Source: Auricularia sp. M13 (Eukaryota; Basidiomycota; Agaricomycetes; Auriculariales; Auriculariaceae). From it: DNA of 64,000 nucleotides. The stretch spans positions 2,914,001-2,978,000 of the forward strand of contig CM073196.1 in the NCBI GenBank assembly GCA_037042915.1. The letters are read 5' to 3'. This document shows, in pieces, positions 1 to 64,000 of the stretch. The translations under genes were made by a program, and so were the position numbers. The notes under the pieces were generated by a model. The model made no database searches. It was given only the letters and a program-made list of their open reading frames with translations, and was not told where the DNA came from. The stretch's first letter is position 1. Each line of letters opens with the position of its first letter.

Positions 1-1786
1 GGGAAAGTTTGAACAGGATTTTGAATGCAGTTACTTTGGAAATTAATGAGAAATGGCTGTATACATAATAGACAAACTTGTGTTATTATAAAAGTCGAGG
101 GATTGTCGCCTAAGGCTGGTGCACCAGAACTGGGTTGCTGCCTTTTTGGGAACTGCTAAATGTCAAAACGGCCAATTCTGCAGCTGCAGTTGCACTCAGC
201 CCCGCTGATCGGGCAGAAATTGACATACCTGAAAATCGTGCCTTTTCAAGACATAGTCAACACGGCAGCCACGGTATATTCTCAACTACAGTACTACAAC
301 ATATTCCGACAATGACGAGAACCGCAATCCTGCATATACAACGTTCCGAAAACGAACATGCGACGCAGGCCGGCAAGACCCGACATCGACACCAACCTGT
401 GCAACTTGGTAACCACGCGCCATCCCGTATTCGCCAGTCCCCCAGGATCTGTTACGGGCTCCCGAATACGCTTACAAGACTCCTTGAGTATGTGCGAAGG
501 ACAGACAAGCACCCGCGACGACAAGAGCACTGCACGTGCCATCTAACTGTCGTAACGTCGCCGTCACGACTGCCAACGTGGACCAGGGGAATCTGCACAT
601 GACCACGAGGATACGCAGCAGTACCGACTGCGATGGAATATTCTTGACGCTGTCGTCTCCGGCTCCAAGGGATCACCAGCGCACTCAAGAGCAAACATGA
701 CACACGCACAATTTTGTTATCGGCACCTGCGCATTTGCGAATGCATCACCAAGGCTGCGGACTCAGACCATATCCCGGCCAGGGTACAGGGCATCCATCC
801 TATCAACCGTCCCTGAGCATATGCACCCTGAGGAATCGGGGAAATGCGGAATACGAAAGCCGTACTAGGGAAACCCCGTCATCATGATCGCAGTGCATTT
901 TCCCACGGTCCGTAGCATCATCCCATCGGCAGCCTGCTGTGCAGCATACGTGTGGACAATCGGCAGACTTTCCTCGGAATAATTCCTGAGTCAGCAGCTC
1001 ACAGGAACGACTCCCATTGGCTCCCGCATACGCATTGCGCAACGCACAGCTCGCATGTGGCAGTCGCAACGCTTCCTATCGACAGGACACTATTGGTAAC
1101 GTTCGGAATGAGGTCTTCAGTGGCTTGGCATCCCGCGTGTATAAAACCCGATAGGTAGTTAAGTAGTTTTCCCTCAGCACAGCGGCTCACGAGCACCCGG
1201 CTCGTCCAGTAGTTCAGTATCGCACACCCCGGCGCACAGTTCTCGTACTCGCACATGTCCTCCGTTCTAGTCCGTACCCGAAATCGAAGTCTTAGTCTCC
1301 ATTTGCCATCTCCGTTGGCCTCAAGTCCAGAATCTATACCTCCCCCAGGTGTGTGATCGCGACTTCAGTAATTACACACCAATTCCCCTCTCCATCCCGA
1401 ATTCCTATCCACCCCCTGTGTTACTGGTATTTGGCACGTTCGCACGCAGTCATCAACTGCGCCTGTGCAGTGTCAAAGACTACTAGCACATCCTCTGCCT
1501 CCATCTCATCGTTCCGGAAGTCACTTTTGCGCGGATACTCTCGTATTCGTGACTCTCTCCTGTATTCGCATTATACATCTCCCCACACCCTTTACCATTC
1601 TCCTACACCCTTCTATTCACTTCGTTGTGTGTTTGGGATACTCCACCCACCCACCCCTTTGTTGTGCGGCTCCTCTCTACTCCTGATTTCATTGTCTTAG
1701 TCTTTCCTGGCTGTTCACCGCAGCTGCAGGAAAGCACGGTTGCGGTTGCAGGTCAGCTGCACCTACCCGAAATGGTGCTTAGGTGG
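1..1786. other. Gene-poor flank, no supported gene
   Basis: I see no coherent coding region here. Open frames are short and overlap on both strands without recognisable motifs. There is a TATA-like box (TATAAAA) near 1,144 followed by CT-rich sequence, which could be a promoter or the remnant of an LTR, but I found no ends to support that. A short TGCAG-rich stretch at about 1,718-1,770 resembles sequence resuming at 2,550, so the solo LTR at 1,787 probably landed inside one TGCAG-rich block. Confidence 0.4.
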
Positions 1787-2547
1787 TGTTAAGCGCGTGA
1801 CCAAACCGACTAGGACACCTCGGATCGACCGATAGACTGATGTCTAAGACGGGGAGCCAGGCGCGGATGGGGAACCTTGACGGGTGGCCCGACAATTGAC
1901 CTATGGCCCCCAGAGCCCGTAGTAGGCGAACGGGGGCGCTCGAGAGGTAATCGAGGTACTCGAGCGTCGATAGAAGGAAGAGTGAGCCGAAGGTGCCGAT
2001 AGAAAGCGAGGCGAGCGAGGAGAGCGGCCGGATTGAGTGGCACGGCTCTAGTGAGGTGGGACGAAGCTAGGCTGTTGCTATTTCGTTGCTAAATCGGTTT
2101 TCAAACTAGAGTACATCAAAGCGAGGCAAGGATACAAATAGGAAAGCACAGAATCACATGGGAGACACTCGGGTAACTGCTAGACCGGTCAGATCAACAA
2201 TAGAAGTACGAAACACAGGAATGCGCAGTGATCGCAGTCAGAGAGATCCGATATTGAGCGGAGTGAGTCAGGATGATGACAAAGTGCTTAGGAAGCGAAA
2301 GGGAGTGACGGAAGATGATTAGAAAGATACTAGAATGTGTTAGAAGGTGATCCGGGTCGAGCGGAGCAATGCGGAGGCGAGGCGAGACCGATAGGATCGA
2401 AGGGAAGTGAAGGGAAAGGAAGCAAAGCGAAGGTGAGCGAAGGTAAGCGAATGGAATCGAGTGAAAGATGGATATACTCGGGATGAAGGAAGAGCGAGGC
2501 AAGATAGATGAAGGGCGGAAAGGGTCGGACGAGCATGGGTCGTAACA
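1787..2547 (-). mobile_element. Solo LTR, family 1 (copy a)
   Basis: A 761-base sequence begins TGTTAAGCGCG and ends CGTAACA on the plus strand, so read on the minus strand it runs TGTTACG...CTTAACA, the TG...CA form of an LTR. A second copy in the opposite orientation lies at 28,440-29,202. The flanking five bases are GGTGG and AGTGG, a target duplication with one mismatch. There is no internal retroelement sequence beside it, so it is a solo LTR left by recombination. Because the coding part is absent, its superfamily (probably Ty3/Gypsy, judging by the 5-base duplication) is inference. It is a fossil and is somewhat older than the copy with the perfect duplication. Confidence 0.75.
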
Positions 2548-3657
2548 AGTGGCTCTAATGGCTGTGCGGTTGTGGTTGCAGGTCTGATGCAGCCCTGCAC
2601 TCGCACTGCGGTCGCAGTTGCAGGTACGGTGCACCTCTGGGAAGCACTGTGCGGCTGCGGTTGCAGGTCTGGTGCACCATTCGCAACCGAGGTTGCAGCT
2701 ATGGCATATCACTGCAATCACTCTTTGGTCACGGTTGTAGGCAGCTACTGCTCCCCACAATCTGTCTGCAGCTGCAGTTACAGCCACGGTGCACCACCGT
2801 AAACTGTTGCATGCTGAGATAAATATCCTGTACTATGTACATAACATCTTAGCCAGAGGGTAAGTTTGACCATTGGAGCAGAAGCACCATCCAGAAATGG
2901 AACATCGGGAGAGGTAATACACTGTGCATCTGCAGGTGCAGCTGCAGGCGCAGCCATGCACTGCAACTAACATGATCAAATGTGATTGTATGCTAGTAAG
3001 GCGTGGAACATCTCTCTGAGTTTATCCATTAGCATACGGTTACTACACCATGCTGAAATATCTCCCAGAATTTATTTACTACACATGTCCCAGGGGGGTT
3101 GGTGTAGTGGTACATGGATGTGTGGCTCGGTGTTGGCGTCTGGAGGGTTGTAGTGCTCCGCTTATCTCGCTCGTTCTTGCTCGTGGCATGTGGACGGGAG
3201 GGGGAGCTGTATCTGGTTTGGCTCTTATACTGCTCGGCTATCGTTCCATGTGCGTCGGCTCACCAGTGCGCAGCTGGAGGGATTTGATCACTGCGGAGTG
3301 ACTTTCTGATGGTGCGTCGGCCATGCTACTATGGATACTGGGATCTGAGATTGGTCCCAAATATTTGCGTAGGTGTGAGAGGGCCTCTAGGCTCGTTGGG
3401 ATATTCGGTATGCTCCAGCTGGATGAACTCATTCTATTTTGGCGAGGGTGTTAAAACTCGTTAGGGATGTTCAACATGCTCCAGACAGAAGAGTACCTTT
3501 ATGTAGCGTGTTGAGCCATCCTGGCCAGGTTGTTAAAACTCTCACAATTACGTCGCCCTTTCCGGACTGGCCAAGCTGTCTGTGCGTTATCTCTTGGCAA
3601 AGACCTTATAGCTTGTATTGTGAGGAATGTTATATTCGAGACTTGAAGACACAACGT
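2548..3657. other. Intergenic, TGCAG-rich then plain
   Basis: From 2,560 to 2,960 the sequence is a degenerate TGCAG/GGTTGCAGGT-type repeat, similar in style to the subterminal repeats of KDZ-1 at 9,650-10,610. The rest (3,000-3,657) has no supported gene. Words such as CATGCTCCAG and GTTAAAACTC recur near 3,450-3,540, but not enough to define an element. Confidence 0.35.
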
Positions 3658-6600
3658 GCTCCAGTATGAGTCTTAATTGGCCCATTTATTCCGAAGCTCT
3701 CTCTCACTGTCCAGGGCACTTCTCTGCACCTGAGACAAGAAAAAGCTTCAATGACACACCATATACCCTCAGAGCAGTTCTGCTTTATCTGGGCCAAAAT
3801 ACCCACAATGTGGTTCACACAGTGAGAGATGCATGTTTTGCAGTGAGAAATCTGTGTTCGGGCCCGGCCTGGCGTTCTGCTGCCGCTGCTGGCCGCTTCT
3901 GCCTTTGACCATCGTCTTGCGTTGCCCGCAAATGCCAGGAGAGCATGTGCTTCTCACCAATGACATGCCCGGCATCCACACGGGCTTGCCGCCTGGACCG
4001 TCCCGTTGCTCGTGGCGGTCACAGACGAGCGCAGACTGTCCCATAAAACCATCGCCCATCTCCGTTGTCCGCCGCAGCGTGCTCTATTTCAGCATGGTTT
4101 TTCCCGTGGTATGGGAACGCTTTTGCTGCCACCGCCGCAGTCATGGTGCCCAGGGGAGGAGGGGGGAGAATCCCACGCTCGATGTGACAGGACCTGCCAC
4201 TGCTGTGTGCTCGCCGGGGTGCCCGGCTTTGTACGAGCACGTATTGCGTGTGCAGCCGGTGCAGAGCCTGCGCTACTGCTACGAGCCTGCACCGGGCTTC
4301 GATAGCAGCAAGCTGGTGTGGGAGAGGGTGCGTGAACGGGACGGGTGCACTGAGGTAGACTCAAGCTATGGACACCCAGCGCAACGGGCATCTAGTGATG
4401 CTGAGCTGCAGCAGCACGTTGAGGCAGCCCGGTGGCAGGCCACCGTCGAGCTCGCTCAGCTGGCATGCGTCAGCAGCGTTGCTGCCGGTGCTGCTGCTCG
4501 TGCAGCTGCCCCAGCACTATGCTGCATACGAACAGTCGCCAGCACTGCCTACCATGCGCGGACCGCTGCACTTGAGCCACCGTTCGCCTGACCAGGTGCC
4601 CAGACGGCCTGTGGTCGACTTGTTACTCAATGGCACCAAGTTTTGGGATCTGTGGCGCGAGAACGGCGACCTGCTGACGCTTCATTCCTTTGAAGTGCGA
4701 GCAGGAACGTGAGTGTGAGCAGGAGCCGGCTGTGTATTGCTCGCAGCGCATGCCCCCTCTCGAGCCTCTTCAGCAGCAGCAGCAACAGCTGCCATCGAGG
4801 CTGTATAATATGCGCTTTGACGAGGGCCCACTGTTGCTGCCTAATCGGCAATAACATAATCAGACGCCCTTGCTGCCATCCATGCCGTAGATGCAGTATA
4901 CCTACCAGCGTGAGCAGCCGCCAATTGTCGACCCACCCTGGCATGAACTCGCTCCCTATCTCTGTGGTTTCTCAGAGAGGCGTGTCTATTTGTCTGTCAT
5001 GCATGCACGTGTGCGGGCAGGGTGAGCATCTCGTCCTACATCGTTTGTCGTATTGCGTCTTGAGTAGCTGTGCTCGAACATCCGGGGTTGGTCGCTTCCT
5101 GCCGCGCGCGCCCTCTGTTCACTCGTACTGACGGTCGTGTTGGCCAGGCGATGGCTTGACCTAGCAATTCCGACTGGATCACCCATCTGTCGAAGGAGCA
5201 GCTTGAGACAATGACTTGCAACATGAATTTGAACAAGCATAGGATTATCGCAGGCGCTGCATGTGATGCAGGAAAACATTGAATAATATAGGTTAGCAAC
5301 TCTGGTGCTGAGACTGCTGTTGTGCCGGATGTCGAACTATACAAATGAAAAATCTGGAATAGGTTGCAGGTTTGCATATCTCTAGCGTATGGCAAAGAAC
5401 ACAGTACTCACAGGGAAGAGCGATGAGCAGGCAGTGCTCGGCATCAGGTGCATCTTGCACGACGTTGGCCTGGCAGACAACCTCCACCAGTATGACCAGG
5501 GCAAGGACGTGCCAAACATGAGGCAAGAGGTGTTTCAGCCGATTCTCAAGCTAAGGCCACAGCGACGTGCAAGGATACTTAGGATACAGATGCGGCGGGC
5601 GAGAGCAATGGCGTTGAGCAACCTGTAAATCGAATTCAAAATTAGTGACCTGCCACTCATTGAGATAGAAAAGAACTGCCTGTGATCAGCCTCGGGCACG
5701 TGTAGCACAGCAGCAGCAACACCGCAACCAGTCATACATCGCAAGTCACGGTCAAGACGGCTGTGGACGGCTGCGATGTGAATGACACCATCATGGCAGA
5801 GACAAGCTGCGCGTCGCCAAATGGGCACTAGCTCAGGTTGGTGCTGCACATATTTTCTTATGTGTTGCTGACAATGGGTGCTTGCGTTGCCATTTTTAGT
5901 GCAAATCCTAAGGCAGCAGCTGGCGAAGTTCATAATGTTCATTTGCACACTTTGAAGGCGGTAAACACAGTACCAAACATCTTCGCGTACACATAATATC
6001 GTATAGAACGCGCAGCATGGCGCGTATGTCACGGCAGAGCGCTCGTCACTCGCCGAGACCGACGCCCAAAGGAGGAGAGAGGGACGAGGAAGAACGGACA
6101 AGCGGTACAATTGACCAGACCAAACCTAGGGTACACGCATCTACACCCCACAACCTATATACCCATCTCCAGAGACCGATGATCCGATCCAGGGTGATCC
6201 CGGGGATAGTGAGCGCATCCCCCATCATCTCCTAGGGCGCCGACGCCCCTCCAGACCTCTGGTCGAGCACGGTCCGAGGCGGGGCTAAGGTGTTGAGATA
6301 TACCATACACACCGAGGACACGGACCGAGGAGGAGGGCGTCACACGGGCGCATAGGGATGGCGTCAAGCCGCTGCGAGCCAAAGCCGAGGGTCTGAGGAT
6401 GTAGCCAAACTTGTACCAGGCAAGAGTAACCTCACCACTAACCGTCCGAGAGATAGCGCGCCCGTGGGAGGCCCAATAGAGGCGTCTCCGAGCCTCCGAG
6501 GCTGCACAGGGTGACCAGCCAAGCCCGTCCGAGGTCCGAAGGGGGGCCTAAAGTCTGTCCCGAGTGTCCCAGCGCACGTACCCGACGCATACAGTGAGGT

Positions 6601-7178
6601 GAGAGCAGCCGAACCATGGTCCGAGGGTAGGAAACCTCCACCGAGCCGAATTGGGGTATGTGCCGAGGTCGTCTCACCCCATAGACCGATAGAGGGCGGC
6701 GCGTAGATCATATCCCGAACCGTTCAGCCCAAAGTCTACAACTCTGGCCGAGTCTCAGTCCGAGGGTAAACAGTACGCCGGCTGTATACAGCAGCGACCG
6801 AACGCTCGGCGAAGCGGCGTAAAATCCACGGACAAACGGACAGAGCTTGCGGAGACCGTGAAGACCGCAACAGCGTACTGACGGAAAGCTCGAACTGGTC
6901 GCTTTTGTGGCGGCAGTGGGCAGCGGTCAAAAGGCAGGAGCGGCGGCGTCAGATCGCCGGGCCGGGTCCGAAAAGACATCTCTCACTGCGCAACCCACAT
7001 CTCTCACTGTGTGAATGACATTGCCCGAATTTTGGCCCAGATAGAACAGACTGAATCAAAGGGCAGACAGTGTATCATTTATGCTATATTTTGTCTCAGA
7101 CGCAGAGAAGTGTCCCAGAGGGTGAGAGAGTTGTGCTGAATAAATGCGCCAAATACACCATTACCAGGAGAGAGTATT
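3658..7178. mobile_element. Decayed inverted-repeat DNA element
   Basis: The stretch at 3,658-3,885 matches the reverse complement of about 6,955-7,178 at roughly 65-75 percent by eye. Shared landmarks include CATTTATTC, GGGCACTTCTCTG, ATCTGGGCCAAAAT, CACACAGTGAGAGATG and the CGGGCCCGGCC / CCGGGCCGGG junction. This suggests an old DNA transposon about 3.5 kb long with roughly 220-base terminal inverted repeats. No clean target duplication was found. Inside are only weak coding traces: a polyglutamine-like stretch near 4,765-4,830 broken by stops, and a 79-codon ORF at 5,389-5,628 of ordinary composition. I recognise no transposase. The interior 6,113-6,330 is a dispersed repeat also found at 63,803. 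Confidence 0.4.
6113..6330 (+). repeat. Dispersed repeat, copy 1
   Basis: The segment beginning AATTGACCAGACCAAACC and continuing through CCAGACCTCTGGTCGAGCAC and a CGAGG-rich tail recurs in the same orientation at 63,803-64,000. The first 60 bases are nearly identical between the copies and the remainder is about 75 percent similar by eye. The family is unknown, and the second copy runs off the window. Confidence 0.7.
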
Positions 7179-7780
7179 AATAATAGTAGATAAAATGGTA
7201 CACTTGCTCTTAATCAGACCAGGTTAAGTAGTTTATATAGTCCTGTATGAGACTTTGTATAGTGTCACTGTGATTGAAAATTTTTCTTACGATTGATCAC
7301 AAGCACCACTCAAAAGATCACACATGCAAGTTGTTTACTCATGTACTGGACCACAGTCCCCAAAGATCAATCCCGTGATTTATTTTCGTGGGAAGTATCG
7401 GTCAACAGCCAGAACACTGACAGCGTCAGTGATTGATTCTGTCAAATATTACTGATCACTGTCTTTGGCGTGGACAATCCACTGTGAACAGAGACGTGAT
7501 TTATTTCCTACCTTCAGGATGATCACAGGCCTGACCGTCGTAGCTCTGATCCTATGATCAATCGGCAAAAAGAATTAAATCAGCTCCTTGAACGCTTGGA
7601 GCGGCACGGCTTAATTCTGCCATTCAAGATTGATCATGCCCTTGCGCATGGACTATCCACTGTGAATTCAAGACTGATTGAAACACCATTTCCAGATCAA
7701 TCACAGAGCTATTATTAATCAGAACTATGCCATATGGGCCATATGAGAGATAACGACGACGGTAACAAGATACTAAGCTA
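7179..7780. other. AT-rich spacer with GATCA/ATCAAT words
   Basis: No gene is supported. The stretch is AT-rich and repeats short words such as TGATCA, ATCAATC and TGATTTATT. A similar style of sequence occurs at about 61,850-62,450, so both may be remnants of one AT-rich repeat family. This is only a resemblance in word content. Confidence 0.3.
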
Positions 7781-9621
7781 CTAAACACCCTTCTTGGTCT
7801 TCTTCAAGTCCATCGCTGGCTTCCGCGTTGTATGGCCGCGAGTGCGCACACTCGGGGCGTCGCTTGCATCCACAACGGTCTTGGCCTTCTTTGCAGCCAG
7901 CCCTGCGCTCACTCCATCTGCAGTTTGCCTTGAGACAATGCAGTTAGCAAAACAACACAACTGCACACAGACGACGCACTTGCGCTTCGCGCCTCTCTTT
8001 GCGACTTGGTCAACAGTGGGATTTGGGCTAGTCTGAGGGGTGCCGGAGCTTGGGTCCGCCGTTGACTGCGCACCACGACCACCGCGTTTTGTACCACGCC
8101 CGGCTTGCTGCCCAGAACCACGACCACGACCACGACTGCGCTCAGCCGTTTTGTCACCAGAGTGTGGCTCATGTGTTGCCGAATTCTCCGGCAATGGCTG
8201 AGCGCCGTCCAGCGTTGGCTGAGCATCGTCCGGCGTTGGCTGAGCATCGTCCGGTGTTGGCTGAGCATCGTCCGGCAAGCGTTCAGCACCGCCCATCAGC
8301 GCTACAGAGTTACCGGTGGAGTCATTGGCATTGTCACGCTGCAGTAGCGGAGGCGAGGGTGGTGGAAGGGGTTGCGCAACGGGCATGGTAGCTGACGGTT
8401 GGAGACCAAAGTAAGTCAGAAATGCAAAATTGACCATGGAATATGTGCACCGCGGTGGGTGCTCCGGAGTGCTGAGATGGCTCCTTGGGAGCAGCACGTC
8501 GCGCCTCTGCTCTGAAATGATGTCAGATGCTGCTTCGTCCTGGGATTTATGGGACACTCACTCAGCTGCCTGCTTTCGTGACTTCTTCTCCAAACGATTG
8601 GCACGATATGTGTCCATTGCTCGTGTAATGGCCGCCTGGTGGTACCCAAATCGCAACGGCTCCTCTATGTTGTACCTCTGGAGCTGACACTTGCGGACGT
8701 GGTCGTAAAGGTCCAAGAATTGCTGCTCTGGGAGTTCTTCGGGGTTGCGTAATTTGATGCCCTCGGGTACGCGGGACGGTGTGACAAACTCGTTGGGGTG
8801 TTCAGAGACCTCTGACCAGAACGCAGCAGTATCTTCGAGCGGTACATCTGAGGAAACTAGGCACTGTGAGTTTATCTGTGCCTCCAGCGCAGTCTACAAC
8901 TTACGGATGAAGAGGTCCTCCAGGTGTGTTTTGAGCGCCTTTCGAAGCTTCAGAAGATCGACAGCAGTTGGGCTCGTTGGCATCGGGGGAAGTGTAGCGC
9001 AGAACTTGTCTAAGTAGCAGCGAAGTCAGTGCATTGAACCAGGCTGCCACAGCGTCATACCTGCAACAACATCGCCTTTGTATGAGGACCAAGGCTTGGC
9101 AACAGAGGTCTTGTATTCCTCAGTGTCGTACCAACGGGGGATGTCCACGTCCGAAGGCCAGAAATTGCTAAGAACGTCAGCATCGCGGAGCACAAAGAAG
9201 AAAGCACATACCGAAAGCGATGCACCCGTGTATCCTCTTCACCAATGTAAAACCCTTGCACTGTCACAACGAACATCTTGCCAAGTCCCTTCTCCTTGAT
9301 CTTGTCCTCAACGCGCTCCTGGAACCAGCCAGCAAAGCCGTTCTGACGGCTACATACAAGTCAGTCAACACACCGGCATAGGAACATGCTGGACGCACTC
9401 TTGGACAACGGAAGGCAGAGCGGCGCGCGCCTCCTCCTCTTCTTTGCACACCCTTGCAAGGACAACCCACTTCTTGCGCTCATCGTCAGGGAGCTCCTCG
9501 AAGAGTAATTTCAAAGTTCGCTTTCGCTCGCCGATATATTCCGGAGGGAGTTTCGCGGGGTCACCAGTGACCCCGAGTGCGTCGAGGGTTGCGCGATGGA
9601 GGGGCTGCTTGTTGGCTGTGA
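7781..9621 (-). pseudogene. 3' part of host-type gene split by KDZ-1
   Basis: This is the downstream portion of a minus-strand multi-exon gene whose 5' part lies at 20,881-21,310. Coding resumes at the KDZ-1 target duplication, in the same reading frame as the upstream part (AVTA joined to NKQPLHR). It continues through short exons separated by introns of about 45-55 bases, for example near 9,340-9,380, 9,190-9,225, 9,015-9,060 and 8,850-8,900. The encoded protein is mixed charged and helical (motifs WFQERVEDK, EEYKTSVAKPW, LEDLFI), then becomes proline-rich with a heptapeptide repeat. It ends in an Arg/Gly-rich and lysine-rich basic tail (RGRGRGSGQQ, DLKKTKKGV) that could act as a nuclear-localisation or nucleic-acid-binding tail. 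I recognise no domain. Apart from the 11-kb insertion it reads well, so the disruption is recent. Confidence 0.6.
8203..8277 (-). repeat. 21-base tandem repeat coding PDDAQPT
   Basis: About four tandem 21-base units (TTGGCTGAGCATCGTCCGGCG on the plus strand) encode repeated heptapeptide PDDAQPT in the minus-strand gene. The last unit is diverged (LDGAQPL). Unit length keeps the reading frame, as expected for an expandable coding minisatellite. Confidence 0.85.
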
Positions 9622-11111
9622 CACCTCAGGCATATGCACCGGGTACCTGCAGATGCCTTTTTCGGGTACCCAAAAAATGGTCTGGTGTTCAACCTGCAAC
9701 GGCAATTGCACATGCACCAGCAATTGCAGACTGCACCTGGTCAGTTGCAGAGGTGTTTGGAGTATTGCAGGTGCAGTTGCAGTCACCAAAAAAGGCAAGC
9801 ACAGCCCAAATTTACAATTGCAGGTGCAGCTGCAGGGGTGTACTGCCACAATCATATTGCTGCACAGGTTCATTTGCAGATCTACATGCAGCTTGCAGGC
9901 GCATTTTTGGCCACTCCCCTGCACTTGCAATTGCATTTGCCGCCCTTGCATGCAATTGCACCTGCACCAAAATGCAGTTGCGATTGCAGCTGCAGGGATT
10001 GTGCAGAATATTGTATGCAGAATTCCTGCACTCGCGCAAATGCAGGTGCAGGTACAGGTGCAGGGGCAGGTTGCAGGTGCCTATGCAATTGCATTGCAGG
10101 TGCAAATGCCTGTGCATATGCAGGTTGCACACTAAAATCCAGGCACAGATGCTGGTGCAGTTGCAGGCTGCAGGTACCATTGCAGCAGTGCAGGTGCAGG
10201 TGCAGATGCAGTTGCAGGCGCAATTGCAGGCACAGGCACAGGGTGCTGCATTTATATAAATTCTGCAGCATTTGGGGCCTGGCATTTCTGGCTGCCCCTT
10301 GCCTATAGGGCTATAGAGGACGTAGTTTTACAGGTCTTAGTGAGCTGAGGAGTGTCTCTTCCATAGGATCTGAGGTTGCAGCGCAGATTTGCAGGGCGTA
10401 AATTTCAAAATGCACTGGGGTTTGTACAGCACTGCACACTCATCAGGAGTACCTGTGTAGTCCAAAAGGAGCATGAACAAGCCTGTTAAAACACATAAAC
10501 AGCTCATACAGTAGTCAGAGGGGACAATCTGGTTGTGCAGATGTGCTCGCATGTGCGCATGCACCTGCACTTGCACCTGCACTTGCACCTGCACCTACAT
10601 TGGCCGCTATATCAGCAATGCCATTAAACTGTGCCTGATGGATCAATATCTCTTGCAGTTTCTGCCCAATGGTAAAACCAAAAGTATTAGGGACTTGAGT
10701 AGGTCTGGATCTCACAAAGTTCCCCAGTGCTCAGTTCATCAGCCACTGAGCACCCAGAGGTCTACACATCAGAGCCTAATAAGGCCCGATGTACCCGGGG
10801 GGTGCATCAAGCCTAGTTAGGCTCGTGCCTGCTCTACTGAATGGCATGTGTGGGATATCTCAATATCTCTATAGCTCTCGGGCCGCAGGTGATCAGTCAG
10901 CCCAGGGAGCTGACCGGACCCTGAGCTGGCTGTCAGCGGGATTGCCCTCTGCTGTCGCCGGTGCTGATCGTCATCACCGCATCGCTGTCATCGCTGTTTG
11001 ACGCGTGCTCATCGCCGTCGCCGTCGCCGGCAGCGACAACGAGCAGCTCGCTCGTTTCTTTGTACTTAATTACGAAAAAAAATATATTTCGGATCGCCTC
11101 AACGAGCTCTA
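9622..11111 (+). repeat. KDZ-1 left terminal inverted repeat
   Basis: Matches the reverse complement of 19,392-20,880 with only a handful of differences seen (for example near 9,665-9,680 and 10,808). The outer ~950 bases are a degenerate low-complexity run built on TGCAGG, TTGCAG and TGCACC words. The inner ~500 bases are ordinary sequence ending AACGAGCTCTA. The TGCA palindromes may be multiple binding sites for the transposase; that is inference. Long open frames across the repeat (Leu/Gln/His or Cys/Thr rich) are a by-product of its composition. Confidence 0.92.
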
Positions 11112-11268
11112 TTCAATGGGATGCATAGCAAGAAGACTGGTAACGTGTAAAAAGCGAGAAAATAATTAAAGACATGATAAGCGGAATGCTTGGGCATAGC
11201 GGGGTCATGAAGACATGGAATGGAGGGGATGGGTACGGGATGGGAGTATGGATTGGTCCGGGGTGGGC
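11112..11268. other. KDZ-1 spacer downstream of cargo gene B
   Basis: This short stretch between the left terminal repeat and the stop codon of cargo gene B probably holds its 3' untranslated region. An AATTAAAGA-type A-rich signal lies near 11,161-11,175. Confidence 0.3.
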
Positions 11269-12620
11269 TTAGTCGTCATCCTCGTTGTCGTCCTCATTGT
11301 GCTCCGAGTCGTTGGCCGCGGCACCGTTGCTGAGGCCCAAGGGCTTCTTGCGCGACTTCCCCGCGTCTGAGCGCTTCTTACGGGGGCGCGGCGCGACGTT
11401 TTGGGCCTCAGCCTCGTCGTGTTGAGCGAGGAGCGCGTCGAGCCGCGCTGCGCGTTCCGCTGCGGGTACTTCGCGCCATCCGGCCTTGTCAGCGCGTACG
11501 AGCAAAATGAGATTCCGAAGAACGTCGGGCGTGTTGAGCTTCTGAAAGTTGGGCGGGCCATCGGGCACCAACCCGAAGAACTCGGCGCCGTGCTTCTTCA
11601 ACGCGTTGTACTTGTTGTAAACGGGCTTGCAGTCTGATATTTTCTCCCCTGTGCAGAAGTCAGCGAGAGAATATGAATAAAGGGTCTTTGGACGTACGCC
11701 ATAGCTTGTTTAGCATGTCGCACGCTTGCTTCTTGAGGACGCGCGCATCCTCGCACAGGAGCTCGGGCTGCGGCCCTGTGCCCGCCGCCTTCGAGCGGCC
11801 AACCGACCAGCCGTCGAACTCGATCGCGAGCTCGCTCGGCGTGCAGTTGAGCTTTGAAATGGTGAAACCTTCGATGCCGCTCGAAGTGTATACTTTGCCG
11901 CCGCCGTAGGCGCTGCTGTTGCGGTTAGCGACAAGCAAAATATAATTAACGTCGCATCTATTTGCAGTAGCTGCAAGCTGTAGAATGTGAGAAACAAAAA
12001 GAAACCTGAGACTTTGTATGCGTACCTCCATCCCAATCGTATCCATGGTCTTGTCAAGGTCGGTTGCCTGTGCCTTCGCACTGTGATGCATAACATTTGC
12101 CTTGTTATACCGGAATTGCTTGAGTTGCTCGATGTGGGCGGCTTTCTCTGCGTCGGTCAGCGCGTCGAACTCGGCCCTGATAGCAGGGTCGCACGTCAGC
12201 GTCGGGATTCTGTCACGGCCCGTCGCTGGCAATGTCTGAGTAAAAAAATAATATAGAGGGCCGGTGCACTACTTACCTGCTGTATAAGACGGGGCCCGCA
12301 CATGCAAGAACGCGTTGAACGCGTTGGCTTCCTTTCTACCCTTTTTGAATAGGGACGCGCGATTGAACTTGACACGCGCCCACTCATAACGCCTGGATCT
12401 GCGTCAGGGAACAACATCTGAGAGCATTGAGAGCTACTTACACGCCATGTTCAGTTGCAAGGTCGAGGACTTCAGACTCTTGCTTCTGGGACAACTTCTC
12501 CAAGGTGTCGGCGATGCGCTGCCTGCGCTCCTTCTTCATCTTCTTCTGCGCGTAAGTGAGCGGCACCCGCTTGACATATGGGCGCTGGAACGGCGTGCGC
12601 GAAGTTGCAATGCGGGCCAT
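11269..12620 (-). CDS. KDZ-1 cargo gene B, unknown function
   Basis: This is a minus-strand multi-exon gene. The start is the ATG at 12,620 in a good context (GACGCCATGGCC), and the stop falls at 11,269 after an acidic tail (EDDNEDDD). Introns of about 35-60 bases lie near 12,415-12,437, 12,240-12,277, 11,935-12,025 and 11,645-11,695. The N-terminus is basic and helical (YAQKKMKKERRQR). A central motif (ANAFNAFLHVRAPSY after KKGRK) is faintly reminiscent of an HMG-box first helix, and the C-terminus has a basic patch KPRKKRS-like before the acidic end. That arrangement suggests a nuclear DNA- or chromatin-associated protein, but I do not recognise the family and the HMG resemblance is weak. 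Its position inside the KDZ-1 repeats makes it element cargo. Confidence 0.6.
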
Positions 12621-12741
12621 GGCGTCGTCGAGAAGTCTGCGAGGTGGTTGCGAGAGCACGAAAAAAAATGGGGCGGATCAACACAACACAGCCATCTATT
12701 CCGGCATAGCAAGTGAGCACAGTGAGACAGCATGAGGCAAG
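12621..12741. other. KDZ-1 spacer and MITE target copy
   Basis: Upstream region of cargo gene B. The MITE target duplication GAGGCAAG occupies 12,734-12,741. No promoter motif stands out. Confidence 0.4.
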
Positions 12742-13198
12742 CTGTAAGTGACTGTGCCCCCCAATTCCAGGTGGATTCCAGGTGGAAAAATGCAACTATG
12801 CAAAAAAAGTGTCAGAATGTCAAATCCATCATATTTTGATGGTATACCCCTCAGGTGGAATTTGGGTGGAATTCCACTGGACCATTGGATCGGATGGGCC
12901 AGAATGGGCGAATTCCGGTAGAATTCCACTGGAAACAATGTGGAAATTCATCAAAAACTGTGATTAAGTGTTAGGTTAGGTTAGGAGTTAGGTTAGGTTA
13001 GGTTAGGTTAGGTTAGGTTAGGTTAGGTTAGGTTACTAGAACGTTTTCATGTTTCCTGACGCGGCTGTGCATCTCTGAACCTTATTTGTGATGCTTAACA
13101 TAATTTTTCACCCCTTAGAAAATATTTGTCTGGAGCAGGTTTTCCACCGGAATTCCACCTGGAATCCTCCTGGAACCAGGGGGCAGTGTCAGGTTCTC
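12742..13198 (+). mobile_element. MITE with 8-base TSD, copy L
   Basis: A 457-base element starts CTGTAAGTGACTGTGCCCCC and ends GGGGGCAGTGTCAGGTTCTC. Its ends form imperfect inverted repeats of about 45 bases. It is flanked by exact 8-base duplications GAGGCAAG (12,734-12,741 and 13,199-13,206). The interior contains a GGTTA-type array (12,968-13,034) and several GGAATTCCA-like palindromes, and no coding capacity. Copy R at 13,941-14,421 is the same element in the opposite orientation. Eight-base duplications would fit hAT or KDZ mobilisation; which transposase moves it is unknown. Confidence 0.9.
12968..13034 (+). repeat. Telomere-like GGTTA array inside MITE L
   Basis: About twelve GGTTA pentamers with one AGTTA-type interruption. 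The matching CCTAA array in MITE R is at 14,107-14,192. Fungal telomeres are usually TTAGGG, so this 5-base array is internal to the MITE and is not a chromosome end. Confidence 0.9.
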
Positions 13199-13305
13199 GA
13201 GGCAAGTGTAGCAATGACAACAGGAGGGCTGGGGAGAGGGCAGGCTGCGAGGGCGAGAGGAGGGGAGGGGTAGACAGGGGAGCGGGAGGAACTTGAGCAT
13301 TCTAG

Positions 13306-15330
13306 CTAAACGGCCCATTCTGCATCCATTGAGTAGAGCACCGCGGCGCTATGAACGCGCGCCGCGGTTTGCACGGATAACCCGTACGTGTACCTCAAGA
13401 GACCCCACCATTCGGTGTCCGGGTGGTGGCTGGGCTCGACGCTGCGCAGCATGTTCAGGATCGCCTCACGCGTATCGAGCGAGACGGTGCTGTCGGTCTT
13501 GAGCAGGCCCTCCACGTTGCGGAAGGACGGCAAGGCGTTATTCCGCGCGACCCAGCGTTGGCGCCGCACAAGCCTGTCTGCCGCGGCGCGCAGTTTGTCG
13601 TCCTCTTTGTTGGTCAGGCGTGCGGTGGAGGCCGGCAACGCGATGTAGCGCCGGGCGTCGATCCTGTTGGTGACCGTGAGCGCGCTCGCGCCGCGAGCAA
13701 CCCACATGACGTGGGCAGCGCGTGGGAATAACGTCGCGGCGTGCGGAGCCGCGACGTTGTGGTGGACGAGCTCGAGTATCACCTCCTTGCAGAGGTGATA
13801 CGTGTTGCCCTCGCACGCGAAAGCGCGGGGCTGATTGGTGTGCACTTTCGTGTGCACGCCGGGCACGAGGATGCGCCCCGGGTGGCCTGGGGGGACCTCG
13901 GGTTCCGCCTGGACAACGAGCGTGATCGTGTCGGTCACACGAGAACCTGACACTGCCCCCTGGTTCCAGGAGGATTCCAGGTGGAATTCCGGTGGAAAAC
14001 CTGCTCCAGACAAAATGCTTTCTAAGGGGTACAAAATTATGTTTGACATCACAAATAAGGTTCAGAGATGCACAGCCGCCTCAGGAAACATGAAAACGTT
14101 CTAGTAACCTAACCTAACGTAACCTAACCTAACCCCTAACCTAACCTAACCTAACCTAACTCCTAACCTAACCTAACCTAACCTAACCTAACACTTAATC
14201 ACAGTTTTTGATGAATTTCCACATTGTTTTCAGTGGAATTCCACCGGAATTCGGCCATTCTGGCCCATCCAATCCAACGGTCCAGTGGAATTCCACCCAA
14301 ATTCCACCTGAGGGTGTATACCATCAAAATATGATGGATTTGACATTCTGATACTCTTTTTGCATAGTTGCATTTTTCCACCTGGAATCCACCTGGAATT
14401 GGGGGGCACAGTCACTTACAGGGTCACACGATCAACAAGTCTGGCCTACAAGGAATGAGTACAAGTAGCAGCATTTATTGAGAAAATACTACTTACCAAG
14501 TCCTCCATGAGCGCGAATACCGTCGCACGGAGGGTCTGGCGCCTGTCCTTGGCCATCCAGAAGTCCATGTGCACGATGCCCGGCTTGTCGAGCATGTCAC
14601 GGCCGTCGTTCCGCGTCGCGAGCGCCCAATCGACGATTTGCGATGTCAACTGGGCTGGTGTCAAGCCGTCGAGCGCGTTGGGGTGGACGCGCGTGCTTCT
14701 CGCCATGACACCAGCGGTCGGCGCTGGTACTGGCACCGATTGGCCGGTGGGCGTTGCGGGCACGCCAAATGTCGGCGGGTCGACGTTACGCGTTTTCTTC
14801 GGCGTGCTGGGCGTCGCAGCGTGGTCCTCGACCGGAATCGCGCGCATAATGAAGGGCGAAGGTCCAAAAAAGTCGGCAGGCAGGGATTTCGGGTTGGCTG
14901 GAGCTGGAGCCTGCACCTCGGGTTCCTGAAGAAATATTAGTACAAGAGCTATGGGTACTAGAGAAAACGAACCTGCACTTCATCCAGGCTACCAGACTGG
15001 CCGAGGTTGAGGGCCTGAAGCATGTGCGGGATGCCCGTCAGCATGCTCGCAATGTCTGGTTGCCCGCGCGAACGACGGGTTGGACTCGTCGGCGGCGAAT
15101 TGGCGGGTGTGCGCGGGGTACCGGGTGGCAAGCCAAAGTGCAAATGGAGGTGGTACTGCGGGTGCCCGATGTCTGGGACGAGCAGGCCAGACGAGCTCGT
15201 ATCGGCGGTGAAAGCATCGCCAGTATCACCGTTGCGACGGACTGGCCTGGGCGAATTTTGGGACGCAATGGGCAGCGCTGGGGCCCCATGGCCAGCGTGA
15301 GGGTGGTTGCTCGAGGCGGCGCTGCGCATT
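13306..15330 (-). pseudogene. KDZ-1 cargo gene A, interrupted by MITE R
   Basis: This is a minus-strand gene. The first good ATG is at 15,330, though coding could extend upstream through another exon. Exon 1 is Pro/Ser/Thr-rich with His (HLHFGLPPGTPRTP, PTRRSRGQPD). It is followed by an intron at about 14,929-14,972 that keeps the frame (DEVQ to EPEVQ), then a conserved-looking segment (PAQLTSQIVDWALATRNDG, HMDFWMAKDRRQT), an intron at about 14,445-14,500, and a C-terminal part ending EWAV at 13,306. MITE R sits in the C-terminal exon, duplicating GTGTGACC and bringing an in-frame TAA within six bases. Using the MITE's own GTAAGT donor and CAG acceptor would leave 16 extra bases, so splicing it out would not restore the frame. 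I recognise no domain. Confidence 0.6.
13941..14421 (-). mobile_element. MITE with 8-base TSD, copy R
   Basis: A 481-base copy of the same MITE in reverse orientation, flanked by GGTCACAC at 13,933-13,940 and 14,422-14,429. Read on the minus strand it again starts CTGTAAGT and ends TCAGGTTCTC. It is inserted in the coding sequence of cargo gene A in the sense orientation of its splice-like ends. The internal CCTAA array is longer than in copy L and has several interruptions. Confidence 0.9.
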
Positions 15331-16038
15331 GCGCTGTGTCCAGACGTGGGATGGTGAGAGTAGGAGGACAAGGGCTACTGGTCCCGCGCCGGTTCAACAC
15401 CGGACACTCTTGAGCGTCGCTGAACATGCTTCAGCGACAATATATCTCAGTTTTTGTGCTTTGGAGACCTCTGAAAGGGCATAATGAATATATATTATAA
15501 GCCCTGTAGACGCGCTTTAAGGGAAACACAAGATATGCTTGAATTATTGCTGGATCGGCTGTCTGCATAATCACTCCTGCAGCAAGTTTTCGCTTGGGCA
15601 AAGGTTTCCACTGTTCAGAATGCTTAGATATTTCAGTTCCTGCATGTCCCAGTACCAATAAAACGGGTCCCATATTATAGAGGCAAACGGATAACTTGTA
15701 CTTTGGGAGTGAACACCTTTTGGTCGGAAAGGCGAGTTGGTTGCAAGTGCAGACCAAGGACAGTTTCCGCGCGATCCATCGCACCGCGAGTCAGACTAGC
15801 TCAAATTTCTGTGAGACCCGTCTAGACAGTTTCAAAGTTCATATTCCATGCCACAGAAGCAGTATCTAGAGCCTGGTACTTGAGGAAAGTGTTGGATTCC
15901 TGATCCTTGCAAGTTATCTCACACAGTGCACTCGGGCCACAGGCACGTTCAGCTAGCAGCAACTCTGTTTTTCTTTGTGGAGTACGAGCATTGGGCTTGG
16001 TAAATACACGAGCGACACAAGAAATGCACGAAATGTAA
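15331..16038. other. KDZ-1 interior spacer between cargo A and transposase
   Basis: About 700 bases with no supported gene, lying between the 5' end of cargo gene A and the stop of the transposase. It should contain the promoter of cargo gene A and the 3' untranslated region of the transposase. I see no clear motif beyond AT-rich sequence at 15,470-15,500. Confidence 0.4.
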
Positions 16039-19000
16039 TTACAAGTCGAGATCGCGGGCGAACGAGCTCTCGAGCGTCTCCAAGTGTTCCGCCGATTCCA
16101 GAAGCGTTTTGTCGTCGGTCCAGTCGTCTTCGTCATCAGCTTGAGCTGCCAGATCTTCTTCTGCAATGCGCTCGCCTCGAGGAAGCACCACGGGACCCGG
16201 GCGATTGATGCATGTGCCCGGGCCTGGTGTCCCTGTGAAGCCCGTCGAGAGCTCGAGCTTCCGCAGCCGCACGCGATGCAAATGATTGATTCGCGCACGA
16301 CGCAGATAGAGCTCTTGCAGCTCAACTGCCAGTGGCGATCGCTCGCTAGCAGCAGCCTCTGCGGCACGTGCGAGCTGTTGGTCCTCGTCGTCTATCCAAG
16401 TCCAGAGACGGCGAGCTTCAACGTTGCAGCGTGTGATCTCTTCGCGCGCGCGCTGCAGCTTGAAGTACTTCGTCATGAAGTCCCGATTAACGATGTTGGC
16501 CCACGGTCTGTCTGCGACGTCGTGTTGCGACATGCGTAGTAAGCTGAAGTCGGACAGCTCGGTCCACGCAACGACCGTGTCCCACTGCAGCTCCGCGGCG
16601 GCCGGGTTAACTCCTTGACGGCCGTGTTGTACTTTGCGAGCGCGTTCCGTATCGCTTTGGAGCGCGTCTGCAGCGCCTTCGCAATCTGTCGACGCAGCTT
16701 ATAACCTGTGCAAGTCAGTCGGTCACTCTGACATTCTAGAACCAAAAGAAAGGACTCACAGGTCTCTGACATATTCGCCTTCGTCAGCTCAAAGAGCCGC
16801 TGCACGACGAGGCGCTCCAGGTTGTCCAACGCCAGCCGCAGCTTCCGTTCGCGAATGTAGACGAGCGTGTCTATCCACTCGCGGCTTGTCGGTTTCCATC
16901 GTTCCGCAGGCTCGATTTTGCTCTCGTAGGTGCGAACGTCCTTCTCCGCGAGCTCGAGATCGTGAAGAGCGTCGCGGCGTGCTCGTTCGCGACGCGCAAG
17001 CTGTCGCTCGTACGTCGTGTGCTGTCCTGTCGCGAAGGTGTCGGCCGTCAGATTGGCGAAGCTCCCGTCGAGCGCGTCGTACTTGTCCCTGTGAAGGATC
17101 AGCACGCATGTCAGGAACAAGAAGATCGCCGTACTTACTTCTTCTCCGCAAGCTTCATCAGAGCCTCAACGTATCCAATGGCAAGGAGATTGCCAGTCGG
17201 CTCGTGCTTCAGGGCCGCGAGGTATTCGAGCTCTTCGGTACGCCAACGCTCGAAGTCGTCCGGGTGGTAACCAACGGCGGCGGCGGCGCGGAGTGCAGCC
17301 TCGCCTGCTGCGACGACCTTGAGCGCCTGCTTGTAATTGCTCTCGATGAAACGCGACAATTCGGCATACTTGAGGTCGTCCCAATGCTGAAAGTGCATGT
17401 CAATGAATTGGCGGTAGTGATAATGCAAGCCGAAACGAATTGTGCGCGCGACGTCGTTGGATTCCGAGAACACGCGCTCGCACGTCTCCAGGTCCTCCAG
17501 CCCGACTCCGGGGGTATAGATGGGGTGGAAGCGCAGCTGGCACATGCAATTGTGCGCGTGCCCGTGGAATGCATTGACGATTGTGTTGAGTCCAATCGTT
17601 TGCGCGCGCGCCGCAAGCGAGCTCCTGCTGAGGGTCGTAGAAAAGCCGCACCCGATGTCGTAGCCCGCGATTTGACGCACGGGAGCTACGTCCATCATGT
17701 GCGCCGACTGGGCGAGCCCGTATTTTGCCCTACAAGTAGAAGGTGAGATGAAATGCCACGTCAAATGCGAACAACTTACAGTTCACCGCTGCGGATCATC
17801 TCTTGGACCTTGAGGACCCGTCCGTGACGGCAGACACCAATGAAGATGCCTGTTTGCTCGAAGAAATCGAGCGCGACCTTCATATGCTCGGGCTGCATGT
17901 TCTTCCAATTGTCTTGACAGGGCAGCGGATCGACGGCCGCGTCGCCCGTATCGCCAGGTTCAGCCCCCATGACGTGCTTGCGGGACTTCAGGTGGGCGCC
18001 CTGCTTCTTCACCTCGTCCTTGAACTGGTCGGCGGTGTCGAGGAAGTAGTCGCTGTCGAACTTGCGAGTATCGGCCGAACCGGCGGCCACATGGCGCTTC
18101 AAGGACCCGTTGCCGTCCATCGACCATAGCCGCTGCACGAGCATCTCAGGCTCAGCGGTAAGCTATGATTATGCATCAGAATAGGCACAAGGCTGTGAAG
18201 ATAAAGCCGTACCTTGTAGTTGCATGGTGGGCACGAATGGAGCAACCGCCAGTCCGGGCTGTCGCGCCCAAGATAGACGTTGACGTTGCGCTCGACGTCG
18301 CGACGTAGCATGATATAGGCGTCGAAGGCGCCGGTGAGCTGACAACGCAGTTCGGCGCGGTATGGCACTTGCTGCATCGCGCGGAGCGCGCGTGTGAAGG
18401 GCTGAAACCCAAGGCGCGGCTGATGAACCCGCAGCTGGCGGTATAGCTCGAGCGTGCGGATACTGATCGCCAGGGCGGGCTGCAGCGGTGTGCATGCGAG
18501 GAAGCCGTAGCAGAGCATCGTGAGGACGCCGTCCTCGTTGTCGTGCTCGCGAATGAACACTTTCTCGCACGGAGGCTCTGGAAAGATATTAATAAAATTA
18601 TATATTTTAAAACGAGACGAAAGCGCACCAAATACATCGATAACTTGAATGGCAAACGTTGGGGTGTTGCCCGGCGAAGTCGCGACGTCGAGCGGAAGTC
18701 CTGCAACGGTGCGGCGCTTCCACTCGAGGTAAACCTCTGTCATCGCAGACATGAGGTTCGTCCAGCTTGTATGGTACAGCGTCGCGCGTTCCTGGCGTGT
18801 TCGATAGCTCGAAGTCATTCGGTAGTACCTGCAAAGCTAGTGAGCACGAAGCAGACGAACATGCACGACACGTACTTCTTTGCTCTAGCCAAATGCACCA
18901 CGTATGTCTCCTGCTCCTGTACCGTCTCCCAGCCATCATCCGAGAGGCCGATGCTGCCATCGTGGTCGTAGATAATTTCGTTATCGGGGTCGGTGAAGCC

Positions 19001-19277
19001 GTGAGGAACGTTCGGTAGTTCCTCGCCTTGCAGAGCAGCCTGCTCTGACGGCGACGGCAATACTATAATAAAGTAAGCTGCATATCCTGGCCAGTAGCAA
19101 GGATAAAAAGAACATACCATGCCTCAGGCGCTGCTCTTCCCGCACAATGATCTGGCGCCGTGTCCCGCTCAGCGCGGTGACAGCAGTGAACGCTCGGCCT
19201 GTCTGGGCCACGACCTGCGTCATCTTGCGCTTCTTGGGGGCATTGCTGCTCGTCTGCAGCTGCCTGAGGCGCCGCAT
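16039..19277 (-). CDS. KDZ-1 transposase
   Basis: A KDZ transposase gene on the minus strand has about seven short introns (for example near 19,065-19,118, 18,832-18,878, 18,575-18,635, 18,160-18,212, 17,730-17,780, 17,095-17,142 and 16,705-16,760). In order: a basic N-terminus (NAPKKRKM); a CxC-type cysteine-cluster region ending HSCPPCNYK; a segment with WKNM, FFEQTGIF, VCRHGR and MIRSGEL; then YDIGCGF, NAFHGHAHNCMCQL, YTPGVGLEDLE and HYRQFIDMHFQHWDD; and a C-terminal coiled-coil (LQRAREEITRCNVEARRL, WIDDEDQ). These motifs are characteristic of KDZ transposases, which have an RNase-H-like catalytic core. A single-base frameshift is apparent near 16,605 (frame of AVKEL to that of NPAAAELQW), so the copy may be inactive unless this is a sequencing error. 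I used the ATG at 19,277; an upstream exon cannot be excluded. Confidence 0.88.
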
Positions 19278-19391
19278 GTGTTGAGGCTGGTCGCGGTCAC
19301 GGTCCAAGAGGTTCAACCAGCGCCCGGAAGGTAAACAGAGAATTCAGTTGTTCCCTTAATCACATTTAAAAATATAATGTGCATATAGAAG

Positions 19392-20880
19392 TAGAGCTCG
19401 TTGAGGCGATCCGAAATATATTTTTTTCGTAATTAAGTACAAAGAAACGAGCGAGCTGCTCGTCGTCGCTGCCGGCGACGGCGACGGCGATGAGCACGCG
19501 TCAAACAGCGATGACAGCGATGCGGTGATGACGATCAGCACCGGCGACAGCAGAGGGCAATCCCGCTGACAGCCAGCTCAGGGTCCGGTCAGCTCCCTGG
19601 GCTGACTGATCACCTGCGGCCCGAGAGCTATAGAGATATTGAGATATCCCACACATGCCATTCAGTAGAGCAGGCACGAGCCTAACTAGGCCTGATGCAC
19701 CCCCCGGGTACATCGGGCCTTATTAGGCTCTGATGTGTAGACCTCTGGGTGCTCAGTGGCTGATGAACTGAGCACTGGGGAACTTTGTGAGATCCAGACC
19801 TACTCAAGTCCCTAATACTTTTGGTTTTACCATTGGGCAGAAACTGCAAGAGATATTGATCCATCAGGCACAGTTTAATGGCATTGCTGATATAGCGGCC
19901 AATGTAGGTGCAGGTGCAAGTGCAGGTGCAAGTGCAGGTGCATGCGCACATGCGAGCACATCTGCACAACCAGATTGTCCCCTCTGACTACTGTATGAGC
20001 TGTTTATGTGTTTTAACAGGCTTGTTCATGCTCCTTTTGGACTACACAGGTACTCCTGATGAGTGTGCAGTGCTGTACAAACCCCAGTGCATTTTGAAAT
20101 TTACGCCCTGCAAATCTGCGCTGCAACCTCAGATCCTATGGAAGAGACACTCCTCAGCTCACTAAGACCTGTAAAACTACGTCCTCTATAGCCCTATAGG
20201 CAAGGGGCAGCCAGAAATGCCAGGCCCCAAATGCTGCAGAATTTATATAAATGCAGCACCCTGTGCCTGTGCCTGCAATTGCGCCTGCAACTGCATCTGC
20301 ACCTGCACCTGCACTGCTGCAATGGTACCTGCAGCCTGCAACTGCACCAGCATCTGTGCCTGGATTTTAGTGTGCAACCTGCATATGCACAGGCATTTGC
20401 ACCTGCAATGCAATTGCATAGGCACCTGCAACCTGCCCCTGCACCTGTACCTGCACCTGCATTTGCGCGAGTGCAGGAATTCTGCATACAATATTCTGCA
20501 CAATCCCTGCAGCTGCAATCGCAACTGCATTTTGGTGCAGGTGCAATTGCATGCAAGGGCGGCAAATGCAATTGCAAGTGCAGGGGAGTGGCCAAAAATG
20601 CGCCTGCAAGCTGCATGTAGATCTGCAAATGAACCTGTGCAGCAATATGATTGTGGCAGTACACCCCTGCAGCTGCACCTGCAATTGTAAATTTGGGCTG
20701 TGCTTGCCTTTTTTGGTGACTGCAACTGCACCTGCAATACTCCAAACACCTCTGCAACTGACCAGGTGCAGTCTGCAATTGCTGGTGCATGTGCAATTGC
20801 CGTTGCAGGTTGAACACCAGACCAGTTTTCGGGTATCCGAAAAAGGCATCTGCAGGTACCCGGTGCATATGCCTGAGGTG
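19392..20880 (-). repeat. KDZ-1 right terminal inverted repeat
   Basis: Reverse-complement partner of the left repeat; it ends CATATGCCTGAGGTG immediately before the GGCTGTGA duplication. It contains the same TGCAG-rich outer part and the same inner unique part. Near identity of both arms argues for a young insertion or gene conversion between arms. Confidence 0.92.
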
Positions 20881-21310
20881 GGCTGTGACAGCTGCCCAGA
20901 GCTCCGAAGGACCGGCTGAGCGAAGGCGGCTGTCTTCGCTCCTCCTGCCGCGCTCCTCGAACTTCGTGAGAGCGGCCAGCTTCTTGTGGTCAGTGTGATT
21001 CCGGAACCAGCGCTCGGAAGCCTATGCAACGTCAATGATCTGTAGCTTAGACAGTGCAATAGGTGCTCACTACGAATAGCTGGTCAAAAGTCTTGAGTGA
21101 ACCATCTGGGTTGAGCGGGTTTCCTTCAAAGTCAGGCTGAGCGAATGGCTGGAGCTTGTAATCGTCCATGTAGTCCTTGAGCAGGCGGAAGAATTCCCCT
21201 GCATGGGAGACGCCTTTCTGAGCATCCACGGCATGCGCGTCGACGAGGGATCGAAGCTTCGGTACTGCCCAGGCGACAAACTCTTTTGTGAGCGTCAGTT
21301 CACGACCCAT
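20881..21310 (-). pseudogene. 5' part of host-type gene split by KDZ-1
   Basis: Start ATG at 21,310 (MGRELTLTKEF). Exon 1 runs to about 21,074, then a 52-base intron (21,022-21,073, GTAGTG...CATAG), then exon 2 (ASERWFRNHTDHKKL...) up to the KDZ-1 target site. The frame continues directly into 9,621 on the other side of the transposon. The protein has the look of a predicted helical nuclear protein but I recognise no domain. It is transcribed divergently from the gene starting at 21,474, with about 160 bases between start codons, so the two probably share a promoter region. Confidence 0.6.
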
Positions 21311-21473
21311 GATGAGAGGCAAAAGGAGAGGGAGGCGGACTCACCACAATGCCCTGTATTGATATCCTTGTATGACCACGGTGGTCATAACCACGGGCCT
21401 AAGTGAGACTTGCGCTGTGGTGAGCAATTGCGAACCACCAGCCTTGGCCTTCGATGCACTTTGACCCACGACC
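21311..21473. promoter_or_regulatory. Shared divergent promoter region
   Basis: A 163-base space between two divergent ATGs (21,310 minus and 21,474 plus). It contains an imperfect palindrome TATGACCACGGTGGTCATA centred near 21,379, a plausible site for a dimeric regulator. Its function is inferred from position and symmetry only. Confidence 0.4.
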
Positions 21474-21818
21474 ATGAAGCTCCCGCATCGCAAGAAAGGG
21501 CAAGCTCGAAAGCGCAGGGAGAGGAGAGAGCGCTATTTGAGGTCCATTAGCTCCAACTAGGTCGGCGTTCACTAACACCGTTCAAAGGGATCATGAAGCA
21601 AACGTCGCGCGGCAGCGTGAATATGCACGTGTCCAGCGGGCAGTCCAGGACAACACCCTCCATGCAGGAGACTGCACTGAGCTCGTTGAAAGGCTGGGCA
21701 GCGTGTTCGACGACTGGCAGGAGCTCTCGTTCGACGAGCGCATGCTCATCGCAGCATTCTACATCTCCGTTAGACGCGCTGCGCTCGGCCTACCTGGTCG
21801 CGGAATTGAACGCACCGT
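21474..21818 (+). pseudogene. 5' part of host-type gene split by Gypsy element
   Basis: The gene begins MKLPHRKKGQARKRRERRER, a strongly basic start that could be a nuclear-localisation signal. A probable short intron follows (about 21,540-21,590, with a CACTAACAC branch-like site). The second exon encodes a helical stretch (ARQREYARVQRAVQ, VFDDWQELSFDERML). Coding stops at the Ty3/Gypsy LTR at 21,819 and resumes in the same frame at 27,987 (GIERT to GHPDH). The family is not recognised. Confidence 0.55.
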
Positions 21819-21910
21819 TGTGGTAGTCGTGGGTGGTCGGGACAAGTCAAGATAAGGAATCAGCCGATATACATCCGAGTCAATCTATCCTACTACTCCA
21901 GCCTGCCACA
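21819..21910 (-). repeat. Gypsy 3' LTR (92 bases)
   Basis: TGTGGTAG...CTGCCACA, identical to the copy at 27,895-27,986. At 92 bases it is very short for a Ty3/Gypsy LTR and leaves little room for a conventional U3 promoter. Confidence 0.93.
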
Positions 21911-21981
21911 GGTGCCCCCCCTGAGGAGATGCACCTCCTGGTGCATAATCGCCCCACAAACGACCTATCGCCCCACAAAAC

Positions 21982-24900
21982 CTATCCTTCCATCGATTCC
22001 GCCGTCGCCGTCCCCTGCTGCTGTCGTAGCAACCGTCGCTCCTTCTCCAGTGCCGCCTTGTAGATAGCCGTCCCACGCGCAGGCACCCACTTGCGCAGGC
22101 GCCGCCCTGAAACATAGATGTCGCCTTGCTTGTCCTGTGTGCCCCATGGCCGAACACGCCACGAGCCAAGGTAGCGCGAGACAATCGTCATCGGACCTGA
22201 CCACTTGGCCGCCAGCTTGCGCTCCGTGGACAACGTGCCGTCGAGCCGGTCGTTGTAAACCTGCACGAAGTCGCCGGCTTCGAACTTGACCTCCTCCACA
22301 CCGCGGTCGAACCTGCGCTTGCGGGCCGCGGCGTGCTCGATCGTGCGCGCGTGACCATCCGCGCGCAGGGTGTCAACAAGGGCGAGGTGCTGCTCCGCCG
22401 TCGCCTGGGTTGCCTGTTGCACCGCCGCCGCCGTAGGCGGCGGCCCCTCTGGTAGCGCCATACCAAACAGCAGTTCGCGCGGCGAGTACCCGAGCGAGGG
22501 TAGAACGCGCGAGTTCATATCCTCGATCGACTGCGCGAAGTAGTCTGGCCATTTGGTTGGCATATGCGCCGCCATCTCCGCCGAGGACATGCCCGTCTCG
22601 TCGGCCTCAAAGTCCGGCTGGCAGTAGCGCCGGAGTCTGCCCAGCAGAATGCGGTTGCAGTCCTCAATGAGGCCGTTCGCCCAGGGGGAGTACGGGGGTG
22701 TCTTCGTATACTCGATCCCGTTGGCAGCGCAGAATGAGCGGACCTCGTCGCAGTCGAAGTGTCGTCCGCCGTCGGTGCCAAAGAGCTCAGGCTTGTGGTA
22801 CTCGCCCTTGATGTGGCGCAAGCCCTCGACGGTGTACGCGCCCGATCCAGCCTTCTTCGTCGTCTTGAACCCCCAGACGAAGCGGGTGAAAATGTCGGCG
22901 AAGAGCAGGACGGTGCGGTATTTGCCCTTGCCAACCGGCATGGACAGATAATCGGCGACGATCATCTGGAACGGTCGGGCGCGTGTCAGCGGTTCAAGCA
23001 GCGAGAGCACATGCCGCGTGCCGAACGCCTTGCAAGGCGAACACTGCTGAATGGCGTCAACAACGTCTCGGCGCATATTTGGCCAGAAGTACTGTGCGCG
23101 GAGCGATTCCTCACAGACATCGCGTCCCCAATGTCCGCGGGCATGGCAGGTTGCCGCCATCGCTCGGCCTTCTTCGGCGGGTATGCACTCGACCTTGGGC
23201 GAGCGGTATGCGTGCTTCCCACCGACGCGCCATAGCTTGCCGTCCTGCACAACATAGTCGCGTGCCCGCATCCTTGCCCGCTGCGCTTGGCGTTTCGAGA
23301 GCGTGGGATCGACCTGCAGCGCTGTGAGCCACTCGACTATGTCGTGGAAGTAGCCGTCCTTCGCGAAGCGGGCGCGCAGGCGCGCGTTGTCATCGCCGAC
23401 GGACTCGACAGTGAAGAGGTCAGGTGTCGTGTCCTTTGCTTCCCAGTCAGCCACGACGTTCTCGAGGCCACCGTCCACCTCGCGGTCCGTGCAGGACATC
23501 CATTTGCGGCTCAGGCCGTCGGCCTGGTTGTCAACGCCTGGGCGGTGTCGCACGTCCACGATTTGCCGCGCAATAATCGACTCCATCCACCGGGTGTGCG
23601 TGGAGGAGAGGTCGTCGCTGTTGAGCGTGTCGCGCAGCGCCTTGCAGTCTGTGACGAGCTCGATTGGCTGTCCGAAAATCGTCTTGTCAAACTTGTCGAG
23701 TGCAAACTTCAGCGCGGCAAATTCCAACAGATAGGGCGTGTAGCGCTCCTCAGTGCGGGACGTGCGCTTCGACGCGAATGCAACTGGGAATTCACGCTCA
23801 ACTGCAGTGCCGTTCTTGTCGCGCACCTGCCAGCGTTGCGTGAGCGTTGCACCGAAGCCGACCTTGGAGCCGTCCGTGGTGACAATGAAGGGCCGGTCGT
23901 ACTGCGGCGGTTTCAGCACTGGCTCGGTGGTGAGGATCGTCTTGAGCTTGGCAAACGCGTGCCGTTCGGCCAGGCCCCATTTCCATCCGACCTGCTCGCG
24001 TGCAAGTGCGCGTTTGTACGCTCCGCGCGGCGCCGGTGAGCCCTTGGGCGCTGCTGCCCGTACATCGCGCGTGAGGTCGGTCAGCGGTCTCGCAATCTTG
24101 GCGTAGTCTTTGATGAGCGGTCTGAAATGCCCGGTCAGGCCTGTGAAGCCCAGGACCTCAAGTGCGTTCTTTCCGGCCAGTCGAGGACGGCGGCGATCTT
24201 GGATAGGTCGGGCTTGACACCTGCTGCTGACACGCGCACCCCCGCGTACGTGGCCTCCGACATGAACAGCTGGGTCTTCGCGGCCGACAGAGACAGCTTG
24301 CGCTCGCGGCAGCGGACAAAGAAGCGACGTAGCTTGGACATGAGCTCTGCGAAGTCGTCGTCCCAGAGTGCGCAGTCATCCATCCATGGCTCGACTATAT
24401 CGCCCGCGAGACCCTCGAGTGCCGTTGCGACCATTTCACAGAACGTATTCGGCGCTCCCGTGAGGCCAAAACACATGCGCGGTGTAACATATAGCCCGCG
24501 TCCCGGTACCGCAAAAGCCGTGTACCCGATGTCCTCGGGCGCAATGGCGACTGCGTTGAAGCCGGCCATGAAGTCTGCAATGCAAACCCAGCGATGCCCG
24601 GCCACGCGCTGCTGTTTAGTCTCGAGGTCCCCCATAGGGAAGCTATCTTGGCGGCTAAGACGATTGAGCGCAATAAAATTGTGGCATAGGCGCCACTTAG
24701 CTTTTGCGGGGGGATCGGATGTACCGTTTCCCCCCTGGCCAAGTAGCGCGCTTGTCTCCATGGCTGGCGTCTCCTCCCACATCGGTGGCAACCCGGCCTT
24801 AACGCACTCTTCATTCGCCCGGCGTCGCAGCTCGTCAATGGATAGCCCCGCCTTGCCCTTGTCCTTCGGCGCGAGGGTGATGGCCGACACCCACTTGGCT

Positions 24901-26405
24901 GCCGACGCAGGGATGCGCCTCACAACATCGGACGCCTCCATCTCGTCCAGGGCATCGTAGAGCCACTGTCGCTGCGGTTCCGTGAGCGGCTTCTGGTGCG
25001 CGGTCCGCGGCCCAGCCGTTCCCTCGGGTACACCGAGTTTGTGTTGAATGAAGTCAACGAGGCGGACTTCATTCAGCGACAGTGTGAAAACGTCAGCAAA
25101 TTCACGTACGAGCGCCTCGACCTGTCCGCGCTGCTCTGCGGACAGGTCCTCCCCGATCTTCACCCGTGCGAGCACCTCGCGCACACGTTCTGGGGCCATG
25201 CGCTCCTCCTGCGACATTTCCGGTGCGCGCGCAGGCCTCAGCGCCGCTTGGACCGTCAAGAGCTCGGGCAGCACCTCCGCGAGCGACGTAGTTCCTGGTA
25301 GCTGCTCTCCTGCCAGTACGGCCGCCTCGTTGTCGAAAACCGCCAAGAGCTCCTCCTCAGCCGCCAGACGCAGTGCATCTGCGCGGCGGATGCAATCCGC
25401 AAGCAGGAGGTCCTCCTGCTCACGGGCGACCCTGCGCGCCTCCCTACGTGCGCGTTTCGCCTCGCGACCACGTGGTTGGTGGGGCTCATTGACGAGCTCC
25501 ACGCTCGCAGCCTCAGCGGGCACGTCCTCGCCCGCCGATATGCGCATTCCCGTCGCCTGTGTGATGACATTGCCCAGGCAGACGCAGACAACGAAGCGGG
25601 CGTCGCTGCTGTGCGCGCAGACGTGCGCGCTGCTCGTTGGCGGCTGTGGTAGAGTCTGCTGCGCGGCCGAATGCGGTGCCTGGACTGGTCCGGGTGCTGG
25701 TGCGTCGTGTACAGCGTCACGGAGCGGGGCAGGCAGCGGTGGAGGCTGCGCGGATGGCTCGGGTTCAAGGTGTTTGGGGCGAGCTTCATTGGCGATGGTG
25801 ATCGCGCCGTCAGCTGTCCGTAGCTCGTCACTTGCAAAGTCGTGGCAGAGGCCCGCTTGCCCGAGCCAAGGCTTGCCGAGCAGCACTTCGAAACTGCCCT
25901 TGCAGTCAATGACCTCGAAGCCGCCTACTGCCCTCACCGGCCCCAGCTGCACCTCGCCAACCCACCGCCCATGAGAGCGTATGACTGTGCCATCCGCCAC
26001 GCGTGCCTTTGCCTTCGACGGGGTCAGACGTCCGAGCGCGCGATCCGCGCTCAGCCAGAATGTCAGGTCGATGACGTTTAGCATTCCACCGCCATCGACC
26101 GTGCTCTGCGCTTGGACGCGTGACGTTGTGCCGCCGAGGACAACAACGTGTTTGAACGGGGTCGTCGTATGTGAACCGTCGGACTTGATGTAGAACAGCG
26201 GAATCGGGTCCTCACACGAATACGAAAAAAGAATGTTATTCAGCTCTGGGTCGACGGTGAAGGAAAAGTTGGCATCGACTCCCCTGGCGGGGGTGCGCGC
26301 GGACGCCGACAACCCCCCAATGTTACTACGCGGTCCATCTCGGAAAGTGTGCTCCCCACGCGGGCCTCGCCAATACTTGTCCCACCACAGCTCGTCACGG
26401 GACAT
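21982..26405 (-). CDS. Gypsy pol region (PR-RT-RH-IN)
   Basis: Domain order on the minus strand: a protease-like segment near the start; reverse transcriptase with KWRLCHNFIALNRL, ADFMAGFNAVAI and a WMDD catalytic box; RNase H starting FIVTTDGSKVGFG; integrase with a zinc-binding module (CHARGHWG, CSPCKAFG), core aspartates (VADYLSM, FGTDGGRHFD) and the LIED glutamate; and a C-terminal module containing KWSGPMTIVSRYLGSW, similar to the GPY/F domain. No chromodomain is evident. WMDD in place of the common YVDD or FIDD is a family variant. Confidence 0.88.
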
Positions 26406-26443
26406 GTCTGAGCGCGTATGAGCGCGAGACGGGGTGCGCTCGA

Positions 26444-27832
26444 CTACTGCCCCGCCTCGGGCCCATTTCCCGCATTGTACTCCTCGAGAATGAGCGCGAG
26501 CTCGTCCGCTTCCTCGCCATCGTCGAACTGGTTATTGGCCGAGAAAACCTGGTATTCGTGGTCATATTCGGCGTCGAGGCTGTAGACATCGTTCACGTTG
26601 CGTTGCGCGGGTGATGGCGTGCCAGGCGTCGGTGGGTACGGCGAGGCCATGCGGACAGGCGAGAGCCGCGAGGCGAAGCGCTCACGCTTCATATCCGCGA
26701 TGCGCTGCTGCTGCACGGCCTCCGGCAGCGGCGGGTTCCTGCACTGCAATGAACCGCGGTGCGTCTCTGATAGCGGCTCTCCGCAGCGCATGCAGGTGGA
26801 CGCGCGTCGCGGCGTGCTGGTGGTGCCGCGCGGTGTGCTGGGTGTCACTGTGCGGTCCGGCGACGCGGGTGTAGGTGGCGGCGGCAGCGTTGACTGGCGA
26901 CGCGGGACGAATGGCGAGGCATGCGGGTCGAGCTGGCCTGCACGGAGTGGGCTGGCTTCGCGCGACGCGTACGGCGGCAAAGGCGACGACCTGCCGTACG
27001 TACCGCGGCCCCGCGCGGGCGGCGGGCTGATGCGCTGGATGGTGGCGCGCAGCTGGTCGAGCTCCCGCTGCTGCGCTGCAAGCAGAGACGCCTGCGCGTC
27101 AAGCGCTGACTTCTGGCTGAGCTGCGCATCGACGTCCGCCTGCTTGGCGACGATATCTGCATGGTCGAGGTCGCCGAGGTATGCGCAGAAGTCTTGCCAG
27201 TCTGCGTCCTTGTTCTTGCTGCGCCACTCGCGCAGGAGCTTGGCGACACCAGCGGGCACTTGTTCGTATGTGAATAGAATCAGGTCGGCCGCCGACGATG
27301 TCGTCTTTTTGCCGAGCAGCTCGAGCTCCTCGGCGAACTCGGAGATGCGCCAGCGGGTGTCGTCTGGACTGGCGTTCGGGATACGCACGCGCTGGTCGAG
27401 CTCGTCGCGAGTCAGCTTCTTGGCGCGGAACCGGAGGATGCGCTCCTCGTGGTCTGGCTTCGCGACCTTGGGCTTGGGCCAGCGCACATTGAAGAGCGCG
27501 ACTATCTGGTCCCAGCTCTCCTGCTGCGCCGGGGTAAGTTCCTCCCACCACTCGAGAGTGTCGCCTAGGAGGAACTTGGGGAATTGGCGGGCTTTCTGTT
27601 TTTTCTCCCCCGTTATCGTAGCGCCCACGACCTGCGGCGCCATGTATTTCTCGAATTCGTGCATCCACGTCTGGGCTGTCGTGGCCGAGTCGCCGTATAG
27701 GCTCGGCAGTTGGAAATTATTCGCTTGCATCGGTGCGTTATCGTGCGTCGTCGTCGTCGTCACTGCTCCAGTGCTCGGTGTCGGCTGCTGCCAAGCGGTA
27801 TGCGCGGTGCCGATCTGGTCGGCGGGGGTCAC
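26444..27832 (-). CDS. Gypsy gag (capsid and nucleocapsid)
   Basis: The gag region is about 460 codons. It contains a retrotransposon-gag type capsid segment (MHEFEKYM, FLLGDTLEWWEEL, QIVALFNVRW), a Gln-rich helical linker, and a proline-rich tail with one cysteine/histidine knuckle of the form CxxC...H...C (CMRCGEPLSETH). It is a fossil component of the element; ancestrally it packaged element RNA into virus-like particles. Confidence 0.85.
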   Translation of the reverse strand: MTPADQIGTAHTAWQQPTPSTGAVTTTTTHDNAPMQANNFQLPSLYGDSATTAQTWMHEFEKYMAPQVVGATITGEKKQKARQFPKFLLGDTLEWWEELTPAQQESWDQIVALFNVRWPKPKVAKPDHEERILRFRAKKLTRDELDQRVRIPNASPDDTRWRISEFAEELELLGKKTTSSAADLILFTYEQVPAGVAKLLREWRSKNKDADWQDFCAYLGDLDHADIVAKQADVDAQLSQKSALDAQASLLAAQQRELDQLRATIQRISPPPARGRGTYGRSSPLPPYASREASPLRAGQLDPHASPFVPRRQSTLPPPPTPASPDRTVTPSTPRGTTSTPRRASTCMRCGEPLSETHRGSLQCRNPPLPEAVQQQRIADMKRERFASRLSPVRMASPYPPTPGTPSPAQRNVNDVYSLDAEYDHEYQVFSANNQFDDGEEADELALILEEYNAGNGPEAGQ

Positions 27833-27894
27833 AAAACGGGTGTACGCCAGAGTGGAAGGTCGCGAGAGTCGCGAGTCTCGCGGTGATCACCACG

Positions 27895-27986
27895 TGTGGT
27901 AGTCGTGGGTGGTCGGGACAAGTCAAGATAAGGAATCAGCCGATATACATCCGAGTCAATCTATCCTACTACTCCAGCCTGCCACA
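27895..27986 (-). repeat. Gypsy 5' LTR (92 bases)
   Basis: Identical to the LTR at 21,819-21,910. It lies upstream of gag in the element's minus-strand orientation. Confidence 0.93.
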
Positions 27987-28339
27987 CCGGGCACCCCGAC
28001 CACATGCGCAACCCGCCGCGACAGCTGGTCTATCAGGTTCATCGAACGGTCCTAGCAGAGAGAGCACCGGCCCTCTGGATATTCGAACAGGCAACAGTGG
28101 ACATCTTGCTTACCGACTTGATAAATGCAGGTTGGATTGCACAGGCCAACGATGGATGTGTGTTTCTTGAAGACGGTTCGGTTGGAACAGTGGAGGATGG
28201 CGGCGAGCTTCTGCGGCTGGCGGTTCCGTGCAGTGAAGCCCGCATCCTCCTTCTGAGCAGAGCCAGGCTGCGGGGTGATACGGTCAGAGCGATCACAGCT
28301 CTAGAGCGACCTGGCGCACCATGGACGAGTGGTACATAG
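27987..28339 (+). pseudogene. 3' part of host-type gene split by Gypsy element
   Basis: This continues the gene starting at 21,474. It encodes about 117 more residues (GHPDHMRN, QATVDILLTDLINAGW, CVFLEDGSVGTVEDGGEL) and stops at 28,339. An AATAAA polyadenylation-like signal lies at 28,420-28,426. The original protein would have been about 210 residues. No domain is recognised. The short length and basic N-terminus are compatible with a small nuclear protein, which is inference only. Confidence 0.55.
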
Positions 28340-28439
28340 CAGGTTGCGAGTTACGAACAGTTGCACAGTTTGAACCAGGCGGACTGCAGCGTAGTTAGCA
28401 CCTGTGAACGAGAACAGCTAAATAAAAGCGCGCACATGT

Positions 28440-29202
28440 TGTTACGACCCATGCTCGTCCGACCCCTCTCCACCCTTCGGTCCTCTCGCCTCGCCCTTCC
28501 TTCGGTTCGAGTATATCTATTCTTCACTCGATTACCCTCGCTTCCCTTCGCTTCCATTCCCTTCCATTTCCTTTCGCCTCGCTTCCCTTCGATCCTATCG
28601 GTCTCGCTTCGCCTTCGCATCGCTCCGCTCGACCCGGATCACCTTCTAACACATTCTAGTATCTTCTTAATCATCTTCCGTCACTCCCTTTCGCTTCCTA
28701 AGCACTCTGTCATCATCCTGACTCACTCCGCTCGATATCGGATCACTCTGACTGCGATCACTGCGCATTCCTGTGTTTCGTACTTCTATTGTTGATCCGA
28801 CCGGTCTAGCAGTTACCCGAGTGTCTCCCATGTGATTCTGTGCTTTCCTATTTGTATCCTTGCCTTGCTTTGATGTACTCTAGTTCGAAAACCGACTTAG
28901 CAACGAAATAGCAACAGCCTAGCTTCGTCCCACCTCACTAGAGCCGCGCCACTCAATCCGGCCGCTCTCCTCGCTCGCCTCGCTTTCTATCGGCACCTTC
29001 GGCTCACTCTTCCTTCTATCGACGCTCGAGTACCTCGATTACCTCTCGAGCGCCCCCGTTCGCCTACTACGGGCTCCGGGGGCCATAGGTCATCTGTCGG
29101 GCCACCCGTCAAGGTTCCCCTTCCGCGCCTGGCTCCCCGTCTTAGACATCGGTCTATCGGTCGATCCGAGGCGTCCTAGTCGGTTCGGTCACGCGCTTAA
29201 CA
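28440..29202 (+). mobile_element. Solo LTR, family 1 (copy b)
   Basis: A 763-base sequence TGTTACGACCC...CGCGCTTAACA is flanked by perfect 5-base duplications CATGT (28,435-28,439 and 29,203-29,207). It matches the reverse complement of 1,787-2,547 at roughly 90 percent by eye. A CT-rich upstream half and no internal retroelement sequence fit a solo LTR. The intact duplication suggests it is not very old. Confidence 0.9.
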
Positions 29203-29473
29203 CATGTGGCGAAAACGCGGCACGGTGTTTTGAACCCGCCATAAATGTGGGCGGGTTGTTGGGAAGTCGCTGCGAGGAGGTTGGGAAAGAAGAACCTTTG
29301 GCAGATCCAACTCCACACTGTGCAACTTACTACCAATTAGTATTGACAACCTCCGTGTTCAAAGCACGGTTTTCCAAAGCCATGGCACTCACAAGACCGG
29401 TGGACCATTCCGCTTCTCTCGTAAAGTCATTCCAAATGTTCTGGGCTTAGTAAACGATGCATAGGAAGCATTG
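29203..29473. other. Spacer, no gene seen
   Basis: No supported gene. It lies between the solo LTR and the stop codon of the TET/JBP-like gene and probably includes that gene's 3' untranslated region. Confidence 0.4.
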
Positions 29474-31554
29474 CTATAGCACGTTGTCTAGCACATCACT
29501 CTCGACAACAACAGGGAAATACTCTGCCACACGAGCCGCATGAGCCCTCCCATCCCTGCCCTCCGTCGTCATCGAGTGCATGGTCGATTGCGAGAACCAA
29601 ACAACGCTGCCCCGTCCGCCCGGTCTTGAGAGCGGGACCTCCTGCGAATTTTTCTGCGTCGGCCGCTCACCCTTCTTGCACTTGACAAGGCGGATATTGA
29701 AGTGCAGAAGCAGGGCGGATGGGTAAAGGACAAACGCGCCGTGAGGGCATTGCAGTATCACACCCAACTCCCAGAGCACGATCCACGACCACTCATCCTC
29801 GCCGACCAATCCTGAGAATAGATCAGCAGCGCGCTCAACTACAGCAAGAACTGCACGAGCTGACCATCATCCCAGTAAGCAAGAAGGGCGCAGAATAACG
29901 CCGCAACATTGCGTGAGTCGGAGTGGGGGGTGGTGATGCAGCGCTCGATGCCGGCTTCGGGGGAGGGGACGTTGACGCAGCAATTCCAAAACAGACCAAA
30001 CAGAGGCCCGCATGATGCAGCACCCTGCGGGGATCGCGCGCGGTGCCATGCCGCGTTGTCCTTCATTCGCTTGGCCATGTTCAGAAAACGGCGCTCCAAT
30101 ATGTTCGTAAGAACGGCCCTGCAATCGAGCTGTCAGCGGCCAGCGTTCACAATGGACGCAACGCCCTACGTATAGCGCGACATCAGCCCATCAGGACGCA
30201 TCAGCCAGTCAACGGACGTGCGGTATTTTCTGTGAAATGCGGTTTCAAAAGGCTCCTGCAAGTCGGAAATAAGTAACGGAGGGCGGAACAGTAGTAGAAA
30301 CAGACCGAGGCATACTGTCGATGAATGCCCATGCAACCAAAGTAGTGCTGGCCACGAAGATTAGCGACGCGGTCCTTCTTCGGGATGGGACAGTGCTGGG
30401 CAAAGAGCTGGAGATCTTTCGATAGCTTGTTGATGAGGCTCTCGCCGGCTTTGATGTCCAGCACAACCTTGGAGCGGAAGGCAACGCAGTGGCCGCTACG
30501 GTCGCATATGGCAAGGTCGGCGTCGTTGGCGGCGTCGTAAGGCACTACATGCATCTCGCCCAGCATGTCGAGCAGCTGCGGTGTGCCGTAGGCTGCGCGG
30601 ATGGCATCCCGCTTCCAGTGAGGCACGCTGCCGCAGTTTCCGGACCTCGCGACGTTCAGACGCTCAAGGTCTGGCACAGGAGCGGCCGCAGCGTCATGTG
30701 CGGGTAAAATAGGGCTGAGCACGACAGTCTGCCTCGCGGCCTCGCGTCTCGCGCTCCTGGCGACGTTGATGGGCCTCTGGTTGCGCTTCTTCGCCGGCCC
30801 GGGCGCAGGAAGAGGCTCAGGGGGCGGGCGTGACGACATAGCTGCCTTTGCGGCATCGTAGACAAGCTGTGTTGGCGCAATAGGAACGGGGTAGTAGTCG
30901 AATTCATCCCGGATGGAGATGCACGGAGCCAGCTGCAAGACACGGCCGTTGGAGTCCACCATTCGTGCTTCATAGGCGACGGCAGGGGGAGCCAGCACTT
31001 TCGCGCCGTTGGTCGAAATCCTGGCTTTGGTGTTGGCGGATTTGAGCCGCTTCGAGCCCGTCGTTGAGCAGTCAGACGCGTCGTCACGCGCGTGTTTGAC
31101 CCCCGAAGACTGTGGAGCGCAGGTAGGCTGGATCGGAGGTTTTTTGACGGCAGCTGCTGCTCTTTGTTTGGCGGTTTTGGCCGCACGCGCGCATGACCGA
31201 GTGAAGTAGGGCCTTTGAACACGGTCGGGTACAGAGAGCAGGGGATCAGGATCGAGATCCTCGTCGTTGAGGCTCAAGCCAGCATGCGTAATGCGCTCGA
31301 TGATGCAGAAGTCCGGTAGTGCGACCAAGACGTCGTCAGCTCTGGTTTCGAACTTGGGCAGGCTGCAGAGCTCAGCGACCGTCACGTTGCCAGGCTGCGC
31401 AGACGTACAGCTCGTGGATAAGCTCCTCCGCTGATGCACGGGCGAGCGCAAACTCTCTAGGCGAGGCGTCTAGCTCCTGGATGCCGGAAATCATCGATTG
31501 GATATCGGATTCCTGACTATAGGGCGTAGCGGACGAAGCTGAGGCGCTCTTCAT
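29474..31554 (-). CDS. TET/JBP-like 2OG-Fe(II) dioxygenase
   Basis: A multi-exon minus-strand gene with its start ATG at 31,554 (MKSASASSATPYS). The N-terminal half is low-complexity and basic (GSKRLKSANTKAR, AKKRNQRPINVARSARREA). The catalytic half contains YGTPQLLDMLGEMHV, AICDRSGHCVAFRS, GQHYFGCMGIHRQ, then GLFWNCCVNVPSP and TTPHSDSRNVAAL. In the last of these PHSD supplies an HxD iron-binding pair (His codon near 29,923, Asp near 29,917). Later come WIVLWELGVILQCP, YPSALLLHFNI (candidate distal His near 29,703) and GRGSVVWFSQ (candidate 2-oxoglutarate-binding Arg). This order matches fungal TET/JBP-type dioxygenases, some of which oxidise 5-methylcytosine in DNA and which are expanded alongside KDZ transposons in basidiomycetes. 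Exons join across introns near 31,365-31,415, 30,120-30,215 and 29,810-29,840. Activity on DNA is inferred. Confidence 0.68.
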
Positions 31555-31840
31555 GTTAGGGGCCAGCAAGCCTAGCACATGCCCCAGAACGCGCGCAGGT
31601 TCGACCGACACAACCGATAGCCAGGCCCGGAGAGCAGCCGTCTAGCTGCGTCTGAGGTGTGTGCGGTAGTGAGGTCGGTGGACACGCGGTTTGGTCGGAC
31701 TTTAAACCGCAGCAACGTGCTCTGTTTGCTCCGCCAGAGCACCCTGCCTGGCAGCTTGCAGCCCATGCTGTTGCGTTGAATCTACCCAAAAAGATCATCC
31801 CAAGAACCTAGTGTCTCGCATTTATTAATGTTTTTCTTAT

Positions 31841-34709
31841 TTGGCGGCCATGTGTCGGTGCGCTTTATTCGTCAAGAATCGCCTCGCTCGGACCCATGCA
31901 TTCGCGCATCTTCTGGAATTACATACGCAGCAGTTGGCTCACGCCATTAACTCATCTCCGGGCTTCAAGAGGATTCGTACGTCATCTCGTCCGTCGTGGG
32001 GTGTGCGAGCGCTCGACCTTCACAACAGCCACGGCCTGGTCGACGAAAGACGCGCCGAGGTGGATGTGCATAATCTGCAACCACTCTGGCTACCATGGCT
32101 CTGCTTGCAGCTGCAGCATGCGAGCCTGAGTGCAGACTGCGACGGCAACGGCTGCACGCTGGCGTTACCAGGCGGCGCGACCTTCCGTCTCCTGCACAGC
32201 TGCGCAGCGTGCTCGAGCTCGACGGCCTGGGCGGTGGAGAAGAGCGTGGGCAAGCCTCGAGACGGAGTCGCCCCCGCAGCGCTGCATCGCCGAAAAGCCG
32301 TGGAAGCGCAGGCGCATGAGCCCGATGGTAGTCGGCGTGCTCAGCTTGTCGATGCGCTGCAGGCGCAGGTACGGCCCAAAGTGCGCGTGAGCAGGTATCT
32401 GCGTGGCGCGGCGCTTGTGCTCCTCGATCTTCGCGATTTCCTGTCGAGCTGCGTTGCACACGGACTCCTTGAACAGCTTCTGAAGCACGAGGCGGTCGTC
32501 AAGCAGCAGCCTGTGCGGGTTGCAAGAATAGCTCGAGCGAGCGAGCAGCTTCTGCAGGCTGCACGGCACCTCGCTTGCCGCAATCGCATCGCCGCCCGCG
32601 AGCAGCTTCAGCGGCTTCTCCACGGGCTTGACCTCCGGCACGCCCGTCATCAGGTCCTTCTCCTGCGCCGCCTCGACGACGCCCAGAGCCTCGACCAGCG
32701 CGCTGTGGCCCAGATTGAAGCAGACGCGTAGGCCGGCGTCTCAGAGTCTCGTGCAGCAACCGTCGTTGGCGACGCAGCGTGCCCTCGCAGTCCGGGCTCG
32801 ACGCGATGACGATACAAGTTGTGGCCAAGCTCCAATTCGGACGAGGAGAGCGAGTTGTGCGGCAGCGTCGAGGTGGCCGCGGCGGACGATTAAACGGAAG
32901 GCTGCAACCTGCGGGCGCAAATTGCACGGCGAGGAGGAGCTACTGAAGGACGAGGCGCGCCAACGTGCGGGCGTTTGCGGCGGCGAGGCGGTCATCGCCA
33001 GCGGCAAGGCGCTGCTGATGGCGAACAGCACGTCTTCGTCTCCTGAGGTCTAATCAGAGTGTCAGCGTTGATGCGCGAGCAAAAGGGAGGAACGTACGGC
33101 AAGCTTCGTCTCATACTTGATCCAGGGCAGCGTGACCTCGTATACGGACACCTCGAGCCGCTTCTGGTGCGAGGTGATCGCCGGGAAGCAGCCTGCGCGC
33201 ATTGCTGACCAGCTCGAGCAACGTTGTGGTCGAGCTCCATTTTGGACGAGGAGAACGAGTTGTGTGGCAGAAGCAGAGGATGGGAAACATAAGGCGGTGA
33301 GCTGCCGTGGCGCGTTAGACGGCAAGAAGGAACCGCGGACAAGGCGCGCGAGCTGGCGTGTGCCGCGACGAGGTGGTCAACGCGAGCGACGAGCGCCGCT
33401 GATGGCAAACAGCCCGTCTTGGTCACCTCAGGTCTAATCAAATCGCGGCCGAGCGTCAGGGTCAATGCGCGAGCAAAAGGGAGGGCAGGGCAGGACGTAC
33501 GGCAAGCTTCTGGAGCTTGTGTGATCACGCTCTCGCGCTTATGCGCCCTCGTTCCTCAATGTGACAGACGGCAGGATACCGCTGCCAGTGTCGTTGCGAT
33601 CCGAGTCAAGCTGACGATAGTCGAGGGTGAGCTTGGCCGCGCGGCCGTGTAGATGCGGCGGCGCGACGAGGTTGTGAGCGTGCCGGCCCTGTCGCTGTCG
33701 CAACTTAAAACTGGAGACCAAAGAGCGGGATAGAGAACGCGCATGGTACTGGTGATGCTTGAGCCATGTCGCCGGCGGCGCAGAGATCTTGAGCGCCGAC
33801 ACTCGACGACCCGAGTGACGGACACGCGCAGTGTGCGTCGAGCTTGGCCTGCAGCTTCTCCCGCGCTGCCGGCACGCGCTCACGGTCATCCTTCTTGTTT
33901 GACCGCAAGATCTATCGGCCGAGCTGGTGGTTTGAAGACCAGCAGGACGGCGGCATCGCGCTCCCATCGCGTTGAAGGCACGTTGGCGGCCAACCCAGCA
34001 GAGCCGACCTCTTTAGGCTGCTTCATTATGGCATAGTCGGTCGCCATGCGCGAAAGCTCGGCCATTTCTTCAAGACCTGGTGCGGTCATTCTCCACGGCG
34101 TCGACAAGGGACGAACCAAGACCTGTTGAAACGCATGTCAATCATGGCAGAGTAAAGGATTATAGCCCATCGTACCTTGTTCTTGCATAAATACCAGCGG
34201 CAGGTGGGGCAGATGCCACCGAGCTCTAGGAATGCAAGCACGAACGGCACGGACGCGCAGAGCTAGTCGCCCATCATGCCGTCGAGCGTGGGTGTCACCA
34301 GCCATGGCTGCCATGGCCGAACGCAGTCGAGCGCGTTAAGGGCTTCGGACGTTTCTCGGCGATGTAGATACCCAACGCGTATGCTGGCGTCCAGGAGATC
34401 TCGTGTTGGAACTGCGAGCAGGCGATGTCGCAGCGCCGTGTCTGCAGACCACTTTTCCGTTATTCTTCCAGCGATGCCCCAGTCATCGCTGGGCTGCAGC
34501 GCTGCGGCGTTTGTCAGCAGCAGTCGGAAGCCCTGGCCGCAGGTGCGCGTTGAGCGTCGAGAGGAAGCAACGAGAGTCGAAGCAAGTTCACAAGCGGCAA
34601 AACCCGGGTACTTGCTGGATGTTTGCCTTCCAACTCCCACCCCCCAAAGCCAAGTCCAGAGATACATGGGCTTGCGGCGGACTGCCGTGTAGCAATGCAA
34701 GACAATCAC
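31841..34709 (-). CDS. Uncharacterised gene beside KDZ-2, possibly decayed
   Basis: Coding-like segments follow one another on the minus strand. Examples are QGFRLLLTNAAALQPSDDWG and RETSEALNALDCVRPW near 34,300-34,560; SVPFVLAFLELGGICPTCRWYLC near 34,190-34,260 with a CxxC pair; EEMAELSRMATDYAIMKQP near 34,030; LVAPPHLHGRAAKLTLDY near 33,640; and RLLLDDRLVLQKLFKESV near 32,480. Exon boundaries cannot be settled by eye and frame changes are frequent, so the gene may be partly degraded. A segment of about 295 bases is duplicated inside it. It lies between the KDZ-2 transposase and the dioxygenase gene on the same strand, as expected for element cargo. The family is not recognised. Confidence 0.4.
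32813..33107. repeat. Internal duplication, unit 1
   Basis: Shares with 33,221-33,515 the landmarks GTTGTGGCCAAGCTCCA (TTGTGGTCGAGCTCCA in unit 2), GGACGAGGAGA, GCGAGCAAAAGGGAGG and ACGTACGGCAAGCTTC in the same order. Identity is about 70 percent by eye, with units offset by about 408 bases. This is probably an old tandem duplication inside the uncharacterised minus-strand gene. Confidence 0.65.
33221..33515. repeat. Internal duplication, unit 2
   Basis: Second unit of the duplication described at 32,813-33,107, with small length changes between landmarks. Confidence 0.65.
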
Positions 34710-35032
34710 GAAGGCGACTTTTATTAAATGCTGTCCGACTCACAGAATCTCATTCTTCATGCTCCGAGCAGGCGCCGTTCACCGCAGAGGTTTGCGCTCC
34801 TCTCGCGCGCTCATGACACCTTGAACACCCCAATTTTTCGGCAGGAATACGTGCTACGGCTGCTTCACTCACGATTGTCAACGCTGCCTTGGTCGTCAAT
34901 TTCTTCTCCGTGTGTCGTCACGCCCGTTTACGGATAGCATGCTGACACTGCGACCTGCCGACCCTCTATCTAATCGCATGAACATTGCGCAACGGAGCAA
35001 ACCAAAAGATTTACAGGAAAGACCACTCAATA
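34710..35032. other. Spacer between gene and KDZ-2 transposase
   Basis: No gene is supported. It should hold the 3' untranslated region of the transposase and the promoter of the downstream gene. Confidence 0.4.
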
Positions 35033-38000
35033 TCACCGTCCACCCCTCAAATTGAGAAAGTTAAGTAAGTTAGTAAGGAAATGGACGGTGATGCACTGAC
35101 CTTCATCACTCTTCTCTTCACGCGCAACATTGCGCTTTTGCCCTACAACCTGTCCCGAAAGAAGCTTTGCTGCCTTCTGCTCGCATTCCTCGGCCTGACG
35201 AAGGCGCTGTGTGTAAATGGCGGCTTGTTTGAGTGCATACGCCTGACTTCCTCTCCAGGCACGCTCAGACGAAGAGTCCGCGATAGGTGGCGTTGCGGCA
35301 ACGTCCTGCCAAATTGCGGCCATCCTCTTGAAGGATGCAATGGTGCGCGCAAGTTCAGCTTGAATAATGTCGATCTCTTCCCGGCAGCGGTCGCGATGTG
35401 CTCGAGCTCGAAACCAGCGCACGCGGACCTCTAAGTCAGAGATCAACAAGCGCCAATTGGCTCAAGGTGAGCACTCACCCTCTTCCGAAAGCTCGTCCAA
35501 CGACTTCTGATCCTTGGCCTCACCAACATCTCGATCGCCTCCCCAGAACCATGACTGCGGCAGCTGGCTCTCCCCAAGTTTGGCCGGCTGTGTGGCCGCA
35601 ACGTGAAGGTGCTTGAGATCATCATCTGTGAGCGACTGGTATCTGACACGGTCCTCGTCAGCGATGCCAAGCGACTCCATGGCAAGGTAATGGCGTCAGT
35701 AGGCATTTGCGTGCTTGTGGATTCGTTTGAAGTTGCCCTGCATGGACTCCCCAGCGCGAGTCGTGGGTCCGTAACCTCAGATGTTGCGTTGCTTGAAGGT
35801 GAGTGCTCTGTTTGACGCCTGGATGGCGAGCTTCATGTTTGCTATTGCGGTGTCTGCAGCGGATCGCCGGAGCAAGTACTCGCGCTCGCCGAGTGCAAGA
35901 AAGCCGTGCGTCCTCCTGTCTTCAGCGTTTGCCCAGTCTGATGGCAGCGACAGTGCCTCGTCTTCCGGGTGTCCAAAGTCCTCGCTGATGTGGAAGCTAA
36001 AGTCCTGACGGCACCGAGCCAAGCGCGGGCATGTGGACTTCTTGCATGAGGTGGAAGCTCGTAAGGTCGTCGCGCAAGTCTGCACGTTTGGATCGCAGTT
36101 GCCGGAGTTGCTCTGTTGATGGTGTTTCTGGTAACGAGGCAATAAACTCCTTGATGCGCAATCTACGCAGGGTCAAACACCTCATTTAAAAACGGCCGTG
36201 AGTACGCACTGTTTTGTCTCAAGATCCAGCGCCAAGTTCAAAAATGCTGCGCTGGACTGGGAGCTGTCAAAGTCGAGGTTTCCAATGGCATGAGCCTCCG
36301 CCTCTTCTTGACGAGTGAGCGCTGCAACAAGTTCACTTTGCTTGGGGACTAGGGAGCGTGAGAACAAACCGGATGTGTTCATAAAAGCAGGACACACCTT
36401 TCATGCGGTCCGCGCGGTACACACTGCGCCAGAGCCCGTCCTCGAGCCAGGCAACCGTAGGTAGTGCCTCCCATTCGGCGATGGTACTGTCTTCGATGCC
36501 CGCGTTGATGGTTTGAAAATTCCGTTCTGCATCTGCGTGCTTTTTGAGCTCCTCTCGGAGCTTATCAACAAGTGAGGTTGCTACAAGCACATCAGCGACG
36601 GGTCGAAAAGATAAATTCAGAAGTTACCCATCGCCACAAGCTTTCGATAATTCCAGTCGCCGTTTGAGTCATCGAAAGTGTCCTTCCGATGGCCAAGATT
36701 TTGGTCCTTCGTGATCTTTGCGGTTTCATTGCTGTGCGCCCACGGCCGCTCGACGCCCTCTCCGTCTGTGCGCCCAAGCCCGACGGTGTAGTGAGGCGCA
36801 AATCGAAAGCGGCAGTCGTCTTTATGGCCTTGTAAATGCATCTTGTTGATGAGCACCGTCGTATTCTTCACAACCGGGGCAAGCTCTGGGAAGCTATGCT
36901 CAAAGCGCTCGTGAAGCCAGACGCCGTACTGACAGCCCTTGTCGCACAGTAGAAACCTGGGCAGCTGGTCATTGGGCGACTTTCCCAGCGATCCGGCAAA
37001 TGCGAAGTCGTTGAGACAGAATCTAACGAAGCATCAGTCTTTGATTCCCTCCAAGCTCCCTGCAGAGAGCTACTCACTTCTCGCCAAGCGTCATGTCGAC
37101 GACGGAGTTAGGGCGATACGTCGAATGCCAAACACAGAAAACGGCAATGACGCCAGAGACAATGATGCCTTTGCGATTTGTGTAGGAGCTCATGCTCCGA
37201 AGATTTGCGCAGGTTGATTTATGCTACTCAGTTCAGTATCACTCTAAGGTCAAATGTGCATTGCAAACCTTGTTGGGATCATCCGATGCATTGGACTCAA
37301 TAGTAGCGTTCTCCTTCGAGTCAGTGAAGTAGCCGCGGCCGTCGAGGAGAGGTGCATCTTCGGGGTCATGGCGCTTCTGAATAACCACTGCACGAAAGTT
37401 CCCGTCGATGCCGAGATAGAGAGCGGACTGGTGCCTGCAAGCCAATGAGCATCTGGCGCAAGTGATGAGGCAGTACGAACAGGTTGGATGGATTGACGTG
37501 CTGCTCCCAGCCGTCGGGCATGTTGAACCCAGGCTCCGGGCATGCAGGGCATAGTACAGCGACGCTGTCACTGCCATTTGGCAGGAACTTCGCAATACCA
37601 AGGGCCTGCCCACTGCGCTTAAGCCGCATCAGGCAGCACCACTCCTGAGACACACGTAAGAGCTCTTCGTAGCGATCCTGGACAAAGGTCAGATTAGATT
37701 GTGCTACCCAAAACGATGTCCTACCGGGAGACCGTGGGATCGTGTATTATCAGTCAAGCGGCGAAGTAGCGCCCAGTAGTCATATGCCGGTTTCCGGGAT
37801 TGCAGGCTATTGAGGTGATAGTGTTTCAGAAGATGGATGGTAAACGACGTCTGAGGTGAGTCCCACGTCGCAGGATAAAGTGATGAAGCAAGCAGCTGGA
37901 ATGCGTCCGATGGCGCACGGGGGCAGCGACAGTAGACAATCCGGAGTCGATGGATGCCGTTCGTGTGCACAACAATTAGAGTTGGACTACGGTCAGAGGC

Positions 38001-38619
38001 GTAAGGACACCTGGTCCCATCGTGACCCAGGCATAGCTGGAAGTTCGACTTGTGAAGGCTCCAGCGGCGAAAGTAGGACCCGGTCCATTTCTCGAGACGA
38101 TGGAATGGAAGATGCAGATGCAGTTCACACATGCAATCCTCGCATACTGGGGCTCGATGGATGCAGTCCAGACATCGCAGCGTTCGAACGGCGCTTTCTT
38201 TGCCGCACGAACAAGACTTAGCAATTAAGGGCTCAATTTCGAGACAAAATAGAGCAGCGAGTATATCTGGCGACCGTTCAAGGAATTCCTTCATTGCTTG
38301 GGATGTGGGCTGTGGGAGGTTTGGGCGGAGTGCGTGGCAATCAGGGATTGAAACGGACCTTCCAGTTTGACGACCGTTTGAAGCGCCTGAAGCTGGCTCA
38401 GGTAGGTCCGGAATTGGCAGTGGTGTTGAACGCGAACTGCCGCTGATATTCTGCGGGGTAGGCGATGCTTTGGGCACTGGGACAAACGATGTCGGGACTT
38501 GAGCATCACCCTCGTAATTGGCTTCAACTTCTGGGCTCTGCTCAGCATCGTCGTAGTCTACTTCAAGAGTACTTGCGTGTTTTTTCTTATGCGGCCGAGC
38601 ACGCTTGCGAGGGGGCATA
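35033..38619 (-). CDS. KDZ-2 transposase (CxC2-type)
   Basis: Start ATG at 38,619 (MPPRKRARPHKKK, a basic nuclear-type start), stop at 35,033. In order: an acidic/Pro-rich N-terminal region; a cysteine-rich CxC2-type zinc cluster (CSCGKES, RCLDC, VCEDCMCELHLHLPFHRLE, LGHDGTRCPY, GIHRLRIVYCRCP); the conserved FTIHLLKHYHLNSLQ and LLRRLTDN; a catalytic-core region with CPACPEPGFNMPDGW, YLGIDGNF, CDKGCQYGVW, HLQGHKDDCRFRFAPHYTV, GLGRTDGEGVERPWAHSN and GHRKDTFDDSNGDWNY; and a long helical C-terminus (FHLMQEVHMPALG, VRVRWFRARAHRDRCREE). This matches KDZ transposases with the CxC2 cluster. Introns are short and numerous, around 37,665-37,700, 37,425-37,440, 37,200-37,262, 37,023-37,075 and 36,590-36,630. 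Compared with KDZ-1 it is a different subfamily. I saw no obvious disruption by eye. Confidence 0.88.
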
Positions 38620-38942
38620 GTGGAGTGTACGTGAAGAGCAGGGTGGGAACCGTTTACAAAGTCCGACGGTGCAAGCCGCACTGGGCTGCCGAGGATCGAC
38701 AGGAACCACCGTCTTTTAACGTTTAAACAAACACCGGGCACCTGCTGATCATGCAACAGTCGTCTCTGCTGCTTTCTCCACAGGTCCAAGCCTCTTCACG
38801 ACGACGAGGGTGCTGGTCCTAGCAGTGAGACTCTTTTTGTCAATGCGTGGTCAGCTTGGACCGTGGTCTGTGGTTCATGGTTCGGCGCTTCAACGCTTCA
38901 AGACGTGCAGAATAAAAGGCGCGTCCGGGCATTGGGTCTTGG
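38620..38942. promoter_or_regulatory. KDZ-2 upstream region, cut by Copia insertion
   Basis: The 323 bases upstream of the KDZ-2 transposase ATG. Copia inserted at CTTGG (38,938-38,942), separating this from the start of the zinc-cluster gene now at 58,553. Before insertion the two genes would have been divergent with about 370 bases between their start codons. An AATAAAAGG sequence near 38,911 could be a TATA-like element. Confidence 0.35.
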
Positions 38943-39358
38943 TATAAGAATCCCGGAGAGCTGTACGAGCAAGGACAACGATAAGCTGTACGAGCAAGGA
39001 CAACGATAAGCTCGACGGCTCTCAGTGTAAGCAAAGGACACGGTGTATTGCTAACCTGTACGAGCAAGGACAACGATAAGCTAAAAGAATGTGAGATACA
39101 TGCTAAACAGGCTGGCAAGACGGTATCGTACCTCGACGGCTCTCAGTGTAAGCAAAGGACACGGTGAGAGACGCCGAGTGTGGGAGTCTGGACTATATAC
39201 TCATCAGGCTTGAGCATAGCATTGGTGGTCAGAGGGCTATGATAACGAGAGTGAGCATTACAAAGAATCAGAAAAGGAATGATGTCGTCTTCAGGAACGG
39301 GGACAACGCCGAGGCATCGGACATGCGCAGCTTGCCCGTGGTATACAGGAATCTCACA
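38943..39358 (-). repeat. Copia 3' LTR
   Basis: 416 bases, TATAAGAATCCC...GGAATCTCACA on the plus strand. It contains three copies of a 25-base unit around GTACGAGCAAGGACAACGAT and two copies of a 35-base unit beginning CTCGACGGCTCTCAGTG, so the LTR is internally repetitive. Confidence 0.93.
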
Positions 39359-39365
39359 CTCCCCC

Positions 39366-41585
39366 TCAAGCTGAGCGTAGCCCAAGTGCCGAGGCGAAAT
39401 GCTTGACCTTGACGGAGGGTAGCGCCTTCGTCAGCGCGTCAGCGACCATATCGTCGGTCGGACAGTAGACGAGTCGCATGCGGCCGTCCTCGACAACCCA
39501 ACGGATAAAATGGAAGCGGATGTCGATGTGCTTCGTCCGCGCGTGGTACTGGTGGTCCTGCGTGAGCGCGATGGCCGACTGATTGTCAGAAAAGAGAGTG
39601 GTGGCGCCGGAGATCGGCACGAAGATCTGCGAGAGTAGCAAGCGAATCCAGAGGCCTTCCTTCATAGCCTCCGTCGCAGCGACGTACTCGCTCTCGGTGG
39701 TGGACAGGGAGACGATGGTCTGGCGCTTCGAAGCCCAGGAAACGGCGCCGCTGTCGACGAGATACGCATAGCCCGAGATCGCGCGCCGATCCTCCGCCAT
39801 GCTGCCGTCTGCTTCCGCGTAGCCCTTCAAGTCGCCCGATACAGCGCCAAACGTCAGCCAGAGGTCGCGCGTTCCCTTGAGGTACTTGAACACGCGTACG
39901 GCAGCCTCCCAGTGCGCAATGCCCGGATTCTGACCGAAGCGGGACAGAACGTTGACCGCGAACGCGATATCCGGCCGCGTTGCGAGCATCGCGTACATCA
40001 GCGAGCCAACGGCCTCCTTGTACGGCTTACTACGCATGACGGCGTATTCAGCAGGTGTGTGCGGCCCCTGCGCAGCGGAGAGGCGCGCGTTCGGGTCCAT
40101 CGGGATGCTGACTGGCTTCACCTCCTCCAGGTTGTACCGCGCCAGGATCAAGTCGATATACGAGCGCTGCGACAGCGCGATGGTCTTCTGCTCGCGGTCG
40201 CGACGCACCTCGATGCCCAGGAGCCAATGCAGGTTGCCCAGGTCGGTCATCTCGACATGCTTGCTCAGATCGGCCTTGAACTGCTGCACCAGCCGCGGCG
40301 AGCTCGCCGCGATCGTACAATCGTCCACATGCACGACGATAATCTCGAGGTCGCCGCCAGAATGCTTGAAGAAGACCGCCTGGTCGACGTCGGAGCGAGA
40401 GAAGCCAAGCGCGTCTACGAGAATCTCCACCAATCGCTGGTACCACCGGCGGCCGGACTGTTTCAACCCATACAACGTCTTCTTCAGCCGGCACACCTTG
40501 CCTGCGGAACCGGCGACCTCGTAACCCGGAGGTTGACGCATATAGATAACCTCGTCGGCGGTGAGTTGCCCGTTCAAGTAGGCCCCTTTGATGTCAACCT
40601 GCTCCAGCTCCATGTCGAGTCGAGCGGCCATGGCGAGAACGACTCGGATCGATGACAGCTTGGCAACGGGAGCGTAGGTGTCGAAGTAGTCGACGCCCGG
40701 GACCTGCGAGAAACCCTGCACAACAAGTCGGGCCTTGTAGCGCGCGATTGCCCCGGCGGCGTCCTTTTTCGCACGAAACACCCACTTGGATCCGACCACA
40801 TTGGCGTTTTCAGGTGCGTCAACGCGCTCCCAGGTGCCCATCGCGTCCAGCGTGTCGAGCTCCTCACGAATGGCAGCTTCCCACAGCGGCCAGTCTTCGC
40901 AGGTGCGGGCTTCGGCGAGTGTGCGCGGCTCCAGCGCCTCGGCCGCGGCAATCTCTGCCGCCAGCGCCAGCTCGTCCTCGTCAACCGAAATGACCCAGTC
41001 GCTCTCGCCGGTGGCCTCGAAGACTTCAGTGGGACGCTTTGCGGGCCAAACAGGTGCGTTACGGGCGGGCTCCGGAGCAGCGGCTTGCTGACCAGCTGCA
41101 GCACCAACAGCCACACCTTGGATGCGTACGGCATGGCGACGACGCTCTCCGGCGACGTTGTCCATGTCGACCTTTGGTGGCGGCTGCCATTGCGGGTTCT
41201 GGGCCGTCTGACGGCGAGTCAGCATCTGCGGAGCAACCGGCGCATGCACAGCTTTGATCTTTGCGGTCTCGGACTCGTTTGGCACGCGCGAGGGCTTGTT
41301 CGACGCGCGCGGAGCAGGGCTTTCAGGCGATACCTCGCGCTTTGGAATTGGCACAGCGGCCGGCGAACACGGTTTGGATTTCGTCGGCTGCTCTGGCTCT
41401 GGCTGCGCGGCGGGTTGGAAACCTCTCAGCTCCCCCTCAAGCGCGCGCGCAGCCTCATTTGCAGGCTCTTCAGCGACGTAGACGTTACGCTCGACCGTCA
41501 CTGCCTTCCGATCCGGCCAGTATATGCGGTGACCCTGCATCGCCGCAAACCCGACAAACCGGCCCTGCACAACACGGCCTCCGCC
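39366..41585 (-). CDS. Copia reverse transcriptase and RNase H
   Basis: Begins within the integrase C-terminal region (GRFVGFAAMQGHRIYWPDRK), then reverse transcriptase (ALEPRTLAEA, KWVFRAKKDAAG, VDIKGAYLNGQL, the VVHVDDCTIAAS catalytic box) and RNase H (YAEADGSMAEDRRAIS, TTESEYVAATEAMKE, LFSDNQSAIALT, KHIDIRFHFIRW). Stop at 39,366, eight bases before the 3' LTR. Well preserved. Confidence 0.92.
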   Translation of the reverse strand, partial: GGGRVVQGRFVGFAAMQGHRIYWPDRKAVTVERNVYVAEEPANEAARALEGELRGFQPAAQPEPEQPTKSKPCSPAAVPIPKREVSPESPAPRASNKPSRVPNESETAKIKAVHAPVAPQMLTRRQTAQNPQWQPPPKVDMDNVAGERRRHAVRIQGVAVGAAAGQQAAAPEPARNAPVWPAKRPTEVFEATGESDWVISVDEDELALAAEIAAAEALEPRTLAEARTCEDWPLWEAAIREELDTLDAMGTWERVDAPENANVVGSKWVFRAKKDAAGAIARYKARLVVQGFSQVPGVDYFDTYAPVAKLSSIRVVLAMAARLDMELEQVDIKGAYLNGQLTADEVIYMRQPPGYEVAGSAGKVCRLKKTLYGLKQSGRRWYQRLVEILVDALGFSRSDVDQAVFFKHSGGDLEIIVVHVDDCTIAASSPRLVQQFKADLSKHVEMTDLGNLHWLLGIEVRRDREQKTIALSQRSYIDLILARYNLEEVKPVSIPMDPNARLSAAQGPHTPAEYAVMRSKPYKEAVGSLMYAMLATRPDIAFAVNVLSRFGQNPGIAHWEAAVRVFKYLKGTRDLWLTFGAVSGDLKGYAEADGSMAEDRRAISGYAYLVDSGAVSWASKRQTIVSLSTTESEYVAATEAMKEGLWIRLLLSQIFVPISGATTLFSDNQSAIALTQDHQYHARTKHIDIRFHFIRWVVEDGRMRLVYCPTDDMVADALTKALPSVKVKHFASALGLRSA

Positions 41586-41699
41586 GGGTCACGAGAAAAC
41601 CGTGCGCACGTGCGCGGGGTCCGTGCACAGCAGTAATCCTGCCCTAGAAGACTGTTCAGACATCCTAGAATGATTGTTGAGGGTCATTCCAGTAGCTTA

Positions 41700-42080
41700 C
41701 TGTAAGCACACGCTCTATTACCGCGTCACGCGTCACAGAGGTCGCGCGGCGCGGTAATAAACGCGTTTTGTAATGGGTCACAGAGTGCCCGAGGTATTGA
41801 GACGTCACAGCACATCGAGATGCGAGAGCTCAGATCCAGCCAAAAATTTCTTTCCCGCTTCGCGGCAGTCCAGTAAGCCTTCAAATAACATCTCCATCAC
41901 CACTGACTGACTTCTCATCTGTCCGGCTGGTGAGAATTCCAATTTCCTCTCTCAAGAGGTGTTTTTTGCCTGAGAAGATGAACGAACTCCCGGTAATGGT
42001 CACGGTCACGGCCATCTCATGGTAATGTCCCCGCCATGTCACAGAGGTTGCAGCGCCGGTAATAGAGCGTGTGCTTACAG
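41700..42080. mobile_element. 381-base MITE with TA target duplication
   Basis: Inverted ends CTGTAAGCACACGCTCTATTA and the reverse complement GGTAATAGAGCGTGTGCTTACAG, with TA on each side (41,698-41,699 and 42,081-42,082). No coding capacity. The interior has inverted stretches such as CTCATGGTAATG and GTCACGGTCACGG. A 2-base TA duplication points to Tc1/mariner-type mobilisation. Confidence 0.85.
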
Positions 42081-42177
42081 TACACCTACCCGCACATGTC
42101 TGTGTGCACAAACCTATCAAACCTTAAAAACTGGCCAAGATATTGTCAAATTACTGGTTTCAAGTTCCACACGCATG

Positions 42178-42428
42178 TTGCGCACGTTGCGCACGGATGC
42201 GCACGGACTGCGCACGGATTTTTCTCACTGCGCACGAAAGTTGAAATCATGCGCACGGATTGTAAATCTGTGCGCACGGATGAAGGAGGACTGCGCACGG
42301 ATTGTGATTTTGTGCGCACGACATTTTGGACCCTGCGCACGGATGTTAGAATCATGCGCACGGACATGGTAGACATGCGCACGGATATGCTGACACTGCG
42401 CACGGATTTTGTGTGTTGCGCACGGATT
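42178..42428 (+). repeat. Left subterminal TGCGCACGGA array
   Basis: Fourteen copies of TGCGCACG(GAT) in the plus orientation, spaced mostly 17-21 bases apart with unrelated spacers of 5-10 bases. Open frames across it encode repeated RTD or CAR tripeptides, a by-product of spacing. The right-hand array (55,348-55,597) is in the same orientation. Confidence 0.92.
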
Positions 42429-45400
42429 CTGTATAAAGCACAATTGCATTACTTTTTTTTACTTTGGCACATCTAGGCGACTTGATTGAACTCATTGAAG
42501 TTCATTAACAAACACCAACAATTTCCATAAGTCTTGTTGCAATTGACTGCTCAAGTACAGTTTGTTAATACATGAAGTGTCTCGGTCGAAGAGACACGAG
42601 ACACGCGTTTTGGGCCAAAGGAGCGGACTTGGAAAGCCGAAGCCTTCCTGTCCGCTCCGACCACCTCAGCGAAGCGGAGACATCTCCATCTCGCAGCTTC
42701 CCTGGGTGTTTCTTGCTTGTGGGCTACCCAGGTCTTCTTTCCCTCGAGGTTGTCCTGGCTCTCGCTACGAACACGCGTCAAACGGCTCGTCGCTGCTGCC
42801 CCTATCGCCACACCAGACTGCGCGCGCTCCGACGCGACTCTGCCCTTGCCGCGCACCTATCGAAGAAACTGCCCTCGCTTGTGACTTGCTATGCCGCCGA
42901 GACGTGCGCCCGCCCCCAGCGAGGACGACGATGCTCAGGAGGAGGGCCAACAGGGGTCCCCGACGCGCCCGTCCCACCTGTTCGCGTGCCGGTCCCGCGC
43001 AAGCGCGTCGTTCCCTTGCCCACCGACCGCGAGACCAGAAACCAGTCGCGTCGCAGGCAGGACGAGGAGGACGATTCGTCGCCTACCAGGCCGCCGGCGA
43101 GACGCTCCAACCCCGAGAAGTTGGCCGAGATCGTGGCACGGAGCTCTGCGGCGGCCGCGGCGAGGACTGCCGCTGCAACTGCAGCTGCCGCCAAGAAGCG
43201 CAAGGAGGCGAAGGCGGCTCACGAGCACGAGCGCCAGGAGCGCGAGCGCGAGCACGAGCGCGAGCGCGAGCATGGGCGTCGCGGCTTGGACTTCCTGGTT
43301 GACGACGACCAGGACGACGACGGCGAGGAGGAAGAGCCTCTGGTGCCTCCGGGAGACGTCGACATCGATGACGACGTCGATGACGACGACGACGTCGACG
43401 CACGCCGGCGGCAGCCGTCGGACGAGGACTTCTTCAACCAGCCCACCGGACGCCAGACAGACTTCGCCCGTCGCCTGCAACGATCCGTGCCGTCTCCCGC
43501 TCGTCGCGGCAGAGCTAACGTCCGCATCGTGTCGCCCAGCTTGGGTCCTATCGACGAGGACGACGACGACGCGCCGCCTGCTCAGCGCCGCGCTAGGCCG
43601 GGCTTTGGGAGGCGCGCGTCCGCGCCGCCGCGCAACAGGAGCAGTGCCTTCTCGCGGCCGCTGAGGCCTAATTCCGTCCCCGACGACGCTCAGCCCACTG
43701 AGCCTGAGCTGCCGCTGCAGGATGAGGACTACGAGGACGACTTGCCGCTTCACCAGCGCGGGTATCTCTCGGATGAGGGCACCCCTGGACGCGTCACCGG
43801 TACGTTCAATTTCGGTGCTTGCATGGCAGCACGAGGCACGCATGGCGGCCGTTTTTCGAGCGCGTACGCTTGGCGGCGCTGCTCAGAGCACGCATGGCGG
43901 CTCGTCCGGACTACGCTTAGCGGGTCTGGGTTGCCTCTTGCGCACGCTTGGCGGCGCGAGGCGTGGATCCATGCTGTGCGTGGATCCTGGATCGCCGGAT
44001 CGCTGGTCTGCAATCTGCAGATCAGTCGATCGCCACGCGGCCTCCGTGCTGCCGTGCTTGCTTGAAGATGCGTGCATGTGCTCACTGGCGCTGCAGGTAG
44101 ACGTCAGCGCCGCTCGCCTGCGTCCGTGTCGCCCGAGCACAAGAAGGCGCGCTTCGATCGCTTCGTCGAGGGCAGGACCGTGGAGGCCACGCAAGCGATC
44201 ATCACGAACGCGGGCGGCGAAGATCATTCGCGCGGGCCTCTCATCGTACCTACCGCTGCATTACCTGTCGGACGAGGTCTTCGATCAGGAGGAGAATGCG
44301 CGCGTCGTCGTCGTTGGGGATCCCGATGCGGCCAAGCCGCCCGTCGTCACCGTCGTTGAGCGCGAGGCTACGTACGATCTGTGGTGCCAGTGGTCGGACC
44401 GCTTGCTCGCCGCACTCTCGGCGCTGCGCGTTCCCTTGGGCCTTTACAGGATGGTCTCGCGCCATTTCAAGATCGTGCGCAACAGCAGGCACCTGCGCCA
44501 GTCCTGGTCCGTTTGGCGGGCTTATGACATCGCGATGCGCAAGAAGCTCGTGCTCGCGAAACCACCTGACATCGGCATCTTCGACGAGACGACCTTCAAG
44601 ATCGTCGACCGCGAGGACTTCGAAGCGCTCCGTCGCGCGCGTTCGAGCTCAATGCGCGCGCAGAGAAGATGCTCAGCGGCAAGACCAGGCCGTCCGCGAG
44701 CTCGGCCGCCGTCGCGAAGAGACCTACCGCCGCGCCGACGAAGAAGGCCGACGTGTACGAGCGCTGCTTGCTGTGCGGCTCATGGGCTCACGTATTCTCC
44801 AAGGAGAAGGGCACGCGACAGGACTGCAAGATCAGCCCCGTATGGCTTGACTGGGACGCCGTCGCGCGCGTCTTCAAGATCCCTGGCACCGACGCTGTCG
44901 TTTGCTGGGCGTCTTGTGTCCCTTTCTTCGCACTGTTTTCATGACAGTGTGTGTGTGGGTGTTGCCCGACTCATCTGGCCAGTGAGACGCTCAAAATTGC
45001 GCCTTGGATCGCTCGAAAACGCGATTCTGGACCAGTTTTGGCTATTTGGCGAACTTAGGCGCATTTGAGCCAATGGGCAGTGTGAGATCCGAGTTGGGAA
45101 CCCAACCCGGCCTCCTGGCACGAAAAACCACATGCGAAGAGAAACTGAGACAAAAGAACAAACAAGAGCTCTCTCAGAGAGAGAAACCAAACAGGGTGGG
45201 ACGGTGGGCGCGAAGAACACTCCTTTGATAGGAGGTTGGTGGTGGGCGGAGCGTGTCAAGAAGCGATGCTTCCGACCATCGCGCTCCGCCGGCACAAGAC
45301 GCACTTCTCTGGTCTCTTCGACCGAGAAGTTTCATCTTGTGTCCCTTTCTTCGCACTGTTTTCATGACAGTGTGTGTGTGGGTGTTGCCCGACTCATCTG

Positions 45401-45709
45401 GCCAGTGAGACGCTCAAAATTGCGCCTTGGATCGCTCGAAAATGCGATTCTGGACCAGTTTTGGCTATTTGGCGAACTTAGGCGCATTTGAGCCAATGGG
45501 CAGTGTGAGATCCGAGTTGGGAACCCAACCAAGCGAGAAACCCAACTCGGAAAGAGCGAGAACCCACACAAGAGGAAGAAAGGATGAGCCTGAGGCTCTG
45601 AATTAATCAATTGTGTTTGAAACCACAATTTACCTTTAACATGTGACAACAGCAATTCATGTTCAACCTACAGCAGCAATTCACGTTCAACCTAAGAAGC
45701 CAAGACAAA

Positions 45710-46867
45710 TCAATTACCAGACCAGTGGACATCACAAAGGTCGGTGTGCGAGGCGATTATGTTATCAACAGACCTCCAATAGCGCAGGAAGGAGTCTGAC
45801 TTCCATCTGCCTCCCTTCTTGACGATCTCCACATCGACCCCAAGACGAAGGAGGGCAGTTGTGCCGCCGATGCGAAAACAGTGGCCAGACACCTTCTTCA
45901 TGCCCGCAGCCTCCCAAATCTCGTTCAGCCGCGAAAGGAACGCATTCTTCGTGAGTGCGACGAGATCATCCTTGGCGTTGCGATAGGCGAACAGCGGATC
46001 GTCGAGTCCAACGCGATTATCCGCAATATGTTCCTGCAACGCGAAGGACGGGTCGTTGTGATGCCTAGCGAGGCACACCGACTCCCCGCGCCGCGCCGTC
46101 TTCGTCATCGGCAACCACAACGTCGTCTCCTCAGTGGAGGCAAGACCACCGGCGTCATGTCGTAGCTTGAGATGTTTGCGCAGCGGCAGGCGCGATGAGT
46201 CGTATCGCCTCGTCAAAGATAGCACCTCGCCCAAGCGAAGCTGTCCCCAGAAGACGACGAGGAGCGCAGCAGCCACACACTGGTCGAACGGCCGGTGTTC
46301 GTCGAGAGCGTTCAAAGCCTCATCGACCATGGCCATCGTCACCGGCGGTCTGGGTTCCAGCCTCGACTCCGCTGGAGCCATCTGTGTCACCGCGTCCAGG
46401 ATGCGCGCGAGCCTCGGCGAGCCTTTCCAGTTGGCGCCCTGCGACTCGTGCCAAAAACGCAAGCCAGCCAGAGCGGATCGAGCAGTTCCCCCCGCATAAG
46501 CACCCGCGTACGACGCCGCGAAGGCGCACAGCAGCGGTTCAGCTACCGGCAGGTGGCGAGACTCGTCCGGAACGCGTTCCGTAGCACACCATTCGAGGAA
46601 TCGGAGCCTGGCACGGTCGTAGCCAGCACGCGTAGAGTCTGTGATAGCCGCGTCATGCACCGACATCGTCCGGCGCCATGTCGCGTTCGAGAGCATGTCG
46701 AGTAACAGACGGTCGAGGTCAAGCCGCAGATCACACGTGTCACTCCGCGCCGCACGACGTCGCGCGCATGTGATTCTGTGAGACAGCGGATCCGCCGATC
46801 CGTCGATCCCGGATTCACCGCGCAAGTCTGCAGATCCATACCAGGCTGCCGCATGTCCGAAGACCAT
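45710..46867 (-). CDS. Tyrosine recombinase of DIRS-order element 2
   Basis: About 385 codons, probably starting near MLSNATWRRTM. Shows Arg in GQLRLGEVL, the HxxR box in GHCFRIGGTTALL and nucleophile Tyr in FLRYWRSVD. Closely related to 53,099-54,109. Frame intact. Confidence 0.92.
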   Translation of the reverse strand: MVFGHAAAWYGSADLRGESGIDGSADPLSHRITCARRRAARSDTCDLRLDLDRLLLDMLSNATWRRTMSVHDAAITDSTRAGYDRARLRFLEWCATERVPDESRHLPVAEPLLCAFAASYAGAYAGGTARSALAGLRFWHESQGANWKGSPRLARILDAVTQMAPAESRLEPRPPVTMAMVDEALNALDEHRPFDQCVAAALLVVFWGQLRLGEVLSLTRRYDSSRLPLRKHLKLRHDAGGLASTEETTLWLPMTKTARRGESVCLARHHNDPSFALQEHIADNRVGLDDPLFAYRNAKDDLVALTKNAFLSRLNEIWEAAGMKKVSGHCFRIGGTTALLRLGVDVEIVKKGGRWKSDSFLRYWRSVDNIIASHTDLCDVHWSGN

Positions 46868-46880
46868 CTATAAAGCGTAT

Positions 46881-48690
46881 TTAAACAACATGTTCAATCC
46901 ATTCTCTGATAGCGAATGGGATCTTAAAAACGAAGCCAGCTCGAGGCAGCCCCGGGCACGGGATACCACGCGAGGGTCCGTCCGCTATGTTGGCGGCCGA
47001 CTCCACCCAGTCCAACGTCAACCAGATGTCGTGCTCCATCATCCCCGCTACTATGCGCTGGAGCACGCGGTTAGACTGCGGGTTGCGCGACCGTCCGTTG
47101 TCCAGAGCTCCAACGACGCCCTGGTTGTCTCCACGCACGATGACATGGGCAGCGCGAACGCCGCGCTCGACCAGCGCCTTCAGGCCAAACTCGACAGCGA
47201 CCATCTCGGCCCATCCGATATCACGGCCGTCGGTTTTCCAACCCGGAATAAGCCTCCAGTGGTCCCAATAGCCGTCGAGGACGATGCCAACGCCAAAGGC
47301 AGTCGAGGCGTCCACGAAAAGCGAGACGGGCAGCGGCGCCGCGATCTCCTTGATGGGTTTTCCACAGAACGACCGTGCTAGACATTCCTTCCACCAGGCA
47401 ATGTCCTCGAGAACGGCGCTGTTCGGCGCGTGTCGCACGAACGCATTGGGAAACGAGCCAGCGAAGCGCGACAGAAGCGGCAACCTCGAGCGACCCTCCG
47501 GGACAACGGTCGAGCAATACACGAGCTTCCCGAGCAAGCTCTGCGCGTCGTTGCGCGTGAACGTGGCGCCCTTGATCCAGACTTCGGCAGCGGCGATGTA
47601 TTTCGCCTTCTTCTTCGGAGTAACCTCGACTGTCATAGCCACCAGATCCCAGTCCAAGCCGATATACGTGAAGCGCGTAGCGAACGGGCAAGTCTTCTTG
47701 GGGCTCCAGGGCCAGCCGAGTTCATCAGCGAAGTCATAAATGTCGTCCTCCGTGAGCTCGTAGCCACCCGAGTCCAGGAGATACCGCCAGAACGTGAAGT
47801 CGTCCGCCCAATTAAGGGTGTCCGACCGAGCGTATCGAAACTTGAAGAGACCGCGGAACGCGTCTGCGAGTCTGCCCCAAAGACCTGAGGACGAGGCCGC
47901 GCCGAACTGGCAGGTGAAACCGAGCGCTACCTTCCCGTTCCATGCGATGGTGTAGAAAGCTTGTTGCCATGGCTTCACGGGAATACGACGGTGAGCAGCC
48001 TTCACATCGAACACAGCAACCTGAGTACCAGCCGGAGCCCTGGCTGCCATCAAGTAGCACTGGGAAAAAGTCCCCCAATCGCAAGGAAACTCGTCCTGGT
48101 CAATCCCCGAGTTGAACGACGGGTCCAGCGGGTCATCGCGCGGGTGGGAGAAGTCTTGGCAAACGCGACCCTCCGCGTAGTCACCATTCTTCGGCGCAAT
48201 TGTCAACGGAGCGTTGCGAAAAGGACCTATAAGCTCTGCCAGGATGTCGGGCTCGAAGAACTGGGAAATGCGACCTTCGGCCTGCTCTTCATCGATCATC
48301 TTCTCGATCACACCAGGATAACGTAGCGCAGGACCATGGTTCTCATAGAGCTTGTAGGGAAGCGAAGTACGTGCGAAATAAGCATCAACGACGTCGTGTC
48401 GAAGACCAACATCGAAACCATTCAACAGACCATCTGGAATAGAGGGAAACATAGCCAGCAGACCCGCACGCTCCAGCTGAAGGCGCCAGGCCTCGTGCTT
48501 GAGCGGCGTAACGATACGGAAAGGGTACGGAACGGCGATGGGAGTGGGAGGCGGCACAGTCACCGACGGCGGAGCCATCACACGCGTGGAAAGAACAGCA
48601 GCAGAAGAGACACGGGTGGGGGCGCTATCCGAGCGCGAGAGCGAAGCAGCGCTATCCGAGCGCGAGACCGAAGCAGCAAAAGCAAGCGCG
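46881..48690 (-). CDS. Reverse transcriptase/RNase H of DIRS-order element 2
   Basis: Motifs in order: PLTIAPKNGDYAEGRVCQD, FDVKAAHRRIPVKPWQQ, GFTCQFGAASSSGLWGRL, the catalytic LNWADDFTFWRYL, then RNase H with SLFVDASTAFGVGIVLDG, EMVAVEFGLKAL, RGDNQGVVGALDNG and a final ANIADGPSRG box. The frame is open further upstream where it overlaps gag. Well preserved. Confidence 0.9.
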
Positions 48691-48693
48691 CGT

Positions 48694-50997
48694 CTAGCGC
48701 GCGGGAACGACGGAGCAGGAGTGTGCACCATGGCCGTTGGCGCCACAGAGCGAGCAGACGTGGCCTTTGCCCTTGAAGCGACAACGCGGGTTGGTGCACT
48801 TCGAGACACTGTTCCAGGTAAAGCAAATGGTGAGTCCAGACGGCATGAGGTAGATGCCTCGCTCGTCGGACCAGACCAGCCACCTTGACTTGCACTGCGT
48901 GTCGCGTTTATCCTTGTCGTACACATGAGCGCCGCTGCCGCATACGATGCATCGAGCGTACTTCGCGGTGCCGGACGACAACGACTTGGACTTGACGGGC
49001 GCAGCGTGCGACGAGCTGGCAGCATGGGACGTGGACGTGGACGCGCGAGCAGAAGGAGCGGGCTGCGGAGCAGGACGGTCGATCTCGGCCTGGAGCACAT
49101 CGTGCCAGGTCTCGAGGTGGAACGTGGAGATGTCGATGGGCTCCTCCTCGGCGAGCTGCGAGCGCATACGAATATCATAGTCCCTCCAACGCGTCCATCT
49201 GTCCTTAACGCGAGGAACGAGGCGAATGAACTTGAAATGGGCGGTGAACATGTCCACCATCCAGTCCAGGTAGCGCATGTCGCGCAGGGCCATGACCAAG
49301 CGCTCGCTCCAGGTGACCCAGTCCGAGTACTCCATCTCGCGCTCGATGACGGAGACAGAGATGATGGTCTGGGGAGCCGCGCTGCCACTGATCACGACGA
49401 GCCGCGCGTCCCTCTCTGCCTCGATGACTTCGTCACTGAAGAGGTGCAGCGGCAAGTGCTCCGTCAGCCCGCCCGCCAGGATGCGACGCGCGACTTCAGG
49501 AATGTAATTCTTGGAGCCACGGCTGACACGTCCTCGTTCGAAGCGGCTGAGATCGGGGCGAACCATGCGCTGCCTCTTGGAGAGTGGCGAGCCCGGGGCA
49601 TGTGCGCCCTCGACGCGGGGAGAACGGACGCGCACTCGCTTGCCTATAGACGCAAAAAAAAAAGGATCAGCCTGCGGGTTACGACAGCAAGGCAACCATA
49701 GCGCGCGCGCCGCGGCATCAAAGCCCACGCAGATCTTGTCGATCCGTCGAGCATGACGCTCTGTCGATCTCGACTGCGTGTTGCCTGGTCGAGCCGCATA
49801 GCGAGCCCAACCCGACAAACGAAACGACATGACGTGCATGGCATCGTCATGGATACGGGCTCGCACGGCAAGCACACGTGTCACGGCGCATAGCGTCCGC
49901 GTGAAGCTCGGTCTGGCGCACGGCGCACACGACCGTAAAAGAAAACGAGACACACCTGGCGCGCGCATCGGCGTCAACGCCTGGTTGACAACTTCTTCGT
50001 CGACCCAGTCCATGTCGTCGTCCTGCCTGTTTGAACGAGCCGGCGCACGGGCGACATCGTGGCGGTCGGCGTCCTCACGGCGGTCAGCGTGCGCGTCTCC
50101 ACGAACGTCCTTGTGCGCGTCCGCGCGAAGGTCATCACGCGCCGAGGAGAAACGGGCACTGCTGCGAGGCGCGACGTCCTCCTCCTCGTGCCTGTCGTTC
50201 TGGCGGGCAGCGCGGCGAGTGGAAGCAGCCTCCGTCGGCGACGAAGGACGGTGGCCCGGGTCATCGCCCTCTTCCTCGTCGTCATCGTCGGCCTCGTCGA
50301 CGAGAGCCGTGCGCCTGGCCACCGGGGCCGCCTTCTTCTGCTTAGTAGTCGGCGGGCGAGCGTTACGCTTGGGCGCCGGTGTCTTCTTCTTGACGGGCGC
50401 GCGTTTCGTCACGGGCCTGGGCCTAGGAGGCGAGGCGATAGGAGGAAGGGGCGGCAAGTCGCCCGCGCGCGTGCGCGAGCGTGTACGCCGGTTGCCGGAG
50501 GAGGGAGTGGGAGCAGGCGCGGGATCAGGACTAGGAGCAGGCGGCGCCGCGGGTTTAAAGCGCGAGCGGGTAGGCTGTGCGACCGGAGGAGAAGAAGGAG
50601 GTTGCTGTGATCCGTCGCGCTCTTCTTCGTCATCGTCCGCAGCCGATTTCCTGTTGACCGCGCGAGCCATCTCGTCCGAATGCAGATCCGTGTATAGTAG
50701 CTCGATGTCGTCGGGAGGTGTGATGCGCACAGACGGGAATCGTAGCTCTCCTTCGTCCAAGTCGGCCGGGAAAGGGGGAATGTCGCTGGTGCGGTCCTCG
50801 AGTTGATGATCACCCTCGACGCTGTGCATGAACTGCGGAGGACTTGATGCGTGATGCGGGCAACCCAAGAAGAGAAAGAAGCACGCAAGAGACGCCCCAG
50901 TCGCGAAGAACACTCCTTTGATAGGAGGTTGGTGGTGGGCGGAGCGTGTCAAGAAGCGATGCTTCCGACCATCGCGCTCCGCCGGCACAAGACGCAC
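48694..50997 (-). CDS. Gag-like protein of DIRS-order element 2
   Basis: A frame of about 760 codons. A low-complexity charged N-terminal half (EEERDGSQQPPSSPP, KKKTPAPKRNARPP, DEADDDDEEEGDD) is followed by a globular segment (EVARRILAGGLTEHLPLHLFSDEVIEAERDAR, MVDMFTAHFKFIRLVPRV) and a C-terminal zinc cluster (CIVCGSGAHVYDKDK, CTNPRCRFKGKGHVCSLCG). It matches the corresponding parts of element 1. The zinc cluster presumably binds element RNA. The frame overlaps the next one. Confidence 0.82.
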   Translation of the reverse strand: MRLVPAERDGRKHRFLTRSAHHQPPIKGVFFATGASLACFFLFLGCPHHASSPPQFMHSVEGDHQLEDRTSDIPPFPADLDEGELRFPSVRITPPDDIELLYTDLHSDEMARAVNRKSAADDDEEERDGSQQPPSSPPVAQPTRSRFKPAAPPAPSPDPAPAPTPSSGNRRTRSRTRAGDLPPLPPIASPPRPRPVTKRAPVKKKTPAPKRNARPPTTKQKKAAPVARRTALVDEADDDDEEEGDDPGHRPSSPTEAASTRRAARQNDRHEEEDVAPRSSARFSSARDDLRADAHKDVRGDAHADRREDADRHDVARAPARSNRQDDDMDWVDEEVVNQALTPMRAPGVSRFLLRSCAPCARPSFTRTLCAVTRVLAVRARIHDDAMHVMSFRLSGWARYAARPGNTQSRSTERHARRIDKICVGFDAAARALWLPCCRNPQADPFFFASIGKRVRVRSPRVEGAHAPGSPLSKRQRMVRPDLSRFERGRVSRGSKNYIPEVARRILAGGLTEHLPLHLFSDEVIEAERDARLVVISGSAAPQTIISVSVIEREMEYSDWVTWSERLVMALRDMRYLDWMVDMFTAHFKFIRLVPRVKDRWTRWRDYDIRMRSQLAEEEPIDISTFHLETWHDVLQAEIDRPAPQPAPSARASTSTSHAASSSHAAPVKSKSLSSGTAKYARCIVCGSGAHVYDKDKRDTQCKSRWLVWSDERGIYLMPSGLTICFTWNSVSKCTNPRCRFKGKGHVCSLCGANGHGAHSCSVVPAR

Positions 50998-51189
50998 TTC
51001 TCTGGTCTCTTCGACCGAGAAGTTTCATTCAACAGTAAAGGCGGCTGCTCTAAGCCCGCTTGTCGTCTCGCCAGCAAGGGCCACCGCTGCTCGCTCTGCG
51101 GCGACTCCAAGCATGGCTGTCACGGTTGCTCCAAGGTCTCCTGATCGCGCTATTGCTACGACTACTCCTGCTCTCGTTCGCTGCCGCTC

Positions 51190-53020
51190 CGTTTCTCCAA
51201 TTGCTGCGCGCTCCCTAGACGTTCCCATGCTGCATTCGGTTTCCCCAGCGTTGTTAACGCCCGTTTCTGCGCGCATCGCGCCACCTGTGTCTTTGTTCGC
51301 TGCTTCTGCTATAGACTTGCCCGTGCCTGCTTCTCCAATGACTCCAGACGTTCCTTCCCTGTGCCGCATCGTGACGACGTTCATTCCGGACGTTTGGGAG
51401 GAGGAGCTCCGTCTCGCCGGCCTTCTTGAGCGTTTTGCGGCCATTCCTGTCGGTATGCGAGAAGGTTTCGATGTTGGCCTGCCAAGGAATGTTATCGATG
51501 AGTTCTTCGCGCGCACTGGCGTCCGCTACAAGATTTACAGAAACCACAACTCGGCTGAGAATCATCCCGTTGTCATCGACAGCATGATCGCCGACGAGAC
51601 TGCCGCTGGGAGATTCTCTGACTTTTTCGAACCGGACGAGTTGTTCGAACGAGTGGGCCACTTCCGTAACGCCCGCTCACTATTGCGCCGAAGGACGGGT
51701 CGTATGACGCGGGTCGTGTTTGCCAGGACTTCTCTCATCCCAGGAACGACCCCGGCGATGTGTCCTTCAATGCCTCTATCGACCGCGACGCGTTCACGTG
51801 CGATTGGGGAACGTTCTCTCAGTGCTATATTTTGGCTGCGAACGCTCCGGTCGGAGCGCAGGTGGCGGTTTTCGATGTCAAATCAGCTCACCGTCGCGTT
51901 CCCATCGTGCCCTGGCAGCAGCCGTTCTACGTCGTGATGTGGCGCGGCAAAGTGGCTCTAGACTTCTGCTGTCAGTTCGGTGCTGCGTCGTCATCCGGTC
52001 TGTGGGGTGCCATCGCCGATGCTTTCAGGTCGATTTTCGCGTTTCGCTTTCCTTCGTCGGACGCTCTGAATTGGGCCGACGACTTCACCTTCTGGCGCTA
52101 TCTCAATGGCATGGGCAGCTTTGACGTCTGTGAAGCCGACATTTATGCTCGCCGATCGCTTGGGTTGGCCGTGGAGCGTTAAGAAGACACGGCCTTTCTC
52201 TCACCGCTTTCCGTACCTGGGTTTTGACTGGGACCTGCAGCTGCGCACGGTCGAGGTTACGGACGCAAAGAAAACAAAGTATCTGACCGCTATTGCGTCT
52301 TGGCTACCGGGAGCGTATGTCACGAAGCGCGAGGCTCAGTCTGTGCTTGGGAAACTGGTCCATTGCACCATGGCGGTTCCCGAAGGACGCTCGCGGCTGC
52401 CGGCTATTTCGAAGTTCACGGCTGGGTTCACGACCTCGAACGCGTTTGTGAAACACAAGATTGCGTCAACCGTGCTCGACGACATTGCTTGGTGGCGCGG
52501 CATGCTCAGCAGCACTTTCTGCGGTTCGAAGATTGTCGCTGTCTCCGACCCGGTCGCGCTCGACGTGTACGTGGATGCATCCTCCGCCTTTGGTATTGGC
52601 CTCGTCATTGGGAACGAGTGGGACTATTGGAGATTTGCGCCCGGATGGAAGGCGGAGGGGCGTGACATCGGCTGGGGTGAAATGGTGGCGTTGGAGTTCG
52701 GCTTGCGAGCTCTGGTCGAGAGAGGCTTTCGCAACGCTCACATCCGCATTCGCAGTGACAATACCGGCGTAGTCGGTGCCTTCGACGCGGGCAAATCGCG
52801 GAGCTCACAGACGAATAAGGTGCTGCAACGCCTCGTGACGTGGATGATATCCCACGGGCTGTGGTTGTCATTGCAGTGGGTCGCTCGCGGACAACCTGGC
52901 CGATGGCCCGTCGCGAGGTGTCGGGATTTTGGGCATGAACAGGCGTGTGCACGGTTTCCGCATTCCGTTTGCTGTCAAGGACCTTGTATTGCGCGTTTGA
53001 ATAGATTCCGCGACGCCTGA
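51190..53020 (+). CDS. Reverse transcriptase/RNase H region of DIRS-order element 1
   Basis: Contains the RT motifs FDVKSAHRRVPIVPWQQ, LDFCCQFGAASSSGLWG and LNWADDFTFWRYL (WADD catalytic box), then RNase H motifs DVYVDASSAFGIGLVI, EMVALEFGLRALVERGF and IRSDNTGVVGAFDAG. The region corresponds closely to 46,881-48,570 of element 2. It is broken in this copy. Confidence 0.85.
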
Positions 53021-53098
53021 GATCGGTGATCGCGATTTGCGGATTGTCAGATCTGCGATCACGGCTTGAATTAGAGTGCGCCACGTCACTCGTGGCTC

Positions 53099-54109
53099 TT
53101 GCTCTTGACCGTGATGCTCCCAAATCGTGTATGGCGCCGCACGATGCGGGTGCACGACTCTGCGCTGGCGGACTCCACAACGTCAAACTACGCCCGCGCT
53201 GTCGAGAGATTTCGCTCGTGGGCTGCTGCAGAGCGCGTCCCACGCTCGTCTTGGTTTCCGACGCCTGAACCAGTCGCTTGCGCGTATGCCGCGTCGTTTG
53301 CCGGCTTCTTCTCAGCGGGAGCGGTGCGCACGGCTATGGCTGCGCTTCGTTTCTATCATGAGCGTCGCGGTTGGCCTTGGCTTTCGTCGGCGAGGCTGCA
53401 GCGTATCATCAAAGCCGTCGATGCTCACGCGCCTGCGTCGGCGACCCGATCTCAACGCCCGCCGGTCACGCTTGCGATGCTGGACGAGGCCTTATTGCGC
53501 TTGAATCTGAACCGGGGATTCGATCTGTGCGTCGCTACCGCAATGCTCGTCTGTTTCTGGGGCCAAATGCGTCTTGGCGAGGCATTGTCGTCCACTCGAA
53601 GATACGACCACTGCCGCATGCCGGCTGTGAAACACGTCACGCTCTGTTCGGAGGCTGGCGGTCCCAACGAGACGTCCTGCTTGTGGCTTCCTGCGACGAA
53701 AACTGCGAAAAAAGGCGATCATGTCTGGCTTGCGCGCCATCATAACGATCCCTCGTTCGCTCTGCAGCATCACTTCGCCGGCAACCGTTTGCAACCCGAC
53801 GATCCTTTGTTCTCATATCGCGTCGACAAGTCGGACGAGCTGCGGTGCTTGACAAAGGCTGCCTTTCTTTCTAGGCTTAACGAGATCTGGCGCGCGGCCG
53901 GGATGCAGGAGGTGACGGGCCACTGTTTTCGTATTGGTGGAACTACGGCCTTGCTACGAGCGGGAGTCCCGCCGGACGTTGTCAAGACTGCCGGTCGATG
54001 GAAGTCTGATTCGTTCTTGCGGTATTGGAGAAGCGTAGATGTCATTATCTCCAGTCATGTGGACCTGTGCGACTTGTATTGGTCCGGGCCAAATAAGGCT
54101 CGTTTCTAA
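53099..54109 (+). CDS. Tyrosine recombinase of DIRS-order element 1
   Basis: About 336 codons. Shows the tyrosine recombinase signature: Arg in GQMRLGEAL, the HxxR box in GHCFRIGGTTAL, and the nucleophile Tyr in FLRYWRSVD. The N-terminal SAM-like core-binding region (STTSNYARAVERFRSWAA) resembles phage integrases and other retroelement recombinases. It would integrate a circular DNA copy without target duplication. Confidence 0.9.
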   Translation: MLLTVMLPNRVWRRTMRVHDSALADSTTSNYARAVERFRSWAAAERVPRSSWFPTPEPVACAYAASFAGFFSAGAVRTAMAALRFYHERRGWPWLSSARLQRIIKAVDAHAPASATRSQRPPVTLAMLDEALLRLNLNRGFDLCVATAMLVCFWGQMRLGEALSSTRRYDHCRMPAVKHVTLCSEAGGPNETSCLWLPATKTAKKGDHVWLARHHNDPSFALQHHFAGNRLQPDDPLFSYRVDKSDELRCLTKAAFLSRLNEIWRAAGMQEVTGHCFRIGGTTALLRAGVPPDVVKTAGRWKSDSFLRYWRSVDVIISSHVDLCDLYWSGPNKARF

Positions 54110-54691
54110 TCAATTATGTTTGCGTGTTTGGGCTTCTCCCTTCGGTTGGTTTCGGGGTTTTGGGTTCCAACCTCATTCTCACTATGTCTGTCTCACAAAG
54201 GGATCGACACGCCCACACTCTATCTAGAACTCTCGCCATCAGAGCGGAAGAAGGGCCCAAAATGAAGTGTCTCGGTCGAAGAGACACGAGACACGCGTTT
54301 TGGGCCAAAGGAGCGGACTTGGAAAGCCGAAGCCTTCCTGTCCGCTCCGACCACCTCAGCGAAGCGGAGACATCTCCATCTCGCACCCACCGTCCCATCC
54401 CTTCAAAGTCTTCTTTGTTGTCTTTTGTTCTAGAGTCGTGAGTTTGGGTTCCAACCTCATTCTCACTATGTCTGTCTCACAAAGGGATCGACACGCCCAC
54501 ACTCTATCTAGAACTCTCGCCATCAGAGCGGAAGAAGGGCCCAAAACTACAGAATGTAGTAAACACAGGGAGAAGTGCCACAAAATGGATGTCTATGATT
54601 GGATTTGAACTGAGGGTGTTTAGAATCCATTAAGAACATGTACATGTTAACCACTAGTCCAAACTACAGAAAATACATCCTGATAAGTTGA

Positions 54692-54930
54692 GTATAATAT
54701 GGTGTGGGCGTGCAAGTCCCTCTGTGAGATGGCATGGTGAGGATGAGGTTGGAACCCATCTAATCAACAAGAAGATCTGAAGGGACGGGATGGTAGTGTG
54801 ATGCAGGAGAGTGAGCACCTCTGTGGTACAGAGGTGGTGGAGCAGACACAGCAAACTTTGGCTTGTTCCAGGTCCACTCCACGGCCCAAAACACGTGTCT
54901 TGTCTCTCCATGACCCAGACAATTCATTTG
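54692..54930 (-). mobile_element. Old A-B relic of a DIRS-order element
   Basis: Read on the minus strand, 54,930-54,835 resembles the A repeat of element 1 (GAGACA...CACGTGTTTTGGGCC...GGACCTGGAA), and 54,760-54,700 resembles its B repeat (TGGGTTCCAACCTCATCCTCAC). They are joined by a similar spacer. About 75 percent similar by eye. It is an older solo A2-B2-like relic of the same family, sitting in the DNA element next to the right end of element 1. Confidence 0.65.
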
Positions 54931-55347
54931 AGATTTTTTGACCAAACTGGGATCAGGGCTTAGAATCTATTAGTAGATGAGTGAATCATGGTTACTCAGG
55001 CTGCAAAGGATATTACTCCTGAATTCATGAACCAAAATAACATAAGTTCTAACCTTAGCAAGCTTAATCTAACCTAACATAACATAACTGTATGAGGGTA
55101 ACATCTTTTGGGTTATGAGTACCTACTTAGAGCCTCTTCAGGAAATCAGCTTAGAACACAAACCGACATGCTGGCTGAATATTTCTGATCCTGTACTAAC
55201 GTGGAAGTGAAATTTCGAACAAATCATGTAGCACAGTAGTTTATCTAAAATAGTTGACACTAGAGATGTGCACCTCTATCAATGCACACAGTGCCATAAA
55301 TACATCTATGATATACATCTTCAAAAGATTTTTGATGTTTTTCACAC
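54931..55347. other. Unique interior of the 9-base-TSD element
   Basis: AT-rich non-coding sequence with a short CTAACCTAACATAACATAAC stretch near 55,070. No gene is supported. Confidence 0.4.
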
Positions 55348-55597
55348 TGCGCACGGATTTTGTACTTTGCGCACGGATATCAGGAGCCTGCGCACGGATT
55401 GTGAAAATTGCGCACGAAAGCACATTTCATGCGCACGGATGACCAGGACCCTGCGCACGGATTTTAAAAAGTGCGCACGGACATTTGGACCCTGCGCACA
55501 AAAGTTAAACTCATGCGCACGAAAGTCCTAACCCTGCGCACGGAAGTTCTGCGCACGGATATTCTTGCGCACGGATGCACACGGACCCTGCGCACGG
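55348..55597 (+). repeat. Right subterminal TGCGCACGGA array
   Basis: About thirteen copies of TGCGCACGGAT-type motifs, same orientation and spacing style as the left array, ending next to the terminal repeat. The TGCGCA core is palindromic, so orientation rests on the CGGAT extension. Confidence 0.92.
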
Positions 55598-55620
55598 TTT
55601 TCTAGGGGTCCGCCTCCGCC

Positions 55621-58035
55621 CAGCTTCGACCCTTTTTGCGTGACAACCCAGACGTGCGCACCCCACGGCAACAGTCCTGAGAGATCCGGCGGCGAGTCGT
55701 ATAAAGCCTGGTGCGGCGAGATCCCATTCAGCGCTTTGGTCGGCTGGACGTTGATGATCCACGTAGCGTGCGACAGCGCCTCGCCCCACAGCGCGCGGGG
55801 GAGCTTCGAGTCATACAGCATCGCACGGACCTTCTCCAGGAGCGTGCGATTACAGCGCTCCGCGACGCCGTTGTGTTGCGGTGTGTCGTGCACCGTCAAC
55901 TTGCGCTCGGTGCCCGCGGCTTTGAGGTGAGCGCTGAACTCATTGCTCATGTACTCGCCGCCACGGTCCGTCCTCAGCACCTTCACAGGTGCCTTGAACT
56001 GTGTCTTGCACCACGCTTCGAGCACCTGGTAGTTCTCGAAGGTCTCGTTCTTGGTCCGCATAAGGTACGTCTTCATGTAGCGCGTCTTGTCGTCCGTGAA
56101 TGACGCAAAGTAGCGCCGCCCGCCCTTAGACTCGACAGGTGCAGGACCCCAGACGTCCGAATGGACTTCTCCGCCGAAGACGTCGGCGCGCTCGGACTGG
56201 CGTGTGCGCGAGATCGGCTTGCGCGTTGCCTTGGCATACGTGCACGCGTCGCAGAAGAACTCGTTGCCGTCCACCATCTCCAGGCGGAGGCCCGTCGCCA
56301 TTCCGTCCTTCAGCATGCGGCGTGCGACCTCGGGCGAACAGTGGCCCATCAGACGATGCATCTCTTGCACCGTCACCGCTTGCTCCGCGGCGTCCGCAGA
56401 GTCAAGGTCGCGCGTCACACGATAGACGCCCTTCGCGTTGCGCAGAACCTCGCCGACCGTCATACCGTCCGGTGCTCGGATAACGCACTTGCCGCCACCG
56501 AACTCCATCCGAAAGCCCTGCTCGTCGAGCTTCCCGATCGATACGAGCGTGTACCCCACCTGCGGTGAGTACAGGACTTCCGTCAGGCGCACAGAGCTCG
56601 CGCTGACGCCATTCGGTACTTCGATAACGACTTCTCCCTGCTCCGTCGCGATGAACTTGCCACTATTGGCCGTCAGGAACGTCCTAGGCTCAATATGCCT
56701 GACGTTCTCAAAGTCTTCGCGATACGGGGAGATGTGGCTCGTTGTTCCGGAGTCGTAGAGTTCGGTGCGGGTGCCGCGGGAGTCCTCATTCCCGCGGGCT
56801 TCTTGAATAACGGCTGCCGCGTCTGCGGCATCGTCACTGGAGTGGATCGACACGACCGCGTCGCTGCCGGCATGGGTGCTACCATCTGACAGGAAGCTCC
56901 AGTCGCTCTCAGGTGCGTCCTCGAGATCTGCAACGCAAAGCGCGTCGTCGCCGACCTCAGAACAGACATCCTCGCCGATCCCATCCTCCTCGGCCTCCCC
57001 GGTCTCTTCATCCGAGTAGGCGCTGCCTGTCACGCTGCTGTCGGACACGTACAGCAGGTCGGGCAGATCGTCGTCGGTGATCTCATCGGCGGCGAATGCG
57101 ACATCGTCGTCGCTGCTGTCTGCGACTGCCGCGTTGGCTGTGCCACCGCCCGACTGCTTCTTTGGGTTCGGACAGTCGCGCTTCAGATGACCTTTCTCGC
57201 CGCAGCCCCAGCAGGTCTTCTCAGACACCGCGGACGTCTTGGACTGCGACGACTTCTTCTTGACAGCGTTCTTGTTGCTGGCAGGAGTGACTGTGAGCGC
57301 CTCGTCGAGACCTGCGCCAGCACGTGCCGACTTTCCGCGATCCGAAGCGCGGCGCTCGTGCTCGTCGATCAGCATCTGCGCGAGCACGTCAGGGTCGACA
57401 TCCTGCACCACCGTGGGCTGTGGCGTCTGCCCAGCTGCAAGAGCTGTCTGTGCGTCCTTCTGCGCTGCGAGCTGCTGCTGGATGCAGATTGCTGCCAGCG
57501 TCGAGGAAGCGAACGTGGCGAGATAACGCGGAACTGCATTGAGCATCGTCGACGTGTAGTCGTCGTCACTGATGTCAACACCGACTTCAGCGAGTTCTTC
57601 GCGCTTTGTCGATAAGGCGCTCAGGAACGTCCGAATATCTTCTTTTTCTCCGCACTTGGACTGCATGAACTGCTTGCGCAAGTTCGCAGCCGCCGTAACA
57701 CCTTTGTAAGTGAACTCGGCGACAACTGCAGCCCAGCGCGCAGCCGCGGTGGGGAGCTTCCGCAGCTTGATGACCGTTGAGTCCGGCAATCGCGATGTGA
57801 GCATCTGGACTGCGATCGCCTCGTCGCGGTCCCACTTGGCCAGTGCCGCCGTATCCTCAGCCGTGGCAGGCTGCGTAACAACGGGGCGCTTGTGCAGGCC
57901 GTCGAAGTGGTCCCATTTCTCCTTCGCCTTGACCGCCTCGGTGAACCGGACGCTGAAAATGATCCAGTTCGCGCCGTTTGACTCGAGCTTCTTAACGTCC
58001 GAGCCAAGCGTATCGGTGGTGAGGGTGCTGGTCAT
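55621..58035 (-). CDS. Copia gag, protease and integrase
   Basis: Starts MTSTLTTDTLG. Copia-type gag (NWIIFSVRFTEAVKAKEKWD, LRKQFMQSKCGEKEDI) is followed by a nucleocapsid zinc knuckle (CWGCGEKGHLKRDC), an acidic linker, an aspartic protease with YDSGTTSHI, and integrase. The integrase has its zinc-binding module (HRLMGHCSPE, FFCDACTYAK) and core residues in HSDVWGP, RTDRGGEYMSN and GVAERCNRTL. It is continuous in sense with the portion at 39,366-41,585 on the far side of the nested DNA element. Confidence 0.9.
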
Positions 58036-58088
58036 TGCAAGGAGACGATTTTTGCGAGCGAAGTGCGAGGGGGCGGGGCTCAATAACC

Positions 58089-58504
58089 TATAAGAATCCC
58101 GGAGAGCTGTACGAGCAAGGACAACGATAAGCTGTACGAGCAAGGACAACGATAAGCTCGACGGCTCTCAGTGTAAGCAAAGGACACGGTGTATTGCTAA
58201 CCTGTACGAGCCTGGACAACGATAAGCTAAAAGAATGTGAGATACATGCTAAACAGGCTGGCAAGACGGTATCGTACCTCGACGGCTCTCAGTGTAAGCA
58301 AAGGACACGGTGAGAGACGCCGAGTGTGGGAGTCTGGACTATATACTCATCAGGCTTGAGCACAGCATTGGTGGTCAGAGGGCTATGATAACGAGAGTGA
58401 GCATTACGAAGAATCAGAAAAGGAATGATGTCGTCTTCAGGAACAGGGACAACGCCGAGGCATCGGACATGCGCAGCTTGCCCGTGGTATACAGGAATCT
58501 CACA
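58089..58504 (-). repeat. Copia 5' LTR
   Basis: 416 bases, the partner of 38,943-39,358, with the same internal 25- and 35-base repeats. It lies immediately before the gag start. Confidence 0.93.
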
Positions 58505-58552
58505 CTTGGTTTTTTGCCTGCCCTCAGACACACCACACTTCAGAACATAAGC

Positions 58553-59944
58553 ATGTATCCTGGCTTCCGCCCCATGTACCAACGTCGCGTACCTGAGATC
58601 CCAAGTATCAGGTGCCCGACCTGTCAGGCGCGGCTCTGGCCACAGGCCCAAGGCCGAGGTGATCCCATATACATCGTGCGTCGATTTCGATATGCACCAT
58701 TCGCATGCTGATTTGTCGATAGTGCGAGCTCGGTGGCCATGGCCAGGTTGCTGTCTTCCACAACGGTCGCATCGAGTGGACTGGTGCCAGTACGGACATC
58801 ATAGGCCACTGCGTTTATCCCGGATGCACTACCAGGACCTCGGGCGTCTGCGATCTCAGTCTCTGCCAGATGCACTGCGTTCAGCTTCCCGTTCGCTGTG
58901 GGTACGCAGCCCACGACGCAACCCGTCGCCGGCGTCGTGGGGAGGAGAACTTGTACGACCTTGAGGAGAAGGCTCGCCTTGCCGACCACTACGGTGATGT
59001 ATTCAAGAAAATCACGGTTGTCCTTGAATTCACAGATCGGGTGAGTCGCTTCACTTGAAGGGATCAAGTGCCTCGCTGACTCCATTGCGCAGAACACCAT
59101 CTTTGACACCGAGGTTCTCAGCATTCACAACACCGTTCGACTGAGCACTCTTCCACCAGATGCGCAACACGCTCTTCACACGTATGAGGTTTATCCCAAC
59201 ACCTATACTGTCAAGAACCGCGCCGGCGCATGGGTTACCTACAACGACAGCAAGTCTGTGCGCTGCCAGCCAAACCAGCGCCGCATCGAGTTCCGTGCAC
59301 GTAGCCTGGAGGGTGCTCCGAAACCGTTCCCTCACAACTACTTTGTGGACATGAACAGCGCGATGGAGAATTACGAGGGATTCAGGGCTGACGGCCTGTC
59401 GAGGAAGCAGGCCTGGTGCAACGCCTTCCCCGACTGCGACGAGGACGACTACGACGAGCACATGATGGACCTTCTCCGCCAGGCCTGGATCAAGGCACCC
59501 CGTGACATGCGCCATCGGTTCCTGGAGAATGGCAGGACCGACGAAGGGCGTTGGGCAGCGTTTGTCACGGAGGTCCAGGTGCTGGACCTTGGGCCTTTCG
59601 ACCATTTCGACGAAGCAGACTATGTTGCAGAGCCTGCCATTCCCAGCCGCTCCTTGTCGCCGGCTGCAGCTGCTGCACGCCGCCGTGCAGCAGGCAAACA
59701 CCGTCGGGATGCCCCCATCGATGCGGCCCACGCAGAGCGCTCGGTCAAGAAGCACAAGATGCTGGCGCCTGCAGTCCCTGCGACGGTTCCACGGCACCGC
59801 TGGCTGGCCGGCCCCCCGCCGATGAAGCGGGACCCTCTCGCGCACGCGCTCGTAGCGCTCCTGCTGGCCCGGTTGACGACGATGACGACAAAGAGGACTA
59901 AGGCAGAGATGGCGAGTTTTCATACGGACGGTGGATCGGAATAA
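58553..59944 (+). CDS. Zinc-cluster protein gene, unknown function
   Basis: A plus-strand gene beginning 44 bases after the Copia target duplication. The start ATG is at 58,553 (MYPGFRPMYQRRVPE). A CxxC pair (RCPTCQARLW) is followed, after an intron near 58,660-58,722, by a dense cysteine cluster (GHCVYPGCTTRTSGVCDLSL, then CQMHC). Next come a coiled segment (EENLYDLEEKARLADHYG), an intron at 59,041-59,098 with a GCTGAC branch-like site, and a long exon (NTIFDTEVLSIHNTV, YEVYPNTYTVKNRAGAWVTY, YDEHMMDLLRQAWIKAP). The end is basic (AERSVKKHKM, TTKRTKAEM). The cluster suggests zinc-dependent nucleic-acid or protein binding. I do not recognise the family. Before Copia inserted, it would have been divergent from the KDZ-2 transposase, so it may be KDZ-2 cargo. 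Confidence 0.6.
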
Positions 59945-60257
59945 GTTTGGTTGAGCGTATCCTAGCATGATTTAATATAAAGGATTATATTTAAGGAATT
60001 TGCAACGGTGTGAGCAATGAGTAAAGTGACAGAAACACGCGCTCAACGTTCGACGCACACAAAGATGGCTCGTGATCCAGAGCTGCACGGAGGTGGCATC
60101 CGTGCACCAAGCCCGTGGACACCGCGCCATAGTATGGATAGCTGATGTGGTGGCCGAGCGTGGTTGGAAGAGTGGAAGAGAAAGACCGGGTCGGACTTGT
60201 AACCCGTGGGATGTTTGCTCCGCTCGCAAACCTCTGCACAGCACGCACGCCGCGCAC
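59945..60257. other. Spacer, no gene seen
   Basis: About 310 bases of AT-rich then mixed sequence between the zinc-cluster gene and the AbfB-like pseudogene. No supported feature. Confidence 0.35.
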
Positions 60258-61230
60258 ATGCTCTCTTGCAGTCATCGACCGTCACAGGCGACTGTGACGG
60301 GCAGCAGCAGCTGCGGCTTGGACGACAAGCCTCGCCACCGCTACCTGTGCGCTGTCGACTCGCTCGGCGTGATGTCGACAGTCTCGGATGCTGCGACGTG
60401 CCAGGACAGTCCTTGAAGTTGCGCAACCACCCCAGCCGCTTCCTGCGTCACATCGACTCCACGACCTTCAAGCGCGACGCGACCTTCTGCCTGCGCGTCG
60501 GCGGTACCAAGTCCGGTGTCCGCTTCGAGATGTTCAACCTCCCGGGCGAGTTCCTCTGGCACTACGACGGCAGGGCGTACCTCGCGAACAACCGCGGCGG
60601 CGCCAACCCGTGGGACACCAAGTGCTCGCGGGTGTGGAGGACACGACATGGCAGGCCGTGTCGCCATGGTGGCGCAGCCGCGTGGACGTCGTGCCCGACA
60701 CGCGCGTCTCGTTCCAGGTGACGACGGCCGGCTTGACGGACCGCTACCTGCGCCAGCAGGGTGCGCTTGCCGTCACCTCCGTCGCGAGCGCGTTGCCGGA
60801 CGCCGCGATGCGCGCGGACGCGACGTTCATCGCGTGCACGCTACTCGTCCGAGGCGAGCAATGCTGCCGGCCAGTTCCTCCGCCACTCCAGCTTCTGTCT
60901 GCAGATCGCACACAACGACGGCGGCGATGTCTTCAACCGCAACGCGACGTTCTGCGCGCAGCCCAGCGCAGCTGGCGAAACCGCGGGCGCCACGCTGCAG
61001 TTGTTCAACATCGCTGGACACAATTGGCGCCATTACAACGCCGAGGTCTGGATCTCCATCGAGCGCGGGCCGACGAACACAGACAGTGCAACCAGCCTCT
61101 GCTTTCGCCCCACCGCTTGCACAGCCAGCTCGAGGACGACCTGGGGTAACTGCGAGAGTACCGCGTGGAACTTGTGGGATTGGTCGACGGCGATGGGCAT
61201 GACGGTGACGGCCTCAACAAGGGCTGCAAG
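60258..61230 (+). pseudogene. AbfB (CBM42-like) repeat protein, broken
   Basis: Carries repeats typical of the arabinose-binding domain of fungal alpha-L-arabinofuranosidase B: HPSRFLRHIDSTTFKRDATF, LPGEFLWHYDGRAYLANN, TDRYLRQQGALAVTS with RADATF, and AAGQFLRHSSFCLQIAHN with FNRNATF, then IAGHNWRHYNAEVWIS. The FLRH and (D/N)ATF pairs mark the beta-trefoil lobes that bind arabinose side chains of hemicellulose. The repeats fall in different frames, with shifts near 60,635 and 60,840 and a further change upstream near 60,410. The copy is therefore a pseudogene unless these are sequencing errors or unrecognised introns. No catalytic domain or clear signal peptide is present. Confidence 0.72.
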
Positions 61231-63098
61231 AATAATGGCTAGCCCGCATGCTCCTACAACCAGGGGATCGCAATCGTTCGCGCACTCGAGTTTTCCGTAT
61301 CACTGTATCACGGGCAGGGCAAGGACGCTCCACGCCGCAAAGCACGTCCTGCGAAGCCTAGTGCGGTCGCGCTCGCTGCTTGTGATGTTTCAGAAATATA
61401 CATCTTATTGCTGGCTGTGATAAATGAATCAGTTCAACAATTTGACCACGTTCTGGCGTGCTCAAGCGTGAAGCGCGCCAGCAAGCGTTAGGACCACACT
61501 CAACCACAGTGCGGACTTTGGATCACCGACTCTTCTTGCCCTTCTACCACACGCCAGCGACTGAACCTCTGTTACAGTACACCAGCAGCCTCCACTCGGT
61601 CCGATACAGACCGGATACGCTGGTCCTGCTTCAACTATCAGTGCATGGAAGGACATGTTCGCCCGCCGTGCTTGCAGCGGTATGTTTTGATCTACAACCT
61701 ATTGCGCCCGCGGCTGCTGTGCTGGCTTCATCTGACTCGTAATATAGGTAACCTAAATAATACAGCGGTCAACGGCTGGCCTCGCGGGGCGCTCCGACTG
61801 TATACTGGGTATGTGATCGAACTATCGTCTCGTCTTTAATCGCACAGTTCTGAAGCGTGATTTATACAGCCAGCCAAGGCGCTCTTTAATCGTACGGCGC
61901 CCAAACTGAGGGTCCGAATGTTGCTTCCCCTGGGATTAATCACGGTGCGCCCAATTGGGTGACAGCTTACCAGTGATCATAAAGTGAACAGCATGATTTA
62001 TCCCAGGGTGCGTTTTTAATCAGCGCACTCACCCAAGGCTATAGGCTCTGAAACCGCAACCCGATACTTTATGATCAATAGCGCGCTGCGCGAGCGATCA
62101 CAGTCCTGGAGGTGAGGGAGGGCCCCAGAAACAGCCGTACCTACATAGTAAGTGATATGATTAATATGAGAGTGCGTTTCTGATCAGACCTCGTATCCAA
62201 GGCTATAGTCTCTGAAAATACACTCTCTGGTTCTCTTATTAAGGTTGTGCTCAGAAATCAATCGCGCCGCAAGAAGCAAGTAAGTGCAACTCAAGTGATC
62301 AATTCGTACGCAGCGGAGGATTACTGATCTGAGAGCATGAGAGCTGATTCACTCTCGAATCGCGATTGAGCAGAACAGCTTGATATTAATCACATCTCAC
62401 CCAGCGTTTGTACATACGGCAGCCTGTATGTCTTAACTAGCTCTGATCAATCGCATGTGCACACTTTTATTTGCTATTATTAATACTCTCTCCTGGTACG
62501 GGTGCCAAATAAGACTCATACTCCAGACAGAAGAGCTTGGGCTTGCTTCATCTTGCCCAGCGATACTCTTTGCTCTCTCTATCTCCATTGCTTTGAGACC
62601 TGCTACAGGCGGATCTGTGTTGAGCCCAGATTTCTCTGGCTTTTGCGCTGTGCGTGTACGGGGGTACTTTGCTATGACCGGCCGTGCTGGGGAGCACTTG
62701 CAATCTGTTTTCTACACTTTCAAAGCTTCTATGCAGCAGAAATCGGGCGTCAAGGTCATTTCACTGCCCTCTGCTGCTGGTTATGCTTGCGTCCACACTT
62801 CAAAATCTTTTTAGCTGCTATGCAACGCAATTACAGGTTGGCCTGTTCTGAAATGAGACTTGCGGAAGCCTCAGTGACAGCCGTTATGTGCTTTCTGAGC
62901 CGCGTGGTCAGCTCCCTATAGTGAGCGCTCCTCGTAGCGACTGACTGGCGGGTTCGGCGTATGGTGCCAAAATTTGATGGGATCCTCTGCTGCCGTCGAG
63001 TGCAATTCGATAGGCTAGAAGTGGGCGAAAAAACCAAAATTCTGCAGCTGCTATGCTTGTATTGGGCAAGTGGCTTTTGGCAACCATTACCTTCCCGT
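61231..63098. other. Gene-poor AT-rich region with short repeats
   Basis: No gene is supported. From 61,850 to 62,450 the sequence repeats words such as GTGATCA, GATTTAT and TTAATC, and contains two imperfect copies of CCAAGGCTATAGGCTCTGAAA (near 62,033 and 62,198), about 165 bases apart. Open frames at 62,455-62,921 overlap each other and have no recognisable motif. Confidence 0.35.
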
Positions 63099-63586
63099 TG
63101 TCAGGGTCCGACCCCTTTTCCGCCCTTCTCCGCCTATTACGCTCTTTTCCGACCTCCGCTTCTGCCGCCGCCGCTCCGACTCTATCTCCGCACGTCAGAC
63201 GTCCGCGGAGTTCCGCTTTCCGCTCGCGCACGCGAACCCCGCCGCTCTCCTCGCTCCGACTGGTCGGAGCTCGTCGGACTTTGTCGGACTTCCGCTTCTC
63301 GCTTGGCTGCTGTGCATTGATTGACAGATTGATTGCTTCGCATGTATATATACTAGGATAGCGGGTAGCGGTGATCCCCAGTCTCGTTCTCTCAGGATCC
63401 CCGCTACCCAGGTGCGCGTGTATATTCCCCTTTTCTCCTCAATGTACTCAGGATCCCCGCTACCCAGCGCGCTTCCCCTCGGATCCGGACTGTTACCTCG
63501 GGTGGTGCTGGCCTCGCTCGCCTATTCCGACTTCCTCCCCTCGTCTCCGCTCTCTCGGCCGCGCGCTCTGCAGAGTCGCCCTGACA
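63099..63586 (+). mobile_element. Solo LTR, family 2
   Basis: A 488-base sequence with mirror-image ends TGTCAGGG...CCCTGACA, flanked by a perfect 5-base duplication CCCGT (63,094-63,098 and 63,587-63,591). A TATATA box lies near 63,346 and a 16-base direct repeat GATCCCCGCTACCCAG is present at about 63,396 and 63,451. No internal retroelement sequence is present, so it is a solo LTR. Orientation is taken from the TATA box. Confidence 0.92.
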
Positions 63587-63802
63587 CCCGTGTCCCGGGG
63601 TATAAAGTCGGCAGGGGGGATTTACTTAGCTGCCCTCGCTTGCCCCACTTCTTGTAAAGGCAGTTTGCATCGCCGACTCACCCACATTGTGGCCACATAT
63701 TTAAAGCTGCTGCTCGCTGTAGCACCGACGATGTACTCAGGTGCCGCGACGAGCTTGATTATATCCGGCTTGGGCCTCGAGCACATGATCAGGAACGGAA
63801 TT
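63587..63802. other. Spacer, no gene seen
   Basis: No supported feature. A GGTATAAAG motif at 63,599-63,607 lies just outside the LTR. Confidence 0.3.
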
Positions 63803-64000
63803 GACCAGACCAAACCTAGGGTACACGCATCTACACCCCACAACCTATATACCCATCCCCCAAGAGCTGCTGATCCGGCCTAGTGTGATCCTGGAGCTAA
63901 GGGACACTCCTCTCATCACCTCCCAGGACGCCAACTCCCCGCCAGACCTCTGGTCGAGCACGGTCCGAGGCGGGACTAAGGTGCCAAGATACACCCTACA
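63803..64000 (+). repeat. Dispersed repeat, copy 2 (partial)
   Basis: Same family and orientation as 6,113-6,330. It starts AATTGACCAGACCAAACC and continues past the end of the window. Confidence 0.7.

Follow-up and report, generated by a model that had tools for sequence, protein, structure and literature searches.

A disrupted, probable TET-carrying KDZ transposon with a divergent TET/JBP-like gene in Auricularia sp. M13

The stretch of DNA analysed here, 64,000 nucleotides long and referred to as the window (C4:2914001-2978000, where C-numbers denote contigs), contains a disrupted new member of the known TET-carrying KDZ transposons, with a divergent TET gene. We consider it probable that the window preserves the ruins of a KDZ transposon with three genes (TET, a third gene convergent with it, and the KDZ transposase), in which the surviving TET gene stems from a second copy and the TET protein has an anti-silencing role. 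The ancestral unit would have carried a gene for a TET/JBP-family 2-oxoglutarate/Fe(II) dioxygenase, followed by the convergent third gene and, downstream on the TET strand, by the KDZ gene. The TET gene at 29474-31554 would have been left by a second, neighbouring copy of the element, the other genes of which are gone. The enzyme made by living copies may oxidise a methylated base in the DNA of the element, most likely 5mC and possibly 6mA, and this oxidation would loosen the silencing that the host imposes on the transposase.

The TET gene occupies exactly the interval 29474-31554 of the minus strand in which the original prediction had placed a dioxygenase-like gene with HxD, distal His and Arg motifs, and its five exons give one spliced frame of 626 aa without stop or other lesion. 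Exon 1 (31409-31554, start codon at 31554), exon 2 with the N-terminal part (30306-31362), exon 3 (30170-30255), exon 4 with the HxD motif (29865-30118; codon of H495 at 29925-29923 and of D497 at 29919-29917) and exon 5 (29474-29811; distal H551 at 29704-29702, R581 at 29614-29612, stop codon at 29474) all lie on the minus strand and are separated by GT-AG introns of 46, 50, 51 and 53 nt, the splicing of which restores the single frame. A search of the 52.1-Mb genome (14 contigs) found relatives at six other places; a weak match of 44 residues at C2:5047k was excluded from the subsequent counts. The group to which the window gene belongs, called TET-B, has seven loci, six of them with an open catalytic region, and in the alignment of these six (A1) H495, D497, H551 and R581 are invariant in every member, D497 being the sole invariant Asp. 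The closest relative is the copy on C6, with 81% identity in the catalytic region. Resemblance to the C6 and C9 copies extends from window position 29480 to about 31625, the DNA around exon 1 having 75-78% identity with both. Between the window and C6, 73% of the synonymous and 10.7% of the non-synonymous sites in the catalytic exons differ, and since synonymous change is near saturation the resulting non-synonymous/synonymous ratio of 0.04 is rough. These substitutions point to strong purifying selection on TET relative to its closest relative, and a functional protein was clearly produced by living copies. With a spliced frame, relatives elsewhere in the genome and purifying selection, the gene is real and more than a product of chance.

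KDZ-2, the transposase next to TET, lies on the same strand as TET, as predicted, both being on the minus strand. It spans about 35036-38618, with the CxC2 cluster at about 37743-38054 (PF18803, E 1.6e-31, 109.1 bits against a cut-off of 27) and the pieces of the KDZ domain within 36650-37424 (PF18758, E 2.2e-25, 90.1 bits against a cut-off of 26.6). Towards the C terminus its reading frame is broken near 36003 and interrupted by two in-frame stops, near 35778 and 35697, whereas the equivalent part of the KDZ gene on C6 reads through as a single frame of 383 aa. KDZ-2 is a pseudogene of a KDZ transposase, while the neighbouring TET gene is intact. The window copy cannot be mobilised by KDZ-2, and its TET could act only in trans, if at all.

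The one uncharacterised gene that had been proposed between TET and KDZ-2 dissolved on inspection, the interval of 31.6-35.0 kb being composed of broken polymerase fragments and short similar stretches. The sequence at 31970-32719 (minus strand), which corresponds to the proposed gene, is a broken piece of the host's gene for mitochondrial RNA polymerase, 75-83% identical to C7:941575-942480 and interrupted by stops and a gap, and a second fragment of the same gene follows at 33102-33219 (minus strand, 83% identity over 120 nt). The C7 copy has the expected domains of that gene (PF14700, E 2.5e-70; PF00940, E 1e-17). As judged from these comparisons there is no gene in the interval. From 31970 to 34394 the DNA is a patchwork in which the polymerase fragments are joined by stretches of 59-245 nt resembling C6:3091k, C8:1145k, C11:2973k and C3:215k.

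Other TET-like loci of the genome were sorted into groups. TET-A denotes the 17 strongest (E up to 1.2e-4) among 27 six-frame matches of the genome to Pfam Tet_JBP, four of the 27 exceeding the cut-off of that model; TET-C denotes 12 loci and TET-D eight loci, the latter 36-45% identical to the TET-C query. KDZ loci, numbering at least 95, were merged by hand from 149 matches.

At C6:3697-3705 kb, read along the minus strand, a TET-B gene is followed by a plus-strand third gene and then by KDZ. The same order is present at C9:54-62 kb (locus L043, C9:53001-63000), where TET is reduced to its 5' end beside the third gene. This C9 cassette has lost its TET, and about 1.9 kb are inserted between its KDZ and its third gene. 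A search for the third gene gave 14 matches in the genome. Ten of these lie 1.0-2.6 kb from a TET-C gene and converge with it, so that 10 of the 12 TET-C loci have a convergent third gene; the other four are the match beside TET-B on C6 and those on C9, in the window and on C5, the last with no TET near and the nearest KDZ 31 kb away. Downstream of TET-C a KDZ gene on the same strand was found at all 12 loci, at 8.4-9.9 kb in ten, 13.1 kb in one and 21.7 kb in one, the last paired manually, since another KDZ, on the opposite strand, is nearer. A TET-C element lying at C1:75.4-90.7 kb shares 31-38% identity with C6 in its KDZ pieces; its third gene is 34-35% identical to the third genes of C6 and C9. 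With such divergence in both genes, the cassette is old. The third gene itself belongs to no Pfam family (stray hits with E values of 0.071 and 0.21). When ends together with a target-site duplication (TSD) of 7-8 bp were sought for the C6 element, the candidate TSDs were no better than chance. The 9-mer GTCGGACTT occurs near the starts of TET and KDZ in the window, C6 and C9 and is too short to interpret.

The linkage of TET and KDZ that the original prediction had proposed is thus borne out at the level of the element family, in C6 and at 12 of 12 TET-C loci. The particular order that it had proposed, with an unknown gene between transposase and oxidase, is not borne out: the middle holds no gene, the conserved order is the reverse, and a nearest KDZ that is on the TET strand, upstream of TET and within 12 kb occurs at one of 44 TET loci among the KDZ matches listed, namely in the window. 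At C6 and the TET-C loci the order is TET first, then the convergent third gene (at 10 of the 12 TET-C loci), with KDZ farther downstream on the strand of TET.

The third gene of the window survives on the plus strand at 58543-59944, seemingly out of frame at its 3' end and without a Pfam family; it has 65% identity to the third gene of C6 and 61% to that of C9. It is separated from KDZ-2 by a 19.6-kb copia insertion with nested repeats at 38943-58504 (LTRs at 38943-39358 and 58089-58504, RVT_2 at 40098-40835; 5-bp TSD read as CTTGG). With the flanks of this insertion joined, the sequence aligns with C6 across the junction; the alignment with C9 stops before it. Within the insertion are two degenerate arrays of TGCGCACGGA-type repeats, at 42179-42413 and 55346-55576, about 13 kb apart. 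Past the third gene a remnant of the TET 3' flank is left at 59945-60034, where the similarity to C6 ends about 20 bp before the TET stop codon of C6, which means that the TET slot of the window is empty. The window TET sits on the far side of KDZ-2, and the window departs in this from the conserved order of TET-carrying KDZ transposons. A repeat of 763 bp, probably a solo LTR (28440-29202, TG..CA, TSD CATGT), is found 270 bp past the stop codon of TET and has at least 20 further copies among the matches listed, with 92-96% identity; farther left is an element in which short repeats occupy 21819-21920 and 27895-27997 and the frames look gypsy-like by eye. The window unit is flanked by LTR insertions. 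It calls for caution in general, since a transposase, a 'gene' and an oxidase found at one locus may be a wreck whose order is secondary.

How the displaced TET came to lie beyond KDZ-2 allows a second answer, namely that there was a single element and that the TET block was carried past KDZ-2 by one rearrangement, which could have gone through a circular intermediate or a tandem duplication, for example. In C6 coordinates the slot ends at 7797 and the sequence of the displaced TET begins at about 7826; two breaks that lie within about 30 bp of each other fit one moved block better than two copies. Beside the slot, however, at 60183-60263, there is a possible and weak remnant of the region upstream of TET, and the displaced TET keeps its own, which would make two copies of that stretch; the match would suit a second copy with a deletion. 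In a shuffle test none of 200 shuffles was as good as this match against the upstream region of the window TET, and two of 200 were against that of C6. The test is soft, as the genuine region upstream of the window TET does no better itself (7/200 against C6, 4/200 against C9), and part of the signal comes from a 9-mer that is also present upstream of KDZ-2. We lean, without being sure, towards remnants of two neighbouring copies over one rearranged copy, and regard the single rearrangement as a conceivable but rather doubtful course of events.

It may also be asked whether the window TET belongs to the host, or is becoming a host gene, with KDZ-2 as an accidental neighbour in a repeat-rich region. 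The intact TET beside a broken KDZ-2 would agree with this, as would the four of seven TET-B loci that have no KDZ within 12 kb among the KDZ matches listed. Counting any KDZ within 12 kb, at least 10 of 12 TET-C, at least 3 of 7 TET-B and at least 2 of 17 TET-A loci are positive and, among the KDZ matches listed, none of the 8 TET-D loci, compared with at least 5 of 62 copia RVT_2 loci taken as control (Fisher P of 2e-7 for TET-C, 0.03 for TET-B and 0.47 for TET-A, on the at least 95 KDZ loci). The five TET-B loci besides the window and C6 gave no match to the third gene. Still, the closest relative (81%, catalytic region) resides in the full cassette on C6, the window itself keeps the third gene and KDZ, and intactness over 1.9 kb of coding sequence proves little when taken alone. 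We therefore find a host gene unlikely.

Some TET copies of the genome lie apart from KDZ. Nearly identical TET-A copies with 202-aa frames (L037-L040) are present on C11, C4, C5 and C9, and a TET-A match at C12:796963-797355 has the same score. Among these copies that on C11 alone is within 12 kb of a listed KDZ, which suggests that another vehicle may spread them. The TET-D loci (including L069, L071-L073 and L076-L078), most with the motif HVDxKN..., are a TET branch outside the KDZ cassette, none of the eight being within 12 kb of a listed KDZ. A further KDZ element of the window, KDZ-1 at 9622-20880, looks complete (PF18758, E 1.6e-39); its inverted repeats of 1,460 bp are 100% complementary and it is bordered by an exact 8-bp TSD, GGCTGTGA, which indicates an apparently recent insertion. 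Queries from TET-A, -B, -C and -D found no TET in it. Nested in KDZ-1, at 12742-14421, is an inverted-repeat unit with (TTAGG)n arrays at 12970-13035 and 14105-14192 and, between the arrays, a 251-aa frame that has no Pfam match; at three contig ends no telomere repeat was found.

The assignment of the window protein to TET/JBP runs through intermediates. The protein and its five relatives had no hit in Pfam with E values up to 10, leaving the cut-off of Tet_JBP (PF12851) unreached; no PDB chain was matched by the window protein (phmmer) or by the six-relative profile (hmmsearch), and PHROGs returned only two undescribed families with one member each (E 0.32 and 0.39). The profile search proposed with the original prediction thus assigned the protein to no other dioxygenase family in Pfam or PHROGs. 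Compared directly with the TET-A profile by hhalign, the A1 profile of TET-B gave E 0.47, with 69 of 100 shuffles equal or better; a profile of six TET-A sequences matches the solved CcTet structure at E 1.7e-13. A bridging alignment (A4) was made of six TET-D and three TET-C sequences, all nine of which match Pfam Tet_JBP (best E 9.7e-5, none above the cut-off). A1 aligns with A4 at E 6.2e-5 over 82 columns, with the HxD and the distal His each in register and with a score of 37.0 that none of 100 column shuffles reached (maximum 21.9), and A4 aligns with TET-A at E 6.4e-5, again with none of 100 shuffles as good. An earlier bridging profile of TET-C alone (A3) had given E 0.03, with 2 of 100 shuffles as good, and its PDB search found only a frataxin-like chain (E 1.4); in the PDB search with A4, Tet entries appeared at E 0.44 (Naegleria Tet) to 1.6, mixed with Ifi204. 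By an ungapped count from the HxD His, an Asn at +5 and a Cys at +11 are invariant in TET-B, TET-C and TET-D as aligned in A1 and A4. Relatives of the window TET were also sought in a viral contig collection (48 pattern matches) and in a bacterial and archaeal one (25 pattern matches), and none of these matches was confirmed.

By these profile comparisons the window protein is probably a TET/JBP-family member, an assignment that is well supported but indirect, being made via the bridging relatives. The TET/JBP-like character that had been predicted accordingly stands as far as the A4 link carries it; a direct match to Pfam, the PDB or the CcTet-like TET-A is lacking. That the protein is a 2-oxoglutarate dioxygenase of another, undescribed family, like TET/JBP only in its metal-binding motifs, would fit this lack of a direct model or structure match and the Asn and Cys that replace Gly331 and Asp337 of CcTet, but is very unlikely in view of the profile link to a group with nine of nine Tet_JBP matches, the same transposon slot filled by the window-type TET and the bridging group, and no other family matching.

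With regard to function, the host has matches to cytosine methyltransferase, 11 at five places, and the CpG observed/expected ratio is 0.98-1.37 in 12 of 12 stretches, which speaks against a RIP-like loss of CpG. The copies of the 763-bp repeat at 1786-2548 and 28440-29202 differ by 34 transitions, 15 of them at CpG sites (Fisher 4e-4, based on rounded denominators). Such a CpG bias is expected if methylation acted on repeats, and it comes from one copy pair only. According to Kojima 2025 (PMC12730594), the TET genes that fungal transposons carry probably serve to remove silencing marks, a role described there as not experimentally validated. CcTet acts on 5mC and 6mA. A TET of the window type may likewise counter cytosine methylation.

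The wreck of a three-gene transposon, our preferred reading, is favoured by the TET frame with its splice sites and the four catalytic residues conserved in six of six TET-B members, the A4 link, the gene order at TET-C loci, the cassettes on C6 and C9, the emptied slot, the purifying selection on TET and the cytosine methyltransferase matches of the host. Against it count the missing direct TET/JBP match and the Asn/Cys at the places of CcTet Gly331/Asp337, a KDZ near TET-B at three of seven loci among those listed, five other TET-B loci without the third gene, the C6 ends and TSD that were not found, the breaks within about 30 bp and a CpG content without loss of the RIP kind. A more far-reaching idea, of which we are doubtful, is that of a further kind of transposon-borne TET/JBP with the motif HxDxxN(x5)C and a substrate other than that of CcTet, which would form an anti-silencing module with the third gene and have been kept through deep divergence. 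Standard domain models miss the transposon TET described here, so that TET-carrying transposons of fungi are probably under-counted, and KDZ elements contain a conserved third gene whose role, as cofactor, targeting factor or other, can be tested.

Expansions of TET/JBP linked to KDZ elements in basidiomycetes were reportedly described by Iyer and colleagues in 2014. TET-carrying KDZ DNA transposons of fungi are already published (Kojima 2025, PMC12730594), and the unit described here shares with them a TET/JBP gene and KDZ in one unit, on the same strand and in a fungus. Unlike them, the copy in the window is no longer alive, and its TET has been displaced. The unit of this genome also includes a convergent third gene; the excerpts examined of that paper name none for KDZ, whereas Harbinger is credited there with a third protein and IS3EU with an alpha-kinase. 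The PE-type TET/JBP of the same paper is, like the window protein, too diverged for ordinary searches, but has HxE where all six TET-B members have HxD, and the PE type was rejected for the window protein. With CcTet of Coprinopsis cinerea and the AG-type TET (PDB 7vpn, 7w5p, 8jkk) the window protein has in common a fungal origin and an HxD...H core, although it has no match to CcTet, in contrast to TET-A of the same genome (E 1.7e-13). The AG type is defined by Gly or Ser in the position of CcTet Gly331 and by Asp in that of Asp337, and Asp337 is said to be essential on 5mC (Kojima 2025, PMC12730594); TET-B has Asn and Cys at these places, by ungapped count from the HxD His, and the AG type was likewise rejected.
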